The translations under genes were made by a program, and so were the position numbers. Positions 1-64,000 of a stretch of DNA of 64,000 bases are shown here, piece after piece. A model generated the notes under the pieces. It saw only the letters and a list, made by a program, of their open reading frames with translations. It was not told the origin of the DNA and did no database searches. Every line of letters begins with the position of its first letter. The first letter of the stretch is position 1. This stretch comes from Hyphomicrobiales bacterium (lineage in GTDB: Bacteria; Pseudomonadota; Alphaproteobacteria; Rhizobiales; Rhizobiaceae). Location of the stretch: the NCBI GenBank assembly GCA_900471515.1, contig UCFC01000010.1, forward strand, positions 434,001 through 498,000, given 5' to 3'.

Positions 1-1
1 C

Positions 2-235
2 GATATCGGCGACACGGCACACAGCTCTATTGTCTCTTTGGCCAAGCCGGACTGGCCAATTGGCTTCGACACCGACGCCCCGACTGGCGAAAAGAACCGG
101 ATCGGGACGCTGACGACCCTTGCACAGTCGCAGGAACTCATCTTTGCCCCTCACTTCCCCTTCCCCGGGGTCGGCCATATCCAGTCGGACGGCGACCACT
201 TCAAGTGGGATCCGACACTTGCGGCCGGCAAGTGA
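2..235 (+). CDS. MBL-fold metallohydrolase, C-terminal part only
   Basis: The reading frame is open from the left edge and ends in TGA at 233-235, so only the last 77 codons of the gene are present. The tail reads LIFAPHFPFPGVGHI followed by GDHFKWDP, which resembles the C-terminal end of periplasmic or secreted MBL-fold hydrolases of the kind common in rhizobia, where a late His contributes to the metal site. The HxHxDH motif would lie to the left of the window, so the metal site cannot be checked. The family call rests on the tail alone and the substrate is unknown. Confidence 0.55.
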   Translation, partial: DIGDTAHSSIVSLAKPDWPIGFDTDAPTGEKNRIGTLTTLAQSQELIFAPHFPFPGVGHIQSDGDHFKWDPTLAAGK

Positions 236-290
236 GCAATGGGCTTTGCAAGGCAAACGCCGAAGCAGGCCATGTGATCTCAAATCGAAA

Positions 291-311
291 CGGCGGCCCA
301 AGGGGCCGCCG
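291..311 (-). terminator. Rho-independent-type hairpin downstream of msrA
   Basis: A perfect 9-bp GC stem (CGGCGGCCC with GGGCCGCCG) closes a 3-nt loop. On the minus strand it is followed by a T-rich stretch, TTTCGATTTG, which suits termination of msrA reading leftward. It may also stop transcription of the convergent MBL gene, although there is no T-run on the plus side. Confidence 0.6.
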
Positions 312-350
312 CCGATCAAATCCGGGGAATATGCCTGACAGGTAGCAGGC

Positions 351-863
351 TTAAGCGACGTTCGACTGCCGCTTCGGCAGCTTCCAGCCCGGACGTGCGA
401 AATGGCAGGTATAGCCGTTCGGGATGCGTTCGAGATAATCCTGATGTTCCGGCTCGGCCTCCCAGAAATCGCTGACGGGAACGACTTCCGTCACCACCTT
501 GCCCGGCCAGAGGCCGGAGGCATTTACATCGGCGATCGTATCCTCGGCCGTCTGCCGCTGATTTTCATCGACATAGAAGATCGCCGATCGATAGCTGGTG
601 CCAATGTCATTGCCCTGGCGATTGACCGTGGTCGGATCGTGAATCTGGAAGAAGAATTCCAGGATGTCGCGATAGCTCGTCTTTTGCGGATCGAAGATGA
701 TTTCGATCGCTTCGGCATGGCTGCCGTGATTACGATAGGTGGCGTTGCGAACTTCGCCGCCCGTATAGCCGACGCGCGTGGAAACGACGCCGGGAAACCG
801 TCGAATAAGGTCCTGCATTCCCCAGAAGCAGCCGCCAGCAAGTACCGCACGTTCTGTCGTCAT
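351..863 (-). CDS. msrA: Peptide-methionine (S)-S-oxide reductase MsrA
   Basis: The enzyme reduces methionine-S-sulfoxide in proteins and free methionine, repairing oxidative damage in the cytoplasm with thioredoxin as reductant. The 170-residue protein carries the catalytic GCFWG motif near the N-terminus with Cys12 as nucleophile, followed by [25 protein letters not shown] in two conserved blocks and a C-terminal GYTCHF segment. That segment holds a possible resolving cysteine. The length is normal for a single-domain MsrA and no MsrB domain is fused. It is transcribed alone, facing the MBL fragment, with a hairpin terminator about 40 nt past its stop. Confidence 0.95.
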
Positions 864-1036
864 AGAATGTCCTTTCCTGATGCGCGAGATGGACGTGAAT
901 CGTCAGGTGCGCTTCGCTGACGCCTATATGGGTACTCGGCCCAATGATCGCCAGTCCGCAACAGCGGTATCACGGACTTTCCCGAGACACCGCCGGAACA
1001 CCGGACGACCTTTTACTCGCGCGGGCGGGCCTCGCC

Positions 1037-2140
1037 TTACCTCGCAAACAAGGTCTTGAATTGTGTCGGCTGGCAGCGGAGATACTGATTGGCCACTTTC
1101 ACCTGTCCGCCGAGCTCGGCGGCGGCGTGCCACGGCCAGCGCGGATCGTAAAGGATGGCGCGGGCAAGCGCGATCAGGTCCGCATCACCGGTTGCAACGA
1201 TAGCCTCTGCCTGCGTCGGTTCGGTAATCAGGCCAACGGCAATGACCGGCATTTTGACGGCGCTCTTGATCGCGCGGGCGAGCGGCACCTGGTAGCTCGG
1301 GCTGACCGGGATCGCCTGAGAGGGATGCAGGCCGCCGCTCGAGACGTGGATGGCACTGCAGCCCCTTTCCTCGAGCATCCCGGCAAATTCGACACTCTCT
1401 GAAATCTCCAGACCGCCTTCGACCCAGTCGGTGGCGGAAACGCGCATCGTCACCGGCCGGTCGGAGGGAAAGGCATCCCTTACAGCTTCGAGAACTTCCA
1501 GCGGGAACCGGGCGCGGTTTTCCAGCGAACCGCCATATTCGTCGGTGCGCCGGTTCGACAAGGGCGACAGGAACTGGTGCAACAGATAGCCATGGGCACC
1601 GTGGATCTGAACGGCGTCGATGCCGATCCTCGCCGCCCGCTGCGCGGCAGCGGCAAAGGCATCACGCACGCGCTTCATACCATCCCGGTCAAGTGCGGTC
1701 GGCGGCACGTAGTTCGGGTTGAAGGCGATGGCGGAAGGCGCTTCGGTCTGCCATCCGTTCGGATCGGTCGGCGGAAACTGGCGGCCGCCTCTCCAGGGAA
1801 CCTCTGTCGAAGCCTTGCGGCCGGCATGTGCCAGTTGCACGGCAATCGGCATGTCCGACCACTTCCTGATGCTCTCGAGCGTGCGGGCCATTGCGGCTTC
1901 GGAGGCGTCATCATAGAGGCCGACATCGGCAAAGGTGATGCGTCCCTCTGGAACGACAGCGGTCGCCTCGATGGTCAGGAGCGCTGCGCCGGAAAGTGCC
2001 AGCTGCCCGAGATGGATCAAATGCCAATCCGTCATGCAGCCGTCGACGGCCGAATACTGGCACATGGGCGCAATCACGATACGGTTGGCGAGTTCGAGAT
2101 TGTGCACGGCGAAGGGAGAAAACAGGACGGGTTGGGACAT
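1037..2140 (-). CDS. NADH:flavin oxidoreductase, old-yellow-enzyme family (YqjM-like)
   Basis: FMN-dependent ene-reductase fold that uses NAD(P)H to reduce activated C=C bonds of electrophiles; the physiological substrate is usually unknown. The ATG at 2140 is chosen because a GGAGGA ribosome site lies 7 nt upstream; an extension to 2308 lacks conservation. The 367-residue barrel shows IAPMCQYS with Cys27, typical of the YqjM/NamA class, the substrate-binding HGAH pair (His180, His183), and the FLSP and RRTDEYGGS blocks that follow. It is divergent from the small ORF and LysR gene on its right, which may regulate it. Confidence 0.9.
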   Translation of the reverse strand: MSQPVLFSPFAVHNLELANRIVIAPMCQYSAVDGCMTDWHLIHLGQLALSGAALLTIEATAVVPEGRITFADVGLYDDASEAAMARTLESIRKWSDMPIAVQLAHAGRKASTEVPWRGGRQFPPTDPNGWQTEAPSAIAFNPNYVPPTALDRDGMKRVRDAFAAAAQRAARIGIDAVQIHGAHGYLLHQFLSPLSNRRTDEYGGSLENRARFPLEVLEAVRDAFPSDRPVTMRVSATDWVEGGLEISESVEFAGMLEERGCSAIHVSSGGLHPSQAIPVSPSYQVPLARAIKSAVKMPVIAVGLITEPTQAEAIVATGDADLIALARAILYDPRWPWHAAAELGGQVKVANQYLRCQPTQFKTLFAR

Positions 2141-2401
2141 GGCGTTCCTCCAAGCGGAATTCGGTTGTCTCGGCTTATAGCACTCTATCGGATCTTCACG
2201 ACGGTTAGCAGAGCTTCCGGCTGTCAGGAACTGTTCTTTGGTGTGGGTCCCTATTGCGAAAAGGCCCCGCGATGCAGCTTCGTCCGATTGTTGCGTCACA
2301 TGCAACAAAGCCTTTAGCAGAACGTCGGTTCAGTCGCGTTGCGGCCGGCTATATCGTGTCGGGGGAGTGTCCCGCGGGCTCGAAACAGTCCGAAAGAGAC
2401 G

Positions 2402-2794
2402 ATGCTATTGGCAGCCTCGGAAAATGATATGCGCAAAGACCTTGTGACCCCGCTCATGCGCATCCAGATCGAGCTTGCACTTGCCGTTTCGCGACGCGAT
2501 TTCGCCGCTCTTCGATCCCTTGAGATCGAGGCGAAACACATGGCGCTCAGCGGAGCGGAAATCGATGCAGCAAAACGCGGAGGCAGTTTCGACCTGTTTG
2601 CCGACATCGCCGTCAAATTCGCGCTGGCGATCGACGTGGGTGACGAAGAAGCGGGCGCGACCGCCAGGCGGCAACTTGCAGCTTTCGGCATTCCCGACAT
2701 CGCTTCGCAACTGCGCGCCCTGGTCACGAGACCGGAACTGTCGCCGGCGAATGAAAGACCGCCATTCGGCGGCCTGGTCCGATCGGACCGATAG
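2402..2794 (+). CDS. Hypothetical protein, weakly CMD/AhpD-like
   Basis: A 130-residue acidic, helical protein of unrecognised family. The core, with ELALAVSRRDFAALRSLEIEA in two helices followed by ALSGAEIDAAKRGG, faintly resembles the carboxymuconolactone decarboxylase/AhpD fold but lacks any CxxC pair. ATG 2402 is preceded by a GAAAGAGA purine run; ATG 2429 is an alternative. It sits between a divergent ene-reductase and a downstream LysR gene in the same direction, 69 nt away. Its codon use looks coding, but no motif proves function. Confidence 0.45.
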   Translation: MLLAASENDMRKDLVTPLMRIQIELALAVSRRDFAALRSLEIEAKHMALSGAEIDAAKRGGSFDLFADIAVKFALAIDVGDEEAGATARRQLAAFGIPDIASQLRALVTRPELSPANERPPFGGLVRSDR

Positions 2795-2863
2795 ATTGCG
2801 ATCGGGCCAAAAGCGTTTAAACCTCTGTCTTTGACTTCAGCTTTTCTGGACGACGTGAACCGC

Positions 2864-3760
2864 ATGGACCGATGGCAGGCAATGAGGGTCTTCGTGAAGG
2901 TCGCGGAGGCCGAGAGCTTTGCAGAGGCAGGGCGACAACTCCACATGAGCCCTCCGGCAGTGACGCGTATCGTGTCCGCGCTGGAGGACGTTATCGGCGC
3001 GCGCCTTCTGACGCGCACGACCCGGTCCGTCAAACTGACGGAAGCCGGTGCCCGCTATCTTGCAGATTGCCAGAGGCTTCTCGCCGACCTCTCGGAGGTG
3101 GAAGCTGCCGCAGCCGGCGCCTACGGCAAACCGACTGGCACGCTTACCGTCACGACCTCAGCCATGTTCGGCACGATGTTCGTCCTGCCGCTGATGAGCG
3201 AATATCTGGATCTCCATCCCGATGTGACCGGTCGTGGCCTGTTCGTCGATCGGGTCGTAAACATGGTTGACGAAGGCATCGACGTTGCGATCCGCATCGG
3301 CCATCTGCCCGATTCCGGACTTACCGCGACACGCGTCGGCAAGGTGAGACGCGTCATCTGCGGATCCCCTTCCTATTTCGAGAAGCATGGCGTGCCGATG
3401 ACCCCCGACGATCTGTCGGACCATCGCATTGTCGCTTCAACCAGCGCGTGGACGTCGCTTGAATGGCGTTTCGGGGTGCAGAAGAAGTCGACCATCCGCG
3501 TCACCCCCCGTCTCTTCTGCAGCACCAACGAGGCCGCGATTGCGGCGGCGGCTGGCGGCTGGGGTTTGACGCGCGTCCTGTCCTATCAGATTGCGCCGCA
3601 GCTTGAGGCTGGTGAGCTGCGTACGATCCTGTCCGACTATGAAGAGGAAGCCTTGCCGATCCATGTCGTTCATCCGGAAGGACGCCATGTTTCGGCAAAG
3701 GTGCGGAGTTTCATCGACTTTGCCGTAGCAAGGCTGAGGTCCAACAGGCACTTCAACTAG
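2864..3760 (+). CDS. LysR-family transcriptional regulator
   Basis: A DNA-binding regulator of 298 residues. The N-terminal winged helix-turn-helix (about residues 1-60, AEAGRQLHMSPPAVTRIVS) is followed by a periplasmic-binding-protein-like effector domain. ATG 2864 (MDRWQAMRVF) is preferred over an upstream TTG at 2831 because family members start at this point. A likely target is the divergent ene-reductase operon, by analogy with other LysR and OYE neighbours, but no operator is evident. Transcription ends at a strong hairpin immediately after the stop codon. Confidence 0.92.
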   Translation: MDRWQAMRVFVKVAEAESFAEAGRQLHMSPPAVTRIVSALEDVIGARLLTRTTRSVKLTEAGARYLADCQRLLADLSEVEAAAAGAYGKPTGTLTVTTSAMFGTMFVLPLMSEYLDLHPDVTGRGLFVDRVVNMVDEGIDVAIRIGHLPDSGLTATRVGKVRRVICGSPSYFEKHGVPMTPDDLSDHRIVASTSAWTSLEWRFGVQKKSTIRVTPRLFCSTNEAAIAAAAGGWGLTRVLSYQIAPQLEAGELRTILSDYEEEALPIHVVHPEGRHVSAKVRSFIDFAVARLRSNRHFN

Positions 3761-3764
3761 AAGC

Positions 3765-3804
3765 GAAAGACCCGCGTATTCATCAGTGAATGCGCGGGTC
3801 TTTC
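3765..3804. terminator. Bidirectional hairpin terminator
   Basis: The stem GAAAGACCCGCG pairs perfectly with CGCGGGTCTTTC over 12 bp. It continues after one mismatch with ATTCA/TGAAT and a TCAG tetraloop. It lies between two convergent stop codons (3760 and 3818) and has A-rich and T-rich flanks inside the stem, so it can serve both genes. Confidence 0.85.
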
Positions 3805-3817
3805 GTGCAAGCGGCTG

Positions 3818-4789
3818 TTACCTCGCGACCTTGCGGTCGAGGAAGTCGTGAATGAGTGGCGCCATCTCGTCCAGCTTGTCTTCCAGGGCGAAATGGCCGG
3901 TGTCGAGGATATGCATTTCGGCATCCGGCAGGTCACGCAGATAAGGGTGCGCGCCTTCCTCCGGGAAAATCTTGTCGTTCTTGCCCCAGACGATCAGCGT
4001 CGGCGGCTTGCGTTCACGGAAGAAGGCCTGAAACTGCGGGTAGAGCGGAACATTCGTGCCGTAGTCGTGGAAGAGATCGAGCTGGATATCCTTGTTTCCC
4101 GGCCGGTCGAGCAGCGCCTGATCGTGAACCCAATTGTCGGGGCTGATGCGGGTGAGATCCTTGACGCCATCCGTATACTGAAACTTGGTCGTCTCGAGGA
4201 CCACGAGATTCGACAGCGCCTCGCGCTTTTTGCTGGAGCCGTCAGCCCAGTAAGCCTTGATCGGATCCCAGAATTCGCGCAGGCCCTCTTCATAGGCGTT
4301 GCCGTTCTGGACGATCAGCCCGCTTACCCGTTCCGGATACTTGAGAGCCAGTCGGTAGCCGACCGGGGCGCCGTAATCCATGACATACATGGCATACGAC
4401 TTGGCGCCGAGTTGCGTCATGAGCGTGTCGACCATGTCGGCATAATGGCCGAACGTATAGGCGAACTTGGTGTGATCGGGTGCGTCGGTCTGGCCGAAAC
4501 CGGGATAGTCGGGGGCGATCACGTGATAGCGATCGGCAAGCAGCGGAATGAGATTGCGGAACATGTGCGAGGATGTCGGAAAGCCGTGCAGGAGCAGGAC
4601 GACCGGGCCGTCGGCCGGCCCGGCCTCGCGGTAGAACATGTTCACACCGTCGATCTCGGCCGTGCGATAGTGGACCGTTGCCGGTGCTTGCCGGACGACG
4701 GCAGCCTGCTTGGCAGGGGCGGCAACTGCGTGAGAAAGAGGAGCGAAGCTGGCGGTTGCCAGCATCAGGGAAAGGATCAGTCGGTTCAT
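3818..4789 (-). CDS. Exported alpha/beta hydrolase, epoxide hydrolase/haloalkane dehalogenase-like
   Basis: A 323-residue alpha/beta hydrolase with an N-terminal Sec signal ([20 protein letters not shown], likely cut near AVAA), so it probably works in the periplasm. [12 protein letters not shown] forms the oxyanion region, Asp138 in VMDYGAP sits at the nucleophile elbow where epoxide hydrolases and dehalogenases carry Asp and esterases carry Ser, and His299 in DTGHF completes the dyad. ATG 4789 has an AAAGGAGA ribosome site. Two AT-rich palindromes about 100 nt upstream look like operators. The substrate is unknown; it could be an epoxide, a haloalkane or an ester-like xenobiotic. Confidence 0.85.
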
Positions 4790-4882
4790 CTCAATTCTCC
4801 TTTTAACGAAATCCGCCAACAATCCTTGCTGGCCCGCCGCCAACAATAGCTACTCACCGGAATCCGTTAATCGACAGAATGC

Positions 4883-4918
4883 GGAAGTTATTATTCCGAT
4901 TACTGGAATAATTATTCC
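4883..4918. promoter_or_regulatory. Paired AT-rich palindromes, likely operator of the alpha/beta hydrolase gene
   Basis: GGAAGTTATTATTCC (4883-4897) and the perfect palindrome GGAATAATTATTCC (4905-4918) share GGAA-TTATTCC ends and have centres about 22 bp apart. They lie 94-130 nt upstream of the hydrolase ATG on the minus strand in an otherwise GC-rich genome. This is the expected look of a tandem dimeric-repressor site such as MarR or TetR type; the regulator is not identified in this window. Confidence 0.45.
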
Positions 4919-5108
4919 CAAGACCGAGGCCACGACGTTACCCGACTCCGGGGTCGACACGCAGACGACAACACGATCCGCCCTAACAGTCCCGGACTGT
5001 CGTGCAGTTCCACTCGGTCATGATGTGTTATATGCATAGCGGCATCGGAGCCCACCCACCCCGATGCCAGATCAGGGGATTTAAATGGTCGAAAAGATTG
5101 CCCCCACC

Positions 5109-5540
5109 TCACCGGCCGCGGCTTCCTCGGCGACGCACATAAACCATAGTACCTCCATCGGCTCCGAGCCGGACAATGCCTGGGTCGCCGGGCGGCAGGC
5201 GGAAATCACCGCCGGCAGAGAGGGAAAAGGCGGGCATCACGCCAATGCCGGCGACGAAGAGCGCACCGACGGCAACGAGGATCCTGCGGCCGATCGGCAT
5301 CTCGACCATCATTCCACGCAGTCGCACCCGGACGAGACCAGCCGGGATGAGGAACGCCTCTCCGGCGAAAGCGACCGCATCGGTACCGGCAACCTTGATG
5401 AGGATGTACCGTTCGGCGAGCACACCGGATATCTGTAAGTGATTGCGATCGCACGCTGACAGGCTCACCGCGCCCCGCCTTCGGTCGAAAGCCGGCTCAT
5501 CATTATTGCCGCAATTGCCCTTCCGGCTGTTCCCGGCCAA
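5109..5540 (-). CDS. Doubtful hydrophobic ORF, possible gene remnant
   Basis: A 143-codon frame whose middle part is rhizobial in codon use and encodes a hydrophobic run (GRRILVAVGALFVAGIGVMP) that could span a membrane. The N-terminal 35 residues and the arginine-rich C-terminus do not look like a normal protein, and no family is recognised. It may be a decayed membrane protein fragment. The stretch 4919-5554 otherwise contains nothing I can support as a gene; the overlapping plus-strand frame at 5085-5438 is probably only its shadow. Confidence 0.2.
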   Translation of the reverse strand: MAGNSRKGNCGNNDEPAFDRRRGAVSLSACDRNHLQISGVLAERYILIKVAGTDAVAFAGEAFLIPAGLVRVRLRGMMVEMPIGRRILVAVGALFVAGIGVMPAFSLSAGGDFRLPPGDPGIVRLGADGGTMVYVRRRGSRGR

Positions 5541-5554
5541 AGTCTTTTACATGT

Positions 5555-5602
5555 GAGAAAACCTTTTCCCACTTGACAATTTTTCTGGGAAAAGCTTTTC
5601 TC
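5555..5602 (+). promoter_or_regulatory. Promoter and twin LacI-type operators of the arabinofuranoside operon
   Basis: GAGAAAACCTTTTCCC (5555-5570) and GGGAAAAGCTTTTCTC (5587-5602) are inverted copies of each other with 15 of 16 positions matching. Each is near-palindromic around a GAAAA-CTTTTC core, as LacI-family operators are. Their centres lie 32 bp apart, about three helical turns. The 16-nt interval holds TTGACA (5573-5578), so a repressor would cover the -35 and the weak -10 region near 5596. The following gene is a LacI regulator, so autoregulation of the whole operon is the simple reading. Confidence 0.75.
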
Positions 5603-5626
5603 ACCGCAAGTTCTAGGGAGGAGCGA

Positions 5627-6646
5627 CTGGACACGACGGGAGGAAAAAGAGGCAGGATCACCATCCACGATGTCGCGGCAGCGGCCGGCATCAGCATCTC
5701 GACTGCATCGAAGGCGCTGAACGACACGGGCCGGATGGGGCTGGAGACGCGAGAGCGGGTCAAGCGCATCGCGGCAGAGATCGGATACCGGCCGAACGCT
5801 CTGGCAAGGGGTCTGCTCAGCAAACGCAGTTTCACGATCGGACTTCTGACCAACGATACTTATGGCCGGTTCACGCTGCCGGTCATGGCGGGCATATCCG
5901 ATGCCCTCGTCGACCACGGTGTTTCGGTCTTTCTGTGCGCCATCGAAGAGGACCCGGCGCTGGCGCAGATTCATGTCGAGGCGATGCTCGACAAACAGGT
6001 TGACGGCATTATCGCGACAGGAAAGCGTCTGGACAGACGGTTGCCGCTCGATCTGTCGAACCTGAACGTACCCGTCGTCTACGCCTTCACGGAGGGGGCG
6101 CCGGGAAGCGTAACCTTCCGCTCCGACGATGCGCAGGGTGCGCAGCTTGCCGTCGAGTGGTTGGCAAAGCTTGGACGCAAACGCCTTGTGCATGTCACGG
6201 GGCCGGAGAGTTTCTTCTCGGTGCGCGAGCGCGCCAATGCCTATCGCAAGGTGGCGGGCGGGCAGCAGCAGGTGCTTTTCGGGGTCTGGTCCGAAAGCTG
6301 GGGCCACGAGGCGGTGGCGAAATTGTGGAGCGGCGGCGAGAGGCCCGACGGCATCTTCTGCGGCAACGACCAGATTGCACGCGGTGTCATCGACGCGCTG
6401 CGCGAGCGCGGCGTCCGGGTGCCGCAGGATGTTTCGGTGGTGGGATTCGACAATTGGGAGATCGTCGCCGCCCAGACCCGGCCGCCGCTGACAACGGTGG
6501 ACATGGAATTGAAGGAACTGGGGCGGCAGGCCGGATTGACGGTTCTGGCGCTTGCGGAGGGACGCTCGGTGGAGCCCGGCATCAGGAAACTGCCATGCCG
6601 TCTCGTCGTGCGGCAATCGTGCGGGGGTGACACCCTCGGAATATAG
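5627..6646 (+). CDS. LacI-family transcriptional repressor of the sugar operon
   Basis: A DNA-binding repressor with an N-terminal LacI helix-turn-helix (TIHDVAAAAGISISTASKAL) and hinge (GYRPNALARGL), followed by a periplasmic-binding-protein-type sugar domain. The start is unusual: the only in-frame candidates are TTG 5573, which lies inside the -35 box, and CTG 5627, which has an ideal AGGGAGGAG ribosome site 5 nt upstream. CTG 5627 is therefore taken, giving 339 residues, a normal LacI length. The gene is followed after 40 nt by the transporter genes, so regulator and regulated genes probably share one transcript. Confidence 0.9.
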   Translation: MDTTGGKRGRITIHDVAAAAGISISTASKALNDTGRMGLETRERVKRIAAEIGYRPNALARGLLSKRSFTIGLLTNDTYGRFTLPVMAGISDALVDHGVSVFLCAIEEDPALAQIHVEAMLDKQVDGIIATGKRLDRRLPLDLSNLNVPVVYAFTEGAPGSVTFRSDDAQGAQLAVEWLAKLGRKRLVHVTGPESFFSVRERANAYRKVAGGQQQVLFGVWSESWGHEAVAKLWSGGERPDGIFCGNDQIARGVIDALRERGVRVPQDVSVVGFDNWEIVAAQTRPPLTTVDMELKELGRQAGLTVLALAEGRSVEPGIRKLPCRLVVRQSCGGDTLGI

Positions 6647-6686
6647 CAACGGCGCGAAGGAGACGCGCCAACTTGGGAGGAGAGCC

Positions 6687-7925
6687 ATGATGAAGCGTCT
6701 ATTGGTGGCAACGAGCCTTGCCACACTCTGCCTGGTCTCGACGGCCTCGGCTGCCGAGAAGATCGAAATGTGGGTCCGGTCCGGAATCGGCGACGCCTTC
6801 AAGAAGGTCGTCGAGTCCTACAATGCAAGCCATGAAAACCAGGTCGTCGCAACCGAAGTGCCCTTCAGCGAACTGGTGCAGAAATACGCAACCGCAATTG
6901 CCGGCGGCCAGGCGCCTGACGCCCTTTCGATGGACCTGATCTATAACCCGGCCTTCGCCGCCGCCGGCCAGCTGGAAGATCTGACCGACTGGGCCAAGAG
7001 CCTGCCCTATTTCAATTCGCTGTCGCCGTCGCATGTCAAACTCGGCACCTACGAGGGCAAGATCTACGGTCTGCCGCTGTCTGTCGAAACCTCTGTCTTT
7101 GCCTGGAACAAGGACCTTTACAAGAAGGCCGGTCTCGACCCGGACAAGGCGCCCACGACCTGGGAGGAAATCGAAGCCAATGCGGAAAAGATCCGCAAGC
7201 TCGGCGACGACACTTACGGCTTCTATTTCTCCGGCGGCGGCTGCGGCGGCTGCATGATCTTCACCTTCACCCCGCTTGTCTGGGGCGCCGGCGCCGATAT
7301 TCTCTCCGAAGACAGCAAGACGGCGACGCTCGATACGCCGCAGATGCGCAAGGCCGTCGGCTACTATCGCGACATGGTCAAGAAGGATCTCGTCCCCGCA
7401 AGTGCGGCAAGCGATAACGGCACGAACTTCCTGACCTTCACCAACGGCAAGATCGGCCAGCAGAGCCTCGGCGCCTTCGCCATCGGCACGCTGGTTACGC
7501 AATATCCCGATATCAATTTCGGCGTGACGCTGATCCCGAGCGTCGACGGCAAGGCTTCCTCCTTTGCCGGCGGCGATAATTTCGTCATCACCAAGGGCAC
7601 GAAGAAGATCGATGCCGTCAAGGAATTCCTCGAATATATCTATTCGATGGACGGCCAGAAGGTCATGGCGAAATATGGCAGCCTGCCGACGCGCGGCGAC
7701 ATTGCCGACCAGGTCCTTGCCGGCCTCGATCCGCGCATGCAAGTGGGCCTCAAGGCGATCTCGATTGCCAAGACACCCTACACGCTGCAGTTCAACGACT
7801 TGATCAACAGCGCCAACGGCCCCTGGGCAACCTTCACCAACGCCGCAATCTTCGGCGATGACGTCGATGGCGCCTTCTCGAACGCTCAGTCCGAGATGCA
7901 GTCCATCATCGACAGCGGCCAATAA
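6687..7925 (+). CDS. ABC transporter sugar-binding protein (family 1)
   Basis: Periplasmic substrate-binding lipid-free protein that delivers a sugar to the two downstream permeases. The 412-residue protein begins with a Sec signal ending in the AxA-type site STASAAEK and continues with the family 1 solute-binding fold. ATG 6687 is paired with a GGGAGGAGA site; a second ATG follows directly. The run GGGCGGC around residues 185-192 (two Cys) is an unusual feature that may form a disulfide. Because the operon ends with a GH127 arabinofuranosidase, the ligand is probably an L-arabinose-containing oligosaccharide or glycoside. Confidence 0.92.
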   Translation: MMKRLLVATSLATLCLVSTASAAEKIEMWVRSGIGDAFKKVVESYNASHENQVVATEVPFSELVQKYATAIAGGQAPDALSMDLIYNPAFAAAGQLEDLTDWAKSLPYFNSLSPSHVKLGTYEGKIYGLPLSVETSVFAWNKDLYKKAGLDPDKAPTTWEEIEANAEKIRKLGDDTYGFYFSGGGCGGCMIFTFTPLVWGAGADILSEDSKTATLDTPQMRKAVGYYRDMVKKDLVPASAASDNGTNFLTFTNGKIGQQSLGAFAIGTLVTQYPDINFGVTLIPSVDGKASSFAGGDNFVITKGTKKIDAVKEFLEYIYSMDGQKVMAKYGSLPTRGDIADQVLAGLDPRMQVGLKAISIAKTPYTLQFNDLINSANGPWATFTNAAIFGDDVDGAFSNAQSEMQSIIDSGQ

Positions 7926-7929
7926 CTCT

Positions 7930-7968
7930 CCCGGCCGTGGGCCGGGGGACGGTGGCTGTTCCCCGGCC
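7930..7968 (+). other. Mutually exclusive intercistronic stem-loops
   Basis: CCCGGCC (7930-7936) can pair with GGCCGGG (7940-7946). The same central arm, GGCCGGGG (7940-7947), can instead pair with CCCCGGCC (7961-7968). A TTTTTT run follows at about 7985-7990, too far away for a classical terminator. Stem-loops after the binding-protein gene are common in ABC operons and protect the upstream message so that the binding protein is made in excess. Confidence 0.5.
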
Positions 7969-8007
7969 GATCCACAGACTGAGCTTTTTTAAGATGCGGA
8001 GGTTTCG

Positions 8008-8919
8008 ATGACCGGTTCCGGTCCACAGCGTACGCGCGCTGCCCGAAAACGGCGGAGGTCGCAATGGCGCGGCTTTCTTTATATCGCGCCGGCCATGGCG
8101 CTCGTCATCGTCTTCTTCGTGATGCCTGTTCTCTTCACAGGCTGGATGAGCCTGCACAACTGGCCGCTGATGGGGGCGGCGCGCTGGATCGGCTTTGCCA
8201 ATTATATCCGCATGTGGAACGACAGCCGCTTCATGGCGGCCCTGAATTTCACCGCCTACTATACCGTCATCGTGACAATCGCGATCTTTGCGGTCGCCTT
8301 CCCCCTGGCGATCTTCGTCGAGAAGGAACGCCGCTTCGTCAGCACCTACCGGACGATCATCTTCCTGCCCGTCGTGGTCGGCCTCGCAACGGCATCGCTG
8401 CTCTGGGTCTGGCTTGCCAATGTCGATAGCGGCTTCTTCGGCCCGGCCCTTCGCGCCCTCGGCCTCGTCGAGCGCAGCCCCAATATCATGGCGAGCTTCG
8501 ATACCGCCTTCGCGACGATCATCGTCATGGTCGTCTGGAAGATCGCCGGTTTCACGATGATCATTCTGCTGACCGGCCTGCAGGCCATTCCGTCCGAACT
8601 GACGGAGGCCGCCCGCATCGATGGCGCCGGCCGCTGGCAGCGCTTCCGGCACCTGACGCTGCCGCTGATGCGCAAGACGATTGCGCTGGCGCTGATCGTT
8701 TCGGTCACAGGCTCGATCCTCGCCTTCGACCAGTTCTACATCATGACCTCCGGGGGGCCGCAGAACAAGATGATCTCGGTCGTCTACTATATCTTCAACC
8801 AGTCCTTCGTATCCTTCAATCTGGGCTACGGATCCGCCCTTTCGATCGTGCTTCTGGCAATCCTGGTGGCGATCTCCATCGTCCAGCTCTGGCTGTTGCG
8901 TGTCGGGGAGGAACGTTGA
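8008..8919 (+). CDS. ABC transporter sugar permease, MalF/UgpA type
   Basis: Inner-membrane subunit of the sugar importer, 303 residues with six predicted membrane spans beginning at FLYIAPAMALVIVFFVMPV. The EAA loop that contacts the ATPase is present as EAARIDGAGRWQRFRHLTLP. A basic N-terminal tail (RTRAARKRRR) stays in the cytoplasm. Its stop codon overlaps the next permease start as TGATG, showing translational coupling. Confidence 0.93.
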   Translation: MTGSGPQRTRAARKRRRSQWRGFLYIAPAMALVIVFFVMPVLFTGWMSLHNWPLMGAARWIGFANYIRMWNDSRFMAALNFTAYYTVIVTIAIFAVAFPLAIFVEKERRFVSTYRTIIFLPVVVGLATASLLWVWLANVDSGFFGPALRALGLVERSPNIMASFDTAFATIIVMVVWKIAGFTMIILLTGLQAIPSELTEAARIDGAGRWQRFRHLTLPLMRKTIALALIVSVTGSILAFDQFYIMTSGGPQNKMISVVYYIFNQSFVSFNLGYGSALSIVLLAILVAISIVQLWLLRVGEER

Positions 8920-9782
8920 TGGTCTCCTCCAGGCAGCGGCGCGCCCGCAAGCGTTTCAGGTCGCAATCGGCCTATCATGTCGCCGGGATCGCGATCTCGA
9001 TCTTCTTCCTGGCGCCTTTCATCATCACGCTGCTCGCCTCTTTCCGGCACGGTACGGAAGCCAGCCTGCCGCCGCTGCCGCCATGGCCGACGACCGGGTT
9101 CAGCTTCGACGCCTATGCGCTGCTCGATACGTTCGGCGCCGGCATCTGGCAGCACATGATCAACTCGCTCTTCGTTTCGCTGGCGACGGTGCTGCTGACG
9201 GTCACGGTGAGCCTGCTCGCCGGCTACGGCTTCTCGCGCTACCGCTTTCCCATGAAGAACGCGCTCTTCGTGCTGATCATCGCAACGCTGATGATCCCGT
9301 TCCAATCGATCCTGACGCCGCTCTTCATCATCCTGGCGAGGCTCGGCCTCAACAATTCCCTGCTCGGCCTCACCCTCGTTTATGTCACGCTGCAGCTGCC
9401 CTTCTCCGTCTTCATGATGCGCAACGCCTTCGACGCCGTGCCGAAGGAGATCGAAGAGGCGGCGCGCATCGATGGCGCACGGGACCTTAAGCTGTTGATC
9501 CGTGTGCTGCTGCCGCTGGTGCTGCCAGGCATTGCAACGGTCGCGATCTTTGCCTTCCTCAATGCCTGGAACGAGTTCCTGGCCGCCCTCGTGCTGCTCT
9601 CCAGCAACGAGAAATACACGCTTCCCGTTCTCATGACGGCGGTGCGCGCCGGCCGCCTCGGCGCCATCAACTGGGGCGCGGTCCAGGCCGGCGTCATCGT
9701 CATGACGATCCCCTGCCTGATCGTCTTCCTGCTCCTGCAACGCTACTACATGCGCGGGCTGATGGCCGGCGCGGTGAAATAA
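8919..9782 (+). CDS. ABC transporter sugar permease, MalG/UgpE type
   Basis: Second inner-membrane subunit, 287 residues with six spans and the EAA loop EEAARIDGARDLKLLIRVLL. ATG 8919 overlaps the preceding TGA and has GGGGAGGAA upstream; the TTG just before it is not needed. With the previous permease it forms the heterodimeric channel served by the ATPase encoded at the operon end. The gap to the glycosidase gene is 15 nt. Confidence 0.93.
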   Translation: MVSSRQRRARKRFRSQSAYHVAGIAISIFFLAPFIITLLASFRHGTEASLPPLPPWPTTGFSFDAYALLDTFGAGIWQHMINSLFVSLATVLLTVTVSLLAGYGFSRYRFPMKNALFVLIIATLMIPFQSILTPLFIILARLGLNNSLLGLTLVYVTLQLPFSVFMMRNAFDAVPKEIEEAARIDGARDLKLLIRVLLPLVLPGIATVAIFAFLNAWNEFLAALVLLSSNEKYTLPVLMTAVRAGRLGAINWGAVQAGVIVMTIPCLIVFLLLQRYYMRGLMAGAVK

Positions 9783-9797
9783 CGATCTTTCAACGAA

Positions 9798-11738
9798 ATG
9801 GATGAAGCCATGAACAAGCTGAAGAGAGACCGCCAGTTCCGTCCCCTGCCCGTACCGAGCGTCGAGCTGCACGGTCTGTTTGGCGATCGCCAGGATGCAA
9901 TCTGCGATTCCACCGCCGAAACGCTGCTCGACCGCTGCGTCGAGGCCGGCATGCTGCAGGCGATCGACGTCACCCAGCCGAGCCCCGGCGTGGTCATCCC
10001 GATCGGTCCCTGGGGCGGGTCGACGCAGATGTTCTGGGACAGCGACCTCGGCAAATCGATCGAGACCGTGGCCTATTCGCTCTACCGCCGGCCCAATCCG
10101 AAGCTTGAGGCACGCGTCGATCAGATCATCGACATGTATGAGAAACTGCAGGACGAGGACGGCTATCTCAACGCCTGGTTCCAGCGCGTGCAGCCGGGAC
10201 GGCGCTGGACGAACCTGCGCGACCATCACGAACTCTATTGCGCCGGCCACCTGATCGAGGGCGCCGTTGCCTATTACCAGGCGACCGGCAAGCGGAAACT
10301 GCTCGACATCATGTGCCGTTACGCCGATTACCTGATCACCGTCTTCGGCCATGGCCCTGGCCAGATCCCCGGCTATTGCGGCCATGAGGAGATTGAACTG
10401 GCGCTCGTCAAGCTGGCGCGCGTGACCGGCGAGAAGAAATATCTCGACCTCTCCAAATTCTTCATCGACGAGCGCGGCACCGAGCCGCATTTCTTCACCG
10501 AAGAGGCCATACGCGACGGCCGCAACGCGGCCGATTTTCACCAGAAGACCTATGAATACGGCCAGGCGCATGTGCCGGTGCGCGAACAGAAGAAGGTGGT
10601 CGGCCACGCGGTGCGCGCCATGTACCTTTATGCCGGCATGGCCGATATTGCCACGGAATATAACGACGACACGCTGACGGCAGCCCTCGAAACGCTCTGG
10701 GACGACCTGACGACCAAGCAGATGTACATCACCGGCGGCATCGGCCCGGCCGCCGCCAACGAGGGTTTTACCGACTATTACGACCTGCCGAACGAAAGCG
10801 CCTATGCCGAAACCTGCGCCTCGGTCGGCCTCGTCTTCTGGGCGAACCGCATGCTCGGCCGCGGCCCGAACCGGCGCTATGCGGATATCATGGAACAGGC
10901 GCTCTATAACGGCGCCATGGCCGGGCTTTCGCTCGACGGCACGCGCTTCTTCTACGAGAATCCGCTGGAGAGCGCCGGCAAGCACCATCGCTGGATCTGG
11001 CACCATTGCCCCTGCTGCCCGCCGAACATCGCCCGCCTGCTCGCCTCCGTCGGCTCCTACATGTATGCGATCGCCGAGGACGAGATTGCCGTCCACCTCT
11101 ACGGAGAAAGCAAGGCACGCTTCGATCTTGCCGGCGCCAAGGTCGAGCTTTCACAGCAGACCCGTTACCCCTGGGATGGCGCTATCCGTTTCGACCTTGC
11201 GCTCGACCGCCCCGCTCACTTCGCGCTGTCGCTGCGCATTCCGGAATGGGCCGATGGTGCTGCGCTCTCCGTCAACGGCGAGAGGCTCGATCTGTCATCG
11301 GTGCTGGTCGATGGTTATGCCCGCATCGAACGCGACTGGAAGAGCGGCGACAGGGTCGATCTGTCCATCCCGCTGACGGCCCGCAAGCTCTTCGCCAATC
11401 CGCTGGTCCGCCAGGATGCCGGCCGCACCGCGCTGATGCGTGGCCCGATGGTCTATTGCATCGAGGAGACCGATAACGGCGCCGGACTGAACGGCATTTC
11501 GCTGTCGGCCGATGTGTCCCAGGCGAAAACGTCGGAAATGTCCGGCCTCCGCGGTGCAGTCGCCCTCGAGCTTCCCGTCAGCCGCGATACGGCCGATTGG
11601 GGTTCGGCGCTCTACCGCACCTCTCCGCCGGCGACAAAGCAGGCAAGCGCGCGCTTCGTGCCCTATCCTTTCTGGGACAATCGCGAGCCGGGCGAGATGC
11701 TCGTCTGGGTGAGAGCCGGCGAGGCGCGCGGTGAATAA
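9798..11738 (+). CDS. GH127 beta-L-arabinofuranosidase (DUF1680)
   Basis: Retaining glycosidase expected to cleave beta-L-arabinofuranosyl units, as in hydroxyproline-rich plant glycoproteins (extensin, lectins) or plant oligosaccharides. The 646-residue protein has no signal peptide, so hydrolysis is probably cytoplasmic after uptake. The zinc and catalytic residues of the characterised Bifidobacterium enzyme HypBA1 have clear counterparts here: Glu322 in NEGF, Glu338 and Cys340 in AETC, and Cys406-Cys407 in [12 protein letters not shown] 9810 (MNKLKRD) is an alternative start. The protein lies inside the ABC operon and overlaps the ATPase gene, tying import and cleavage together. Confidence 0.9.
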
Positions 11739-12819
11739 CATGGCGGATACGGGCGTTGTGCTGACCGAAATTCGCAAGAGTTTCGGCAATCTGCAAGTCA
11801 TCCATGGCATCGACCTCACCATAACGGAGGGATCCTTCGTCGTTTTCGTCGGCCCCTCGGGATGCGGAAAATCGACGCTCCTGCGCATGATTGCCGGGCT
11901 GGAAGATGTCACGGACGGGGAAATCGAGATCAAGGGCCGCAATGTCACCGATCTCGATCCTTCCGATCGCGGCATCGCCATGGTCTTCCAGTCCTACGCG
12001 CTTTATCCGCATATGAGCGTGCGCGACAACCTCGCCTTCGGCCTGAAAATGGCAAGGACGCAGGCCTCGGAGATCGAGGCCCGCGTCAAGGCGGCCTCGG
12101 CCATCCTGAAGATCGACCACCTGCTCGACCGCCGGCCGGGACAGCTCTCGGGCGGCCAGCGGCAGCGCGTGGCGATCGGCCGCGCGATCGTGCGCAAGCC
12201 GGAGGTCTTCCTCTTCGACGAACCGCTGTCCAACCTCGATGCGGAACTGCGTGTCTCGATGCGCATCGAAATTGCCAGGCTCCACCGTGAGCTCGGCAAT
12301 ACGATGATCTATGTCACGCACGACCAGACCGAAGCCATGACGCTTGCCGACAAGATCGTCGTGCTGCGTGACGGGCGGATCGAACAGGCGGGGACACCGC
12401 GCGAGATCTATGAGCGGCCCAACAATGTCTTCGTCGCCGGTTTCATCGGTTCACCCCGCATGAACCTTCTGGAGGCAAGCTGGGCAGGCGACGGCAGCAT
12501 TCTGGTGGCCGGCAACCGCATTCGCTCTCCGATCGGCGGTGCCGGCCTGACACCGGGCCAGAAGATCACCCTCGGCGCGCGACCGGAACATCTTGCTATC
12601 GTCGCCGGACCGCAGGACGAGGCGCTGCTGGCGAGGGTCGATTTCGACGAATATCTCGGCGGCACCCAATTTCTCTATTGCCAGCTTGGTGACGGTCAGC
12701 CCCTGACCGTCGAATATAGGGGATCCTCCGATATCGAGACCGGCAGCCAACTCGCCTTCAGCAGCGATCCCGCCCATCTGCATGTGTTCGATGCCGATGG
12801 CATGCGCCTCGACAAATAA
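11731..12819 (+). CDS. ABC transporter ATPase, MalK/UgpC type
   Basis: Nucleotide-binding subunit that powers the sugar importer, 362 residues. It shows Walker [11 protein letters not shown]-loop VFQSYAL, signature LSGGQRQR, Walker [12 protein letters not shown] and the switch His in [10 protein letters not shown], followed by a C-terminal TOBE/MalK regulatory region. GTG 11731 overlaps the 3' end of the glycosidase gene by 8 nt; ATG 11740 is an equally possible start. It completes a self-contained transport and hydrolysis operon. Confidence 0.93.
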
Positions 12820-12821
12820 AC

Positions 12822-12847
12822 ACGGGCAGCTGTAGGCTGCGCCCCGT
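12822..12847 (+). terminator. Possible operon-end hairpin
   Basis: ACGGGCAGC pairs with GCTGC and CCCGT across a 2-nt bulge, two bases after the stop codon of the ATPase gene. There is no T-run behind it, so termination may be Rho-dependent or the stem may only protect the 3' end. Confidence 0.35.
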
Positions 12848-12903
12848 TCGCTCGAACCGGTCCCCGATGCCCGAACAGGTTTCGAGGCGACAGATGCCGG
12901 TCG

Positions 12904-13494
12904 ATGGGAACGGGTCTTTCGCTGGAGGACAGCCCCGTCTGTCGTGTCGCCTTGATCGTTTTCCTGGATTTCGAGGCCTCGTCCCTCAGCAAGAAGAGCG
13001 TTCCGATCGAAATTGCCTGGGTGTTCGAAGACGGCCGTTCTCACTCCGCCCTGATCCGGCCCGCCGCCGATTGGGACGACTGGGCAGCAGACGCAGAAGC
13101 AATTCACGGGATTTCGCGAGAGTTGCTTGCCTCGGAGGGCGTGCCGGTGGAGCAGATCGCTCGTGAAATGATCGAGGTCCTGACCGGCCACGATCTTTAT
13201 GCGAGCGCCCCTTCGTGGGATGGAAAATGGCTGAGCGTTCTCCTGCGCGCCGCCGGCTTTCCTCGGCATGCGCTGCGGCTCGGCAAATCGCGCGATGCCT
13301 TTATGGCCACAGCGCGCGACGTAGCCGGAGCGGCCGTCACGGAGACAGAACTATCGACGCTCGTCGACGACATCGTCGAGGAGAGCAAGGAGGCCGTCCC
13401 GGCGCATCGAGCATTGGCGGACGCCATGCTTGAGCTTACCCGATGGAAGCTTGTGCGCGAGGCGGCCAGAAAGCGGATGGCGACAGGCAGCTAG
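12904..13494 (+). CDS. DEDDh 3'-5' exonuclease-like protein
   Basis: A 196-residue protein of the DnaQ/RNase T superfamily that probably removes nucleotides from DNA or RNA 3' ends. Exo I is visible as LDFEAS with Asp22 and Glu24, Exo II probably as SWDGKW with Asp106, and Exo III as HRALAD with His168 and Asp173, so the four metal ligands and the histidine base are present. The ribosome site before ATG 12904 is weak. Its stop codon shares CTAG with the convergent LysR gene. The natural substrate is unknown. Confidence 0.75.
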   Translation: MGTGLSLEDSPVCRVALIVFLDFEASSLSKKSVPIEIAWVFEDGRSHSALIRPAADWDDWAADAEAIHGISRELLASEGVPVEQIAREMIEVLTGHDLYASAPSWDGKWLSVLLRAAGFPRHALRLGKSRDAFMATARDVAGAAVTETELSTLVDDIVEESKEAVPAHRALADAMLELTRWKLVREAARKRMATGS

Positions 13495-14384
13495 AGCCTT
13501 TCCTGGCTAGATTGAAGCACCCAGCGCGCAAAATCCGCAGCCGGGGGCGCAAGCCGGTCGAAACTGCGGGCAACCAGCCAATAGGCGCCGTTCGGAACTG
13601 TAAGGTCGAAGAGCTGGCGCAAGCGGCCGGCGCGGATTTCCTCCTCTGCAAAGGCCGCATCCATTAGTGCAACGCCCTGGCCACGCAGCGCCGCCTGCAG
13701 GACCAGCCCATCATCGGCATAGACCGGCCCCCTCGCCGTCTCGGGCATGGCGATACCGGCCGCCTCAAACCACCGGCTCCAAGCGTCGCGGTTTTCCTCA
13801 TGTAAAAGCCCGTAAGCAAAAATGTCGCGCGGAGAAGAGATCGGCGGGCCGCGCTCCAGAAGATCGGATGCAATCACCGGCAGCATGCGCACATCGAGCA
13901 AGTGCCGGCTTTCTGTCCGCGGCCATGCCGTAACGGTAGCGCTGTGCCTGATCGCCAGTTGTGCCTGGCCGGTGCGGAACTCGACAAGCCGCGAATCCGC
14001 ATCGAGCAAGACTTCTATGTCCGGGTGAAGCCTACGGAATTCCGGCAGGCGCGGCACCAACCAGCAGGCGGCAAAGGAAGGCTCCACACTGATCTTCAGA
14101 TCGGTGGAGCGTGAAGTGCCTAGAATATCCTCCAGACACTCGTCAATCCGGTCGAAGGAAGATGTCAGCACGGATAGCAGCGTCCGGCCACTGGCCGTCA
14201 GGGCGACGCTCCGATGCCGGCGCTCGAAGAGCGGCTCACCCAACAGGTGTTCCAGCTCACGGATCTGACGGCTGACGGCCGCCTGCGAGATGAACAGCTC
14301 CTCGGCCGCACGCGTGAAGCTTTCAAGCCGCCCCGCCACCTCGAAGCTGCGCAATGCCGTCAGAGGCAGCCGACCACGCTTCAT
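13491..14384 (-). CDS. LysR-family regulator, GcvA-like
   Basis: A 297-residue regulator whose N-terminal LPLTALRSFEVAGRLESFTR and helix-turn-helix (AAEELFISQAAVSRQIRELE) match the GcvA/AmpR subgroup of LysR proteins. The effector-binding domain follows. It converges on the exonuclease gene, sharing the palindromic CTAG for both stops. It is divergent from a 31-codon ORF at 14475, which makes that short gene or its own promoter the likely target. Confidence 0.92.
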   Translation of the reverse strand: MKRGRLPLTALRSFEVAGRLESFTRAAEELFISQAAVSRQIRELEHLLGEPLFERRHRSVALTASGRTLLSVLTSSFDRIDECLEDILGTSRSTDLKISVEPSFAACWLVPRLPEFRRLHPDIEVLLDADSRLVEFRTGQAQLAIRHSATVTAWPRTESRHLLDVRMLPVIASDLLERGPPISSPRDIFAYGLLHEENRDAWSRWFEAAGIAMPETARGPVYADDGLVLQAALRGQGVALMDAAFAEEEIRAGRLRQLFDLTVPNGAYWLVARSFDRLAPPAADFARWVLQSSQERL

Positions 14385-14474
14385 CCTATAACCTCAGGTC
14401 ATTCGAAGCGAACGATAAGCTTGTTTGAAGACCGGGCGCAAGGGGAGGAGAACAGTTGGGAAAGGAGAATAGCC

Positions 14475-14570
14475 ATGTGGAAGCAGATCATCTCCGTCCT
14501 GATCGATGCCCTTCAGCTCGTCACCTTCACATCGCACGGCAAGAACAACCGTCGGCGGCCGGACTGCTGA
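14475..14570 (+). CDS. Candidate 31-residue small protein
   Basis: A short frame starting MWKQIISVLIDALQLVTFTS and ending in a basic tail with Cys31. ATG 14475 has an AAGGAG ribosome site 8 nt upstream, much better than chance, and the frame occupies most of the gap between two regulators. The N-terminal half is amphipathic and could associate with the membrane; the tail GKNNRRRPDC is charged. No family is recognised. The divergent LysR gene 90 nt away may control it. Confidence 0.45.
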   Translation: MWKQIISVLIDALQLVTFTSHGKNNRRRPDC

Positions 14571-14578
14571 ACGCGAAC

Positions 14579-15520
14579 CTAGCGCTCGCCTGGATCCTCC
14601 ATGCGGGCGGCCAGTTCCGCAGAACGGTATCGGGCCGGCGTTATGCCGCGGCGACCTTTGAAAGCCTTGCCGAATGCGGCTTCCGATTCATAGCCGACCT
14701 CCGCAGCGATATCCGCAATCGTCCGCCGCGTCCGGACCAGCAGGTCGCTTGCCAGCATCATCCTGATATCGGTCAGGAATGCACCCACCGTCATTCCTGC
14801 GCGCTCACGAAATTGTCGGGCGTAGGTGGCCCGCGACATGGCCGAATGGCGAGCAAGTTCATCGATCGTCCAGGGAAAGGCGGGCGAGGACATCATTGCC
14901 GCGGCGGATTTGCCGAGCCTTGCATCGCCGAGCAATTGCAGCAGCCCAGACGACGCGACGGGCGACGCCCTGCCTGCCCGCACCGCCATGATGAAGAGCG
15001 AAAGGCAGGTTGCGGTGATGATCGCCAATGCTCCCGGCTTCTCCTCAGCCGTTTCCCTGTAAAGCATGGCGACCAGGGTCTTCAGCAATTCCTCCGATTC
15101 CGCGGCGAGCGATACGTGAAAGACGTCGGGAAGACTGTCGAGCAGCAGGGCGGCCGATCCCGGGGCGCAATCGAAATGACCGCAAAGAAGGTCAAGGTCG
15201 GCGTCGCCGTCGCCGTTTTCGCGCAAAGGCAACATGCCGCCCGTCGTAACACGCAAAGGCCCTGTCTCGCCCCGTGGCCGCAAACCGACGATCACATGCG
15301 CATCCCCTCGCGGCAGCAGCAGGAAATCGCCGGAACGCAGGGTGATCTCGCGACCGGAGCGGAGACGAATAAGACAATCTCCGCCAAGGATGAGGTGGAA
15401 CGGCAGCGTGCCGGTCGCCGCCGGCTCATGATCGATCGCGAATGTGCCCTGCAGGCGACAGCGGATGTCGAGCGTTGGCTTCAGGCGGGCAAGTTCGATA
15501 AGGCGGCTTAAAACATCCAT
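14579..15520 (-). CDS. AraC-family transcriptional regulator with cupin sensor
   Basis: A 313-residue regulator. The first half is the AraC cupin_6 sensor region (LRSGREITLRSGDFLLLPRG, DAHVIVGLRP), and the last 100 residues hold two helix-turn-helix motifs (TIDELARHSAMSRATYARQF and IADIAAEVGYESEAAFGKAF) with the PARYR end typical of AraC proteins. It is divergent from the CMD/TehA pair 120 nt away, which it very likely regulates, as cupin_6 AraC genes often sit beside oxidoreductase or CMD genes. The inducer is unknown. Confidence 0.92.
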   Translation of the reverse strand: MDVLSRLIELARLKPTLDIRCRLQGTFAIDHEPAATGTLPFHLILGGDCLIRLRSGREITLRSGDFLLLPRGDAHVIVGLRPRGETGPLRVTTGGMLPLRENGDGDADLDLLCGHFDCAPGSAALLLDSLPDVFHVSLAAESEELLKTLVAMLYRETAEEKPGALAIITATCLSLFIMAVRAGRASPVASSGLLQLLGDARLGKSAAAMMSSPAFPWTIDELARHSAMSRATYARQFRERAGMTVGAFLTDIRMMLASDLLVRTRRTIADIAAEVGYESEAAFGKAFKGRRGITPARYRSAELAARMEDPGER

Positions 15521-15640
15521 GAGACGATCGCGCTAGAAAATGAGCTTTCCAAGCATTCAAAGTATCGGCACCCAAGGTCATAGTCGCTTCCAACAGCCGA
15601 GGCAATGATGCCGTCGCTGATTTCAGAAGGAGTGACTGTC

Positions 15641-15979
15641 ATGTTGGACTGGAAGGAATATCGGGGCGAACTCTTCGGCCGGATCGGCGAACTCTCCAAG
15701 GTCGTGCCCGAGACGATCAAGGGCTACCAGACCCTCTCCACCGCCGGGCAGAAGACCAATCATCTCGACGCCAAGCAGCGCGAACTGATCGCCCTTGCCG
15801 TAGCCGTGACCGTCCGTTGCGACGGTTGTATCGTGGTGCATACGACCGAGGCCCAGAAGGCAGGCGCCACCAAGGAGGAAATTGCCGAAGCCCTCGGCGT
15901 GGCGATCTCGGTGAATGCCGGTGCAGCCCTTGTCTATTCTGCCCGCGTCATGGACGCTGCGGACGCCATCGCAAAGTGA
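15641..15979 (+). CDS. Carboxymuconolactone decarboxylase-family (AhpD-like) protein
   Basis: A 112-residue AhpD-type protein expected to act as a thiol peroxidase or disulfide reductase. The redox pair is Cys60-Asp-Gly-Cys63 with His67 four residues on, the AhpD arrangement; it is not a true PcaC. ATG 15641 is chosen for its AGAAGGAGTG ribosome site. It is followed by a TehA-like transporter gene after a stable stem-loop, and both probably respond to the divergent AraC regulator. A role against peroxide or electrophile stress is an inference. Confidence 0.88.
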   Translation: MLDWKEYRGELFGRIGELSKVVPETIKGYQTLSTAGQKTNHLDAKQRELIALAVAVTVRCDGCIVVHTTEAQKAGATKEEIAEALGVAISVNAGAALVYSARVMDAADAIAK

Positions 15980-15996
15980 ACGGACCGCCCCTCTCG

Positions 15997-16020
15997 CCGG
16001 CAGGACCCTGATCCTGCCGG
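15997..16020 (+). other. Intercistronic stem-loop between CMD and TehA genes
   Basis: CCGGCAGGA pairs perfectly with TCCTGCCGG around a CCCTGA loop, ending about 10 nt before the ribosome site of the next gene. With no T-run it is more likely an mRNA-processing or translation-tuning element than a terminator. Confidence 0.5.
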
Positions 16021-16040
16021 ACCAACCCGGAGAAACGAAA

Positions 16041-16997
16041 ATGTCGCTGCCCCGCATACCCGCTGCATTCTTTGGCATTGTTCTCGGTGTTGCCGGGCTC
16101 GGCAACAGCTGGCGCGCCGCCGCTGCCGTCTGGCCCATCGCACCGGATGTGGGCGAGGCGATCAGCCTCGTCGGCTTTGCCATATGGCTCGTCCTCATCG
16201 TTCTCTATGCCGCAAAGTGGCTTGTCGCGCCGAAGGAGGCGATGGCGGAGCTGGAACATCCGATCCAATGCTGCTTCGTCGGCCTGATCGGCGTTGCGAC
16301 CATGCTGGCGGGGCTTTCCATCCTTCCCTATTCGCGTATCGGAGCCGAAGCGCTTGCCCTGGCGGGCTTCGCCATCGCACTGTTCTTCCTGCTGTGGCGG
16401 ACGGGGCTTCTGTGGCGTGGCGGACGTGATCCGGCCAGCAACACGCCGGTTCTTTACTTGCCGACTGTTGCCGGTTCTTTCGTGACGGCTATCGCAGCCG
16501 GCACGCTTGGCTATGCCGATTGGGGGCAGCTTGCCTTCGGGGCCGGTTTCTTCTCCTGGCTCGCGGTCGAATCCGTGCTTCTGCACCGGTTGCTGATGGC
16601 CCCTGAGCTTGCGGCGCCGCTGCGCCCCACGCTCGGCATCCAGATCGCCCCGCCTGCTGTCGGCAGCGTCGCTTATCTCAGTGTCACGACCGGAACACCC
16701 GATATGCTCGCGCATGCGATGTTCGGCTATGCCATCCTGCAGGTGCTGGTCATCACCCGTCAGCTGCCATGGATCATGCAGCAGCCTTTCGCGGCTTCCT
16801 ACTGGGCCTTCACCTTCGGACTGACGGCGCTCTCGACTGCCGCCTTGCGGATGACGGCGCGCGGAGATACCGGAGCGATCGGCCATCTGGCTCCCGTGAT
16901 CTTCGTGCTCGTCAATATCGCGCTTGCGCTGGTTGCGATCGCTACGCTGTGGCTGCTGATCAGAGGCAAGCTTCTTCCTGCACCCGTCCGGGCCTAG
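16041..16997 (+). CDS. tehA: TehA/SLAC1-family transporter
   Basis: An inner-membrane protein of 318 residues with about ten membrane spans, of the tellurite-resistance/dicarboxylate transporter (TDT) family that includes the plant SLAC1 anion channel. Conserved starts such as PRIPAAFFGIVLGVAGLGNSW and the following hydrophobic spans support the call. ATG 16041 has a CGGAGA site. TehA homologues often behave as anion channels, so tellurite export should not be assumed. Its stop codon overlaps the convergent EEP gene by CTAG. Confidence 0.88.
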   Translation: MSLPRIPAAFFGIVLGVAGLGNSWRAAAAVWPIAPDVGEAISLVGFAIWLVLIVLYAAKWLVAPKEAMAELEHPIQCCFVGLIGVATMLAGLSILPYSRIGAEALALAGFAIALFFLLWRTGLLWRGGRDPASNTPVLYLPTVAGSFVTAIAAGTLGYADWGQLAFGAGFFSWLAVESVLLHRLLMAPELAAPLRPTLGIQIAPPAVGSVAYLSVTTGTPDMLAHAMFGYAILQVLVITRQLPWIMQQPFAASYWAFTFGLTALSTAALRMTARGDTGAIGHLAPVIFVLVNIALALVAIATLWLLIRGKLLPAPVRA

Positions 16998-17836
16998 ACA
17001 CCCGGGCCGACGGCCGCTTTCGCCAATTCCCGCTGCAGGTCGACCACCGCCTTGATCGGCAGGTGGTCGGATGCCATGCGGGCGAGCGGGGTGTCGTGCA
17101 CTTCCACGGAGGAGATGATGCCTTCGCGATTGGCAATGATGCGGTCGAGCGCCAGGACCGGCAGGCCCGCAGGAAAGCTTGGAACGGCGGGCGGCAGCGG
17201 ACCGAAGGCCATCTGGAACGTATTGAGGGACGAGCGGTCGCCGAGCCGCCACTCGTTGAGATCACCAAGCAGGATGGTCGGCATTTCGTGACGGTCGCTG
17301 ATGAGATCGACCAGCGTCTTTGCCTGTTGCGCCCGCGAATGGCGCAGCAGGCCGAAATGGGCAGCGATAATGCGCAGCTTCCCGCCGGCTTCCAGCTCTA
17401 TTTCCGCAACCAGCGCACCGCGCGGCTCCAGCCCCGGCAGCTTCACCTGATGCACATCATGCACCAGTCCCTTGCGCACAAGCACCACATTGCCGTGCCA
17501 GCCGTGCGCCTTCACCGCCCCCGAGATCGGAACCGGAACGAGCCCGGTTTCGCGCTCCAGCCGGGCGAGATCGAGAATACCGGTGCGCTCGCCGAAGCGC
17601 GTATCGGCCTCCTGCAGCGCGATGACATCGGCATCGATCTCATGGATGACACGGCTGGTGCGTTCGGGATCAAAGCGCCGGTCGGTGCCGACACATTTAT
17701 GGACATTGTAGGAGGCGATCAGCGTGCCGTCACTGCGCGGCTTCGGCCCCGCACGCCAGGCCTCGGCGCGTTTCTTCCTGTTCTTGATGGAAGCGATGAT
17801 ACTGGCGGGGAGACTGTCTTTCTTCTTGGCTTGCAT
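16994..17836 (-). CDS. Endonuclease/exonuclease/phosphatase (EEP) family protein
   Basis: A 280-residue metal-dependent phosphodiesterase fold. Visible motifs are SYNVHKCVG with the first Asn, VIALQEAD with the catalytic Glu, LLGDLNEW with Asp and Asn, and SDHLPI with the final Asp-His pair. There is no signal peptide; the N-terminus is lysine-rich (MQAKKKDS). It lies just downstream of a cardiolipin synthase gene in the same direction, a pairing seen with lipid or nucleic-acid phosphodiesterases, so the substrate could be a phospholipid headgroup or DNA. Confidence 0.85.
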   Translation of the reverse strand: MQAKKKDSLPASIIASIKNRKKRAEAWRAGPKPRSDGTLIASYNVHKCVGTDRRFDPERTSRVIHEIDADVIALQEADTRFGERTGILDLARLERETGLVPVPISGAVKAHGWHGNVVLVRKGLVHDVHQVKLPGLEPRGALVAEIELEAGGKLRIIAAHFGLLRHSRAQQAKTLVDLISDRHEMPTILLGDLNEWRLGDRSSLNTFQMAFGPLPPAVPSFPAGLPVLALDRIIANREGIISSVEVHDTPLARMASDHLPIKAVVDLQRELAKAAVGPGV

Positions 17837-17926
17837 CGGAAGGAACGCCGGCTCCGTAGCTCGAAAAGCTCTTTTCCAGGATTATAGGCAGCGCAGCAAA
17901 ACTTGCCATGCCGCAATTGTGAAAAC

Positions 17927-19390
17927 TCAAAGATATGGCGAACCCAGCCACAACACCCTTTCGAGCAGCCGCACCAGAAAGGGCCGCGACCACAGGCCCT
18001 CGAGCGTGACCGGCGTGGCCGACTTGATGGCATCGTCGATGCGCTCGTCGATTTCGGCAGCAAAGCCGGCATTCAGCACTTCGAGATCGACCTCGAAATT
18101 CAGCCGCAGCGAGCGCGGATCGAGATTCGAGGAGCCGACATAGGCCCAGGTTCCGTCGATAGAGAGAAGCTTGGAATGGCTGAAGCTGCCGGTCGAACGC
18201 CAGATGCGGCAGTAGTTCTTGACGATCTGGTCGAACTGCGCCGTCATCGCCCGGTCGACCAGAACGAGATTGTTGGCCGCAGGCACGACGATATCAACCT
18301 CCACGCCACGCCGGGCTGCCGTCGTCAGCGCGCTGATCAGTTCCCGATCCGGCAGAAAGTAAGGCGACATGATCCGGATCGACTGGCGCGCCACGGAAAA
18401 GGCACCCATCAGCATCTTGTGGTTGGTTTCCACGCTCCGGTCCGGCCCGGAAGCAACGATACGCATGAAGACCGGATCGCCGCGTTTGCGCTCCGGCCGG
18501 TCGATGCGCCAGGCCTCGCCGTTCAGAATCTCGCCCGTCGTGAAACGCCAGTCCTCGGCCGCGACGTCGAAGAGATCGGCAACGGCCGGGCCACTGATAC
18601 TGAAATGCGTGTCATGGGCAAAATTCGCTCCGACCATTTCCTCGCTGAAGCCTTCGCGAATATTCATACCGCCCGTCAGCGCGGTCTTTCCATCCGCGAT
18701 CAGGATCTTCCGGTGCGTGCGCAGATTTGCATAGGGCAGCCTCAGGCCCATGATGACGTTGCCGTTGAAGACGTCGACCGTTACCCCGCCCTCCTGCAGG
18801 TATCCGAGAATGCTCGGCACCGAATAGCGCGCGCCGACCGCATCGATCAGCACGCGCACCTCCACGCCGCGCCTGACGGCCGCAATCAGTGCATCGGCGA
18901 TGCGAAGCCCGACCCTGTCGCGGTCGAAAATATAGGTTTCGAGCAGGATGCTGCGTTCGGCGGTTTCGACCGCCGTCTTCATCGCCGCATAGGCCTCGTC
19001 GCCGTTTTCCAGCATGTCGATGGTGTTGCCGGTCGTCAGCGGGTAGCGCGTGACGCGATCGCCAAGCGTCTGCAGGGCCGCAAAACGCCGGCCGAACTGG
19101 CTGATGACGCTATCGGTCTCCGCGTCGAATTTCTCGAGCTCGTCCAGATCGGCGGCGGGCAGCAGGGCATCGCGGCGAAGGCTCAGCGATTTGCGGCGGA
19201 TGCGGTTGATGCCGGCAATCATGTAGAGCAGCGCACCGACGATCGGCGACAGGATGATGACGCCCACCCAGCCGGTCGCCGCCCGGACCTCTTCCTTGGT
19301 CATGGTGGCGTGGATCGCCGCGGCTGCCCCCATGGCAATCGAGATGACGAAAAGGATATGCGGCCAGTAGATCGACAGCAGCTGAAACAT
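17927..19390 (-). CDS. cls: Cardiolipin synthase-type phospholipase D protein
   Basis: Membrane-bound phosphatidyltransferase expected to form cardiolipin from phosphatidylglycerol. The 487-residue protein has two N-terminal spans (about 9-28 and 40-60) and two HKD motifs: His226/Lys228/Asp233 in THRKILIADG and His405/Lys407/Asp412 in SHSKLLSIDG, each followed by GGMN or GSSN as in the family. ATG 19390 is preferred; 19426 is possible. Length and topology match bacterial ClsA. It is followed by the EEP hydrolase gene 90 nt on. Confidence 0.9.
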   Translation of the reverse strand: MFQLLSIYWPHILFVISIAMGAAAAIHATMTKEEVRAATGWVGVIILSPIVGALLYMIAGINRIRRKSLSLRRDALLPAADLDELEKFDAETDSVISQFGRRFAALQTLGDRVTRYPLTTGNTIDMLENGDEAYAAMKTAVETAERSILLETYIFDRDRVGLRIADALIAAVRRGVEVRVLIDAVGARYSVPSILGYLQEGGVTVDVFNGNVIMGLRLPYANLRTHRKILIADGKTALTGGMNIREGFSEEMVGANFAHDTHFSISGPAVADLFDVAAEDWRFTTGEILNGEAWRIDRPERKRGDPVFMRIVASGPDRSVETNHKMLMGAFSVARQSIRIMSPYFLPDRELISALTTAARRGVEVDIVVPAANNLVLVDRAMTAQFDQIVKNYCRIWRSTGSFSHSKLLSIDGTWAYVGSSNLDPRSLRLNFEVDLEVLNAGFAAEIDERIDDAIKSATPVTLEGLWSRPFLVRLLERVLWLGSPYL

Positions 19391-19445
19391 CGCCACAGGA
19401 TATAGCCGTGAATCGTCTGCGTTCAATCAGCCCGCGCTTCGCTTT

Positions 19446-21296
19446 CTACGCGAATCTTTCAGATGTCCGGTTTGCCGGCTCGATATCGATGGCGAAGACG
19501 ACCGAATGCGGCGGCAGCGCACCATTTTCAGCCGGCCGTTCTTCCTTGCCGTAGCGCTCGTAGATTACGGTGCCTGCGAGCGACGGCAAGACCAGCGCCT
19601 GCCCGGACAGATTGGCGCGCAGCGCCAGCGTCAGGTTGGCAAACTTCCACCAGATGGCGACCGCGCCTTCGGGCACTTCCAGCGCGCCGCTTTCGATCGC
19701 CCAGCTTTGCCGCAAGAGCGGCACGATATAGGTCTTGCGCACATCCAGGAGCCTCTCGACGAAAGCCAGGCCTTTCATGCCCTCTTCGCTCTCGCGCCAT
19801 TGCCAGTCGAGTTTCGAACTTTCGAAGGTCGAAAGGGCATTCGGATCGGGCAGATCGGCCGCAGTCCGGCCGGCCTTCAACCCACCAAAACCCTCGGCTT
19901 CCGCCACGCGGCCCTCGCGGACCCTTCTGGCGAGCTCGCCCGTATAATCGGTGAAGAAAAAGAAAGGGCGCCTCTCCCGATATTCCTCTCCCATGAAGAG
20001 AAAAGGGATATGCGGGCAAAGCAGGAGTATCGCCGTCAGCGCATCCAGCATATCGGGATCACAAAGGCTGACCAGCCGCTCGCCGAAGGCACGGTTGCCG
20101 ATCTGGTCATGGTTCTGCAGGAAATCGATAAAGGCGGTCGGCGGCAGGTAGCGACGCGCGCCGGAAGGCAGTTGCGGCGGATCGGCGCGATCCGGATAGA
20201 TGAAGCCATGCTGGAGCGCCAGACGAAGCTTATGCCAGAGCTGACCGGCAAAAGGTTTGTAATGGCCGCCGGTTTCTCCGGTTGCGACAATATGGACCGC
20301 ATGGTGGAAATCATCGTTCCACTCGGCCTCGTAGGCTTGGGGAGCGCCGTTCTCGTCACGAACCAGCAGTTCCACGAGATTACGCTGGTCTTCGACGACG
20401 AGATGGACCTGCCTGTCGGCGAAGGCGGCTTTCACGTCTTCGGCGATCGCCAGGAGCACGTGCTTTTCGGACGTATCATGGATCTGCTCAACGGCATCGA
20501 GCCTGAGCCCGTCCAGTCGGAACTCACCGATCCAGTAGAGCGCATTCTCGATGAAGAAACGCCGCACCGGCTCCCGCCCGAAATCGATCGCCGCGCCCCA
20601 GGGCGTCTCCCGATCCTTGCGGAAGAAACCCGGCGCGTAGCTGTGGAGATAATTGCCCTCGGGTCCGAAATGATTGTAGACGACGTCGAGCAGCACCATG
20701 ACGCCGAGGCCATGCGCCGTATCGATGAAGGCCTTGAAATCGGCCGGGGTGCCGTAAGCCGAATGCGGGGCATAGTGGAGCACGCCATCGTAGCCCCAGC
20801 CGCGATTGCCGGCAAATTGCGCGACGGGCATTATTTCGACAGCCGTGATGCCGGTTTGCGCAAGATGTTCGAGCTTTTCCGCCGCAGAACGGAATGTCCC
20901 CTCGGGCGTAAAGGTGCCGATATGGATTTCACTGATGACGGCCTCCTCCCACGGGCGTCCGCGCCAGTTCGAATTCCGCCATTGGTAGCCGGGATCCACG
21001 ATCAATGACGGGCCATGCACGTCGCCGGCCTGTGCCCGCGCGGCCGGATCCGGCACGGCCCTTCCGTCGGAGAGGACGAACATATAGTCGTCGCCGGCGA
21101 AGGCCTGCGCCACCGTGGCCTCGAACCAGCCGTCACCGGCATCCTGCATCGGGATATCGCGGCCGCGATGCCGCAGCGCGACCGCATTCTCGCCCTCCGC
21201 CCAAAGGCGAAAACACACGCCTCCTCCCGCAAGCAGCTCTGCGCCCCAGCGTCCCGCGCCTTGCGCCTTCGTGCCGGTCTTCGAAATCTGGTTCAT
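19446..21296 (-). CDS. treZ: Malto-oligosyltrehalose trehalohydrolase TreZ
   Basis: A GH13 enzyme that releases trehalose from the end of maltooligosyl-trehalose, the last step of the TreY-TreZ route from glycogen. The 616-residue protein has the N-terminal starch-binding-like domain, DVVYNHFGPEGNYL, the nucleophile Asp267 in RLDAVEQI, the acid/base Glu302 in VVEDQRN, and FLQNHDQIGNR. ATG 21296 has a GAGGG site; a longer N-terminal extension lacks family similarity. TreY is not in this window, though the debranching enzyme gene glgX lies 6 kb away. Trehalose is a stress protectant, in keeping with the stress-regulated genes next door. Confidence 0.93.
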   Translation of the reverse strand: MNQISKTGTKAQGAGRWGAELLAGGGVCFRLWAEGENAVALRHRGRDIPMQDAGDGWFEATVAQAFAGDDYMFVLSDGRAVPDPAARAQAGDVHGPSLIVDPGYQWRNSNWRGRPWEEAVISEIHIGTFTPEGTFRSAAEKLEHLAQTGITAVEIMPVAQFAGNRGWGYDGVLHYAPHSAYGTPADFKAFIDTAHGLGVMVLLDVVYNHFGPEGNYLHSYAPGFFRKDRETPWGAAIDFGREPVRRFFIENALYWIGEFRLDGLRLDAVEQIHDTSEKHVLLAIAEDVKAAFADRQVHLVVEDQRNLVELLVRDENGAPQAYEAEWNDDFHHAVHIVATGETGGHYKPFAGQLWHKLRLALQHGFIYPDRADPPQLPSGARRYLPPTAFIDFLQNHDQIGNRAFGERLVSLCDPDMLDALTAILLLCPHIPFLFMGEEYRERRPFFFFTDYTGELARRVREGRVAEAEGFGGLKAGRTAADLPDPNALSTFESSKLDWQWRESEEGMKGLAFVERLLDVRKTYIVPLLRQSWAIESGALEVPEGAVAIWWKFANLTLALRANLSGQALVLPSLAGTVIYERYGKEERPAENGALPPHSVVFAIDIEPANRTSERFA

Positions 21297-21593
21297 CCCT
21301 CGTGCCCCGTGCGATTTCCAACCAGCATCAAATTCCTGAAGCCGCGGGTTGTTCCGAAAGATGAGCGGCAAGCCGCAGCAGGAGCGGTTGAGGAGGAAGA
21401 CGGAGGAATGGCGGCCAGCGGCGTCGCGCCAAAGTTCGGCCGCATCTTCGCAGGCGAAAGCGCCGGCGCCCCCACTCTGCCTCGAATTGCGTAATATCAA
21501 GGCAACCAGGACTTGTTATTGCCTATAAATGCCGCAACGCAAAAATATTCCCGATGTACTCGGCAAATACGCTTGAAACCGGCTCCGGAGTCT
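21297..21593. other. Gap upstream of treZ with no gene seen
   Basis: About 300 nt between the divergent treZ and DUF2934 genes. The half near treZ remains GC-rich with an open frame continuous with treZ that has no TreZ similarity. The half near 21500-21590 is AT-rich, as a promoter region would be. No RNA gene or repeat was recognised. Confidence 0.4.
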
Positions 21594-21618
21594 GGAACTT
21601 TTCTACAAGTATCGCGTT
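21594..21618 (+). promoter_or_regulatory. EcfG-type general stress promoter of the DUF2934 gene
   Basis: GGAAC at 21594-21598 and CGTT at 21615-21618 are separated by exactly 16 nt, the consensus of promoters read by the alphaproteobacterial general stress sigma factor EcfG/RpoE2. The box ends 33 nt before the ATG at 21652, a natural distance for a leader. The interval is AT-rich relative to the surroundings. Confidence 0.75.
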
Positions 21619-21651
21619 CGGACGACGGCATGTTGTGACTGGAGATCAGCG

Positions 21652-21984
21652 ATGGCAGAAACTCGGGAAGAGTGGATAAAAAAACGTGCATATGCCCTTT
21701 GGGAAGAAGAGGGGCATCCGACTGGGCGAGACTCCATCCATTGGGAAAAGGCAAGGGCCGAGCATGATGCGCTCAAGGGGGCCTCGAAGTCTGCGAACGG
21801 CAAGGAAGCGAAGCCGCGGGCGAAACGGACGGCAGCCGCCAAGGCCGATGCGCCGAAGCCGGCAGAGTCCGCCAACGGCGGTGAAGCCAAGGCGAAGGCA
21901 AAGCGGACAGCCACAGGCACCAAAGCCAGCGGCATCGTCAAACCGGCGCCGAAACGCGCGGCGGCTCGCAAGTCTGCTTCCTGA
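21652..21984 (+). CDS. DUF2934 protein with lysine/alanine-rich tail
   Basis: A 110-residue protein. The first 45 residues (EEWIKKRAYALWEEEGHPTG) form the DUF2934 helical module common in rhizobia. The rest is a low-complexity, strongly basic tail built from imperfect repeats such as AKPRAKRTAAAK and AKAKAKRTATGTK, resembling histone H1-like DNA-binding tails. A DNA-compacting role in stressed or stationary cells is an inference. An EcfG-type promoter sits directly upstream and a hairpin follows the stop. Confidence 0.85.
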   Translation: MAETREEWIKKRAYALWEEEGHPTGRDSIHWEKARAEHDALKGASKSANGKEAKPRAKRTAAAKADAPKPAESANGGEAKAKAKRTATGTKASGIVKPAPKRAAARKSAS

Positions 21985-22012
21985 CGAGAAATGTTAAAAA
22001 TTTAATGGAAAA

Positions 22013-22031
22013 GGGCGCTTGAACGGCGCCC
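22013..22031 (+). terminator. Hairpin after the DUF2934 gene
   Basis: GGGCGC pairs with GCGCCC around a 7-nt loop, extended by AA/TT across a bulge, and is followed by the pyrimidine-rich CTTAACTCTTT. It lies about 30 nt past the stop codon. It is a moderate terminator candidate. Confidence 0.45.
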
Positions 22032-22176
22032 CTTAACTCTTTGTGTCACAAGTTTGAATTAGTTGCGCGCTATGAAGTTCATGAAGCGGCAGCTTCTGTG
22101 CGGGGGTGAACACAAGCCGAATGAAACGTCCGTCGGGACAGCTTTGCAAAAGAGCTGCGTCCACCCCTCGAAACGG

Positions 22177-22201
22177 GGAACAAGAACATGCTCCGGCTGT
22201 T
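22177..22201 (+). promoter_or_regulatory. Near-consensus EcfG-type promoter
   Basis: GGAAC at 22177-22181, 16 nt, then TGTT at 22198-22201; only the first base of the CGTT box differs. It lies 25 nt before a 25-codon ORF and 112 nt before the 57-residue membrane protein gene. Its close neighbourhood to another perfect EcfG promoter supports it. Confidence 0.5.
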
Positions 22202-22225
22202 TATGGGCAAGCGGAGGACGTCGTC

Positions 22226-22303
22226 ATGAACAGCCGGTTTGCCCATGTCATCAGCATCCCAGTTCCCGCGCCCTCCGGCCGGGCTTTCCCGGCGCCGGTG
22301 TGA
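22226..22303 (+). CDS. Candidate 25-codon leader ORF
   Basis: MNSRFAHVISIPVPAPSGRA and five more residues, preceded by GGAGG 9 nt upstream of the ATG and ending 9 nt before the next small gene. The proline-rich end could slow ribosomes and couple translation to the following ORF. No family is recognised, so the alternative is that it is untranslated leader. Confidence 0.3.
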   Translation: MNSRFAHVISIPVPAPSGRAFPAPV

Positions 22304-22312
22304 GGGATGGAG

Positions 22313-22486
22313 ATGTCGCTTCTTCTCATCGCCGCCCTGCTCTACATCGGCTTTGCGCTGGGGCTTATCCTCCTCGTCGATAATATAGTCGGCGTATTTT
22401 TCCGAGATCCGCGCAAACCAATCCAGCTTCGTTCCTTCGCTTTGAGCCGCACTTTTGTCGCTTCGCAGAAGCTGGACCAGGATTAA
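22313..22486 (+). CDS. Candidate 57-residue small membrane protein
   Basis: A short frame starting MSLLLIAALLYIGFALGLIL gives one clear membrane span of about 22 residues, followed by DNIVGVFFRDPRKP and a polar C-terminus rich in Ser and Gln. ATG 22313 has GAGGG 6 nt upstream; the ATG at 22307 is less well placed. A near-consensus EcfG promoter lies upstream, so it could be a stress-induced membrane-associated small protein. No known family is recognised. Confidence 0.5.
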   Translation: MSLLLIAALLYIGFALGLILLVDNIVGVFFRDPRKPIQLRSFALSRTFVASQKLDQD

Positions 22487-22643
22487 CAAATATAAAAAGC
22501 CTCCACGCGAGTAATCGGGTGTTTTGCCCGGTTAACGATATTTGCGGCTCGCCCTTTCCCTTGTGCCTCATGCCTCTATCTTGTGAGCATGGACCGGCAG
22601 ACCTGACGCAGATGATGCCGCAGAGGAATGAAAGCGATATTTA

Positions 22644-25367
22644 ATGGGAAGGGTTGGGGGCCGCTGGCCGGAAGGCGATAGCGAAATCGGAAACTTGCTG
22701 CGCCGGAACGGCCTCCATGCAGCCGGCATCGGACCGGTCGAGACATGGCCAAGTTCACTCCGGCACATCACGGAAATGGTCGTCAATTCACGCCAGCCGA
22801 AATTCGTGGCCTGGGGTCCCGAACTCGCCTTCATCTACAACGACGCCTATGTCGCGATTTTTCCGGAACGGCATCCCGCCGCCCTTGGAAGACCGTTTCA
22901 GCAGGTCTGGTCGGATATCTGGCCGCAGTTCGAGCCGATCGTGAAGGCCACGCTCGACGGCCGGTCGCAGCTCTACAGGGAACTGCGCGTTCCCATGCGG
23001 CGCGAGGGACAGACGGAAGACACGTGGTTCACCTTTTCCTACACCCCGCTGCGGGATGACGACGGCAAGGTCGCCGGCATTCTCTGCGCGACGATGGAGG
23101 TGACGGATCAGGTGCTTGCCAAACGCCGGGAGCGTATGGCGCTGGATGAGGCACGGGAAAAATCCGCAACGCTCGCCGTCGTCAACAGAGCCGGTTCGGC
23201 GATTACCGCCGAACTCAACGTCGACCGCCTGACGCAGATTGCCGTCGATGCCGGCGTCGCGTTGACGGGCGCCGAATTCGGCGCCTTCTTCTACAATGTC
23301 GATGACGGCGAAGGCGGCAGCTATATGCTTTACGCGCTGTCGGGCGTCGACCGGAAACATTTCGACAAGTTTCCAATGCCGCGCAACACCAAGGTTTTTG
23401 CGCCGACCTTCAGTGGCGAGGGCGTCGTGCGCTCCGACGATATCCTGCTTGATCCGCGCTACGGACAGAATGCGCCCTATTCCGGCATGCCGAACGGCCA
23501 CCTTCCTGTGCGCAGCTATCTCGCCGTGCCCGTCAAGTCGCGCGACGGCAGCGTCATCGGCGGGTTGTTTTTCGGTCACAGCCAGCCCGCCCGCTTTTCC
23601 GAAGCGGCAGAGGCAAGTCTCGTCAGCCTGGCCGGCCAGTCCGCCGTGGCAATCGACAACGCCCGGCTCATTCGCGCCGCCGAGGTTGAAATTGCCCAGC
23701 GCCGCGAGGCCGAGGACCAGCTCCGCAAGCTGAACGAAACGCTCGAGATCCGTGTCGCCGCCGAAATCCTCGAACGCCAGCAGGCGGAAGCGGCACTACA
23801 GCAGGCGCAGAAGATGGAATCGATCGGCAAGCTGACCGGCGGCGTCGCGCATGATTTCAACAACCTACTGCAGGTCATTTCGGGCAATCTCCAGCTTCTC
23901 GGCAAGGATGTGGCGCATAACGGCAGAGCCAAGGAGCGTATCTCCAACGCGCTCTCCGCCGTCGAGCGCGGATCGCGGCTCGCCAGCCAGCTCCTCGCCT
24001 TCGGCCGCCGCCAGCCTCTCGAGCCGAAGGTGGTCAATATCGGCCGCCTCGTCTCCGCCATGGACGACATGCTGCGCCGCGCGCTCGGGGAGGAAATCGA
24101 GGTGGAGACCATGGTTTCCGGCGGCCTGTGGAACAGTTTTGCCGACCCGATCCAGATTGAGAACGCGCTGCTCAATCTCGCGATCAACTCACGCGATGCA
24201 ATGGACGGTTCAGGCAAACTGACGATCGAAGTGGGCAACGCCTTTCTCGACGATTCCTACAGCCGCACGCATCCGGAAGTCGCAGCCGGCCAATATGTCG
24301 TGCTCGCCGTCACCGATACAGGTTCCGGCATGTCTCCGGAAATCATCGAACAGGCTTTCGAACCGTTCTTCTCCACCAAGCCGGAGGGCAAGGGCACTGG
24401 CCTTGGCCTTTCCATGGTCTACGGTTTCGTCAAGCAGTCCGGCGGCCACGTCAAGATCTACAGCGAGCCCGGCGAAGGCACGACGGTGAAGCTTTATCTT
24501 CCGCGCTCCTTCCAGAGCGAGGACCGCATCGCCGCCGGCGACAATGTGCCGGCAACCGGCGGCACCGAGACGATCCTGGTCGCCGAGGACGATGAGGGGG
24601 TGCGCGCAACCGTCGTCGAGATGCTGACCGATCTCGGCTACCATGTGCTGAAGGCCAAGGACGCACAGAGCGCGTTGACGGTGATCGAGAGCGGCGCCCA
24701 GATCGACCTGCTTTTTACCGACGTCGTCATGCCTGGCCCGCTGAAGAGCCCGGAGCTTGCGCGCATGGCCCGCGCGCGCCTGCCCAATATCGCCGTGCTT
24801 TACACGTCAGGCTACACGGAAAACTCGATCGTCCACGGCGGCCGGCTCGATCCCGGCCTGGAACTGCTCTCCAAGCCCTACACGCGGGAGGCCCTGGCGC
24901 GAAAGGTGCGCCATGTCCTCGCCAACCAGATCCAACGCCGCCAGGCCAACCCGGCGCCACGTCCGGACGGCGGGCAGCCGCGCGACATTATGCAGGCCAG
25001 GTTGAAGCTTCTGCTGGTCGAGGACGACGCCTTCATCCGCATGGATATGGCCGAAATCCTGCAGGACCTCGGTTACGACGTGATCGAAGCCGACAGTGGC
25101 GAACAGGGTATCGAACTCCTGCGCGGCAGCGATATGGCTATAGATATCATCGTTGCCGATGTCGGCCTGCCGGGCATGTCCGGCCCGGCCTTCGTTGCGC
25201 TGGCGCGCGAAGCGTTGCCTTCGGTCGGCATCATCTTTGCGACCGGCAACAGCAACCTGCCGGATGCAAACCGCTTTTCCGGCTCCGTGCTGCTGCCGAA
25301 GCCGTTTACCACTGCGGCACTCGACCGCGCGGTCAAGGCCGCCGCCCGCCAGCGCCCGGTTGATTAG
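22644..25367 (+). CDS. Hybrid sensor histidine kinase: PAS-GAF-HisKA-HATPase-REC-REC
   Basis: A cytoplasmic 907-residue signalling kinase with no membrane span. In order: a PAS-type domain (about 35-160), a GAF domain (about 175-345), a coiled linker, HisKA with His403 in [12 protein letters not shown], a HATPase domain with [10 protein letters not shown] and TGLGLS boxes, a first receiver with Asp693 in FTDVVMPG, and a second receiver with Asp839 in VADVGLPG. Two receivers on one kinase suggest a phosphorelay or competing sinks. No ribosome site is strong before ATG 22644. No cognate output regulator is adjacent, and location among stress genes hints at input to the general stress system. 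Confidence 0.92.
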
Positions 25368-25400
25368 GTCCCGATTGGCTCGGGACGCGGCAAGAAGGAC

Positions 25401-25535
25401 ATGCACGCATCCTCCGGAAAGGGCGGGCGCATCGGCGGTCGGGCCTCCGCATCCCGCTCGAAAGAAGAACGCTCCGCTTCTGCCAGGAAGGCTGCGGCCA
25501 CCCGCAAGCGCAACGAACACCACGCCCATCACTGA
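25401..25535 (+). CDS. Candidate 44-residue basic KGG-like small protein
   Basis: The frame reads MHASSGKGGRIGGRASASRS, continues with SKEERSASARKAAATRKR and ends in a histidine cluster. The GG-rich start and the SARKAAATRK pattern recall the small basic stress or sporulation-like KGG proteins of rhizobia. The ATG is close behind AAGGA (spacing only 1-2 nt), which weakens the case. It starts 33 nt after the hybrid kinase and may be part of its transcript. A nucleic-acid-binding role is an inference. Confidence 0.4.
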   Translation: MHASSGKGGRIGGRASASRSKEERSASARKAAATRKRNEHHAHH

Positions 25536-25686
25536 GGGCAGCATCCCATGCCCATAAGGAGGAGGTGCCAGCCTGAATTCTTCGTCAATCGCGCCGGAGC
25601 GCGGTTGACGAAACGGCCGCGGCATACACTTGTTGCACAAGGATTTCGGGCACGAAACCGACGATGGCAAAGAACAACGAGGGCAA

Positions 25687-26421
25687 ATGAGTTACGAGCT
25701 TTATTATTGGGACGGCATCCAGGGCCGTGGCGAATTTGTGCGGCTGGCGCTCGAAGAAGCGGGCGCCGCCTATATCGACATCACCCGCCAATCCGGCCCC
25801 GGACGTGGCATCGGCGCGATGATGGCCATCATGCAGAGCCACAGCGAGGCCCATATTCCCTTCGCCCCGCCCTTCCTCAAGGACGGCGATCTCATCGTTT
25901 CGCATGTCGCCAACATTCTTTTCTACCTTGGCCCCAAACTCGGCCTTGCGCCTGACGACGAGGGGCTGCGCCATGTCGTGAACGGATTGCAGCTCACGAT
26001 CACCGACTTTGTCGCTGAGGTGCACGACACGCATCACCCTATCGCCACTTCACTCTATTACGAGGACCAGAAGGAAGAGGCGAAGGCGCGTTCGGCCTAT
26101 TTCATCAACGACCGTATCCCGAAATTTCTGGGTTACTTCGAACGTGTACTGCAACAAAATCCCCATGGCCCCAAACATATCGCCGGTGATGCCGTCACAT
26201 ATGCGGATCTTTCGCTTTTCCAGGTCGTCGAGGGCCTCCTCTATGCCTTCCCGAAGGCGATGAGCAACTACTCCAGCAGGTACCCGCTGCTCGCCGCCTT
26301 GCATGACAGCGTCGCGCAACGTCCGAACATAGCCCGCTACCTGAAATCGGAGCGCCGCCTGCCTTTCAGCACCGAAGGCATTTTCCGCCACTATCCGGAA
26401 CTCGACATGGAAGTGCCCTGA
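25687..26421 (+). CDS. Glutathione S-transferase family protein
   Basis: A cytoplasmic 244-residue protein with a thioredoxin-like N-terminal domain (YELYYWDGIQGRGEFVRLAL) and an all-helical C-terminal domain (YADLSLFQVVEGLLYAF). The N-terminal Tyr-Tyr-Trp and GRGEFVRLAL pattern matches GSTs of the alpha/sigma type that activate glutathione with Tyr. ATG 25687 has a GAGGG site. Members conjugate or reduce electrophiles; the substrate is not predictable. It converges on the topoisomerase IB gene. Confidence 0.85.
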   Translation: MSYELYYWDGIQGRGEFVRLALEEAGAAYIDITRQSGPGRGIGAMMAIMQSHSEAHIPFAPPFLKDGDLIVSHVANILFYLGPKLGLAPDDEGLRHVVNGLQLTITDFVAEVHDTHHPIATSLYYEDQKEEAKARSAYFINDRIPKFLGYFERVLQQNPHGPKHIAGDAVTYADLSLFQVVEGLLYAFPKAMSNYSSRYPLLAALHDSVAQRPNIARYLKSERRLPFSTEGIFRHYPELDMEVP

Positions 26422-26465
26422 ACGCGTTTTCGTCTCGATTTCGCCGCCGCCGACTGCCCCCCTTC

Positions 26466-27476
26466 TCACTCGGGGGCGGCGTAATGCGTCAGGAAATCCA
26501 GCATACGGTTTTCATCTGCCCGGAGCCCGCGCAAAGGCTCGGCATCGTTCTCCTCCAGCGTCTCGTCAGAGACCGCCAGTGCAATAATCGACGGGTGGAT
26601 ATAGCTCGAGCGGGAAATTGCCGGGGTATTGTGCAGCGCCTCTGCCGCAGCCTCTGACATTTCCTTCACGGTCGGTCGCCGCCCCTCGAATATGGCTGCG
26701 CGCGCAGCGCCGAAAGCAGCCAGCGAACCGGCCCAGGTCCGGAAGGTCTTGGCCGAAATCGCAATGCCCGAGATATCGGCGAGATAGGCGTTCAGCCGGC
26801 CGGAATCGATCGGTTTCAGCGCACCTGTCTCGTCTTTCCAGACGAAGAGCTGCCTGCCCGGCAGGTCGGCGATCTCCTCCAATATCTTCTGAAGGCGCGG
26901 ATGTTTGAGGCTGCGCTGCACACGCTTGCCGCCCTTGGCGCGGAACTTCAGTTCGATGCGGCCGTCGACGATCTTCAGATGGCGTTTGAGCAGGGTCGTG
27001 GCGCCATAGGTGCCGTTCTCTCTGACATAAGCCTGGTTGCCGACACGCAGATGCGCTTCATCGAGCAGGGTCGTGAGCGCGGCGAGCACGCCATCGATAT
27101 CCTCAGCACCGGTATCGAGATGGCGCAGGACCGTTCGCCGGATCTTTGGCAGCGCCCGGCCGAATTCGATCAGCTGATGAAATTTGCCGGCGCTGCGGAA
27201 AGATTGCCAGTCTTTGTGGTAGCGGTACTGTTTACGGCCACGAGCATCGAAACCCGTCGCCTGCAGATGCCCGTTCTCATAGATGCAGATCCAGACGTTC
27301 TCGTAGGCCGGCGGCAGGCCCAGCGCGTGAATGCGCGCCCGCTGGAGTTCGTCGGTCAGCGTTGCGCCATCCGGCAGCTGATAGCTGAAACCTTTGCCCT
27401 TCCTGCGCCTGCGGATACCCGGTTCGGTATCGCTGACATAGACCAGGCCGAGCTCGCTGATGATTTCGGCATTCAT
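26466..27476 (-). CDS. DNA topoisomerase IB (poxvirus-type)
   Basis: A eukaryote/poxvirus-like type IB topoisomerase that relaxes supercoils by a 3'-phosphotyrosyl intermediate. The 336-residue protein shows the N-terminal region with YRYHKDW, Arg144 in LRVGN, Lys in RFRAKGGK-like context near 181, Arg246 in KTFRTWAGS, and the catalytic Tyr292 in SRSSYIHP. The set matches the bacterial members of the family. It follows glgX by 17 nt on the same strand, so it probably shares the EcfG-type promoter in front of glgX, linking DNA topology control with stress. Confidence 0.9.
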   Translation of the reverse strand: MNAEIISELGLVYVSDTEPGIRRRRKGKGFSYQLPDGATLTDELQRARIHALGLPPAYENVWICIYENGHLQATGFDARGRKQYRYHKDWQSFRSAGKFHQLIEFGRALPKIRRTVLRHLDTGAEDIDGVLAALTTLLDEAHLRVGNQAYVRENGTYGATTLLKRHLKIVDGRIELKFRAKGGKRVQRSLKHPRLQKILEEIADLPGRQLFVWKDETGALKPIDSGRLNAYLADISGIAISAKTFRTWAGSLAAFGAARAAIFEGRRPTVKEMSEAAAEALHNTPAISRSSYIHPSIIALAVSDETLEENDAEPLRGLRADENRMLDFLTHYAAPE

Positions 27477-27493
27477 TGCTGGCTACGGACCCG

Positions 27494-29650
27494 TCACTTG
27501 CTGCGCCGGCCGAAATGAAACCATCGGCGGCGTTCGGCGTTGTCTGCATCTTTTGGCGGCCGCGTCTGGCCTTCCGGCGCGAAGGCAGCAATGCTCTGGG
27601 CATAGACCATTACAGGGCTCTCCTGCTTATGGACCATGAAACCGTCCTCCTCGGCGCCGGTATCGAGCACGCGCGCCCATTGGCTCAGGCCATTGACCTC
27701 GGGCAAATGCACTTCGCAATCGCCGCCGGCGTTGAAGACCAGATAGAGATCGTCCATCTCCTCGGCATCGGGGGAATGGGCGCTCTTCGAGAGATAGACG
27801 CCGAGCACCTGCAGACCGTCATCATTCCAGGCGCCGTCATCCATGAAATTGGCGTCCGGCTTGTACCAGGCAATTTCGATGCGGCCGTCCTCGGTACTGT
27901 CGCCTGTCAGAAATCGCTCCTGTCTCAGCACCGGATGCGCCCTGCGGAAGGCGACGACCTTGCGGCAGAATTCAAGGAAGGGATCATCGAGGCCGTCCCA
28001 TTTCGTCCAGCCGATCTCATTGTCCTGACAGTAGGCGTTGTTATTGCCGCCCTGGCTGTTGCCGACCTCGTCGCCGGCAAGGATCATCGGAACGCCCTGG
28101 GAAAGCATCAGGGTCGCCATCATGTTGCGGCGCCGGCGCGCCCGCAGCCTGTTGATATCGTCACTATCGCTCGCGCCTTCGGCGCCCATATTGTCCGAAT
28201 GATTGTCGGAATGACCGTCCCTGTTGTCCTCGCCGTTTGCCTCATTGTGCTTGTCGTTGAAGGAAACCGTGTCCATCAGCGTGAAGCCGTCATGGGCCGA
28301 CAGCAGATTGACCGATGACGTCGCGCCGCGATCGGAGTGGTTGAACTGCACCGCCGAGCCGGTGATGCGCTGCGCGATTTCCGACACCATGCCGCCGTCC
28401 CCCTTCCAGAAGCGGCGCACGTCGTCACGGAACTTGTCGTTCCACTCGCGGAAAGGATGCGGAAAACCGCCGACCTGATAGCCGCCGGCCCCGACGTCCC
28501 ATGGCTCGGCGATCAGCTTGACGCCGGCAAGGATCGGATCCTGGCGGATTGCGCCGAAGAACAGGCCCTGACGGTCGAATTCCAGGTCCTGGCGGCCGAG
28601 CGTGCTGGCGAGATCGAAGCGGAAGCCATCGATATGCATGACGCCCACCCAATAGCGCAGGCTATCCAGCACCATGCGCATGACCATCGGATGCGCGACG
28701 TTCAGCGTATTGCCGGTGCCGGTCGTATCGAACGTATGGCGCGGATCGTCGGGCGAGAGAATGTAGTAGCTCGCATTGTCGAGCCCGCGAAAGGACATTG
28801 TCGGCCCTTTCTCGCTGCCTTCAGCCGTGTGGTTGTAGACGACGTCCATGATGACTTCGATGCCGGCGGCATGGAACTTCTTCACCATGGTCTTGATCTC
28901 GGTGATCCTGTCACCCGACAGATAGCGCGACTGCGGGGCGAAGAAGCCGAGCGTCTGGTAGCCCCAGTAATTCGTCAGCTTCTTCTCTTCGAGATAGCGG
29001 TCGTTGGGGAAGAACTGGATCGGCAGCAGTTCGATCGCGGAAATGCCAAGCTTGACGAGATGGTCGATGATCGGATCGCTGCACATGCCGAGGAAGGTGC
29101 CGCGCAGCCGATCGGGCACTTTGGGATGCAGCATCGTCAGCCCGCGGACGTGCGCCTCGTAGATGATCGTCTCCGGCCACGGCCGCCGTATCGCCTCTTC
29201 ACCGGCCCAGTCAAAATCCGGGTCCTGCACGACGCCCTTGACCATGTAAGGTGCGCTGTCGCGCTCGTCGAAGGAAAGATCGTCCTCGCCGATCGCGTAA
29301 CCGTAGAGCGCATCGTGCCATCTGAGATCGCCGAGGACCTGCTTGGCATAGGGATCGAGCAGCAGCTTGTTGGCATTGAAGCGATGGCCGTTCTTCGGAT
29401 CGTAAGGGCCGTGGGCGCGATAGCCATAGACCGTGCCCGGACCGAGGCCGGCGATATAGCCGGACCAGATGTCACCTTCGCGCTTCGGCAGCGGCAGCCG
29501 GGCGACTTCCTTCTTGCCGTCGGAAGAAAAGAGGCAGAGTTCGATCTGCTCGGCATGGGCGGAGAAAACCGCGAAATGCGTGCCTGTGCCGGTATATTCC
29601 GCCCCCAGCTCCGGTTTCAGGAAGTCGAGTTCGGAAAAGGAAAAGCTCAT
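27494..29650 (-). CDS. glgX: Glycogen debranching enzyme GlgX
   Basis: GH13 isoamylase-type enzyme that hydrolyses alpha-1,6 branches of phosphorylase-trimmed glycogen. The 718-residue protein has an N-terminal CBM48 region, DVVYNHTAEG, the nucleophile Asp346 in GFRFDLAST, the acid/base Glu382 in IAEPWDVG and SAHDGFTLMD. It supplies linear chains, which TreY/TreZ or phosphorylase can use. A perfect EcfG-type promoter lies 33 nt upstream of the start, and the topoisomerase IB gene follows at 17 nt. Confidence 0.94.
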   Translation of the reverse strand: MSFSFSELDFLKPELGAEYTGTGTHFAVFSAHAEQIELCLFSSDGKKEVARLPLPKREGDIWSGYIAGLGPGTVYGYRAHGPYDPKNGHRFNANKLLLDPYAKQVLGDLRWHDALYGYAIGEDDLSFDERDSAPYMVKGVVQDPDFDWAGEEAIRRPWPETIIYEAHVRGLTMLHPKVPDRLRGTFLGMCSDPIIDHLVKLGISAIELLPIQFFPNDRYLEEKKLTNYWGYQTLGFFAPQSRYLSGDRITEIKTMVKKFHAAGIEVIMDVVYNHTAEGSEKGPTMSFRGLDNASYYILSPDDPRHTFDTTGTGNTLNVAHPMVMRMVLDSLRYWVGVMHIDGFRFDLASTLGRQDLEFDRQGLFFGAIRQDPILAGVKLIAEPWDVGAGGYQVGGFPHPFREWNDKFRDDVRRFWKGDGGMVSEIAQRITGSAVQFNHSDRGATSSVNLLSAHDGFTLMDTVSFNDKHNEANGEDNRDGHSDNHSDNMGAEGASDSDDINRLRARRRRNMMATLMLSQGVPMILAGDEVGNSQGGNNNAYCQDNEIGWTKWDGLDDPFLEFCRKVVAFRRAHPVLRQERFLTGDSTEDGRIEIAWYKPDANFMDDGAWNDDGLQVLGVYLSKSAHSPDAEEMDDLYLVFNAGGDCEVHLPEVNGLSQWARVLDTGAEEDGFMVHKQESPVMVYAQSIAAFAPEGQTRPPKDADNAERRRWFHFGRRSK

Positions 29651-29682
29651 GACGCCCCCGCTTGATGAATGGCCAAGCGGGA

Positions 29683-29707
29683 AACGTCATCGCGGTGCGA
29701 AAGTTCC
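29683..29707 (-). promoter_or_regulatory. EcfG-type general stress promoter of glgX
   Basis: On the minus strand GGAAC (29707-29703) is followed after exactly 16 nt by CGTT (29686-29683), a perfect match to the alphaproteobacterial general stress consensus. It is 33 nt from the glgX ATG and lies downstream of the SDR gene stop, so glgX and topoisomerase IB form a separate unit. Confidence 0.75.
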
Positions 29708-29732
29708 GCAGATTACGAGCTTTGCAGTCCGG

Positions 29733-30527
29733 TCACGGCATCAGCTGGCCGCCGTTGACCTCGATGATCTGGCCGGTGATGTAGCCGGAGAGCGTCGGAG
29801 AGGCGAGGAACAGATAGGCGCCGACACAGTCTTCCGACGTGCCGACGAAACCCATCGGGATGGACTTGCGCTGCATTTCCATCTGCTCGTCATTCGTATA
29901 GCGCTCATGGAACGGCGTCGCGATGACACCCGGCGCAACCGCATTGACGCGGATCTTGTCGGCGACGAATTCCTTGGCGTGGCCGTGCGTGATCGTCGAG
30001 ACGAAACCCTTCGAGGCCGCATAGAGAATTGCGCCGTTGCCGCCGCCGTTGCGCGCGGCAATCGAGGTCGTGTTGATGATGAAGCCGCCCTGCTTCTTCA
30101 GCCAGGGATGGGCGGCGCGTGTTGCCGCAAGCACCGAACGGGCATTGAGGTTCATGACCTTCTCATAGTGCTCGTCGGTATATTCCGACGTCGGCTTGCG
30201 GCCGAGCATGCCGCCAGCATTGTTGATCAGGCCGTCGAGATGACCGAAGGTCTTGGCCGTCTCTTCGACGACGCGTTCCGTCTCCCCTTCCCGCGACACG
30301 TCTCCCTGCACGAGATGGACCGCACCGCCAGCGGCCTTGATCTCTTCGGCAAGCTTTTCGGCCGGCTCGCGGCTGGCATTGTAGTGCACGCCGACCTTGG
30401 CGCCCTGGGCGGCGAAGGCGCGGGCGACGGCCGCACCGATGCCTGTCGAGGCGCCGGTAATCAAGACGGCCTTGCCGGCGAGGTCTGGAATTCTGATGGA
30501 TGCAAGCGATTGAGCAAGATCTGCCAT
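29733..30527 (-). CDS. Short-chain dehydrogenase/reductase
   Basis: A 264-residue NAD(P)-dependent oxidoreductase of the classical SDR type. It contains the cofactor motif TGASTGIG, the NNAGG motif, the Ser in NTTSIAARN and the catalytic YAASK pair. The closest style is 3-oxoacyl-ACP reductase/glucose dehydrogenase-like SDRs of rhizobia. ATG 30527 is preferred over 30560. It is transcribed alone between glgX and a pseudogene, and the substrate is unknown. Confidence 0.88.
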   Translation of the reverse strand: MADLAQSLASIRIPDLAGKAVLITGASTGIGAAVARAFAAQGAKVGVHYNASREPAEKLAEEIKAAGGAVHLVQGDVSREGETERVVEETAKTFGHLDGLINNAGGMLGRKPTSEYTDEHYEKVMNLNARSVLAATRAAHPWLKKQGGFIINTTSIAARNGGGNGAILYAASKGFVSTITHGHAKEFVADKIRVNAVAPGVIATPFHERYTNDEQMEMQRKSIPMGFVGTSEDCVGAYLFLASPTLSGYITGQIIEVNGGQLMP

Positions 30528-30639
30528 GGCGACGATAGCCTCCCGAAAAACCAAGGACATAGGTGATGAAACGATATGTGCCAGTCTTAGCAGGCAAGAT
30601 CGCAGAAGGGCAATGCACGAAAGAGCGAGATGGGCACAC

Positions 30640-30930
30640 CTTCGGCAGCGGCCCGCCGCTCCCGTATCGACGATTTCCCGACGCATGAGCACGGTTTGAA
30701 GGCGCTGGAGGATCGCAGGACGACGCCTATTTCGCCGACCGGCGGGCAACCCTTCCGGACGGGAGCTCGGCAGCCGGCTTTTCACCCGCGAGCCCTATGG
30801 CATCGCGATGCGGCGCGACGATTCCGTCTTCCGGCTTCTCGTCGACCGCACGCTGACGGCCTTCTATGCCTCGGACGATTTCCCAAAGCTGCTCAAGACA
30901 TATTTCGGTCTGCGCAGAGAAATCCTGTGC
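30640..30930 (+). pseudogene. Frameshifted relic of an amino-acid ABC transporter binding protein
   Basis: The C-terminal third of a polar amino-acid (family 3) periplasmic binding protein can be read across frames on the plus strand: FPTHEHGLKALED, then DAYFADR in a second frame, then SRLFTREPYGIAMRRDDS and FRLLVDRTLTAFYASDDF followed by PKLLKTYFG in a third. Intact family members have these segments in one frame near their C-terminus. The N-terminal two-thirds and any start codon are missing. It lies between two minus-strand genes, pcaF and an SDR, so it is a dead insertion or rearrangement scar. Confidence 0.75.
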
Positions 30931-30954
30931 AGTCGGTTCTCGAATGAGCCCTGC

Positions 30955-32157
30955 TCAAACCCGTTCGAGCGCCACCGCGATGCCCTGGCCGACGCCGATG
31001 CACATGGTCGAGAGCGCATAGCGGCCGCCGGTTTCGCCAAGTTCCAGTGCCGCCGTGCCGGCGATACGGGCGCCCGACATGCCGAGCGGATGGCCGAGCG
31101 CGATCGCACCGCCATTGCGGTTCACCCGCTGATCGTCATCGGCAATGCCAAGCTCGCGCAGCACTGCAAGACCCTGGCTGGCAAAGGCTTCGTTGAGCTC
31201 GATCACGCCGAACTGTTCTTGCTTCAGGCCAAGGCGCGCCATCAGCTTGCGCGAAGCCGGTATGGGACCGATGCCCATGACGCGCGGCGGGACGGCGGCC
31301 GCCGCCCCCCCGAGAATACGGGCAATCGGCGTCAGCCCATATTTCTTCGCCGCCGCTTCCGAGGCGATGATGAGGGCGGCAGCACCATCGTTAACGCCCG
31401 AAGCATTGCCGGCCGTCACGGTGCCGCCCTGACGGAACGGCGTCGGCAGCCTGGCGAGCGCTTCCATGCTGGTTGCGCGCGGGTGTTCATCCTTCTCGAC
31501 GATAACGGCATCGCCCTTGCGCTGGGGGATAGCCACCGGAGTGATCTCTTTCGCCAGCCTGCCGCTTGCCTGGGAGGCCGCAGCCTTTGCCTGCGAGCGC
31601 ACGGCAAAGGCGTCCTGATCCTCCCGGCTCACCTTATAGTCCTCGGCAACGTTTTCGCCGGTTTCCGGCATGGAATCGACGCCGTATTGCTTCTTCATCA
31701 GAGGATTGACGAAACGCCAGCCAATCGTCGTATCGTGGATCTCGGCAGCCCGCGAAAAAGCCGCATCGGCCTTCGGCATGACGAAGGGCGCGCGCGACAT
31801 GCTTTCGACGCCGCCCGCAATCATCAGTTCGGCTTCGCCGGCGCGAATGGCGCGCGCCGCGGTGATGACGGCATCCATGCCCGATCCACAGAGCCGGTTG
31901 ATCGTCGTGCCGGGCACGGAGAGCGGCAGTCCGGCAAGAAGCAGCGACATGCGCGCGACGTTTCTGTTGTCCTCGCCCGCCTGATTGGCGCAGCCGAAGA
32001 TGACGTCATCGACCGCGTCCCAGTCGACGGAGGCGTTTTTCGCCATCAGCGCCTTCAGCGGCACGGCGCCGAGATCGTCGGCACGCACGGAGGAAAGCGC
32101 GCCGCCGTAGCGGCCGATCGGCGTGCGGATATAATCGCAGATAAAGGCTTCGGTCAT
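30955..32157 (-). CDS. pcaF: Beta-ketoadipyl-CoA thiolase PcaF
   Basis: Last enzyme of the beta-ketoadipate pathway, cleaving 3-oxoadipyl-CoA with CoA into succinyl-CoA and acetyl-CoA. The 400-residue protein has Cys90 in NRLCGSGM as nucleophile, His356 in LGHPLGMSG and Cys386 in CIGVGQG, the complete thiolase triad. ATG 32157 has GAGGAC upstream. The gene follows pcaIJ in the same direction with a 10-nt gap, which distinguishes it from general acetoacetyl-CoA thiolases and fixes the pathway role. Confidence 0.93.
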   Translation of the reverse strand: MTEAFICDYIRTPIGRYGGALSSVRADDLGAVPLKALMAKNASVDWDAVDDVIFGCANQAGEDNRNVARMSLLLAGLPLSVPGTTINRLCGSGMDAVITAARAIRAGEAELMIAGGVESMSRAPFVMPKADAAFSRAAEIHDTTIGWRFVNPLMKKQYGVDSMPETGENVAEDYKVSREDQDAFAVRSQAKAAASQASGRLAKEITPVAIPQRKGDAVIVEKDEHPRATSMEALARLPTPFRQGGTVTAGNASGVNDGAAALIIASEAAAKKYGLTPIARILGGAAAAVPPRVMGIGPIPASRKLMARLGLKQEQFGVIELNEAFASQGLAVLRELGIADDDQRVNRNGGAIALGHPLGMSGARIAGTAALELGETGGRYALSTMCIGVGQGIAVALERV

Positions 32158-32167
32158 GGGCTTGTCC

Positions 32168-32857
32168 TCAAAGTTCGGGAACGACGAGATCGCCAACCGG
32201 CCCCTCGATATGGAGCGGTGCGCCGGTCATCGCCTGCAGCTCCTCGACCGACATTGCGGCAAGCTTCTCGCGCAGCACGAAATGCCCGTCCTTGATGTCG
32301 ATGACCGCATGGCTGGTATAGATGCGGGTGATGCAGCCGACACCCGTCAGCGGAAAGCTGCATCGGTCGACCAGCTTCGGCTCGCCGTTCTTGGTGACAT
32401 GTTCGGTGATGACGCAGACCTGCTTTGCGCCGTGAACCAGGTCCATCGCGCCGCCCACGGCCGGCACGCCCTTGGCGCCGACGCGCCAATTGGCGAGATC
32501 GCCGTTTTGGGCAACCTGATAGGCGCCGAGGATCGCAACGTCGAGATGGCCGCCGCGCACCATGGCGAAGCTGTCGGCATGGTGAAAGAAGGCCGCACCC
32601 GGCTTCAGCGTCACCGCCTTCTTGCCGGCATTGATGAGGTCCCAGTCCTCCTCGCCCGCCGCCGGCGCTTCGCCGAAATTGAGGATGCCGTTTTCGGTGT
32701 GGAAAATCGCCTGCCGGCCAGGCGGCTGATAACGGGCGACCATTTCCGGAAAGCCGATGCCGAGATTGACATAGGCGCCATCGGCTATGTCCTGCGCGGC
32801 GCGCCAGGCAATCTGGGCGTTGGAAAGCTTGATATCCTCTCTGGTATCGACGGTCAT
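32168..32857 (-). CDS. pcaJ: 3-oxoadipate CoA-transferase subunit B
   Basis: Beta subunit of the transferase that moves CoA from succinyl-CoA to 3-oxoadipate. The 229-residue protein carries the catalytic glutamate Glu55 in HTENGILNFG and the conserved VGAKGVPAVGGAMDL loop. Its start overlaps the stop of pcaI by 4 nt (ATGA), the usual coupling for the two subunits. Confidence 0.93.
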   Translation of the reverse strand: MTVDTREDIKLSNAQIAWRAAQDIADGAYVNLGIGFPEMVARYQPPGRQAIFHTENGILNFGEAPAAGEEDWDLINAGKKAVTLKPGAAFFHHADSFAMVRGGHLDVAILGAYQVAQNGDLANWRVGAKGVPAVGGAMDLVHGAKQVCVITEHVTKNGEPKLVDRCSFPLTGVGCITRIYTSHAVIDIKDGHFVLREKLAAMSVEELQAMTGAPLHIEGPVGDLVVPEL

Positions 32858-33561
32858 ACGTAAGCCACCCCGGCTCGAATGAGCTCTTCTTCCTGTTGCG
32901 GATTGGCGATCTCGACGACGCGGTCGACAAAGATGCCGGGCGTGACGACATGCTCAGGATCGATACCGCCGGCCGGCACGATGGTCGAGACCTGCGCGAT
33001 TGTCTTTGCCGCCGCCATGCACATCAGCGGGTTAAAGTTGCGACCGGCCTTGTTGTAGGTGAGGTTGCCGTGGGTATCGCCGGCATGTGCCTTGACGATC
33101 GCAAAATCGGCTTTCAGCCAGCGTTCCTGCACATAGTGGCGACCATCGAACTCGGCGATGACCTTGCCCTCGGCCAGTTCGGTGCCGTAGCCTGTCGGCG
33201 TATAGAAGGCCGGGATACCGGCGCCCCCGGCGCGGATGCGTTCGGCAAGCGTACCCTGCGGCACGAGTTCCAGTTCGATCTCGCCGGCGAGATATCTATC
33301 GGTAAAAGCACGCGGATCGGATGAGCGCGGGAAGGAGCAGATCATCTTTCTCACCATGCCGGCATCGATCATCGCTGCAATGCCGATACGGCCATTGCCC
33401 GCATTGTTGTTGATGACAGTCAGGTTTTTCGAGCCTTTGTCGATGAGCGCGTGAATGAGCTCGATCGGCGCACCCGAGCCACCGAAGCCACCGATCATCA
33501 CGGTAGCGCCGTCGCCGATTTCGGAGACGGCATCTGCCGCGCTCCCGATTGTCTTGTCCAT
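32854..33561 (-). CDS. pcaI: 3-oxoadipate CoA-transferase subunit A
   Basis: Alpha subunit of the 3-oxoadipate:succinyl-CoA transferase, 235 residues, with the CoA-binding GGFGGSGAPIELI glycine loop and the INNNAGNG segment. ATG 33561 is chosen for its AAGGAGAG ribosome site. It is the first gene of the pcaIJF operon; a pair of PcaR-like sites lies about 90-120 nt upstream. Confidence 0.93.
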   Translation of the reverse strand: MDKTIGSAADAVSEIGDGATVMIGGFGGSGAPIELIHALIDKGSKNLTVINNNAGNGRIGIAAMIDAGMVRKMICSFPRSSDPRAFTDRYLAGEIELELVPQGTLAERIRAGGAGIPAFYTPTGYGTELAEGKVIAEFDGRHYVQERWLKADFAIVKAHAGDTHGNLTYNKAGRNFNPLMCMAAAKTIAQVSTIVPAGGIDPEHVVTPGIFVDRVVEIANPQQEEELIRAGVAYV

Positions 33562-33649
33562 GCTGGATCTCTCCTTGCCGGATGAGGCTTCCTCGCGCCT
33601 TCCGATGTGTAAGGAATAAGGCGAGAGCCAGTCGAACGGCAAGGGTTTT

Positions 33650-33682
33650 GTGCGATATACGATATTTGTTCATATAGCGCAC
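33650..33682 (-). promoter_or_regulatory. Candidate PcaR operator pair of pcaIJF
   Basis: GTGCGATATACGATA (33650-33664) and GTTCATATAGCGCAC (33668-33682) face each other, forming a broad inverted repeat with GTGCG and CGCAC ends. Each, in its proper orientation, agrees at 10 of 15 positions with the PcaR binding sequence known from Pseudomonas putida, GTTCGATAATCGCAC. An IclR/PcaR-type gene lies 4.3 kb away. The site is AT-rich and positioned where a promoter would be. Confidence 0.55.
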
Positions 33683-33810
33683 AGCAACAATGGTGTCGCG
33701 CGACCCGTGCCGCGTCCGGCAAAGGTCGAAGACGAAATCCGGCTGCTCAGCCGCCTTGCGCGGTATAAAAAAGGAATCGCAACACAGGGTGGCATTCGCG
33801 TATGATCCCA

Positions 33811-33826
33811 TTTAGCGAACGCTAAA
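33811..33826. promoter_or_regulatory. Inverted repeat upstream of the Na/Pi cotransporter gene
   Basis: TTTAGCG-AA-CGCTAAA, seven perfect base pairs with a 2-nt centre, ends 26 nt before the ATG at 33853. It may be an operator of an unidentified repressor; no T-run makes it a terminator. Confidence 0.35.
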
Positions 33827-33852
33827 GGAAAACCGATGGGTGCGGGGCGCAG

Positions 33853-35532
33853 ATGTCGACGGTAATTGCCATTCTCGGCGGCGTCGGGTTGTTCCTGCTC
33901 GGCATGACCGTCATGACCGACGGATTGAAGGCTCTGGCCGGCTCGGCGCTGCGCTCGGTCCTCGGCAAAGCGGCGGCCACGCCTCTCACAGGCGCCTTCT
34001 GGGGTGCCCTAATTACGCTGCTCGTGCAGTCATCGAGCGCTGTGACGATGACGACGATCGGCCTCGTCAATGCCGGGCTGCTGACCTTCCCGCAGGGGCT
34101 TGGCCTCGTGTTCGGCGCCAATGTCGGCACGACGGGCACGGGCTGGCTGGTGGCGTTGCTCGGCGTGCGCGTCTCGCTGTCCGCCTACGCCCTACCCCTG
34201 ATCTTTGCCGGCGCGCTGGCCAAGCTGCTTGGCGGTGGGCGAAGCGCGGCAGCGGGCAGCGCACTTGCAGGCTTCGCGTTGGTGCTCTACGGGCTCACGA
34301 CCCTTCAGCAGGGCATGGGAGGCCTCGCTGAAAGCCTGCATCCATCCGATTTGCCCGCAGTGCTCGGCGTGCCGGGAGTTGGCTGGATCTCAGGCTTGGT
34401 CGGCCTCCTGACCCTGATCGCCGTCGGCCTGGCGATGACCGCGGTCATGCAGTCATCGACGGCTGCCATCGCCGTCACGATTGCGGCTTTCTATGCCGGG
34501 GCGATCAGCCTTGAGCAGGGTGCGGCCCTGATCATCGGCCAGAATATCGGAACAGCGACGAGTTCCGCGTTGGCGGCCATCGGCGCCAGTTCGACGGCCA
34601 AGCGCCTCGCTCTTGCCTATGTGCTGTTCAAGGTCATAGCCGCACTCATTGCAATCGTCGCTTTTCCGTTTACCGCAGCGACGATGAGAGCGTTTGCCGC
34701 GTCAGTCGACGGGACGACGCTCCTGGCCGCTTACCACACAGCTTATAATGTCGTCGGAGTCGCGGTGCTCCTTCCGGCGACACAAGGGTTCACCCACATC
34801 GTAGAGCGCATTCTGCCCTCCAGCGAGACACCGCTCGAACGTGCGCTTGATCCAAGCGCGCTCGTCAATCCGGTGATCGCGGTCGAAACAACCCGGCGCG
34901 TCGTGGCGGAGATTCTCAAGACGTCGGCGGCTTCAGTCGCCGCTGCCCTCTCGGCCGAGGGTGGTCGTACGATGCAGGACAGCGCGGCAGCAGTTGCAGC
35001 ACTCGCGCAGGCACAGAATTTTCTCTCCGAACTGAAAGAGCCGTCCGAGACGGAAGAGGAGCGGCTGCGCATGACGAGCACGTTGCACGCGCTTGAACAT
35101 GCCTCAAGGCTCGTGGAGATCCTTGGGGAAGGCGACATTCCCGAACGGATGGCCGGAGTACCCGATGACTTTCGCGCCGCTGAGCTTTGCATTCAGGCGA
35201 TGCGAGCGACGCAGATGGTTGGTGAATCGATTACCGGAGAATCTGCGCTTACGGCGCGGGCGGAGCCGATTGGCTGGACCGTTTCAGCTGAGGTCGATGC
35301 CTCGTTCGCAAACATTGAACGCGCGGCGAAGGACCTCGACGCCATGCAGCGCGATCACCGCGCCGAGACCCTCGCCGCCGTCGCACCCGGAAAATTGACT
35401 GCCACCGAAGCGTTTGCCCGCGTCGACGCCGTCCGGCGGCTCGACCGGATCGCGCATCATGCCTGGCGCTCGGCGACGCATCTCCTGGGCCGACATGAAC
35501 ACACGGGAGCGGCGATCGACCCGCGCGCGTGA
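33853..35532 (+). CDS. Na/Pi cotransporter family protein with PhoU-like tail
   Basis: A 559-residue membrane protein of the bacterial NptA/YjbB type. Two inverted repeats carry the QSSS signatures LVQSSSAVTMTT and VMQSSTAAIAVT, each with GANVGTT or GQNIGTA motifs that form the sodium and phosphate sites. The last 220 residues are soluble and PhoU-like, rich in helices. It may import or, as in YjbB, export phosphate. It is divergent from pcaIJF and has no Pho box in front; the relation to the pca genes is probably accidental. Confidence 0.88.
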   Translation: MSTVIAILGGVGLFLLGMTVMTDGLKALAGSALRSVLGKAAATPLTGAFWGALITLLVQSSSAVTMTTIGLVNAGLLTFPQGLGLVFGANVGTTGTGWLVALLGVRVSLSAYALPLIFAGALAKLLGGGRSAAAGSALAGFALVLYGLTTLQQGMGGLAESLHPSDLPAVLGVPGVGWISGLVGLLTLIAVGLAMTAVMQSSTAAIAVTIAAFYAGAISLEQGAALIIGQNIGTATSSALAAIGASSTAKRLALAYVLFKVIAALIAIVAFPFTAATMRAFAASVDGTTLLAAYHTAYNVVGVAVLLPATQGFTHIVERILPSSETPLERALDPSALVNPVIAVETTRRVVAEILKTSAASVAAALSAEGGRTMQDSAAAVAALAQAQNFLSELKEPSETEEERLRMTSTLHALEHASRLVEILGEGDIPERMAGVPDDFRAAELCIQAMRATQMVGESITGESALTARAEPIGWTVSAEVDASFANIERAAKDLDAMQRDHRAETLAAVAPGKLTATEAFARVDAVRRLDRIAHHAWRSATHLLGRHEHTGAAIDPRA

Positions 35533-35583
35533 CAATCGAGACCAGTGGGCCGACCGGACACACCGCAATGAGAGGGGAAGACG

Positions 35584-35948
35584 ATGGTTCAGTTGACGAT
35601 AGCGACAGGTGCGGGCGCAACAGCGTGGCACGCGATGCCGGTTGCGGATATCGAACAGCGGCTCAATGTCGATCCCGAGTAGAGCCTCGCTGCCGCGGAA
35701 GCGGAAGGGCGGCTTGGCACCTATAGACAGAATCGGCTGCGGCAGGGCAAGAAGAAAGGCCCCTGGTGGGGTTCTTCGCCCATTTCACCAATGCTCTCAT
35801 TTATGTCCTGCACCTGGCCGGTTTCATCAAATTGATGCTCAGCCTGTGGCTCGACGCCTCGATCGCAAAGCGCGTTATTCGATCCATCCCCTCATTGAGA
35901 ACGCCCACACCATATCAGCAGGGAGAGGCACCGATAAGCATCAAGTAA
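35584..35948 (+). pseudogene. Decayed N-terminus of a P-type cation ATPase
   Basis: ATG 35584 with a GAGGGGAAG ribosome site begins a frame that reads the cation-ATPase N-terminal domain: AWHAMPVADIEQRLNVDPE, an in-frame TAG at 35680-35682, then SLAAAEAEGRLGTYRQNRLR and GKKKGPWWG. A frameshift near 35766 is needed to continue as FFAHFTNALIYVLHLAGF and LMLSLWLDASI, the first membrane hairpin of these pumps. The similarity then fades by QQGEAP and the remaining 2 kb of such a gene is absent. It is a clear relic. Confidence 0.78.
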
Positions 35949-36002
35949 GCTACTCCGCAAGCGCCGAGCTCAATTTAGATCGAGCCCGTCACGCCTTCGG
36001 AC

Positions 36003-36257
36003 TTAACGTCCTCTGGCTTCCCGCGATGTGGGCAGTGTGGTGCTTTCCCAATGCCACTCGACATTTCCCGGCACGAAGCCGAGCTTGGGATTTCTGCGGC
36101 CGATTATTCGGCGACTTCCGGTATTCGGCGCCAAATGGTCGATATCTGTCAGAAAGGCGTCGAAACTGTCGCGCCAGCGCGGATCGATGTGGTGGTCGGA
36201 CGCGAGCATGCGTCGATATTGTTCCCGCAGGAACTTGTGCTTGTGGGTTTTTGGCAT
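36003..36257 (-). CDS. Small AP2/HNH-associated phage-type protein
   Basis: An 84-residue basic protein. The segment SFDAFLTDIDHLAPN, then RIIGRRNPKLGFVPGNVEWHW, resembles the C-terminal part of phage HNH/AP2-like endonuclease proteins, in which DRIDNNG-YxPxNCRW precedes the end. The metal-binding Cys and HNH histidines are not evident, so it may be a cut-down or inactive member. It sits in a stretch with a pseudogene and few housekeeping genes, suggesting a remnant of a mobile element. The start has no strong ribosome site. Confidence 0.5.
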   Translation of the reverse strand: MPKTHKHKFLREQYRRMLASDHHIDPRWRDSFDAFLTDIDHLAPNTGSRRIIGRRNPKLGFVPGNVEWHWESTTLPTSREARGR

Positions 36258-36356
36258 GGCGCTCAGATGGAATGCTGGGGTGTGGGAGCAATAGTGAGCG
36301 GGCCGTATAATTTGAGTTTACGTCCGTTGTAAAGTGCCTCTTTCCGGCAATGCGGA

Positions 36357-36770
36357 TTAGCCGTCACTTTCATCCTGCTCGCCGCTTCTGGCGGGACCGG
36401 GCCGCGAAGCGACGTAGGCCGCGCAAGCCAGGATCGATGCACCGACGACGATCGAGAGCGGAAGAGACGGCTTCGCCGTAACGAGGAAAATCGCGTATCC
36501 CGCCGACATCCCCATCAGCGCCAACGTCTTGGATCTAGCTGAAATCGCGCCATTTTCGCGCCAGTCGCGCAGCAGGCCACCAAATCGACCGTTCATCAGA
36601 TAGGCCTCCAGGCGCGGAGACGAGCGACTGAAGAACCACGCCGCCAGGATCAGGAAGATCGTTGTCGGCATGAGCGGAAGAATGGCGCCGACAATTCCAA
36701 GACCGGTCATCAGCAGGCCAAGGCAAATGTAGACCGCCCGCTGAAGCCAACTGCGCGGCGGGTTTGGCAT
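36357..36770 (-). CDS. DUF454 (YbaN-family) membrane protein
   Basis: A 137-residue inner-membrane protein with a hydrophobic pair around CLGLLMTGLGIVGAILPLMP and two more spans after a polar loop (FFSRSSPRLEAYLMNGRFGG), the hallmark of the YbaN/DUF454 family, whose function is unknown. ATG 36770 has no close ribosome site; a TTG at 36779 is in frame and lies 8 nt behind AAGGAG, so the true start may be that TTG. Confidence 0.85.
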   Translation of the reverse strand: MPNPPRSWLQRAVYICLGLLMTGLGIVGAILPLMPTTIFLILAAWFFSRSSPRLEAYLMNGRFGGLLRDWRENGAISARSKTLALMGMSAGYAIFLVTAKPSLPLSIVVGASILACAAYVASRPGPARSGEQDESDG

Positions 36771-37001
36771 GGAACTCAATTGGCTCACTCCTTTCGCGTC
36801 GTCAGCCTCATGATGACCTGCGACGCAGCAATTTGAAATCTCCCGCCGCCTCGCATCCAGGGGTCTCGATGACATATTTCACTGCACACCAATGGAGGAC
36901 CGAATATTTCACGTCGACGGGCACCTGACGGACGCGTAAGTTCGTCGCACCACGTCTTCATCTTGCCAGCACATTCCAAAGATTCGAGCGGAACACCCAG
37001 A

Positions 37002-37913
37002 ATGACGACCCACCATTTCGTCGCAACTGCCTTTTACAACGTCATCGGAACCATGCCCCCGGCCTTGAAGATCGCGAGCGGCGACACCGTCGTCACGCGG
37101 ACGCTCGACGCCGGCGGCTACGACGAGAATGACGTCCAGAGGGCAAGCGGTCCCAATCCGATGAACGGACCGGTCTTCGTCGACGGTGCCGAGCCTGGAG
37201 ATGTCCTCAAGGTCGAAATCCTCGACATGAAACCGACAAGGGACACCGGCTTCACGCGCAGCGTGTTGGCGGCAAATGTCGTCGACCCAGAGGCGGCCCG
37301 CGACCTTCCGCGATCCGAGAAGATGCTGTGGGATATCGACCGCCAGGCGATGACTGCGAGGCTCAAGGAACCGGTTGCCGGTCTCGAGCGTCTGGTGCTG
37401 CCGCTATCCCCGATGATCGGATGTTTCGGGGTAGCGCCGAGCCTTGGCCAGGCGATCTCGACGGCGACAAGCGGTGCCTATGGCGGGAATATGGACTATC
37501 GCGTGCTCGGGCCGGGTGCGACGATCTGGTTTCCCGTCTTCGCCCCCGGCGCCTTGTTCTTTCTTGGCGACTGCCATGCGGTCCAGGGTGACGGCGAAAT
37601 AGTCGGTACCGGTATCGAGACGACGTTCGAGGTCACTGTCCGGCTGACAGTCGAAAAGGGAAGGCCCATATCCTGGCCAAGGGCCGAAACGGCTGACGAC
37701 ATCATCACCATCGGCAATGCGCGGCCGCTGGATCAGGCTCTGCAACATGCAACGACCGAAATGCTGAACCTGCTTGTCGCCGACTACGGCCTGACGAAGG
37801 AGGCGGCGAGCCATCTGCTCGGCCAGGTGATCCGCTACGACATAGGCAACGTCTTCGACCCAGCCTATACGGTCGCCTGCCGGGTCGGGAAGACATGGCT
37901 TCCCGCGCGCTGA
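37002..37913 (+). CDS. Acetamidase/formamidase family protein
   Basis: A cytoplasmic amidohydrolase of the FmdA/AmdA family (303 residues) that releases ammonia from small amides such as acetamide or formamide. Conserved stretches include ASGPNPMNGPVFVDGAEPGD, PLSPMIGCFGVAP and FLGDCHAVQGDGE with a metal-binding Asp-Cys-His. ATG 37002 is used because the upstream TTG 36963 adds residues outside the family. The divergent DUF454 gene is not obviously related; the IclR-type regulator that follows could control it. Confidence 0.88.
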   Translation: MTTHHFVATAFYNVIGTMPPALKIASGDTVVTRTLDAGGYDENDVQRASGPNPMNGPVFVDGAEPGDVLKVEILDMKPTRDTGFTRSVLAANVVDPEAARDLPRSEKMLWDIDRQAMTARLKEPVAGLERLVLPLSPMIGCFGVAPSLGQAISTATSGAYGGNMDYRVLGPGATIWFPVFAPGALFFLGDCHAVQGDGEIVGTGIETTFEVTVRLTVEKGRPISWPRAETADDIITIGNARPLDQALQHATTEMLNLLVADYGLTKEAASHLLGQVIRYDIGNVFDPAYTVACRVGKTWLPAR

Positions 37914-38020
37914 CCGACCGCCACCCGTAACGCCAGCGATTGAAGCCTCGCCCGATCATCGCTAAGGCCAACGATCGGCAGGCCCGGCGACCGGCTACCA
38001 GGAGGGAACCAGACAGACCC

Positions 38021-38788
38021 ATGCGGGACAATGATTTCGTCAGCGGCTTTGCCCGCGGCCTCAAGGTGATCGAAGCCTTCGGCGAGATGCATCGCCGGCT
38101 ATCTATTACCGACGCCGCGAAACTCACGGGCCTCGACCGTGCCACGGTGCGTCGCTCTCTTCTGACGCTCGCCGAGCTCGGTTATGCCGATTACGACGGC
38201 AAGTTCTTCACGCTGACGCCAAAAATCCTGCGGCTCGGGCACGCCTATCTGGAGGCGACCCCGCTACCGGTGCTCATCCAGCCGCACCTCGACGCACTCT
38301 CCGAAAAGGCCGGCCAGAGCGCCTCGGCTTCAGTGCTTGACGGCGCCGATATCGTCTATATCGCCCGCGCCTCGCAACGCCGCGTCATGTCCATCAATCT
38401 CACCCCCGGCAGCCGCCTTCCCGCCTATTGCGCGTCGATGGGCCGCGTCTTGCTTGCTGCCCTGGCGGAGACCGAAGCCCGGGCCATACTTTCCCGGAGC
38501 GAGCTGAAGGCCAACACACCGCACACCAAGACCGACCCCGGGGAATTGATGGCCGAGTTGCGGAAGGTCCGAGAGCAGGGTTACGCCCTGATCGATCAGG
38601 AACTGGAGCTCGGCCTCTGCTCCATCGCCGTGCCGGTCGAAAACGACCGCGGCCGGACGGTCGCCGCTATCAATATCGGCGCACCGGCCGCCCATGTCCC
38701 GGCCGCCGATATGGTGGCGCGCTACCTGCCGCTGCTGAGGGAAACCCAGGCAGCGCTGCGCGGCGTTCTGCGCCAGAGTCCTCTCTGA
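38021..38788 (+). CDS. pcaR: IclR-family regulator, PcaR-like
   Basis: A 255-residue regulator with an N-terminal winged helix (FARGLKVIEAFGEMHRRLSI, then TDAAKLTGLDRATVRRSLLT) and a C-terminal IclR effector domain. The segments RATVRRSLLTLAELGY and FTLTPKILRLGHAYL are typical of the PcaR/PcaU/PobR subgroup that responds to beta-ketoadipate or aromatic acids. In several rhizobia pcaR is divergent from pcaIJF; here it lies 4.3 kb away with unrelated genes between. The ribosome site (AGGAGG) is unusually far, about 14 nt, from the ATG. The gene symbol is inferred, not certain. Confidence 0.75.
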   Translation: MRDNDFVSGFARGLKVIEAFGEMHRRLSITDAAKLTGLDRATVRRSLLTLAELGYADYDGKFFTLTPKILRLGHAYLEATPLPVLIQPHLDALSEKAGQSASASVLDGADIVYIARASQRRVMSINLTPGSRLPAYCASMGRVLLAALAETEARAILSRSELKANTPHTKTDPGELMAELRKVREQGYALIDQELELGLCSIAVPVENDRGRTVAAINIGAPAAHVPAADMVARYLPLLRETQAALRGVLRQSPL

Positions 38789-38794
38789 CACTCT

Positions 38795-39289
38795 TCAGAA
38801 ATGCCGAACCATCCAGCCGGCCGAAATCAGCACGCCATTCCAGATGAGGCAGCCGATGAAGGTGGCGACCGCGAAGCGGACGGCGCCGATCGAAACGACG
38901 GCAGATGCAAGCCCCGAATAGACCCGCGCGGCCGGCACGAGCTGCACCAGCGCCATGCGCGTCATGCTTGCCGCGTACCAGCTCGAAGTTTTTTGCGCTG
39001 CCGGGAGACGCCGCAACCATGTCGATAACGGCCGCAGCCCCGGATGGGTCCCGGACAGGCATGCCAGATAATACCAGAAAAGTGAGCCGGCCAACGAACC
39101 CATGGCGGAGATGACGACGAGCGGCACGACCGCGGAAAGGTCCGAACCTGCCGTCAGCCCGAAAAACAGATAGAGGCCGACCGAGGGGACGATCGGCACC
39201 AGTTTTTCCTGCATCGCAACGAGCATCACGCCGCAGAGGCCCGTTGCGAGGAGACAGGTCGCGATGTTCGGCAAAGCCATATCCGTCAT
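38795..39289 (-). CDS. DedA/VTT-family membrane protein
   Basis: A 164-residue inner-membrane protein of the SNARE-associated/DedA type, with EKLVPIVPSVGLYLFFG near the N-terminus and the R-VYSGLASAVVSIGAVRFA helix that matches the family motif for lipid handling. It is shorter than typical DedA proteins (about 200). DedA proteins flip or move phospholipids and support membrane potential. Its ATG overlaps the stop of pmtA by 4 nt, which couples it to phospholipid methylation. Confidence 0.8.
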   Translation of the reverse strand: MTDMALPNIATCLLATGLCGVMLVAMQEKLVPIVPSVGLYLFFGLTAGSDLSAVVPLVVISAMGSLAGSLFWYYLACLSGTHPGLRPLSTWLRRLPAAQKTSSWYAASMTRMALVQLVPAARVYSGLASAVVSIGAVRFAVATFIGCLIWNGVLISAGWMVRHF

Positions 39290-39870
39290 GCCGGCCGGCG
39301 CGAAATGCGAAAGACGCTGGCCGGCGGGATATTCAGGCGCACCCGGCCGAGCCTTTCGGCCTGCAGTCCGAACTCATCGAGCACGTCCGACGGTACCGAG
39401 CAGGCATGGCCGTAGGTGAACTGGTAGAAGGCGCCGCCGCGTTCAAGCAGGCTGAATCCGCCGCCGACGATGGCGCGAACGATTTCCGCGGGCATATTGC
39501 GGAAAGGCAGTCCGCTGACGATCGCCGCGTGCGGTCCAAGCTCCTCCTTGCAGGCGGCGAGTTCGCACGCATCGCGCCGGAGGATGGTCACGTCGGGAAA
39601 GCGCTGCTGCAGCGGGGCGATGAAGCGGCTTTCGAGCTCCACCAATGTCAGGTCTCGCGCCGGCAGGCCGCGCTTGAGAAGTGCCGCGGTGAAGACCCCC
39701 GTGCCGGGGCCAAGCTCCAGCACCTTGCCTGCCGAAGGCTCTATCTCGCTGGTCATCAGCCGCGCCAGCCGCCCTCCCGAGGGCACGATCGCGCCGATTT
39801 TCCTGGGCTCGGCGAGAAGCGCACTAAAGAAGGCGGCCAGCGGCGGCTGTTGCATGCGGGTCTCCAGCAT
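39286..39870 (-). CDS. pmtA: Phospholipid N-methyltransferase PmtA
   Basis: SAM-dependent enzyme that methylates phosphatidylethanolamine three times to phosphatidylcholine, a major rhizobial membrane lipid. The 194-residue protein has the nucleotide-binding VLELGPGTGVFT loop and the SGLPFRNMP motif of the Sinorhizobium/Agrobacterium PmtA class, and the length fits. ATG 39870 is used; a second Met lies 5 residues on. It is translationally coupled to a DedA-type membrane protein, so the pair may act together in membrane lipid biogenesis. Confidence 0.9.
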   Translation of the reverse strand: MLETRMQQPPLAAFFSALLAEPRKIGAIVPSGGRLARLMTSEIEPSAGKVLELGPGTGVFTAALLKRGLPARDLTLVELESRFIAPLQQRFPDVTILRRDACELAACKEELGPHAAIVSGLPFRNMPAEIVRAIVGGGFSLLERGGAFYQFTYGHACSVPSDVLDEFGLQAERLGRVRLNIPPASVFRISRRPA

Positions 39871-39942
39871 CGATCATCCGATTCCGGTATTCCCCCCTTC
39901 AAATGATGCGAGCATGACGTGCGCTCGCACCGCACGAAAGAT

Positions 39943-41313
39943 TCAGGCGGCCTGGATGGTCGGCTCGAAGCTCATGTTGAAGCTCGCGCCGCCGCCCTCC
40001 GCATTCGACACCCATACGCGCCCGTGGTGCAGCTTGACGATCTCGCGCACGAGATGAAGGCCGAGCCCTATGCCCTGGCTGCGGCCGTTCGCGCGCTGGA
40101 ACGGCTCGAAAATCCGCTCGCGGTCCTCAGGCGCGATACCCGGACCTTCATCGCTGACGGAGATTTGCGCCGGACGCTCTACAGCAATTGTAATCGTGCC
40201 GCTCCGGCCGCCATGCTGGATGGCATTCTGAACCAGGTTGGCAATTGCCCGCTCCAGCGCCGTCTCATCGCCGAGAATGCGCTCCGGCATCGAGCGGAGT
40301 TCGAAATTCGCCTGATATCCGGCCGCAATGATGAGCGGCGCAAGTTCCGCCGCCTGCCGGCGCGCAACCGTCGCAAGGTCGATGGAGCAATCCGGCACCG
40401 GCTCCTGGTTGAGGCGCTGCAGGTCGAGCAGCTGCTGGGCCAGCGTCGAAAGGCGGGCGACATCTTCCAGCAGCCGGTTGGTCGCCTCCGTCGGCGGCAT
40501 GGTTTCCAACCGGTTTTGCAGGATGGCAATCGGCGTGCGCAGCTCATGGGCGGCGGCCAGCATGAAGCGCCGCTGTTTGTTGTGATCGTCGTCGAGACGC
40601 TGCAGCGTCTCGTTCATGGCGATCACCAGCGGCGCCACTTCTTCCGGCACGTTTTCGAGCGGCAGGCGGTAGCCGCGCGTCGTCCCGTCGATTCCTTGCG
40701 CCGCCTGCGCCACCTCGTTCAATCCGCGATGGATGCCGCGCGCCACGAAGGGCGTGACGGCAAGCGTGATCAGGCCCGTGAGCAGAATGACCGGCAGCAC
40801 GATACCGGAAGCGATCGCCATGAAGACGACGAGAAGCTTTCCGGCGGAAAGGCTGCCCTGGCGCCCGACGATGACGAGAAGGTCGCCGTGATCGGTCTTC
40901 ACTTTCTGCAGGCGTGCAGCGATCGTCGCCGGGTTGTCCTCATCCCCGTTGAAGCGCGCCTCGGCGATATCCGTGCCCGAGGCCGCAATGGCGAGATATT
41001 GCGCCGGCACATTGCCCTCGGTCAGCACGTGCCCCTGCTCGTCACGCACCAGGAACCAGAAATCCGCCGCCTTGTCGCGCTGGTGGTCCAGATGATCGTT
41101 GCTGGTGATGCGCATGGAGCCGTCCGGGTTCCAGGCGAGCGATTCCGTTACCGCGTCGATCGCATGTTCGTCAGGCGCAAAAATCCCGCTCATGCCCGAG
41201 ATCCAGAAGACGAAGGCAAAGGCGATCGCAATCAGCACCAGGGTCGCGGCCTGCAGCGCCACCAGCCGGCGGATCAGACGCCATTTCAGCGAGTAGAATT
41301 TCATCTTCTTCAT
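39943..41313 (-). CDS. Membrane sensor histidine kinase
   Basis: A 456-residue two-component sensor. One span lies near residues 17-40, a periplasmic region of about 115 residues follows, and a second span lies near 157-185, then HAMP, HisKA with His256 in AAAHELRTPIA, and a HATPase domain with NLVQNAIQHGG and GIGLGLHLV. Its start overlaps the stop of the response regulator gene by 4 nt, so the pair is one unit. The signal is unknown; the layout is that of the QseC/PmrB class. Confidence 0.92.
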   Translation of the reverse strand: MKKMKFYSLKWRLIRRLVALQAATLVLIAIAFAFVFWISGMSGIFAPDEHAIDAVTESLAWNPDGSMRITSNDHLDHQRDKAADFWFLVRDEQGHVLTEGNVPAQYLAIAASGTDIAEARFNGDEDNPATIAARLQKVKTDHGDLLVIVGRQGSLSAGKLLVVFMAIASGIVLPVILLTGLITLAVTPFVARGIHRGLNEVAQAAQGIDGTTRGYRLPLENVPEEVAPLVIAMNETLQRLDDDHNKQRRFMLAAAHELRTPIAILQNRLETMPPTEATNRLLEDVARLSTLAQQLLDLQRLNQEPVPDCSIDLATVARRQAAELAPLIIAAGYQANFELRSMPERILGDETALERAIANLVQNAIQHGGRSGTITIAVERPAQISVSDEGPGIAPEDRERIFEPFQRANGRSQGIGLGLHLVREIVKLHHGRVWVSNAEGGGASFNMSFEPTIQAA

Positions 41314-41987
41314 GGCCGGGCCTGCCGGATCAGATAGCCCACGCCACGGATCGTATGGATCTCGACCCCGGCAGCCGCCGCGTCGAGCTTGCGGCGCACG
41401 CGCGAAACATGCGCATCGAGCGCATTGGACTGGATCTCGTCATCCATGCCGTAGACCGCCTCTTCGAGGCTCGAGCGCTCCACCGTGCGGCCGGCGCGGC
41501 GCATCAGCGCCTCCAGCACCAGCAGTTCGCGGCGCGGCAGTTCGAGCGCCGCGTCGCCGACCCGGGCCTCGCGGTTGCGCAGGTCGAAATGCAGCCGGCC
41601 GAGGCACAGGCTTTCGATCTCCATATTGCCCGGTCGGCGCAGGATGGCCCTGAGCCGCGCCATCAGCTCCTCGACGGCAAAGGGCTTTGCGAGATAGTCG
41701 TCAGCGCCGAGATCGAGACCTTCGATCCTGTCCTTCAGATCGCCGCGCGCCGTCAGCATGATGACCGGAACGGCAGCCTGAACGCGGCGCGCTTCGGCGA
41801 TGAGTTCGAGCCCGTCGCCATCGGGAAGGCTGCGGTCGAGCAGCAGCGCGTCGTAGCTGTTCAGCCGCACGGCTTCCTCGGCGGCCTCGATCGTCGAAAC
41901 GTGGTCCGTGATGATATTGTTGTTGCGGAGCGCCGCCGTCAGCACAGCGGCCATTTCCGGTTCATCTTCCGCCAGCAAGACGCGCAT
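41310..41987 (-). CDS. OmpR-family response regulator
   Basis: A 225-residue transcription factor with an N-terminal receiver (phosphoacceptor Asp51 in LLLDRSLPDGDG) and a C-terminal OmpR winged helix (RRELLVLEALMRRAGRTVER, VSRVRRKL, IRGVGYLI). ATG 41987 is preferred because the receiver begins there (MRVLLAEDEPE). It is the first gene of a two-gene operon with the membrane kinase. Confidence 0.92.
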   Translation of the reverse strand: MRVLLAEDEPEMAAVLTAALRNNNIITDHVSTIEAAEEAVRLNSYDALLLDRSLPDGDGLELIAEARRVQAAVPVIMLTARGDLKDRIEGLDLGADDYLAKPFAVEELMARLRAILRRPGNMEIESLCLGRLHFDLRNREARVGDAALELPRRELLVLEALMRRAGRTVERSSLEEAVYGMDDEIQSNALDAHVSRVRRKLDAAAAGVEIHTIRGVGYLIRQARP

Positions 41988-42068
41988 TCGATCGTCCAAC
42001 TTCAAAAACCGCTCTCTGCACAGGCAAGATTGCGTCAGCATGACGCGAAAGGCCAGAGGCTTGCAGGG

Positions 42069-42962
42069 TCAATCGCCGCAAGACAGGCCGATTGCCTCGG
42101 TCCGCGCTTCAAGCGCACGGATAACGGCCGCCATGTCCTCATGCCCGAAACCCAGACCTTCGGTTTCGGCATAGAGCCCATGGCAGACATCGAGCAGCGG
42201 CGAGGCAATGCCCGCCCGCCGCGCCGCTTCGGCGACCAGCCGGTTGTTCTTCAGTACGTCGGAGATTGCCGCCTGCACGGAGAAATCCCGCTCCAGCAGC
42301 TTGCCGCTCTTGACCCGCGATATGCCGCTCGCCATCTGGCCGGCATCGACGACGGCCTTGAAAAGCGCCATGTCCAGCCCCTGCCTGCCGGCAAAATGGG
42401 CCGCTTCCGCCAAGCCTGTCACCGAGGCGATGAGAAAGATGTTGACGGCAAGTTTCATCAACAGCGCGTTCGGCACCGCGCCGCAGACGACCGCCTCGCG
42501 GCACATGGGTCTCAGCAGCGGGCGGACCTCCTCGACAATACCGGCTTCCCCGGCAAGCATGGCCACAAGCCGGCCCTCCTCCGCTGGCCGACGCGACCCG
42601 GAAACCGGCGCCTCGACATAGCGGCCGCCGGCCGAGCGGATCTCTTCTTCGAGACCTTTCGAATATTGCGGCGCGGTCGTTCCCATGTGGATGATGACAT
42701 GCCCGGCGATACGCGCGCCAAAGTCAGGCGCGCCACGCCCGAGAACCGTATCGATGACAGCCTCTGTCGCAAGCATCAGGATCACGGTTCCGGCTTTGCG
42801 GAACACCGCATCGACATCGGCGGCCACCTCGGCGCCGGCCGCCCGCAACGCTTCGGCACTTTCCGGTGAACGGTTCCAGACGATGAGATCCGTGCCTGCC
42901 CGCACGAGATTGAGCGCCATCGGCGTGCCCATCACGCCGAGGCCGATGAAGCCTGTTTTCAT
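42069..42962 (-). CDS. NAD(P)-dependent 3-hydroxyisobutyrate dehydrogenase-family protein
   Basis: A 297-residue beta-hydroxyacid dehydrogenase. The N-terminal Rossmann motif [15 protein letters not shown], the substrate motif [12 protein letters not shown] and the catalytic Lys170 in [10 protein letters not shown] are all present. The substrate is not clear; candidates are 3-hydroxyisobutyrate, tartronate semialdehyde or related acids. It is transcribed alone, head to tail with pcaQ on the same strand 68 nt away, and may be read from the same promoter, though a role in aromatic use is only a guess. Confidence 0.88.
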
Positions 42963-43029
42963 TGCTGCCGCCTCTTTGGATAGCCAGGGGCGGCAAATCT
43001 ACGAGCAAGAGCGGCAACTGTCTTGAAGG

Positions 43030-43977
43030 TTAGTGCGCAGGTGCGGGCCGCCCGGAAATCTCCAGCGCCGCCTCGCGGATCGTCTGAATGAGGATCGACA
43101 GCGGCAGCGAGGGGATGGAATCCGTGCGTACCGTCAGCCCGACGGGACCCTTCGTCTCGGTAGTATCGACCGGCAGGGCGGCAAGCACGCCGTCTGCGAT
43201 ATCGCGCGCGACCACGCCGTTGGAAATGATCCAGACCGCGTCGCTGTCGCGCACGAAAGCGCGGCCGAACGCATCTGAGACGGTTTCGATCTGGCTCGGC
43301 AGACTGGCCACGCCATTGGCGATCAGAAAATTCTCGACCACCGGCCGGATGATCGAACCGCGGGTCGGCATCAACAGCGTATAGCGGCCAAGCTCGTCAA
43401 AGAGCGATTTGCCGGCAGTCAACAGCGGATGGCCGGCGCGCACGGCGAAGACGACCTGCTCGGAATAAAGGTGCTCGAAGGAAAAGCCGGCCATTCTCTC
43501 CGCACCGGCCAGACGCCCGACGACGAGATCGAGATCGCCGATGCGAAGCTGCTCAAGAAGCACGGCGTTGTCGCCGGTGACGATCTTCACCCGGCTCCAT
43601 GTGTTTTCCTTCAAGAACAGGTCCATCGCGCGCGGCATGATGCGGGTCGAGACTGTCGGCAGCGCGCCGACGCGGATTGGCGGAGCATCACCGAACTGCT
43701 CCTGCGAGACGGAATCGAGCCCCTGCCGCAGTGCCGTCAGCGCGGCGCCGGCGTGACGCAGGAAAACCTCGCCATATCGCGTGATCCGTATGCCGCGCCC
43801 GTCGCGCTCGAAAACGCCGACCCCGAGCGCCTGCTCCAGCTCGCGGATCGTCTTCGTCACCGCCGGCTGGCTGACATGCAGCAGTTCGGCCGCCTTCATG
43901 ACGCTTTTCTGCCGCGCCACCTCGACAAAGGTCTGCAGATGGCGAAACTTGATGCGGCTATCGATCATCGCTTTCAT
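43030..43977 (-). CDS. pcaQ: LysR-family regulator PcaQ
   Basis: Activator of the pcaDCHGB operon in response to beta-carboxy-cis,cis-muconate or its lactone. The 315-residue protein has the LysR winged helix (VMKAAELLHVSQPAVTKTIR) and effector domain. The identification is by position, divergent from pcaD as in other rhizobia, and by sequence style (RIKFRHLQTFVEV). The ATG at 43977 overlaps a PcaQ-like binding site, so ATG 43968 may be the real start. Confidence 0.88.
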   Translation of the reverse strand: MKAMIDSRIKFRHLQTFVEVARQKSVMKAAELLHVSQPAVTKTIRELEQALGVGVFERDGRGIRITRYGEVFLRHAGAALTALRQGLDSVSQEQFGDAPPIRVGALPTVSTRIMPRAMDLFLKENTWSRVKIVTGDNAVLLEQLRIGDLDLVVGRLAGAERMAGFSFEHLYSEQVVFAVRAGHPLLTAGKSLFDELGRYTLLMPTRGSIIRPVVENFLIANGVASLPSQIETVSDAFGRAFVRDSDAVWIISNGVVARDIADGVLAALPVDTTETKGPVGLTVRTDSIPSLPLSILIQTIREAALEISGRPAPAH

Positions 43978-43991
43978 AACTCATAGGTTAT
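43976..43991. promoter_or_regulatory. PcaQ-type binding site between pcaQ and pcaD
   Basis: ATAACT-CATA-GGTTAT matches the ATAACC-N4-GGTTAA element described for Sinorhizobium meliloti PcaQ at 10 of 12 positions and keeps the 4-nt spacer. It lies 71 nt upstream of the pcaD start. It touches the pcaQ start codon at 43975-43977, in keeping with autorepression and activation of pcaD. Confidence 0.65.
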
Positions 43992-44061
43992 CAGAAAGCC
44001 GAAAAATATCATTTTACTTAACCGGATCAACTCACCAAATTGGGAACGGAGGAGATTTAAA

Positions 44062-44865
44062 GTGCAGTTTGCCAGTATCAACGACGTAACGATCCACTAC
44101 CAGCTGATCGGCGCACCCGCTGACAGGCCGGTCATTGTCTTTGCCAATTCGCTCGGCACGGACTTCCGGATCTGGCGCGATGTGATCGTACGTCTTGCCG
44201 GCGACTTTGCCATCATTCTCTACGATATGCGCGGTCATGGCCTATCCGATGTCGGCCAGGTGCCCTATTCCATCGCGGACCATGCGACCGATCTGGCCGG
44301 GCTGCTCGATCTGCTATCCGTCAAGGACGCCGTCATTTGCGGTCTTTCCGTCGGCGGTCTGATTGCCCAAGCGCTCTATCGGCACCGCCCGGACCTGGTG
44401 AAGGCACTCATCCTCTGCGACACTGCGCACAAGATCGGCACGGCCGAAAGCTGGAATAACCGTATCACCGCAGTCGAAAAGGACGGCATTGCCAGCATTG
44501 TCGACATGGTGATGGAGCGCTGGTTCACGCCGGCCTTCCGCCGGCCGGAAAACATCGCCTATGCCGGCTATTGCAACATGCTGATCCGCCAGCCGGTGGA
44601 AGGCTATGTCGCGACCTGCGCTGCGATCCGCGATGCCGATTTCACCGAAGCCGCAGGCCGGATCAAGGTACCGACCATCTGCGTCGTCGGTGATCAGGAC
44701 GGTTCTACACCGCCGGATCTGGTGCTTTCGACGGCAAAGCTGATCCCTGGCGCCCGCTACGAAGTGATCAAGGATTGCGCCCATATTCCGCCGGTCGAGC
44801 AGCCGGAAGCGCTGACCGCAATCATTCGCGCCTTCCTCTCATCCATCGGAGAAAAGAGCCCATGA
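44062..44865 (+). CDS. pcaD: 3-oxoadipate enol-lactonase PcaD
   Basis: Alpha/beta hydrolase that opens 3-oxoadipate enol-lactone to 3-oxoadipate. The 267-residue protein has Ser96 in GLSVGG, an acid in VVGDQDGS (Asp211 or 213) and His241 in DCAHIPP. The start codon is GTG at 44062 with GGAGGAGA 6 nt upstream. It is the first gene of pcaDCHGB, controlled by the divergent PcaQ; the next start overlaps as ATGA. Confidence 0.93.
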   Translation: MQFASINDVTIHYQLIGAPADRPVIVFANSLGTDFRIWRDVIVRLAGDFAIILYDMRGHGLSDVGQVPYSIADHATDLAGLLDLLSVKDAVICGLSVGGLIAQALYRHRPDLVKALILCDTAHKIGTAESWNNRITAVEKDGIASIVDMVMERWFTPAFRRPENIAYAGYCNMLIRQPVEGYVATCAAIRDADFTEAAGRIKVPTICVVGDQDGSTPPDLVLSTAKLIPGARYEVIKDCAHIPPVEQPEALTAIIRAFLSSIGEKSP

Positions 44866-45260
44866 GCGACACCGCGTCCGAACGCTATCACCAGGGCATG
44901 GCGACCCGCCGCTCGGTGCTCGGCGATGCCCATGTCGACCGCGCGCAGGCGGCCTCGACCGAATTCGACAGGCCGTTCCAGGAGCTGATCACCGAAGCCG
45001 CCTGGGGCCACGTCTGGTCGCGGCCGGAACTGACGAAACGCGAGCGCTCGATGATTACCATCGCCCTGCTTGCGGCACTCGGCCAGGATGAGGAAGTGGC
45101 GATGCATGTGCGCGCCACAGTGAATACCGGCGCCTCCCGGGAGGATATTCGCGAGGCGCTGCTGCATGTGGCGATCTATGCCGGCGTGCCGGCCGCCAAT
45201 CACGCGATCAAGATCGCAAAGCAGGTTTTCGAGCAGATGGACGCCGGCAAGGCGGCCTGA
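44862..45260 (+). CDS. pcaC: 4-carboxymuconolactone decarboxylase PcaC
   Basis: The enzyme removes CO2 from gamma-carboxymuconolactone to give 3-oxoadipate enol-lactone, the substrate of PcaD. The 132-residue protein has the PcaC pattern (RRSVLGDAHVDRAQAA and FQELITEAAWGHVWSRP) and lacks the CxxC of AhpD relatives. ATG 44862 overlaps the pcaD stop. In some bacteria PcaC and PcaD are fused; here they are separate but coupled. Confidence 0.94.
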   Translation: MSDTASERYHQGMATRRSVLGDAHVDRAQAASTEFDRPFQELITEAAWGHVWSRPELTKRERSMITIALLAALGQDEEVAMHVRATVNTGASREDIREALLHVAIYAGVPAANHAIKIAKQVFEQMDAGKAA

Positions 45261-45270
45261 GGGGGAGAGA

Positions 45271-46020
45271 ATGTCGGATTTACCGAACCGCAAGCCAGAA
45301 ACCGGGGCCTTCTTCGCCCGTGACCGCGCCTGGCATCCGCCGGCCTATGCGCCGGGCTACAAGACCTCGCTCCTGCGTTCGCCGCAGCGCGCGCTCCTGT
45401 CGCTCGACGGCACGATCTCCGAAATCACCGGCCCCGTCTTCGGCCATTCGATGATCGGCGAGATGGACAACGACCTCATCCACAATTTCGCCCGCCCCGG
45501 CGAAAGCGCCATCGGCGAGCGCATCATCGTGCACGGCCGGGTGCTCGACGAGCGCGGCCGGCCGCAATCCGGCGTTCTCGTGGAATTCTGGCAGGCCAAT
45601 GCCGGCGGGCGCTATCGCCACAAGAAGGAAACCTATCTCGCCGCCATCGACCCGAATTTCGGCGGTTGCGGCCGGTTTGTCACCGACGAGGAGGGCCGGT
45701 ACTTTTTCCGTACCGTGCGACCGGGCGCCTATCCCTGGCCGAACGGCGTCAACGACTGGCGCCCTGCCCATATCCATTTCTCGATCTTCGGCCATGGTTT
45801 CTCGCAGCGCCTGATCACCCAGATGTATTTCGAGGGCGATCCGATGATCTGGAAATGTCCGATCGTCGGCACGATTCCCGACAAGGCCGCGATCGAGCAG
45901 CTCATCGCGCCGCTCGACTGGGGCAACACGATCCCGATGGACAGCCGCGCCTACAAGTTCGATATCGTGTTGCGCGGCCGCCGCTCGACCATGTTCGAAA
46001 ACAAGCTGGAGGGGAACTGA
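45271..46020 (+). CDS. pcaH: Protocatechuate 3,4-dioxygenase beta subunit PcaH
   Basis: Non-heme iron(III) dioxygenase subunit that opens the ring of protocatechuate to beta-carboxy-cis,cis-muconate. The 249-residue protein keeps the four iron ligands: Tyr115 in GGRYRHK, Tyr154 in PGAYPW, His167 and His169 in PAHIHFS, spaced exactly as in the Pseudomonas putida enzyme. ATG 45271 has a GGGGGAGAG site. The alpha subunit follows after one nucleotide. Confidence 0.95.
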   Translation: MSDLPNRKPETGAFFARDRAWHPPAYAPGYKTSLLRSPQRALLSLDGTISEITGPVFGHSMIGEMDNDLIHNFARPGESAIGERIIVHGRVLDERGRPQSGVLVEFWQANAGGRYRHKKETYLAAIDPNFGGCGRFVTDEEGRYFFRTVRPGAYPWPNGVNDWRPAHIHFSIFGHGFSQRLITQMYFEGDPMIWKCPIVGTIPDKAAIEQLIAPLDWGNTIPMDSRAYKFDIVLRGRRSTMFENKLEGN

Positions 46021-46021
46021 C

Positions 46022-46633
46022 ATGCAGGAACTCGGCTATCTCAAGGAAACCCCGTCCCAGACCGCCGGCCCCTATGTGCATATCGGCCTGACGCCGAATT
46101 TCTGCGACATTACAGGCGTCTACGACAGCGACCTCGGCACGCAGATGCTCAACGACAAGACGCTTGGCGAGCGCATCACCGTCAGCGGCCGTATTTTCGA
46201 TGGCGCCGGCGCCCTCGTTCGCGATGCCGTGATCGAGATCTGGCAGGCCGACAGCGCCGGCCTTTACAACAGCCCCTCGGAAATGCGCGGCACCGCCGAC
46301 CCGAATTTCACCGGCTGGGGCCGCTGCCCCACCCGCGCCGAGGACGGCGTCTACAGTTTCGAGACCATCAAGCCCGGCAAGGTGCCCTTCAAGGACGGCC
46401 GCAAGATGGCGCCGCACATCACCTTCTGGATCGTCGCCCGCGGCATCAATATCGGCCTGCACACGCGCATGTATTTTCCGGAGGAACAGGAGGCCAATGC
46501 GGCGGATCCGATCCTCTCCCGCATCGAGCACCGCGAGCGCGTGGCAACGCTGATTGCTGCCCGCGACGGCGCGAAACTGAATTTCGACATTTATCTGCAA
46601 GGACCGAAGGAGACCGTGTTCCTGGACATTTGA
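46022..46633 (+). CDS. pcaG: Protocatechuate 3,4-dioxygenase alpha subunit PcaG
   Basis: Structural partner of PcaH, 203 residues, of the same intradiol dioxygenase fold but without the iron-binding tyrosines and histidines, as normal for the alpha subunit (MAPHITFWIVARGINIGLHT in the corresponding place). It begins one base after the pcaH stop. A stable hairpin separates it from pcaB. Confidence 0.95.
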   Translation: MQELGYLKETPSQTAGPYVHIGLTPNFCDITGVYDSDLGTQMLNDKTLGERITVSGRIFDGAGALVRDAVIEIWQADSAGLYNSPSEMRGTADPNFTGWGRCPTRAEDGVYSFETIKPGKVPFKDGRKMAPHITFWIVARGINIGLHTRMYFPEEQEANAADPILSRIEHRERVATLIAARDGAKLNFDIYLQGPKETVFLDI

Positions 46634-46640
46634 GCCATAT

Positions 46641-46677
46641 CTACCGGCCGCTTGCCCGCAATCTGCCGGGCAGGTAG
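46641..46677 (+). other. Hairpin between pcaG and pcaB
   Basis: CTACC and TGCCCG pair with CGGGCA and GGTAG around an 8-nt loop, with a 7-nt internal bulge on one side. No T-run follows. It may tune expression of pcaB relative to the dioxygenase genes. Confidence 0.4.
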
Positions 46678-46752
46678 CGTCGATCTCGCCCTGCCTTTCC
46701 GGCTGGAGATGATTTAGGCAGGTGGATGGCCAGCGATGAACCGAGATGCCAG

Positions 46753-47799
46753 ATGACGACGTCCCCTTTCGACCATCCCTTCCTTTCCGGCCTGCTTGGC
46801 GACACTGAAATCGCCGCCTATTTCTCGGCCGAAGCCGATATCCGGGCAATGCTCTCCTTCGAGGCAGCCCTCGCCCGTGCCGAGGCAATGCACGGCGTCA
46901 TTCCAGCCGAGGCCGCACGGACGATCGGCGATATCTGCGCAAACTTTGCCGCCGACGTGCACAGCCTGAAGGCGGCGACGGCAAAAGACGGCGTCGTCAT
47001 TCCCGGCCTGGTCAGGCAGATCAGGCAAGCCGTTGGCAGCGAGGCTGGTGAACACGTCCATTTCGGCGCGACCAGCCAGGACGCGATCGATACGAGCCTG
47101 ATGCTGCGGCTGAAGTCTGTCACCTTCCTCTTCGGCGGGCGCCTGCATTCCATCGTCACCGGGCTTGCCGGCCTCGAGAGGCAATTCGGCGCCAACCGAC
47201 TGATGGGCTACACCCGCATGCAGGCCGCCATCCCCATTTCCGCGGCCGACCGTATCGCCGCCTGGCGGATCCCGCTCGAAACCTATCGTGACCGGCTGAC
47301 GGAACAGACATTCCCGATCCAATTGGGCGGTGCTGCCGGCACGCTCGAAAAACTCGGCCCCGCGGCGGCGTCGGTGCGCGCCTCGCTGGCGCAGGAGCTC
47401 GGCCTGACGGAGGAACCGCAATGGCAGAGCCGGCGCATGCATATTGCCGACCTTGCCAACCTCTACTCGCTGATCACCGGCAGCCTCGGCAAATTCGGGC
47501 AGGATATAGCGCTGCTGGCGGAGGCCGGCGGCGAAATCGAGCTTGCGGGCGGCGGCGCTTCCTCCGCCATGGCTCACAAGCAGAATCCGGTCGCGGCCGA
47601 AACGCTGGTGGCGCTGGCCCGCTTCAACGCCACACAGCTTTCAGCCATCCACCATTCGCTCGTCCATGAACAGGAGCGCTCGGGTGCGGCCTGGACGCTC
47701 GAGTGGCTTGTCCTGCCGCAGATGGTGATGGCGACCGCTGCCTCGCTGCGGTTGGCGAGGGAACTTGCCGGCAATATCAGACGGCTGGGAACAGGCTGA
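46753..47799 (+). CDS. pcaB: 3-carboxy-cis,cis-muconate cycloisomerase PcaB
   Basis: Fumarase/aspartase-superfamily enzyme that converts carboxy-muconate to gamma-carboxymuconolactone, between PcaGH and PcaC. The 348-residue protein has the signature GGASSAMAHKQNPV and the HVHFGATSQDAIDT block. ATG 46753 gives the usual N-terminus (SPFDHPFLSGLLGD); ATG 46726 with an AGGTGG just before it is an alternative. It is about 100 residues shorter than some PcaB enzymes with a C-terminal tail, but a common length in rhizobia. Confidence 0.92.
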   Translation: MTTSPFDHPFLSGLLGDTEIAAYFSAEADIRAMLSFEAALARAEAMHGVIPAEAARTIGDICANFAADVHSLKAATAKDGVVIPGLVRQIRQAVGSEAGEHVHFGATSQDAIDTSLMLRLKSVTFLFGGRLHSIVTGLAGLERQFGANRLMGYTRMQAAIPISAADRIAAWRIPLETYRDRLTEQTFPIQLGGAAGTLEKLGPAAASVRASLAQELGLTEEPQWQSRRMHIADLANLYSLITGSLGKFGQDIALLAEAGGEIELAGGGASSAMAHKQNPVAAETLVALARFNATQLSAIHHSLVHEQERSGAAWTLEWLVLPQMVMATAASLRLARELAGNIRRLGTG

Positions 47800-47861
47800 T
47801 CGCCTTTGCACTCCAGCGGCAAAACCGGCTATGCAGAACCGTTGATTTCAGGAGTGCTCCC

Positions 47862-48629
47862 GTGACCTTTCCGCTCTTCGATCTTTCCGGCCGCCGCGCG
47901 CTGGTGACAGGCTCCAGCCAGGGTATCGGCTATGCGCTGGCGCTCGGCCTTGCCGAGCATGGCGCCTCGGTCATCATCAATGGCCGCAATGCCCAGAAGG
48001 CGGAGGCCGCGGCCGAGACCATCCGCGAGCAGAAACATCATGCGGTCAGCGCCGCCTTCGATGTGACGGACGCCCAGGCCAGCCGCGCCGCCATTACCTA
48101 TATCGAAGCGGAGATCGGCCCGATCGATATCCTGATCAACAATGCCGGCATGCAGTTCCGCACGCCGCTGGAGGAATTCCCGGTCGAGAAGTGGGACGAG
48201 CTTTTCCGCACCAATGTGTCCAGCATCTTCTATGTCAGCCAGCCGGTGGCGCAGGCGATGATTGCCCGCGGCCGCGGCAAGATCATCAACATCGCCTCGG
48301 TGCAGGCCGAACTCGCACGGCCGAACATTGCGCCCTATACGGCAACCAAAGGCGCGGTGCGCAACCTCACCCGCGGCATGGCGACCGACTGGGCCAAGCA
48401 TGGCTTGCAGGTCAACGCCATCGCACCGGGCTATTTCAAGACACCGCTCAATCAGGCGCTGGTCGATGATCCGAAATTTTCCAGCTGGCTCGAAACGCGC
48501 ACACCGGCCGGCCGCTGGGGCAACGTGGAAGAACTGGTGGGGGCGGCCGTCTTCCTGGCGTCGAATGCTTCGTCCTTCGTCAATGGCCATATGCTGATGG
48601 TTGACGGCGGGATCACGGCGTCGCTCTGA
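47862..48629 (+). CDS. SDR oxidoreductase, gluconate 5-dehydrogenase-like
   Basis: A 255-residue classical SDR with TGSSQGIG cofactor loop, NNAGMQFR, and the catalytic YTATKG. The start FPLFDLSGRRALVTG is typical of the gluconate 5-dehydrogenase/2-deoxy-D-gluconate 3-dehydrogenase branch. The start codon is GTG 47862 with GGAG at 7 nt. It follows pcaB after 62 nt on the same strand and may be cotranscribed, but no step of the beta-ketoadipate route needs it. Confidence 0.87.
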   Translation: MTFPLFDLSGRRALVTGSSQGIGYALALGLAEHGASVIINGRNAQKAEAAAETIREQKHHAVSAAFDVTDAQASRAAITYIEAEIGPIDILINNAGMQFRTPLEEFPVEKWDELFRTNVSSIFYVSQPVAQAMIARGRGKIINIASVQAELARPNIAPYTATKGAVRNLTRGMATDWAKHGLQVNAIAPGYFKTPLNQALVDDPKFSSWLETRTPAGRWGNVEELVGAAVFLASNASSFVNGHMLMVDGGITASL

Positions 48630-48631
48630 GG

Positions 48632-48841
48632 CTAATCGCCTCCTCCGTCACCACCGCCATCGCCTCCATCATCGCAGTCGAAACTCAACTTGAGGCCGCC
48701 TTCAGCTCGGCCACGAACGAAACGCCCTGGAAAACGCAGGCGTGTCCCCAGCGGGGGGTTCCAAGGCAGGAATACGGCAAGTGCGGCGATCAGGATAGAA
48801 ACGACCGAGAGGCCTATGAGGATCTCCGTGACGGGAGCCAT
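48632..48841 (-). CDS. Small membrane protein with Asp/Gly-repeat tail
   Basis: A 69-residue protein: an N-terminal membrane span (ILIGLSVVSILIAALAVFLP), the conserved-looking NPPLGTRLRFPGRF, then a tail with CDDGGDGGGDGGGD. A GGAG ribosome site lies 6 nt before ATG 48841. The gene ends 2 nt from the SDR stop. Similar small rhizobial proteins with Asp/Gly/Cys ends exist to my recollection but the function is unknown; the tail could bind metal or be a processing signal. Confidence 0.65.
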   Translation of the reverse strand: MAPVTEILIGLSVVSILIAALAVFLPWNPPLGTRLRFPGRFVRGRAEGGLKLSFDCDDGGDGGGDGGGD

Positions 48842-48920
48842 GTTTGCTCCGAAGGTTGCCTGAGGAAATCATCCCAGCAATATCGGCGGGAAACAAGAAC
48901 TATTCAATTTGGAGCATGCC

Positions 48921-50600
48921 TCAATCCGCGACCATATTGCCCCGCCGCATAAGCCCCATCAGGATGAGCGGCAGCAGCGTCGTGATGCAGATGGCAATAA
49001 AGGCCATCGCCATGCCGAGGCCGATCGAACCCTGCTCGAACTGGCGCCAGATGAACGTGGCGATCGTCTGCATGCCGACAGGCGCCACGACGACGGACGC
49101 GACCAGTTCGCGCGAGGCGAGCGCGAAGACCAGCAGCATGGAAGAGGCGAGGCTCGGAAAGACGAGTGGCAGCAGGATGCGGCGGAATGCCGTCACGCCA
49201 CTGGCACCGCAGACGCGGGCTGCCGCCTCCAGGTTGTCGCCGATCTGCTGGAAGGCTGCCGTCGTGTAGCGCACCGGCTGCGGCAGCAGGATGCAGCAAT
49301 AGGCCAGCAGCAGGATGAAAGCGGTGTTGTAGGGCGTGAACGGCAGGCCCGGCATGTTCCAGGCAAGGATGAGGCCGACGGCAACGACGATGCCCGGCAG
49401 GGCATTCGGCAGGATGGTCATCACATCGATTGCCGTGCGGCCGGACATCCTGGTCTTCACCACCGTATAGGCGGCGGTCACGCCGATCAGGCCCGTTATC
49501 AGCGCCGTGCCGATGCCGAGCGAGAAACTGTTGATCAGCGCGGTCACCGCACCGGCACTGTTGTTGAAGACCGCCGTGAAATTGTCCAGGCTGACATTGT
49601 CGAAGGCGAGACCGCCGGAGATCGTGCGGGCCAGTGCCGTTGCAAGGATCGCGAGCAGCGGCACGCCCGTCGCAAGAAACGCGACGACGGCAAAAGCGAT
49701 CATGACAGGCACTTTCAGCGCGCCGAGCGGCCGTTTATCCTTGGCCGTCGGCTTGCCGCCCACCGTCTGGTAGGAGCGGCGGGCGAGAATCCAGCGCTGC
49801 AGGAGGAAGGTGACGAGCGACATGGCGACCAGCACCAGCGACAGGATGGCAGCCCCCGGCAGATCGATCGGCCAGTCGGTGACGCGCAGGTCGATGCCCG
49901 TCACCAGAACCTGAAAACCGGCGCGTCGGCCGAGCGCCGCCGGTGTGCCGTATTCTTCGATCGCAGCGGCAAAGACCAGCATCAGGCTCGCCGTCAGGCC
50001 GGGTGCCGAGAGCGGCAGCGTGATGCGCCAGAAGGCGCGCGCCGGCGAGGCGCCGAAGACGCGGCCGACATCGGCGTAACGTGCGCCGACCGCCTCGACC
50101 GTGCGCGATACGGCGAAATAGACGACCGGGAACGTGTTGAAGGCCATGACCAGCGTCATGCCGAAGATCGAAAACAGGAAGGGCGCGAGATTGAAGCCCG
50201 CAAGCTGCTGCAGATAGCCGCGCGGCTGCAGCGTCATGATCCAGCCGAGTGTCGCGATATAGGGCGGGATCATGAAGGGCACGAGCAGAAGCACGTCCCA
50301 GAGGGGCGCAAACGGAATCCTGTAGAGGGCGCGGAATACGCCGAGCGGTACGGCGACCAGCGCCGAGGCGAGCACGACGCAGCAGCCGAGCAGGATCGTA
50401 TTGCCGCCCATGCGGATCAGGGAACTGTCGGCAAGCGTTGCATAGAGCGAGGAGAAAGGGCTCGCAAACGAGCCCTGTCCGAGTTCGGGGAAAATGCCTT
50501 GCAGCACCACCGCGATGAAGGGAACGGCAACGACGAGAACGAGGCCCGCTGTTGCCAGCCAGGCGGCCGGAGCCGTGCCGCCGATGCCGTTTCCTCTCAT
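48921..50600 (-). CDS. ABC permease with two fused transmembrane domains (AfuB/FbpB type)
   Basis: A 559-residue inner-membrane protein holding two copies of the six-span permease unit, the layout of FbpB/SfuB/AfuB. Each unit carries an EAA loop, near VGRVFGASPARAFWRITLPL and EAAARVCGASGVTAFRRILL. ATG 50600 is used. It is the last gene of an operon ATPase - binding protein - permease read leftward from the Pho box near 52.75 kb. Confidence 0.9.
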   Translation of the reverse strand: MRGNGIGGTAPAAWLATAGLVLVVAVPFIAVVLQGIFPELGQGSFASPFSSLYATLADSSLIRMGGNTILLGCCVVLASALVAVPLGVFRALYRIPFAPLWDVLLLVPFMIPPYIATLGWIMTLQPRGYLQQLAGFNLAPFLFSIFGMTLVMAFNTFPVVYFAVSRTVEAVGARYADVGRVFGASPARAFWRITLPLSAPGLTASLMLVFAAAIEEYGTPAALGRRAGFQVLVTGIDLRVTDWPIDLPGAAILSLVLVAMSLVTFLLQRWILARRSYQTVGGKPTAKDKRPLGALKVPVMIAFAVVAFLATGVPLLAILATALARTISGGLAFDNVSLDNFTAVFNNSAGAVTALINSFSLGIGTALITGLIGVTAAYTVVKTRMSGRTAIDVMTILPNALPGIVVAVGLILAWNMPGLPFTPYNTAFILLLAYCCILLPQPVRYTTAAFQQIGDNLEAAARVCGASGVTAFRRILLPLVFPSLASSMLLVFALASRELVASVVVAPVGMQTIATFIWRQFEQGSIGLGMAMAFIAICITTLLPLILMGLMRRGNMVAD

Positions 50601-50611
50601 CAATCCGGACC

Positions 50612-51571
50612 TTACTTGGCGCCGTAGAGATCGGCGAAGGTCTTCAGCGTTTCCTTGCGCTTGCCGTAGACAGCGGCCGTGTCGTACTTCAGGAGCGTCA
50701 GGTCGCTGATCAGCGGACGGGAAGCGGCAACGTCAGTGCGCGACGGCATCAGCATTTCGCCGGCAACGAGTGCCTGACCTTCGTCAGACAGCATGTAGTC
50801 GATGAACTTCTTGGCGTCGTCCTGGTTCTTGGACCAGTTCATGATCATGGCCGGGCGCGGCGCGATGACCGTGCCGGACTTCGGGAACACGACTTCGATA
50901 TTCTCGCCCTTCTTCTGGGCAGCAAGAGCGATGTAATCGACAGCGCCGAAGACGACAGCCTTCGCACCCTGCAGAACCGGGTTCAGCGCGTCGGCATTTG
51001 CGCCGGCGATGATGGCGCCGTTGGCCTGCAGAGCCTTGAACAGCTTCCAGTCGTCCTGGCCGGCGAGAGCGGCGGTCAGTTCGAAGGAGGAGCCGGACTG
51101 TGCCGGGTCCGGAATGTTGACGAGGTCCTTGTATTCCGGCTTCGTCAGGTCGGCCCATTCAGCCGGCTTCGGCGTGCCGCTCTTGGTGTTCCAGACGATG
51201 CCGAGAGCCGAGATGCCCTGCGCAACGGCGCCTTCGGACTTCAGGAAATCCGGAACCTTGGCAGCGTTCGGGCTTGCATAGTTGACGAGCCAGCCGCGCT
51301 TGGCGAAGTCGTTTGCCGTATCCCAGGAAGCGGAGATGACAACGTCGACAACCGGGTTGGCGGCTTCGGCTTCGATACGGGCCATGACCTTGCCGGTCGT
51401 CGCCTGGAAAACATTGACCTTGACCCCGGTCTGCTTGGTGAAGCCGGCCGACAGCTTGTCGATCAGGCTCTGCGGGCCAGCGGTGTAAACAGTGACGTCG
51501 GCATGGGCGACACCGGCCATCAGGGCAGCGGCGACAACGCCAAAAGTGATACTCTTCAACGACTTAAACAT
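50612..51571 (-). CDS. ABC transporter binding protein, AfuA/FbpA-like, Pho-controlled
   Basis: Periplasmic binding protein of 319 residues with a Sec signal cut after VAHA (residue 24). The fold is that of ferric-iron/phosphorylated-compound binders (DPAQSGSSFELTAALAG, VVFGAVDYIALAAQ). No adjacent tyrosine pair, as used by FbpA to hold iron, is visible in the equivalent region, where a single Tyr is seen. AfuA of Actinobacillus is known to bind hexose phosphates. Together with the Pho box, a sugar-phosphate or other organophosphate ligand is likely, but this is not proved. Confidence 0.85.
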   Translation of the reverse strand: MFKSLKSITFGVVAAALMAGVAHADVTVYTAGPQSLIDKLSAGFTKQTGVKVNVFQATTGKVMARIEAEAANPVVDVVISASWDTANDFAKRGWLVNYASPNAAKVPDFLKSEGAVAQGISALGIVWNTKSGTPKPAEWADLTKPEYKDLVNIPDPAQSGSSFELTAALAGQDDWKLFKALQANGAIIAGANADALNPVLQGAKAVVFGAVDYIALAAQKKGENIEVVFPKSGTVIAPRPAMIMNWSKNQDDAKKFIDYMLSDEGQALVAGEMLMPSRTDVAASRPLISDLTLLKYDTAAVYGKRKETLKTFADLYGAK

Positions 51572-52679
51572 GTTCCACTTTCTCCTCTATGGATTGGGGT
51601 ATTTCCTGCTGAAACCAACGGATCTGCGCTGTGTCGATCACAAGGCCGATCGTCTCGCCGGCGCGCAGCTTGGCGCGGCTCAGAACCTGCAATTCCGGGC
51701 CCGGCAAGCCCGCGAGCGAAACGCTTGCCAGATGGCCGTCGCCGCGAAACTGCGAGCGCAGCACAGTCGCGGCAAGGCGGCCGGCAGAGACCTCGCCGGC
51801 CGCAATAGAGGCGACCGGGATCAGCACGCGGGCGCTGTTGCCTGCAACACCTTCGGCATCGCCGAGCACGATATCGCTGCCCTTGAAGTGCCAGACGTGC
51901 CCGCGCCGCTCGATATCGGCAAGGCAGCCAAGCCGCAGGAAATCGGCAACCTCGGGGCTCGCCGGCCGCTCGATCAGATCGTCGGGCGAGGCAAGCTGTT
52001 CGATCAGGCCGGAGCGCATGACAGCGACCTCGTCGGCCAGCGTCAGCGCCTCGCTATGGTCGTGCGTCACATAGATCGCCGTCAGGCCGAGCGTGGTGAT
52101 GAGTTCGGCGAGCTCGCCCACCATGTTTTCGCGCAACTCGCGGTCAAGGTTCGAAAGCGGTTCGTCGAAAAGGATAAGCTGCGGCTCGGCGACGATGGCG
52201 CGTGCAATCGCCACGCGCTGCTGCTGGCCTCCGGAAAGATCGCTCGGCCGCCGGTCGGCATAGGCGGACAGGCCGACGCGCTCCAGCGCCCGCATCGTCC
52301 GGGTCTGGCGCTCGGCCTTGCCGACGTTGCGCATTTCCAGCGGAAAGGAAACATTGCCGCCGACAGTCAGATGCGGCCAGAGCGCGTAATCCTGAAAGAC
52401 CATGCCAAGCCCGCGCCGCTCCGGCGGAACGAAAACGCCGGTCGCGCCATCGGCAACCATGGTAGCGGCAATCGAAACGGACCCTCTGGTCGGCGCAAGC
52501 AGACCCGCCACCAGCCTCAAGAGCGTGGTCTTGCCGCATCCAGATGGGCCGAGCAACGCCAGCGTCTTGCCTTTTTCCAGAGAAAAATCAATGCCTTTAA
52601 GGATCTGTGTCGACCCGTAACTCAATTCCAGACCTGCCGCTGCAACGGCGGAAGACGATCGAACTGAGGGGGTGTTCAT
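51564..52679 (-). CDS. ABC transporter ATPase, AfuC/FbpC type
   Basis: A 371-residue nucleotide-binding subunit with Walker [10 protein letters not shown] (Lys50), Q-loop [10 protein letters not shown], signature LSGGQQQR, Walker [13 protein letters not shown], the switch His in YVTHDHSEA and a C-terminal TOBE domain. ATG 52679 is the start; the stop overlaps the binding-protein start by 8 nt. It is the first gene of the operon, 54 nt downstream of a four-repeat Pho box. Confidence 0.92.
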
Positions 52680-52690
52680 GGGCAGACCGA

Positions 52691-52719
52691 ATGTCGCTTT
52701 AAAGAAAGTATGGCGACAT
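52691..52719. promoter_or_regulatory. Inverted repeat and -10 region in the Pho-operon leader
   Basis: ATGTCGC-N15-GCGACAT is a perfect 7-bp inverted repeat around the start region of the ABC operon. On the minus strand CATACT (52713-52708) lies 20 nt after the end of the Pho box and can act as -10. The repeat may be a second operator. Confidence 0.4.
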
Positions 52720-52732
52720 TTAGGCATCCCGT

Positions 52733-52772
52733 ATGACAGCTTTGCGACAGTTTTGCTTCAGTTTTATGACAA
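52733..52772 (-). promoter_or_regulatory. Pho box: four 11-bp repeats upstream of the ABC operon
   Basis: Read on the minus strand, TTGTCAT, CTGAAGC, CTGTCGC and CTGTCAT begin at exactly 11-bp steps (plus-strand ends 52772, 52761, 52750, 52739). The last two give CTGTCGCAAAGCTGTCAT, close to the PhoB consensus CTGTCAT-N4-CTGTCAT. Each unit is followed by an A-rich 4-mer, as in real Pho boxes. Two or more PhoB dimers could bind. Confidence 0.8.
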
Positions 52773-53121
52773 TACTCTTCACGGAAGCGAGCCGCGGCTT
52801 TTCCCCGAGCCGGCGGCCGACATGCCAGCTGTTAGGGCCGTAAAATCAGGGGGTTTGCATTTTCGGTCGCGCACAACCATTTAAGATGAACGAACCCGCG
52901 GACGTGTCGCAACCTCGCATATGCCGGAACGTTTACCGAAAACGAACCATACCGGCTTGCATTCTGAGCCAAAAGCCGATTGCTTAGGAAAATCTACTTC
53001 TTCTTCGGCTAGCCGTTGGAAGAGTGCGAGGGGATATAGGCAAACCCGTGGAATTCTGCAGCTTCGGATCGGGATCGATGGTGACTACGATGATGAAGCG
53101 GGAAAGCTGGTTTGAAGGAAA
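52773..53121. other. Gap between the Pho operon and the MBL gene
   Basis: About 350 nt with no supportable gene. A plus-strand frame at 52921-53115 has poor codon use and no ribosome site. The stretch is more AT-rich than the rest and probably holds the promoter of the MBL-fold gene; no clear -35/-10 pair stands out. Confidence 0.4.
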
Positions 53122-53952
53122 ATGAACAACGATCTGTTTCAGGTAAAATTTTGGGGCGTTCGGGGAAGCATCCCCGTATCAGGCCCGGAATTCGACCGAT
53201 ATGGAGGCAACACCTCCTGCATAGAAATTCGCTGCGGCGAGCACCGGATGATCTTCGACGCGGGCTCGGGACTGCGCGAGGCCGGGCTTTCGCTTCTTGC
53301 GGACGAGGTTCGCGATGTCGACCTCTTCTTCAGTCACTGCCATTACGACCACATCATCGGCCTGCCCTTCTTCAAGGCGATCTACTATCCCTCGATCAAC
53401 GTCAACATCTGGTCCGGTCATCTTGACGGCAAGATGAGCACGCGCGAGATGGTGGAGCAGTTCATCAGCCCGCCGTGGTTCCCGGTAAAGACCGATATCT
53501 GCCAGGCGACGATGAACTTCCGCGATTTCCACGCCGGCCAGACGCTGACCCCGCACAAGGGCGTCGAGATGCAGACCTATATGCTGAACCATCCGGGCGG
53601 CGCGATCGGCTATCGCATCCACTGGAAAGGCCGTATCGTGGCACTGATCTACGACATCGAGCACGTTCCGGGCACGCATGACCCGGTGGCGCTCGAGATG
53701 ATGAAGGATGCCGATCTCGTCGTCTACGATTGCACCTATAACGAAGACGAGATGCAGCGATTCAAGGGCTTTGGCCATTCCACGTGGCAGCACGGCACGG
53801 AACTGGCGAAAATGGCAGGCGCCAAGCGCTTTGCCCTGTTCCATCATGCGCCCTCGCGCACCGACCAACAGCTTGCCGTGATGGAAAGCGAGGCGCAGGC
53901 CGCCTTTGCCGGCGCCTTTGCCGCCCGCGACAATCAGGTGATCGACATCTGA
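53122..53952 (+). CDS. MBL-fold metallohydrolase, cyclic-nucleotide phosphodiesterase-like
   Basis: A 276-residue cytoplasmic hydrolase beginning FWGVRGSIPVSGPEFDRYGG, a pattern of MBL proteins related to class II cAMP phosphodiesterases and RNase Z. The metal motif SHCHYDH follows, with later ligands in MLNHPGGAIGYR, DCTYNEDEM and the HHAPSRTD end. The spacing fits a two-metal phosphodiesterase. With three nucleotide cyclase-type genes in the next 10 kb, cyclic nucleotide turnover is a tempting idea, but is not shown. Its 3' end overlaps the convergent deacetylase gene by 19 nt. Confidence 0.83.
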   Translation: MNNDLFQVKFWGVRGSIPVSGPEFDRYGGNTSCIEIRCGEHRMIFDAGSGLREAGLSLLADEVRDVDLFFSHCHYDHIIGLPFFKAIYYPSINVNIWSGHLDGKMSTREMVEQFISPPWFPVKTDICQATMNFRDFHAGQTLTPHKGVEMQTYMLNHPGGAIGYRIHWKGRIVALIYDIEHVPGTHDPVALEMMKDADLVVYDCTYNEDEMQRFKGFGHSTWQHGTELAKMAGAKRFALFHHAPSRTDQQLAVMESEAQAAFAGAFAARDNQVIDI

Positions 53953-54716
53953 TCCTGCACCAGCGACGCTGCTGAGACCCATTCCACTGCGGGATGGCCT
54001 GCCGTCGCTTCGAAGAGTTCGGCAAGGAAATTCCAGGCGGCCGTGTCATGCACCAGATGGTGCCCGAGCACGCCGATGGGCTCGCTGCGGCCCTCGAACC
54101 TGTCCTGCAGCTCCGCGACCAGTTCGCCGATCAGCTCAACCATCGGCCGCCCGCCGCGCGTGCCGTGCCAGTCCATCAGGTCGACATGGGTGTTGACGAT
54201 AGCGAGCGGGCCTTTTCCCTTGACCCGGCCGTAGGTGGAAAGCGATTGGAAGCCGAGTGCCGGAAGCTTGGGAACGAGGCCCTTGTCGATCCGGTTCCAG
54301 GGTGGGACCAGCATGGTCAGAAAGCGTGTCGGGTAGAGATCCTTCAGCTTCAGGAAGCCTTCAAAAAGCTCGCCGAGAACGGTTTCTTCCAGACGTGGTC
54401 CGCCCAGTTCCTGCTTCTTCTCATCGGGTCCGGCATGATTGTGATGCGCCCAGCCGTGGACCGCCACGCTGACAAGCGCTTCCTCCGCAAGCCGCTGCGC
54501 GAGCGGCGTGCCCGTAAAGGCCGGAATGACGGCAAGGGTGATGGGGATATGATAGTTTTTCGTCTCGGCAATCAGCCGCTCAAGCGCCGCCGTCGGCTCG
54601 ATTGCATCGTCGTCCCGCAACCAGAGCCGCGCTACGCGGCCAGCATCTTGCCAGCGCTCCAGCTCCCGATGCAACGGCTCGCGAATGGTGCTATCGATCA
54701 TATGTTGCCCCTGCAT
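53934..54716 (-). CDS. Polysaccharide deacetylase-family protein
   Basis: A 260-residue NodB-fold protein of the rhizobial cytoplasmic type. LWLRDDDA supplies the metal-binding aspartates and VAVHGWAHHNH the metal-binding histidines; later LVPPWNRID and GVLGHHLVHD complete the barrel. No signal peptide is seen. It could deacetylate a lipid- or nucleotide-linked sugar. The gene overlaps the upstream glycosyltransferase gene by 26 nt, so the two are coupled; ATG 54701 is an alternative start. Confidence 0.82.
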   Translation of the reverse strand: MQGQHMIDSTIREPLHRELERWQDAGRVARLWLRDDDAIEPTAALERLIAETKNYHIPITLAVIPAFTGTPLAQRLAEEALVSVAVHGWAHHNHAGPDEKKQELGGPRLEETVLGELFEGFLKLKDLYPTRFLTMLVPPWNRIDKGLVPKLPALGFQSLSTYGRVKGKGPLAIVNTHVDLMDWHGTRGGRPMVELIGELVAELQDRFEGRSEPIGVLGHHLVHDTAAWNFLAELFEATAGHPAVEWVSAASLVQDQMSIT

Positions 54717-55785
54717 GATTGCGTAGGATCAAATCCAGTTCTCTCGCCGCGCCGGCAAGCGAGCGCTCGTTGATGACAAAGCTTCGGGCGGCGAATGACA
54801 TGGCCTCACGACGCGCCCCATCGTCCAGCAGCCCGGCAATGGCGCGCGCGTAAGCTCCCACATCGCCATCAGCCGTCAACAGCCCGGTCATGTCGGCCTC
54901 TACCACGGCGGGCACGCCGGCGGTCCTCTGCGCCACGACAGGAAGCCCCGCCGCCTGCGCTTCGAGATAGGCCAGTCCGTAGGCTTCGCCGCAGCCCGGC
55001 CAGACATAGATGCCGCCCCTTGATAGCAGGCTGGCTATGTCCTCCGGCTCCCTCTGGCCGAGCCAGTCGATACGACCGGGCGCAAAGCCTGCAAACAGCG
55101 CCTCCACCTCGCTCCTCAGCGGACCGCCGCCGACGATGCCGAGGGTCCACGGCCGATCCTCGATGACGCGGAGCGCCGCAGAGAGCATCCTGTAGCTCTC
55201 CATCTTGTCGCCGGCCCGCATCATCGCCACGGTCATCAATCGTTGCGGATCGGGATCAGGCTTTACCGGCTCGAAGAGCGCCGTGTCGATAAAAGGTTTC
55301 AATCCTGCGATACGCGCTTCGGGAAAGGCGTCCTCCAGCCCTCGGCGATCGCGGTCCGTGAAGGCGATATTGACCGCCGCCCGACGGATCGCCTCGCCCA
55401 CCGGTGTCTGAAAGTCCGCCCAGCCCGTCGCATCGCGCTTGCGCGAATAGGAGGCTTCCGCCGTGACATAGGGAATGGCGAATTCCGCTGCGATCCTCGG
55501 CCCGAGGAGATCAGGGGATTTGTAATAGGGGTGATAGCAGAACCAGAGCTCCGGTTTCGGCTCCTGCTGCCACTTGCGTCTCAGCCTTTCGCGTTCCTCT
55601 TCGGCCTTCACCCGCAGTTCGGCTGCCGCTTCCGGCGTACCGGCATAGATGCGCAGTTCGGATACGACTTCGACCGAGTGGCCCGCCATTTCCAGCGCCC
55701 GCACCAATAGCTGCGCCATCAGCCGGTCGCCCGAAGGCACCGGATGGTTCGGCGATTTCATCGGCGCGTAGAAAGCGATCCGCAT
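54691..55785 (-). CDS. Glycosyltransferase family 4 protein
   Basis: A 364-residue GT-B fold enzyme. The N-terminus MRIAFYAPMKSPNHPVPSGD is typical of rhizobial GT4 proteins, and the C-terminal nucleotide-sugar site reads VWPGCGEAYGLAYLEAQAAG, with the EX7E-type glutamates. It probably adds a sugar to a surface polysaccharide, glycolipid or secondary compound. It forms an operon with the deacetylase gene, so the product may be a deacetylated glycoconjugate. Confidence 0.88.
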   Translation of the reverse strand: MRIAFYAPMKSPNHPVPSGDRLMAQLLVRALEMAGHSVEVVSELRIYAGTPEAAAELRVKAEEERERLRRKWQQEPKPELWFCYHPYYKSPDLLGPRIAAEFAIPYVTAEASYSRKRDATGWADFQTPVGEAIRRAAVNIAFTDRDRRGLEDAFPEARIAGLKPFIDTALFEPVKPDPDPQRLMTVAMMRAGDKMESYRMLSAALRVIEDRPWTLGIVGGGPLRSEVEALFAGFAPGRIDWLGQREPEDIASLLSRGGIYVWPGCGEAYGLAYLEAQAAGLPVVAQRTAGVPAVVEADMTGLLTADGDVGAYARAIAGLLDDGARREAMSFAARSFVINERSLAGAARELDLILRNHAGATYDR

Positions 55786-55977
55786 CGCGACACTCCGCCT
55801 GTGACAGTGTGTTTACAATCGGCGCTCGCGCCGCAAGCGAAAATTTCCGCTATTGTCACTATCCTTGAACGATACAGACAGGCATACCGAAGCGATCGTG
55901 ATTAGACGAGACGATAATTCCGCCCTTTTTGGTCTTCTCTAGTGCATTTGCGATTTGAGCTTCAAGAACAGGAATTG

Positions 55978-57693
55978 ATGACGACGGTCTGGGCCACAGG
56001 GATTTTTTCGGAGCGCGCAATCAGGAAGGCCAGGCTCGGCTCCGGCCTTGTGATGTTTGTCTTCATCATCCTGCACATGTCGAACCATGCGCTGGGGCTC
56101 GTTTCACTGACGGCGGCCGACGATGCGCGCCGGTTGTTTCTGGCGATCTGGCGCAATCCGCTCGGCACCGTGGTCTTCTACGGCTCGGTCCTGGTCCACA
56201 TGTCCCTGGTACTGCGCGGGCTCTATATGCGTCGCAGCCTCGTCATGCCCAGGAACGAGATGGCACAGATCGTTCTTGGGCTTCTCATTCCGCTGCTGCT
56301 TATCGACCATGTCGTCGGCACGCGCATCGTCCATGCGCTCTACAGCTATACCGACAATTACGAGACGATCGTTCGCACGCTCTGGATCAGTTCGCCCGAC
56401 AACGGCGTGCGCCAGACGTTCGCGCTGCTTGCCGTCTGGATCCACGGCTGTATCGGCATCCACTTCTGGCTGCGCTATCGGCCCTGGTACGACAATTCCG
56501 CATCGCTGCTTCTTGCGATCGCCATCCTGCTGCCGGTGCTGGCGCTGCTCGGTTTCGTCGAAATGGGCCGCACCCTGTCCGATCCCTCCTATATCGAGGC
56601 AGAATCCGGGCACTACGAGGAAACGATCAATACGCTTTATTACAATAATCCTGATGCGCGCGCGCAAATCGCGACGATTCGCGCCGGGCTCTACGGCAGC
56701 TTCTCCGCAGCGCTTGCCCTCGTCATCCTCGCACGGGCGCGCCGGAAGCTGAAAGAGCGGACGAACCAGGTCGCGGTTCACTATCCCGGCGGCGAGACCG
56801 TGCGCGTTCCACGCGGCTTCACCGTGCTGGAGGCAAGCAGGCTTGGCGGTCTGCCGCATTATTCGGTCTGCGGCGGCAAGGGCCAGTGCTCCACCTGCCG
56901 TGTGCAGATCCTCGGCGACTACTGGACCCTGCCGCCACCGGACAAGCTGGAGCAGACGACACTGAAGCGCATCAATGCGGCACCTGACGTGCGCCTCGCC
57001 TGTCAGCTCCGCCCGGACAAGAACCTGACCGTCGCGCCGCTGCTCGTGCCGCAGACAGAGGCTGCCCTTCCCGCCAACAGCCAGGAAACCAGTCCCGGCC
57101 GCGAGCGCGAGATCGCGGTGCTCTTCTGCGACATGCGCCACTTCACAACGCTGACCGAAACCCGCCTGCCGTTCGACGTTGTCTTCCTGCTCAACCGTTA
57201 TTTCGGGATCGTCGGCAAGGCGGTGGAACAGGCAGGAGGACGACTCGACAAATTTATCGGCGACGGCGCCATGGCACTCTTCGGCCTCAACAGCACGCCC
57301 GAGGAAGCCTGCCGGCAGGCAGTGGCGGCCGCAACCACAATTGTTGCCGAAATTGAAAAGCTCGCCTCCGAACTTGCCGGCGAACTGCCCTTGCCGCTGG
57401 AGATCGTTATCGGCATCCACACCGGCCCGGCCGTCGTCGGCACGATGGGCTATGGGCGCGTGCGCAGCCTGACGGCAGTCGGCGATACGGTCAATGTGGC
57501 CAGCCGTCTGGAAACGGCAGCCAAGGAACTCAACGCCGCCATCGTCATTTCCGAGCCGGTCGCGAGGCACGCGGGCATCAATGCGGAGACGGTCGAAAGC
57601 TGCGAAATCAACGTGCGCGGCCGCGCGCTCCCCTTGAAAGTCTACGTGGTCCCGAGAGAGAAAGCGGCCGAACCGCTCAAGGAAAGACAATGA
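55978..57693 (+). CDS. cyaC: CyaC-type redox-sensing membrane adenylate cyclase
   Basis: Class III adenylate cyclase of 571 residues with three parts. First, six membrane spans resembling the diheme-b anchor of succinate-quinone oxidoreductase, with candidate heme histidines among His33, His37, His74, His111, His119, His156 and His162. Second, a [2Fe-2S] ferredoxin-like domain with Cys298, Cys304, Cys307 and Cys342. Third, a cyclase domain with metal Asp385 in FCDMRHFT and Asp429 in IGDGAMALFG. The design matches CyaC of Sinorhizobium meliloti, in which the quinone redox state controls cAMP synthesis. ATG 55978 has AGGAA. The FkbM gene start overlaps by 4 nt. Confidence 0.88.
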   Translation: MTTVWATGIFSERAIRKARLGSGLVMFVFIILHMSNHALGLVSLTAADDARRLFLAIWRNPLGTVVFYGSVLVHMSLVLRGLYMRRSLVMPRNEMAQIVLGLLIPLLLIDHVVGTRIVHALYSYTDNYETIVRTLWISSPDNGVRQTFALLAVWIHGCIGIHFWLRYRPWYDNSASLLLAIAILLPVLALLGFVEMGRTLSDPSYIEAESGHYEETINTLYYNNPDARAQIATIRAGLYGSFSAALALVILARARRKLKERTNQVAVHYPGGETVRVPRGFTVLEASRLGGLPHYSVCGGKGQCSTCRVQILGDYWTLPPPDKLEQTTLKRINAAPDVRLACQLRPDKNLTVAPLLVPQTEAALPANSQETSPGREREIAVLFCDMRHFTTLTETRLPFDVVFLLNRYFGIVGKAVEQAGGRLDKFIGDGAMALFGLNSTPEEACRQAVAAATTIVAEIEKLASELAGELPLPLEIVIGIHTGPAVVGTMGYGRVRSLTAVGDTVNVASRLETAAKELNAAIVISEPVARHAGINAETVESCEINVRGRALPLKVYVVPREKAAEPLKERQ

Positions 57694-58571
57694 TGCCCGG
57701 CCAAGCATGGCTTACTGCCAAATATTGGAAGCGCCGTCTGCGCAAGGCGCGCAATGCGCTGGCCACACGCTTCTTCGATACCCGCTTCGGCCGCCGGCTG
57801 CTGATCGAGAATATCGGGCCGCGCGTGACCTCCATGACGGTCGATGCCGGCGATCACCTGATGAGTTTTTCGCCCGCCGACTATATCGGCCGCAAGGTCT
57901 TCCGGAAGGGCCATTTCGAACGCGGAGCCGTCGACCGGCTGCTCGTGATCCTGCGCCAGCGCGGCCTGCTGAAGAAGGACGGCACGCTTCTGGAGATCGG
58001 TGCCAACATCGGCACCCAGACGGTCTATTTTGCGCTGGCCCGCGCCTTTGCCGGGATCGTCAGCATCGAACCGGACCCGCGCAATTTCCGCCTTCTGGAA
58101 CAGAATATCCGCCAGAACGGCCTCACCGACACGGTGCGCCTCGTCAACTGTGCCGCCGGCAATGCCGAAGGCGAGATCGACTTCTTCCTCAACCGCGCCA
58201 ATCACGGCAAGAGCAGCGCCATCCGCCAGAGCGCCAGCGACGAGAAGATCAGCGTGCCGGTGCGGTCGGTGACGGGCATTCTCGACGGTCTCGGCATCGA
58301 CGAAGCGGAGATCGGCCTCGTCTGGATGGATATCGAGGGTTACGAGCCTGTCGCCTGCCGTTCGATGCTGCCGCTGCTTGCCCGCCGCGCGCCGGTCTAC
58401 ATGGAATTCACGCCGCTTTTTTACGGCTCGGAGGGGACGCGGGATTTCGTCTCGTGGCTCGCCGGCTTCTACGAGGACTGCCTCGTCTTCTTCGAGGATC
58501 ACGAGCAGGAGATGAAGGTGCGCGACCTGCCCGGCGGCCTCGACCAGTACGACGTACTGTTCCTGCCGTAA
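57690..58571 (+). CDS. FkbM-family methyltransferase
   Basis: A 293-residue SAM-dependent methyltransferase with the FkbM signature: LEIGANIGTQTVYFA, IVSIEPDPRNFRLLEQN and VWMDIEGYEP. Members O-methylate sugars, polyketides or lipids. It starts inside the end of the cyclase gene (ATGA), so both are made together, an unexpected pairing. Possible targets are cell-surface sugars made by the neighbouring glycosyltransferase and UDP-sugar dehydrogenase. Confidence 0.88.
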   Translation: MMPGQAWLTAKYWKRRLRKARNALATRFFDTRFGRRLLIENIGPRVTSMTVDAGDHLMSFSPADYIGRKVFRKGHFERGAVDRLLVILRQRGLLKKDGTLLEIGANIGTQTVYFALARAFAGIVSIEPDPRNFRLLEQNIRQNGLTDTVRLVNCAAGNAEGEIDFFLNRANHGKSSAIRQSASDEKISVPVRSVTGILDGLGIDEAEIGLVWMDIEGYEPVACRSMLPLLARRAPVYMEFTPLFYGSEGTRDFVSWLAGFYEDCLVFFEDHEQEMKVRDLPGGLDQYDVLFLP

Positions 58572-58574
58572 GGC

Positions 58575-59054
58575 TTATTTCCGCCGATAGAGAAAATACC
58601 GCCCTTCCTTGATGCCATCGGGCAGCGGCAGCGGCAAAAGGTCGGGGTGATCCAGCGGCAGGCCGCTGACGGCGATACCGTCATGAACCAGCACGCCAGC
58701 CATCAGTTGCGGCAGCCAGGTCAGCGTCACGGCATCGATCTCGTCATGGCCGGTGCCGATATCGGCATGGGCAAGCGCGGCGTCGATCCCGAGAAAGGCC
58801 TGGCCGGTATCGCGGATATTGCCCGTCACCATATTTTCGGCCGGCGGCGTGGAGGTGGAATAGGAGCGGATTTCCCAATCGAAGGCGACAATGCGGCGGT
58901 CGGGAAAATGCTCGCGCAGATGGTCGTAGGTGCGGCCGTTGCCAAGGCCGAATTCGAGCACTGGCCCTTCCACCTCTTCCACCAGACCAACGATGGCATT
59001 GAGAATATCGCGTTGAGCCGTCAATCGGCGAATGAAGCTGTCGAGGCGGCTCAT
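58575..59054 (-). CDS. Class I SAM-dependent methyltransferase-like protein
   Basis: A small 159-residue protein with the SAM-binding loop VLEFGLGNGRTYDHL and the acidic second strand VAFDWE. The C-terminal half is short, without a recognisable substrate lid. The start at ATG 59054 has AGGAC upstream; longer frames lack similarity. It converges on the FkbM gene with only 3 nt between the stops. Function is not predictable beyond the fold. Confidence 0.75.
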   Translation of the reverse strand: MSRLDSFIRRLTAQRDILNAIVGLVEEVEGPVLEFGLGNGRTYDHLREHFPDRRIVAFDWEIRSYSTSTPPAENMVTGNIRDTGQAFLGIDAALAHADIGTGHDEIDAVTLTWLPQLMAGVLVHDGIAVSGLPLDHPDLLPLPLPDGIKEGRYFLYRRK

Positions 59055-59174
59055 CTTGTCCTGTCCGTCATAAAATATGTCAGCGGTGCTACCATATTGA
59101 TGCCGTGCAAGTCGATTGCCGGAAACGCAAATTGCCGTTGCAGCGACAATAAGGGTCTGTGATAGACTCGGCGC

Positions 59175-60350
59175 ATGAACGAGATGTCCGACGACGCATT
59201 CTTTGCCAACGTGCCTGTTTTCAGTGACTTCGAAGGCGTGACCGACGAAAGCAATTACCAGCCGCTGCCCGAAGGGTGGGTGCTGGCAATGGCCGATATC
59301 GTCGGCTCCACGAAAGCGATATCCGGCGGCCGCTACAAGGACGTCAACATGGCCGGCGCCAGCGTCATCTCCGCAGTGCTGAACGCCGTCGGCAAGGGTG
59401 ACTACCCCTTTGTCTTTGCCGGCGACGGCGCGCTGATTGCCTTGCCCGATTCGCTGGAGAAGGAAGCGCGCGAGGCGCTGGCGGCGACACAGGTGTGGGT
59501 GAAGGAGGATCTGGATCTCGATCTGCGCATCGCCATCGTGCCGATCGCCGATATCCGCGCGGAAGGTCTCGATGTGCGTGTCGCCCGCTACTCGGCCAGC
59601 CCCTATGTCACCTATGCGATGTTCTCGGGCGGCGGCACGAGCTGGGCCGAAAAGAACATGAAGATGGGCCGTTACGGCGTCGAAAGGGCCGCGCCGGGCA
59701 CCCGGCCGAACCTTGCCGGCCTCTCCTGTCGCTGGAGCCCGATCGAGGCCCGCAACGGCGAGATCGTTTCGATCATCGCCGTGCCCGGCGAGGGCGGTCC
59801 CGGGCCGGAATTTCAGGCCCTCGTCACCGGCATCGTTTCCATCACCGCCGAACAGAACCGCAGCGGGCATCCCGTGCCGGAAGAGGGGCCGGAACTCGCC
59901 TTCTCGATGAAGGGCATCAATCGCGAGGTGAACGCCACCGCACCCGAGGGCAAGCGCCTGCGCCAGAGGCTCTTCATTCTCCTGCAGATCGGCCTGACCG
60001 TTCTTCTGCACAAATTCGGCATCACCTTCGCCCATTTCAACGCGCGCCGTTACAGGAAGGACGTTTCGGGCAATTCGGATTTCCGCAAGTTCGACGACGG
60101 CCTGAAGATGACCATCGACGTCGACGCCACCCACCTTGCCCGTATCGAGACGCTGTTGAAAGAGGCGCAGGAAAGGGGCGTGGCCCGCTTTGGCCTGCAC
60201 CGCCAGTCATCGGCACTGATGACCTGCTTCGTGCCGACGCCGCTGTCGCGCGACCACATGCACTTCATCGACGGTGCCGCCGGCGGTTATGCCGTTGCCG
60301 CCAGCCAGATCACCGGCAAGCAGCTTTCCGGCATTTTGGTTACGCCTTGA
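59175..60350 (+). CDS. DUF3095 protein with nucleotide-cyclase-like N-terminus
   Basis: A 391-residue cytoplasmic protein. The N-terminal LAMADIVGSTKAISGG and FVFAGDGALIALP resemble the two metal-binding strands of class III cyclases, Asp in the first and GDG in the second, as is noted for the DUF3095 family. The C-terminal half is unique to the family, and FILLQIGLTVLLHKFGITF may approach a membrane. Whether it makes a cyclic nucleotide is unknown. It overlaps the 3' end of the UDP-sugar dehydrogenase gene by 11 nt. Confidence 0.82.
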   Translation: MNEMSDDAFFANVPVFSDFEGVTDESNYQPLPEGWVLAMADIVGSTKAISGGRYKDVNMAGASVISAVLNAVGKGDYPFVFAGDGALIALPDSLEKEAREALAATQVWVKEDLDLDLRIAIVPIADIRAEGLDVRVARYSASPYVTYAMFSGGGTSWAEKNMKMGRYGVERAAPGTRPNLAGLSCRWSPIEARNGEIVSIIAVPGEGGPGPEFQALVTGIVSITAEQNRSGHPVPEEGPELAFSMKGINREVNATAPEGKRLRQRLFILLQIGLTVLLHKFGITFAHFNARRYRKDVSGNSDFRKFDDGLKMTIDVDATHLARIETLLKEAQERGVARFGLHRQSSALMTCFVPTPLSRDHMHFIDGAAGGYAVAASQITGKQLSGILVTP

Positions 60351-61689
60351 TGAGGTGATCGGCCGAGAGGCCGAGCCGGCCGAACACGTTTCGGGTATCG
60401 ACAATCAGCCTGGCGTTCTTCGAAAGAGCCGCATAGTCGATTATGTCGTGATCGGTCGCGATGAGGACCACGTCGTATCCCGCAACGGCTTCCGGCGTCA
60501 GATCGATGGATTTGCGGCCCTTCAGCGCCTGATATTCGCGGGTCGGCGGAATCTCGGCGACGAAGGGGTCGTGATAATCCGCCTTGCCGCCGCGTTCCTC
60601 GATGATCTCGATCAGGCGCAGCGACGGGCTTTCCCTGATATCGGCGACGTTCTTCTTGTAGGCGAGGCCAAGCACGAGGACGCGGGAGCGGCTGAGCGCC
60701 TTGCCCGCACGAATATCCAGCGCCTCGGCCAGCTTGCCGACGACATAGCGCGGCATCGCCGAATTGATCTCGCCGGCGAGTTCGATGAAACGGGTCGGCA
60801 GCTCGAATTCGCGCGACTTCCAGGTGAGGTAGAAGGGGTCGATCGGAATGCAGTGACCGCCAAGACCGGGACCGGGATAGAAGGGCATATAGCCGAACGG
60901 CTTGGTTTTGGCCGCGTCGATGACTTCCCAGACATCGATGCCCATTGCCGCATAGACGGTCTTCAGCTCGTTGACGAGAGCGATGTTGACCGAGCGGAAG
61001 ATGTTTTCGGTGAGCTTGACGGCTTCCGCCGTCGCATTGGAGGAAACCGGAACGACGCTCGAGACGGCGGCACCGTAGAAGGATTTCATCAGCGACAGGG
61101 CTTGTGCGCCATCGCCCGCAACGACTTTCGGGATGGTGGCCGTGTGGTAATTCTGGTTGCCGGGATCCTCGCGCTCCGGCGAAAAACCGACGAAGAAATC
61201 GGAACCGGACTTAAGCCCGGTCTCTTCGAGAATGACCTTCACGATATCGTCGGTGGTGCCGGGATAGGTGGTCGATTCCAGCACGATCAGCTGGCCCGCG
61301 CGCAGATGGGCGGCAATCGACCGCGACGTCGCCTCCACGAAGGAAAGATCGGGATCGCGATGTTTCGTAAGCGGCGTCGGGACGCAGATGACGATCACGT
61401 CGCAATCCGAGAGGCCGGCGAAATCGGTCGTCGAGACAAAGCGCCCGGCATCAATCTCGGCCGTCAGCGCCTCGTTTGTCACCGCGTCGATGTAGGAGCG
61501 GCGGGCATCCAGCGCGACGATCTTCTTCGGATCGATGTCGAAGCCGGTCACGGCAAAGCCGCTGCGGGCGACCGCCATCGCCAGCGGCAGGCCGACATAA
61601 CCGAGACCGATGATGCCGGCGCGCGCCGCGCGCGTCTCAATCTTCTTGGAAAGTGTCTCGAAAGTGGAAGAGCGTGCGTCCAAGGCCAT
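60340..61689 (-). CDS. UDP-N-acetylglucosamine/UDP-glucose 6-dehydrogenase family (WbpA/TviB-like)
   Basis: A 449-residue nucleotide-sugar dehydrogenase that oxidises the C6 alcohol of a UDP-sugar to the uronic acid with 2 NAD+. It has the Rossmann loop IIGLGYVGLPLA, Thr/Glu residues of the thiol-ester site and catalytic Cys280 in GLGGHCIPIDPFYL. The long form with FSPEREDPGN and VSSNATAEAVKL points to the UDP-N-acetyl sugar branch (WbpA, TviB) more than UDP-glucose dehydrogenase. ATG 61689 has AAGAGG. Its product could feed surface polysaccharide synthesis. Confidence 0.88.
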   Translation of the reverse strand: MALDARSSTFETLSKKIETRAARAGIIGLGYVGLPLAMAVARSGFAVTGFDIDPKKIVALDARRSYIDAVTNEALTAEIDAGRFVSTTDFAGLSDCDVIVICVPTPLTKHRDPDLSFVEATSRSIAAHLRAGQLIVLESTTYPGTTDDIVKVILEETGLKSGSDFFVGFSPEREDPGNQNYHTATIPKVVAGDGAQALSLMKSFYGAAVSSVVPVSSNATAEAVKLTENIFRSVNIALVNELKTVYAAMGIDVWEVIDAAKTKPFGYMPFYPGPGLGGHCIPIDPFYLTWKSREFELPTRFIELAGEINSAMPRYVVGKLAEALDIRAGKALSRSRVLVLGLAYKKNVADIRESPSLRLIEIIEERGGKADYHDPFVAEIPPTREYQALKGRKSIDLTPEAVAGYDVVLIATDHDIIDYAALSKNARLIVDTRNVFGRLGLSADHLIKA

Positions 61690-62091
61690 GCCTCTTGCGA
61701 AAAGTGAATCCGAAGGCTGATCTAATGCATGATCCCGCCAAATTAAACCCGGCCTGCAACCGACACCTAACTGCGCCATGCGCCGGCTTCATTGGCCGGG
61801 TGTGGCCCGAATGACCCGGGGTCGGCCATCCCGGCAACCGGGACGCACAAAAAAAATCGCAATCCCATTGTTTCGCACTTTCAGCGTGCCTATTTTGGCA
61901 AATGATAATGAACCACTTTGCAAAGATTGCTCGCCCGTTTCCAGGAGGTCGGAAGCCGGCGGGTGTCAAAGCCGGTTGTCGGCAATCGTTGACACGATAA
62001 TACCGCTCGTACATCCTGATTTTTTTTGTGATCTGCTCACCGTGAACGGGCAGGTCATGGTCGTTTTTGCATTTCGGGATGGACGTGCGAC
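61690..62091. other. Intergenic region between UDP-sugar dehydrogenase and cyclase
   Basis: About 400 nt with no gene seen. It contains an A8 run near 61850, a T8 run near 62020, a TTGACA hexamer at 61989-61994 that could be part of a promoter for the cyclase, and short GC inverted repeats (TCCCGG-CAA-CCGGGA near 61829). A small RNA cannot be excluded from reading alone. Confidence 0.35.
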
Positions 62092-63450
62092 ATGAGGATA
62101 ATACCAAGAATGAGCACGATCGAATCCAGCGTATCCTCCATTTTGTTGGACCGTGTTGCTGAATGGCTGACGAATTCTTCGCTGGCCGGTGACGACCTTG
62201 AAAACATCGTGCGCGGTTTCTGCGAGCGGCTTGCGGCCGCCGGCCTGCCGCTCGCGCGCGTGCACCTGACCTTCTCGATGCTGCATCCGCTCTACGATGC
62301 GCTGAGCTTCACCTGGAAGCGCGCCAGCGGCGTGACCATCGAAGGCTTCCGCATGCCGGCCGGCCAGAAGCCGGACCGTTTCCTGCAAAGCCCCTATTTC
62401 CATCTTCTCGACAACAACCTGCAGCATATACGCCGCCGCATCATGCCTGACGGCCCGAGCGAGTTTCCGATCTTCGAGGATCTCAGGCAGGAAAGGATCA
62501 CCGATTACCTCGCCTTCGTGCAGCCATTCGGCGACGGATCGGTGCAGGGCATGATGGGCTCCTGGTCGACCGACAGCTCCGCCGGTTTTTCCGACGACAT
62601 GATCGATGCGCTGCTGCGCATGCAGAACCATCTGGCGGTGGCTGCCAAGATGGCGGTGCTTGCCAAGCTCGCCAACAATATGCTGACCACCTATCTCGGC
62701 GGCGACGCCGGCAAGCGCGTGCTGAACGGCCAGGTTCGCCGCGGCGACGGTGAAACGATCCGTGCCGCTCTCGTCATGGCCGACATGCGCGAATCCACCA
62801 TGTATGCCGAGAAGGAAGGCCGGCAGGCCTATATCGATACGCTGAACCAGTTCTTCGACGCGATCGCCGCGCCCTTCAACCGCAACGGCGGCGAAATCCT
62901 GAGCTTCCTCGGTGACGGCTTCCTGGCCGTCTATCCCTGCGGCCGTCACAAGGACCCATCCAAGATCGCCTGCGAGGCAGCGCTTTCTGCCGTGCACCAT
63001 GCGCAGGCGCGGGTTGCCGAATTGAACAAGGATCGCGAGGCGAAGGGCCTGCCGAAAATCGGCTACGGCATCGGCCTGCATGTCGGCAATGTCATGTTCG
63101 GCAATGTCGGCCTGAAGGACCGCCTTACCTTCTCCGCCTTCGGCTCCGCTGTAAACGAGGTGCAGCGCCTGCAGGTGCTGACGAAGAAATACGGCCGGGA
63201 GGTCGTCGCAAGCCAGGCCTTTGCCGGCTATTGCGGCGGCGAATGGATCACGCTCGGCGAGGAAAAACTGCGCGGCATCCGCCAGAAGGTCACAGTGCTT
63301 CAGCCGCGAGCGCCGACATCCGGCATCCACGTCGACGAAGGTTTCCGCGAATCCGTGCAGAACGGCCTTTCGGAAGCCGAACAGGTCATCATGCTTCACC
63401 GCGACAAGAAACAGGTAAAACGTACGCCGATCGAAAAATTCATTCAGTAA
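62092..63450 (+). CDS. Soluble class III adenylate/guanylate cyclase
   Basis: A 452-residue cytoplasmic protein. The first 200 residues form a rhizobial sensor region without spans, beginning with a helix and a GAF-like stretch (LARVHLTFSMLHPLYDALSF). The cyclase domain runs from about 222 to 390 with metal Asp231 in MADMRESTM and Asp275 in FLGDGFLAVYP, and SAFGSAVNEVQRL near the substrate site. Both metal aspartates are present, so activity is likely. ATG 62110 is an alternative start. A T-tailed hairpin follows the gene. Confidence 0.88.
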   Translation: MRIIPRMSTIESSVSSILLDRVAEWLTNSSLAGDDLENIVRGFCERLAAAGLPLARVHLTFSMLHPLYDALSFTWKRASGVTIEGFRMPAGQKPDRFLQSPYFHLLDNNLQHIRRRIMPDGPSEFPIFEDLRQERITDYLAFVQPFGDGSVQGMMGSWSTDSSAGFSDDMIDALLRMQNHLAVAAKMAVLAKLANNMLTTYLGGDAGKRVLNGQVRRGDGETIRAALVMADMRESTMYAEKEGRQAYIDTLNQFFDAIAAPFNRNGGEILSFLGDGFLAVYPCGRHKDPSKIACEAALSAVHHAQARVAELNKDREAKGLPKIGYGIGLHVGNVMFGNVGLKDRLTFSAFGSAVNEVQRLQVLTKKYGREVVASQAFAGYCGGEWITLGEEKLRGIRQKVTVLQPRAPTSGIHVDEGFRESVQNGLSEAEQVIMLHRDKKQVKRTPIEKFIQ

Positions 63451-63464
63451 TTACGCGCGAACAT

Positions 63465-63486
63465 TGCAGCGGCGTTGGCCGCTGCA
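63465..63486 (+). other. Perfect stem-loop after the cyclase gene
   Basis: TGCAGCGGC pairs perfectly with GCCGCTGCA around a GTTG loop, 15 nt past the stop codon. It has no T-run, but a second hairpin with a T-tail follows 25 nt later. Confidence 0.5.
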
Positions 63487-63510
63487 CCGTATATGGCCAC
63501 CCTCGCATCA

Positions 63511-63545
63511 GGCGCCTTGCAAAACAGGCGCCGTGCGTTGTTTTT
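63511..63545 (+). terminator. Rho-independent-type terminator
   Basis: GGCGCC (63511-63516) pairs with GGCGCC (63527-63532) around a 10-nt loop and is followed by GTGCGTTG and TTTTT at 63541-63545. It lies between the cyclase gene and the next ABC gene, both on the plus strand, and should separate the two units. Confidence 0.6.
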
Positions 63546-63633
63546 CCCATGTCTGTCATCAACTGGACACCCCGTTTACGGTACGATAGTGTGCCTTAAC
63601 GGGAACACATAAGGACTGGGGAATTTCATTGGT

Positions 63634-64000
63634 ATGGCGTCTGCAGCCGATCTGTTGCGTATTGAGAACCTGGATGTCGCCTTCTCCGTCTTCGGCGACC
63701 GGCTGCGTGTCGTAAAGGAAGCCAATCTCCGCATTCTGCCAGGCAAAGTGACTGCCCTTGTCGGCGAAAGCGGCTCGGGAAAATCGGTCATCAGCCAGTC
63801 GATCATGGGCATCCTGCCGGCACCCGCCCAGGCGAGCGGCCGCATCCTGTTTACCGACCCGCTGGACGGCAAGGCGACCGATATTCTCTCCCTGTCGCGC
63901 GACAGCGCCGAGATGCGCGACCTGCGCGGCCGCCGCATGGCGACCATCTTCCAGGAGCCGATGACCTCGCTCTCGCCGCTCCACACGGTCGGCAACCAGA
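63634..64000 (+). CDS. ABC transporter ATPase (dipeptide/oligopeptide type), N-terminal part
   Basis: The first 122 codons of a peptide-type ABC ATPase (DppD/YejF-like), open to the right edge. It shows Walker A GESGSGKS, the Q-loop IFQEPMTSLSP characteristic of Dpp/Opp/Yej ATPases, and the expected spacing between them. The later motifs lie outside the window, so it cannot be told whether the protein is a single ATPase or a YejF-style double one. ATG 63634 has only a weak ribosome site (GGGGAA at 14 nt). Confidence 0.88.
   Translation, partial: MASAADLLRIENLDVAFSVFGDRLRVVKEANLRILPGKVTALVGESGSGKSVISQSIMGILPAPAQASGRILFTDPLDGKATDILSLSRDSAEMRDLRGRRMATIFQEPMTSLSPLHTVGNQ

Follow-up and report, generated by a model that had tools for sequence, protein, structure and literature searches.

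The 64,000-nucleotide stretch of DNA analysed here, referred to as the window, very probably contains a promoter that is activated by PhoB and serves three genes, which together encode a self-contained ABC importer of an organic phosphorus compound; this reading combines PhoB control with a phosphorus ligand. The promoter, conserved across families, would place an importer whose relatives are labelled as iron transporters in phosphorus scavenging. It provides a clear induction condition, narrows the search for a ligand to phosphoesters and, together with the phosphoesterase partners, brings this orphan importer within reach of a test on a short panel of ligands. The genome to which the window belongs is 5.99 Mb in 83 contigs, and the loci nearest to the window operon in the named collections are labelled Rhizobiales bacterium, Rhizobium or Sinorhizobium. 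The features of the promoter and operon are given in Table 1.

Table 1. Promoter and operon features, in window coordinates
Feature	Coordinates	Strand	Basis or remark
Four-unit Pho box	52733-52772	-	Heptamer reading, matrix score, conservation, -10 spacing
Unit 1, TTGTCAT	52772-52766	-	Fits CTGTCAY with at most one mismatch
Unit 2, CTGAAGC	52761-52755	-	Weak
Unit 3, CTGTCGC	52750-52744	-	Fits CTGTCAY with at most one mismatch
Unit 4, CTGTCAT (proximal)	52739-52733	-	Fits CTGTCAY with at most one mismatch
Inferred -10 element, TAAATG	52717-52722	-	10 nt beyond the proximal heptamer; T 95% and A 93% at that spacing in 42 non-redundant promoters
ABC ATPase gene, afuC-like	51564-52679	-	First operon gene; start ATG 52679
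Periplasmic binding protein gene, afuA-like, SBP_bac_6	50612-51571	-	8-nt overlap with the ATPase gene
Fused double permease gene, afuB-like	48921-50603	-	Two BPD_transp_1 stretches; last of the three genes
SDR gene	47703-48629		Next recognised gene downstream of the permease; opposite strand to the operon

Read on the minus strand, the site consists of four heptamers related to CTGTCAT at exact steps of 11 bp, separated by A-rich spacers (AAAA, AAAA and AAAG from distal to proximal), as the sequence-only reading had described it; unit 2 is degenerate, because only its CTG and last C match the consensus CTGTCAY. That reading had proposed scoring with a PhoB weight matrix. In four-unit form the site scores 26.2 bits, the top of the window, compared with 7.3 for the non-overlapping runner-up; none of 40 first-order Markov windows, a chance model distinct from exact dinucleotide shuffles, equalled this value (maximum 17.0), and the other periods (7-10 and 12-15) reach at most 13.8 in the window. 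Six promoters, chosen by consensus or by eye, supplied the 12 heptamers of the matrix: those of the pstS-, phosphatase-, PhoA- and NUDIX-like genes in this genome and of two further loci, L002 and L139, none of them among the 80 promoters to which the matrix was later applied. As a two-unit box the site scores 16.8, second in the window behind 17.6 at 55818, and therefore its four-unit form and its conservation carry the case. The higher-scoring two-unit site (55801-55818, minus strand, TTGTAAACACACTGTCAC) lies directly 5' of a glycosyltransferase start (gene at 55785) and was rejected: relatives do not keep it, and its first unit reads TTGGAAA in seven near relatives. A pattern search of the whole genome with up to three mismatches returned 576 matches versus 328 for the reversed control, and is too loose to give the window site a genome-wide rank.

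Divergent from the importer operon, at 53122-53949 on the plus strand, is a gene for a metallo-beta-lactamase protein that weakly resembles models of RNase Z and of cyclic nucleotide phosphodiesterase; the seven nearest loci, together with L093, L096 and L107, have a relative of it no more than about 10 kb away. Further along the plus strand, 55942-57690 encodes a protein that combines a 2Fe-2S ferredoxin domain with an adenylate/guanylate cyclase domain. PADLOC found nothing in three neighbour genes.

Related loci were collected by one scan of named genomes with two peptide patterns, and the best 80 of 121 were retained, so that diverged members are under-sampled. Across these best 80 of 121 the binding protein is 69-99% identical to that of the window, and the loci come from Rhizobium, Neorhizobium, Agrobacterium, Shinella, Mesorhizobium, Brucella/Ochrobactrum, Ancylobacter, Hoeflea, Pleomorphomonas, Rhodobacterales and others, including some MAGs. 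The order ATPase, binding protein, permease is found in 79 of them, and the contig of the remaining one (L100) stops before the permease. A comparison of the same promoter in related genomes, likewise proposed from the sequence, finds the 11-bp repeats kept: in the 400 nt upstream of the operon (209 nt for L092), 75 of the best 80 loci have a two-unit Pho box scoring 12 bits or more and 77 have one scoring 10 bits or more, levels that 2000 shuffles, likewise first-order Markov, reach in 1.15% and 4.35%. The promoters under 12 bits are those of L062, L063, L111, L113 and L128, with L111 and L113 under 6. When periods from 7 to 15 are compared in 81 promoters (the 80 and the window), the 12-bit level is attained by 76 at period 11 and by no more than 16 at any other. 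Within the genus the binding protein of the operon (E <= 1e-80) occurs in 35 of 100 genomes, and in 4 of 61 genomes of the family. Among distant members, the box scores 17.6 bits in Sodalis and 6.9, 10.1 and 0.1 in Paracoccus, Klebsiella and Comamonas, so that only Sodalis reaches 12; the unannotated Klebsiella ATPase start was placed as in Sodalis, and the Comamonas upstream stretch sits inside a porin gene that may belong to the operon.

What surrounds the operon is far less constant. Apart from the three operon genes and their other-frame ORFs, no gene family is widely common to the flanks of the 80 loci, judged on families present in at least four loci and at least three lineage groups; the next most widespread are generic ABC permeases in 7, 6 and 4 of the 80 loci, and no functional neighbour common to all lineages was found in these flanks. 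Since the flanking genes differ among lineages, box and operon have been kept together while their surroundings changed. At the level of sequence this is seen in Rhizobiaceae, Brucella/Ochrobactrum, Ancylobacter and some Rhodobacterales. It is extremely unlikely that the repeats match by chance and have no PhoB function: unit 2 is degenerate and the window has one other two-unit site with so high a score, but period, position and -10 spacing are conserved across lineages with different flanks.

The -10 element was assigned from the promoter alignment. Of the 81 promoters, 74 could be anchored (all except L062, L063, L111, L113, L120, L128 and L130), and 42 of these, at most 65% alike, give the consensus TGTCAC-N4-CTGTCAT-N10-TA, in which the TA of the predicted -10 follows exactly 10 nt past the box and the tandem 11-bp heptamers appear in the place of the -35 element. 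The number of consecutive units in the anchored promoters is two in 47, three in 9, four in 17 and six in 1, and the median distance from heptamer end to matching start position is 49 nt. For translation, ATG 52679 fits better than the in-frame upstream ATG 52727: relatives have start codons at the position matching 52679, and the inferred -10 is downstream of 52727. Start positions in related loci were extrapolated from the alignment; at the extrapolated position of residue 1, a start codon is found in 54 of the 80 loci (ATG in 50, TTG in 4), and in 41 of the 49 whose alignment begins there. With the start supported in this way, the proximal heptamer is 53 nt from the ATG, which corrects the 54 nt to the first start codon given earlier.

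The genome has its own phoB gene (342.3 bits versus a family cut-off of 296.2), and boxes of the same type precede its pstS-like, phoA-like, phytase/phosphatase-like and NUDIX genes, named by eye from their translations. A second AfuA-type operon in this genome (L002) also has a Pho box. Phosphate control of the importer promoter is therefore a well-supported prediction: the PhoB control that the repeats had been taken to imply is in line with the conserved box in related loci, the fixed -10 spacing and the phoB gene. Under phosphate shortage, phosphorylated PhoB would bind the repeats as dimers, one on units 3-4 (proximal) and one on units 1-2 (distal), and would recruit sigma-70 RNA polymerase, with transcription expected to start some 30 nt upstream of ATG 52679. 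In the periplasm, the binding protein would then capture a phosphoester. An imported phosphodiester could be cleaved in the cell by a phosphodiesterase, which in some relatives would be encoded in the same operon and in others may be encoded elsewhere.

What might the importer carry? Tandem tyrosines are the iron ligands in FbpA ferric-binding proteins. The structural model of the window binding protein (mean pLDDT 89.9) has as its closest fold AfuA with glucose-6-phosphate (Z 35.3, rmsd 2.2 over 297 residues), followed by VcA0625, titled a glucose-6-phosphate binding protein (Z 35.1), and P5PA, a pyridoxal-5-phosphate binding protein (Z 34.1). The best iron-protein match is HitA, with Z 32.7. 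A shared fold by itself shows no function, and we looked at the ligand residues in 40 aligned proteins, those of the window and of 39 of the 80 loci. Asp212-Tyr213 aligns with the two adjacent tyrosines of the Campylobacter jejuni ferric-binding protein (1y4t), with Asp in 40 of 40. A ferric iron importer under phosphate regulation, for example using ferric phosphate as a joint source, is very improbable: relatives carry the annotation iron ABC transporter permease and the fold is common to ferric-binding proteins, but the closest folds bind phosphoesters and one of the paired tyrosines is replaced. Because the importer, for all the iron labels of its relatives, has a well-conserved phosphate-starvation switch, its cargo is most likely a phosphorus compound and not iron. 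The sequence-only reading had come down on the same side, and the fold neighbours, the Asp residue and the phosphoesterase genes described below agree with it. Nothing points to inorganic phosphate as the cargo, and an organic phosphoester is the likelier ligand.

The residues that contact the sugar phosphate in AfuA bear on which phosphoester this could be. In a profile alignment, AfuA S37, H205, D206 and E229 correspond to Thr59, Val211, Asp212 and Ala237, and all 40 proteins have these four residues (the numbering of the AfuA PDB chain was taken as 2 ahead of that in the paper). In a single-sequence alignment H205 falls on Asp212, D206 on Tyr213 and E229 still on Ala237, a one-residue shift of H205 that restores no His. 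At the position of AfuA T150 there is Ser161 in 29 of 40 and Ala in 11 of 40, and Trp83, Asp84 and Arg239, among others, are constant within the group of the window protein. Alanine mutants of AfuA H205, D206 and E229 lost glucose-6-phosphate binding, according to the available text of PMC4546632. A hexose-phosphate importer like AfuABC of Actinobacillus would have the closest fold and the constant Thr59 in its favour, but it is improbable with the essential H205 and E229 replaced in all 40 proteins. The fold neighbours, taken with the replacement of two of the three sugar-binding residues, therefore suggest that a phosphoester-type fold was kept and the hexose contacts were lost.

An importer of phosphonates such as 2-aminoethylphosphonate, similar to PhnS or AepX, seems unlikely, although less so. 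In NCBIfam the three operon proteins match best to PhnS2 (binding protein), PhnT2 (ATPase) and PhnU2 (permease), AepX and AepS also carry PF13343 (available text of PMC8316502), and since phnJ (C-P lyase) is present at two loci in the genome, phosphonates keep some probability. Against this, the binding protein falls far below the curated cut-offs for PhnS/PhnS2 (113 of 392.75 and 89.2 of 395.3 bits), no phnW passes its cut-off in the genome (as in 0 of 14 control genomes), no phosphonate gene family was seen by eye to recur beside the operon in the 80 loci, and the neighbours that do recur are phosphoesterases. In the same genome, a GpdQ-like phosphodiesterase homologue (33% identity) is located about 3 kb from the second phnJ, in C42:42848-47584.

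The recurring phosphoesterase genes lie behind the permease in 16 of the 80 loci and are of three kinds. Five encode metallo-beta-lactamase proteins and begin 3-7 nt past the permease stop (two Rhizobium, three Ancylobacter), three encode GpdQ-like phosphodiesterases and overlap the permease by 4 nt (two Hoeflea, one Pseudotabrizicola), and eight encode PhoD after a gap of 121-138 nt (five Rhizobium, three Rhizobiales; in L069 in two pieces). In Paracoccus aminophilus, the gene behind the permease encodes a metallophosphoesterase. Among solved structures, the best relatives of the GpdQ-like protein are 2zo9 and 2dxl, which we take to be GpdQ, and its best NCBIfam match, SpdA, is far under the cut-off. 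PhoD has a Tat-like start of the exported type (by eye), and box-like stretches before it are weak (6.5 to 9.5 bits in six loci examined); with the longer gap, these eight genes need not form one operon with the importer. With three queries, there was no match behind the permease in 64 of the 80 loci, L092, L100, L104 and L124 being too short there, and the operon of the window has no phosphoesterase gene, so the link to phosphodiesters is one that we infer.

The metallo-beta-lactamase enzyme also leads to a sister clade of importers. Relatives of it occur in 25 plasmid records, of which nine regions were examined. In seven of the nine its gene is found together with genes for a sister-clade AfuA-type binding protein and permease, and in six of those seven also with an ATPase gene and a histidine or dual-specificity phosphatase gene; in the two unannotated regions, tblastn places a sister-clade importer near the enzyme in L159 and gives only ATPase-type matches in L158. 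In L105, a Hyphomicrobiales MAG, two AfuA-type importer operons of different clades stand back to back (2634-12650), and the sister operon includes metallo-beta-lactamase and dual-specificity phosphatase genes. The enzyme (E <= 1e-50) is present in 2 of 100 genus genomes, in both with the window-type operon (35 genomes) and adjoining that operon. Sister-clade Pho boxes are clear in L152 (three units) and L156 and partial in L155, not convincing in L151, L153, L154 and L157, and absent on the side of the sister operon in L105.

In the light of these partners, we tentatively suggest as the ligand a phosphodiester such as a deacylated phospholipid head group, a preference over monoesters and phosphonates that is drawn from gene neighbourhood alone. 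It is possible, if somewhat speculative, that PhoB-controlled AfuA-type importers feed intact phosphodiester to a co-transcribed cytoplasmic phosphodiesterase, which could be the small metallo-beta-lactamase protein with beta-CASP-like motifs or the GpdQ-like enzyme, and that the sister clade works with a phosphate-releasing phosphatase. This would be a scavenging route not described before in Alphaproteobacteria.

How does the window importer compare with known systems? AfuABC of Actinobacillus pleuropneumoniae has the same fold and three-part make-up; in the profile alignment Thr59 and Asp212 of the window protein stand at the positions of S37 and D206, and H205 and E229 are replaced. Unlike the predicted control of the window operon, Pho control is not mentioned in the available parts of the AfuABC literature. 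The AepXVW, AepSTU and PhnSTUV importers have Pfam PF13343 in common with the window protein (available text of PMC8316502), which differs in scoring below the PhnS/PhnS2 cut-offs and in coming from a genome with no phnW over its cut-off. For Sinorhizobium meliloti, afu-type operons had been put forward as PhoB targets. The precedent exists: the available text of PMC8829014 reports strong induction of SMc04316/SMc04317 under phosphate stress and gives them a Pho box and a predicted role in iron transport. Among PMC5127829, PMC8829014, PMC5082522, PMC12501420 and PMC10132767, it is the only one whose available text speaks of an afu-type Pho target, and the Phaeobacter Pho regulon table in PMC10132767, in the part available, lists no iron-type transporter.

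That precedent is a different operon. The S. meliloti Pho-target prediction reportedly comes from Yuan et al. 2006, and we take LZK74_27260 to be SMc04317, from its neighbours (cold-shock genes, rpsU and ftsZ). Both the presumed SMc04317-SMc04316 and the window operon are AfuA-family importers with a Pho box (two-unit, by eye, for SMc04317), but the presumed SMc04317 protein has 34-36% identity to the window binding protein, and its operon runs binding protein-permease-ATPase followed by a HAD-IIB gene, in contrast to ATPase-binding protein-permease in the window. The two fall into different groups and do not pass as orthologues at about 34% identity, the genome having a separate counterpart, the L002 binding protein, 72% identical to the presumed SMc04317. 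L139 (CP090106.1), titled pSymB and 3.7 Mb in length, has rpsU and ftsZ beside its SMc04317-like operon and looks like a mislabelled chromosome. The window promoter itself is rather ordinary in kind, a well-conserved, predicted PhoB regulon member before an orphan importer, and the interesting part is the ligand and the phosphodiesterase link. E. coli-type Pho promoters, such as those of pstS, ugpB and phoA, have 11-bp heptamer repeats in place of the -35; the window promoter has the same repeats in the same place and differs from them in gene content only.
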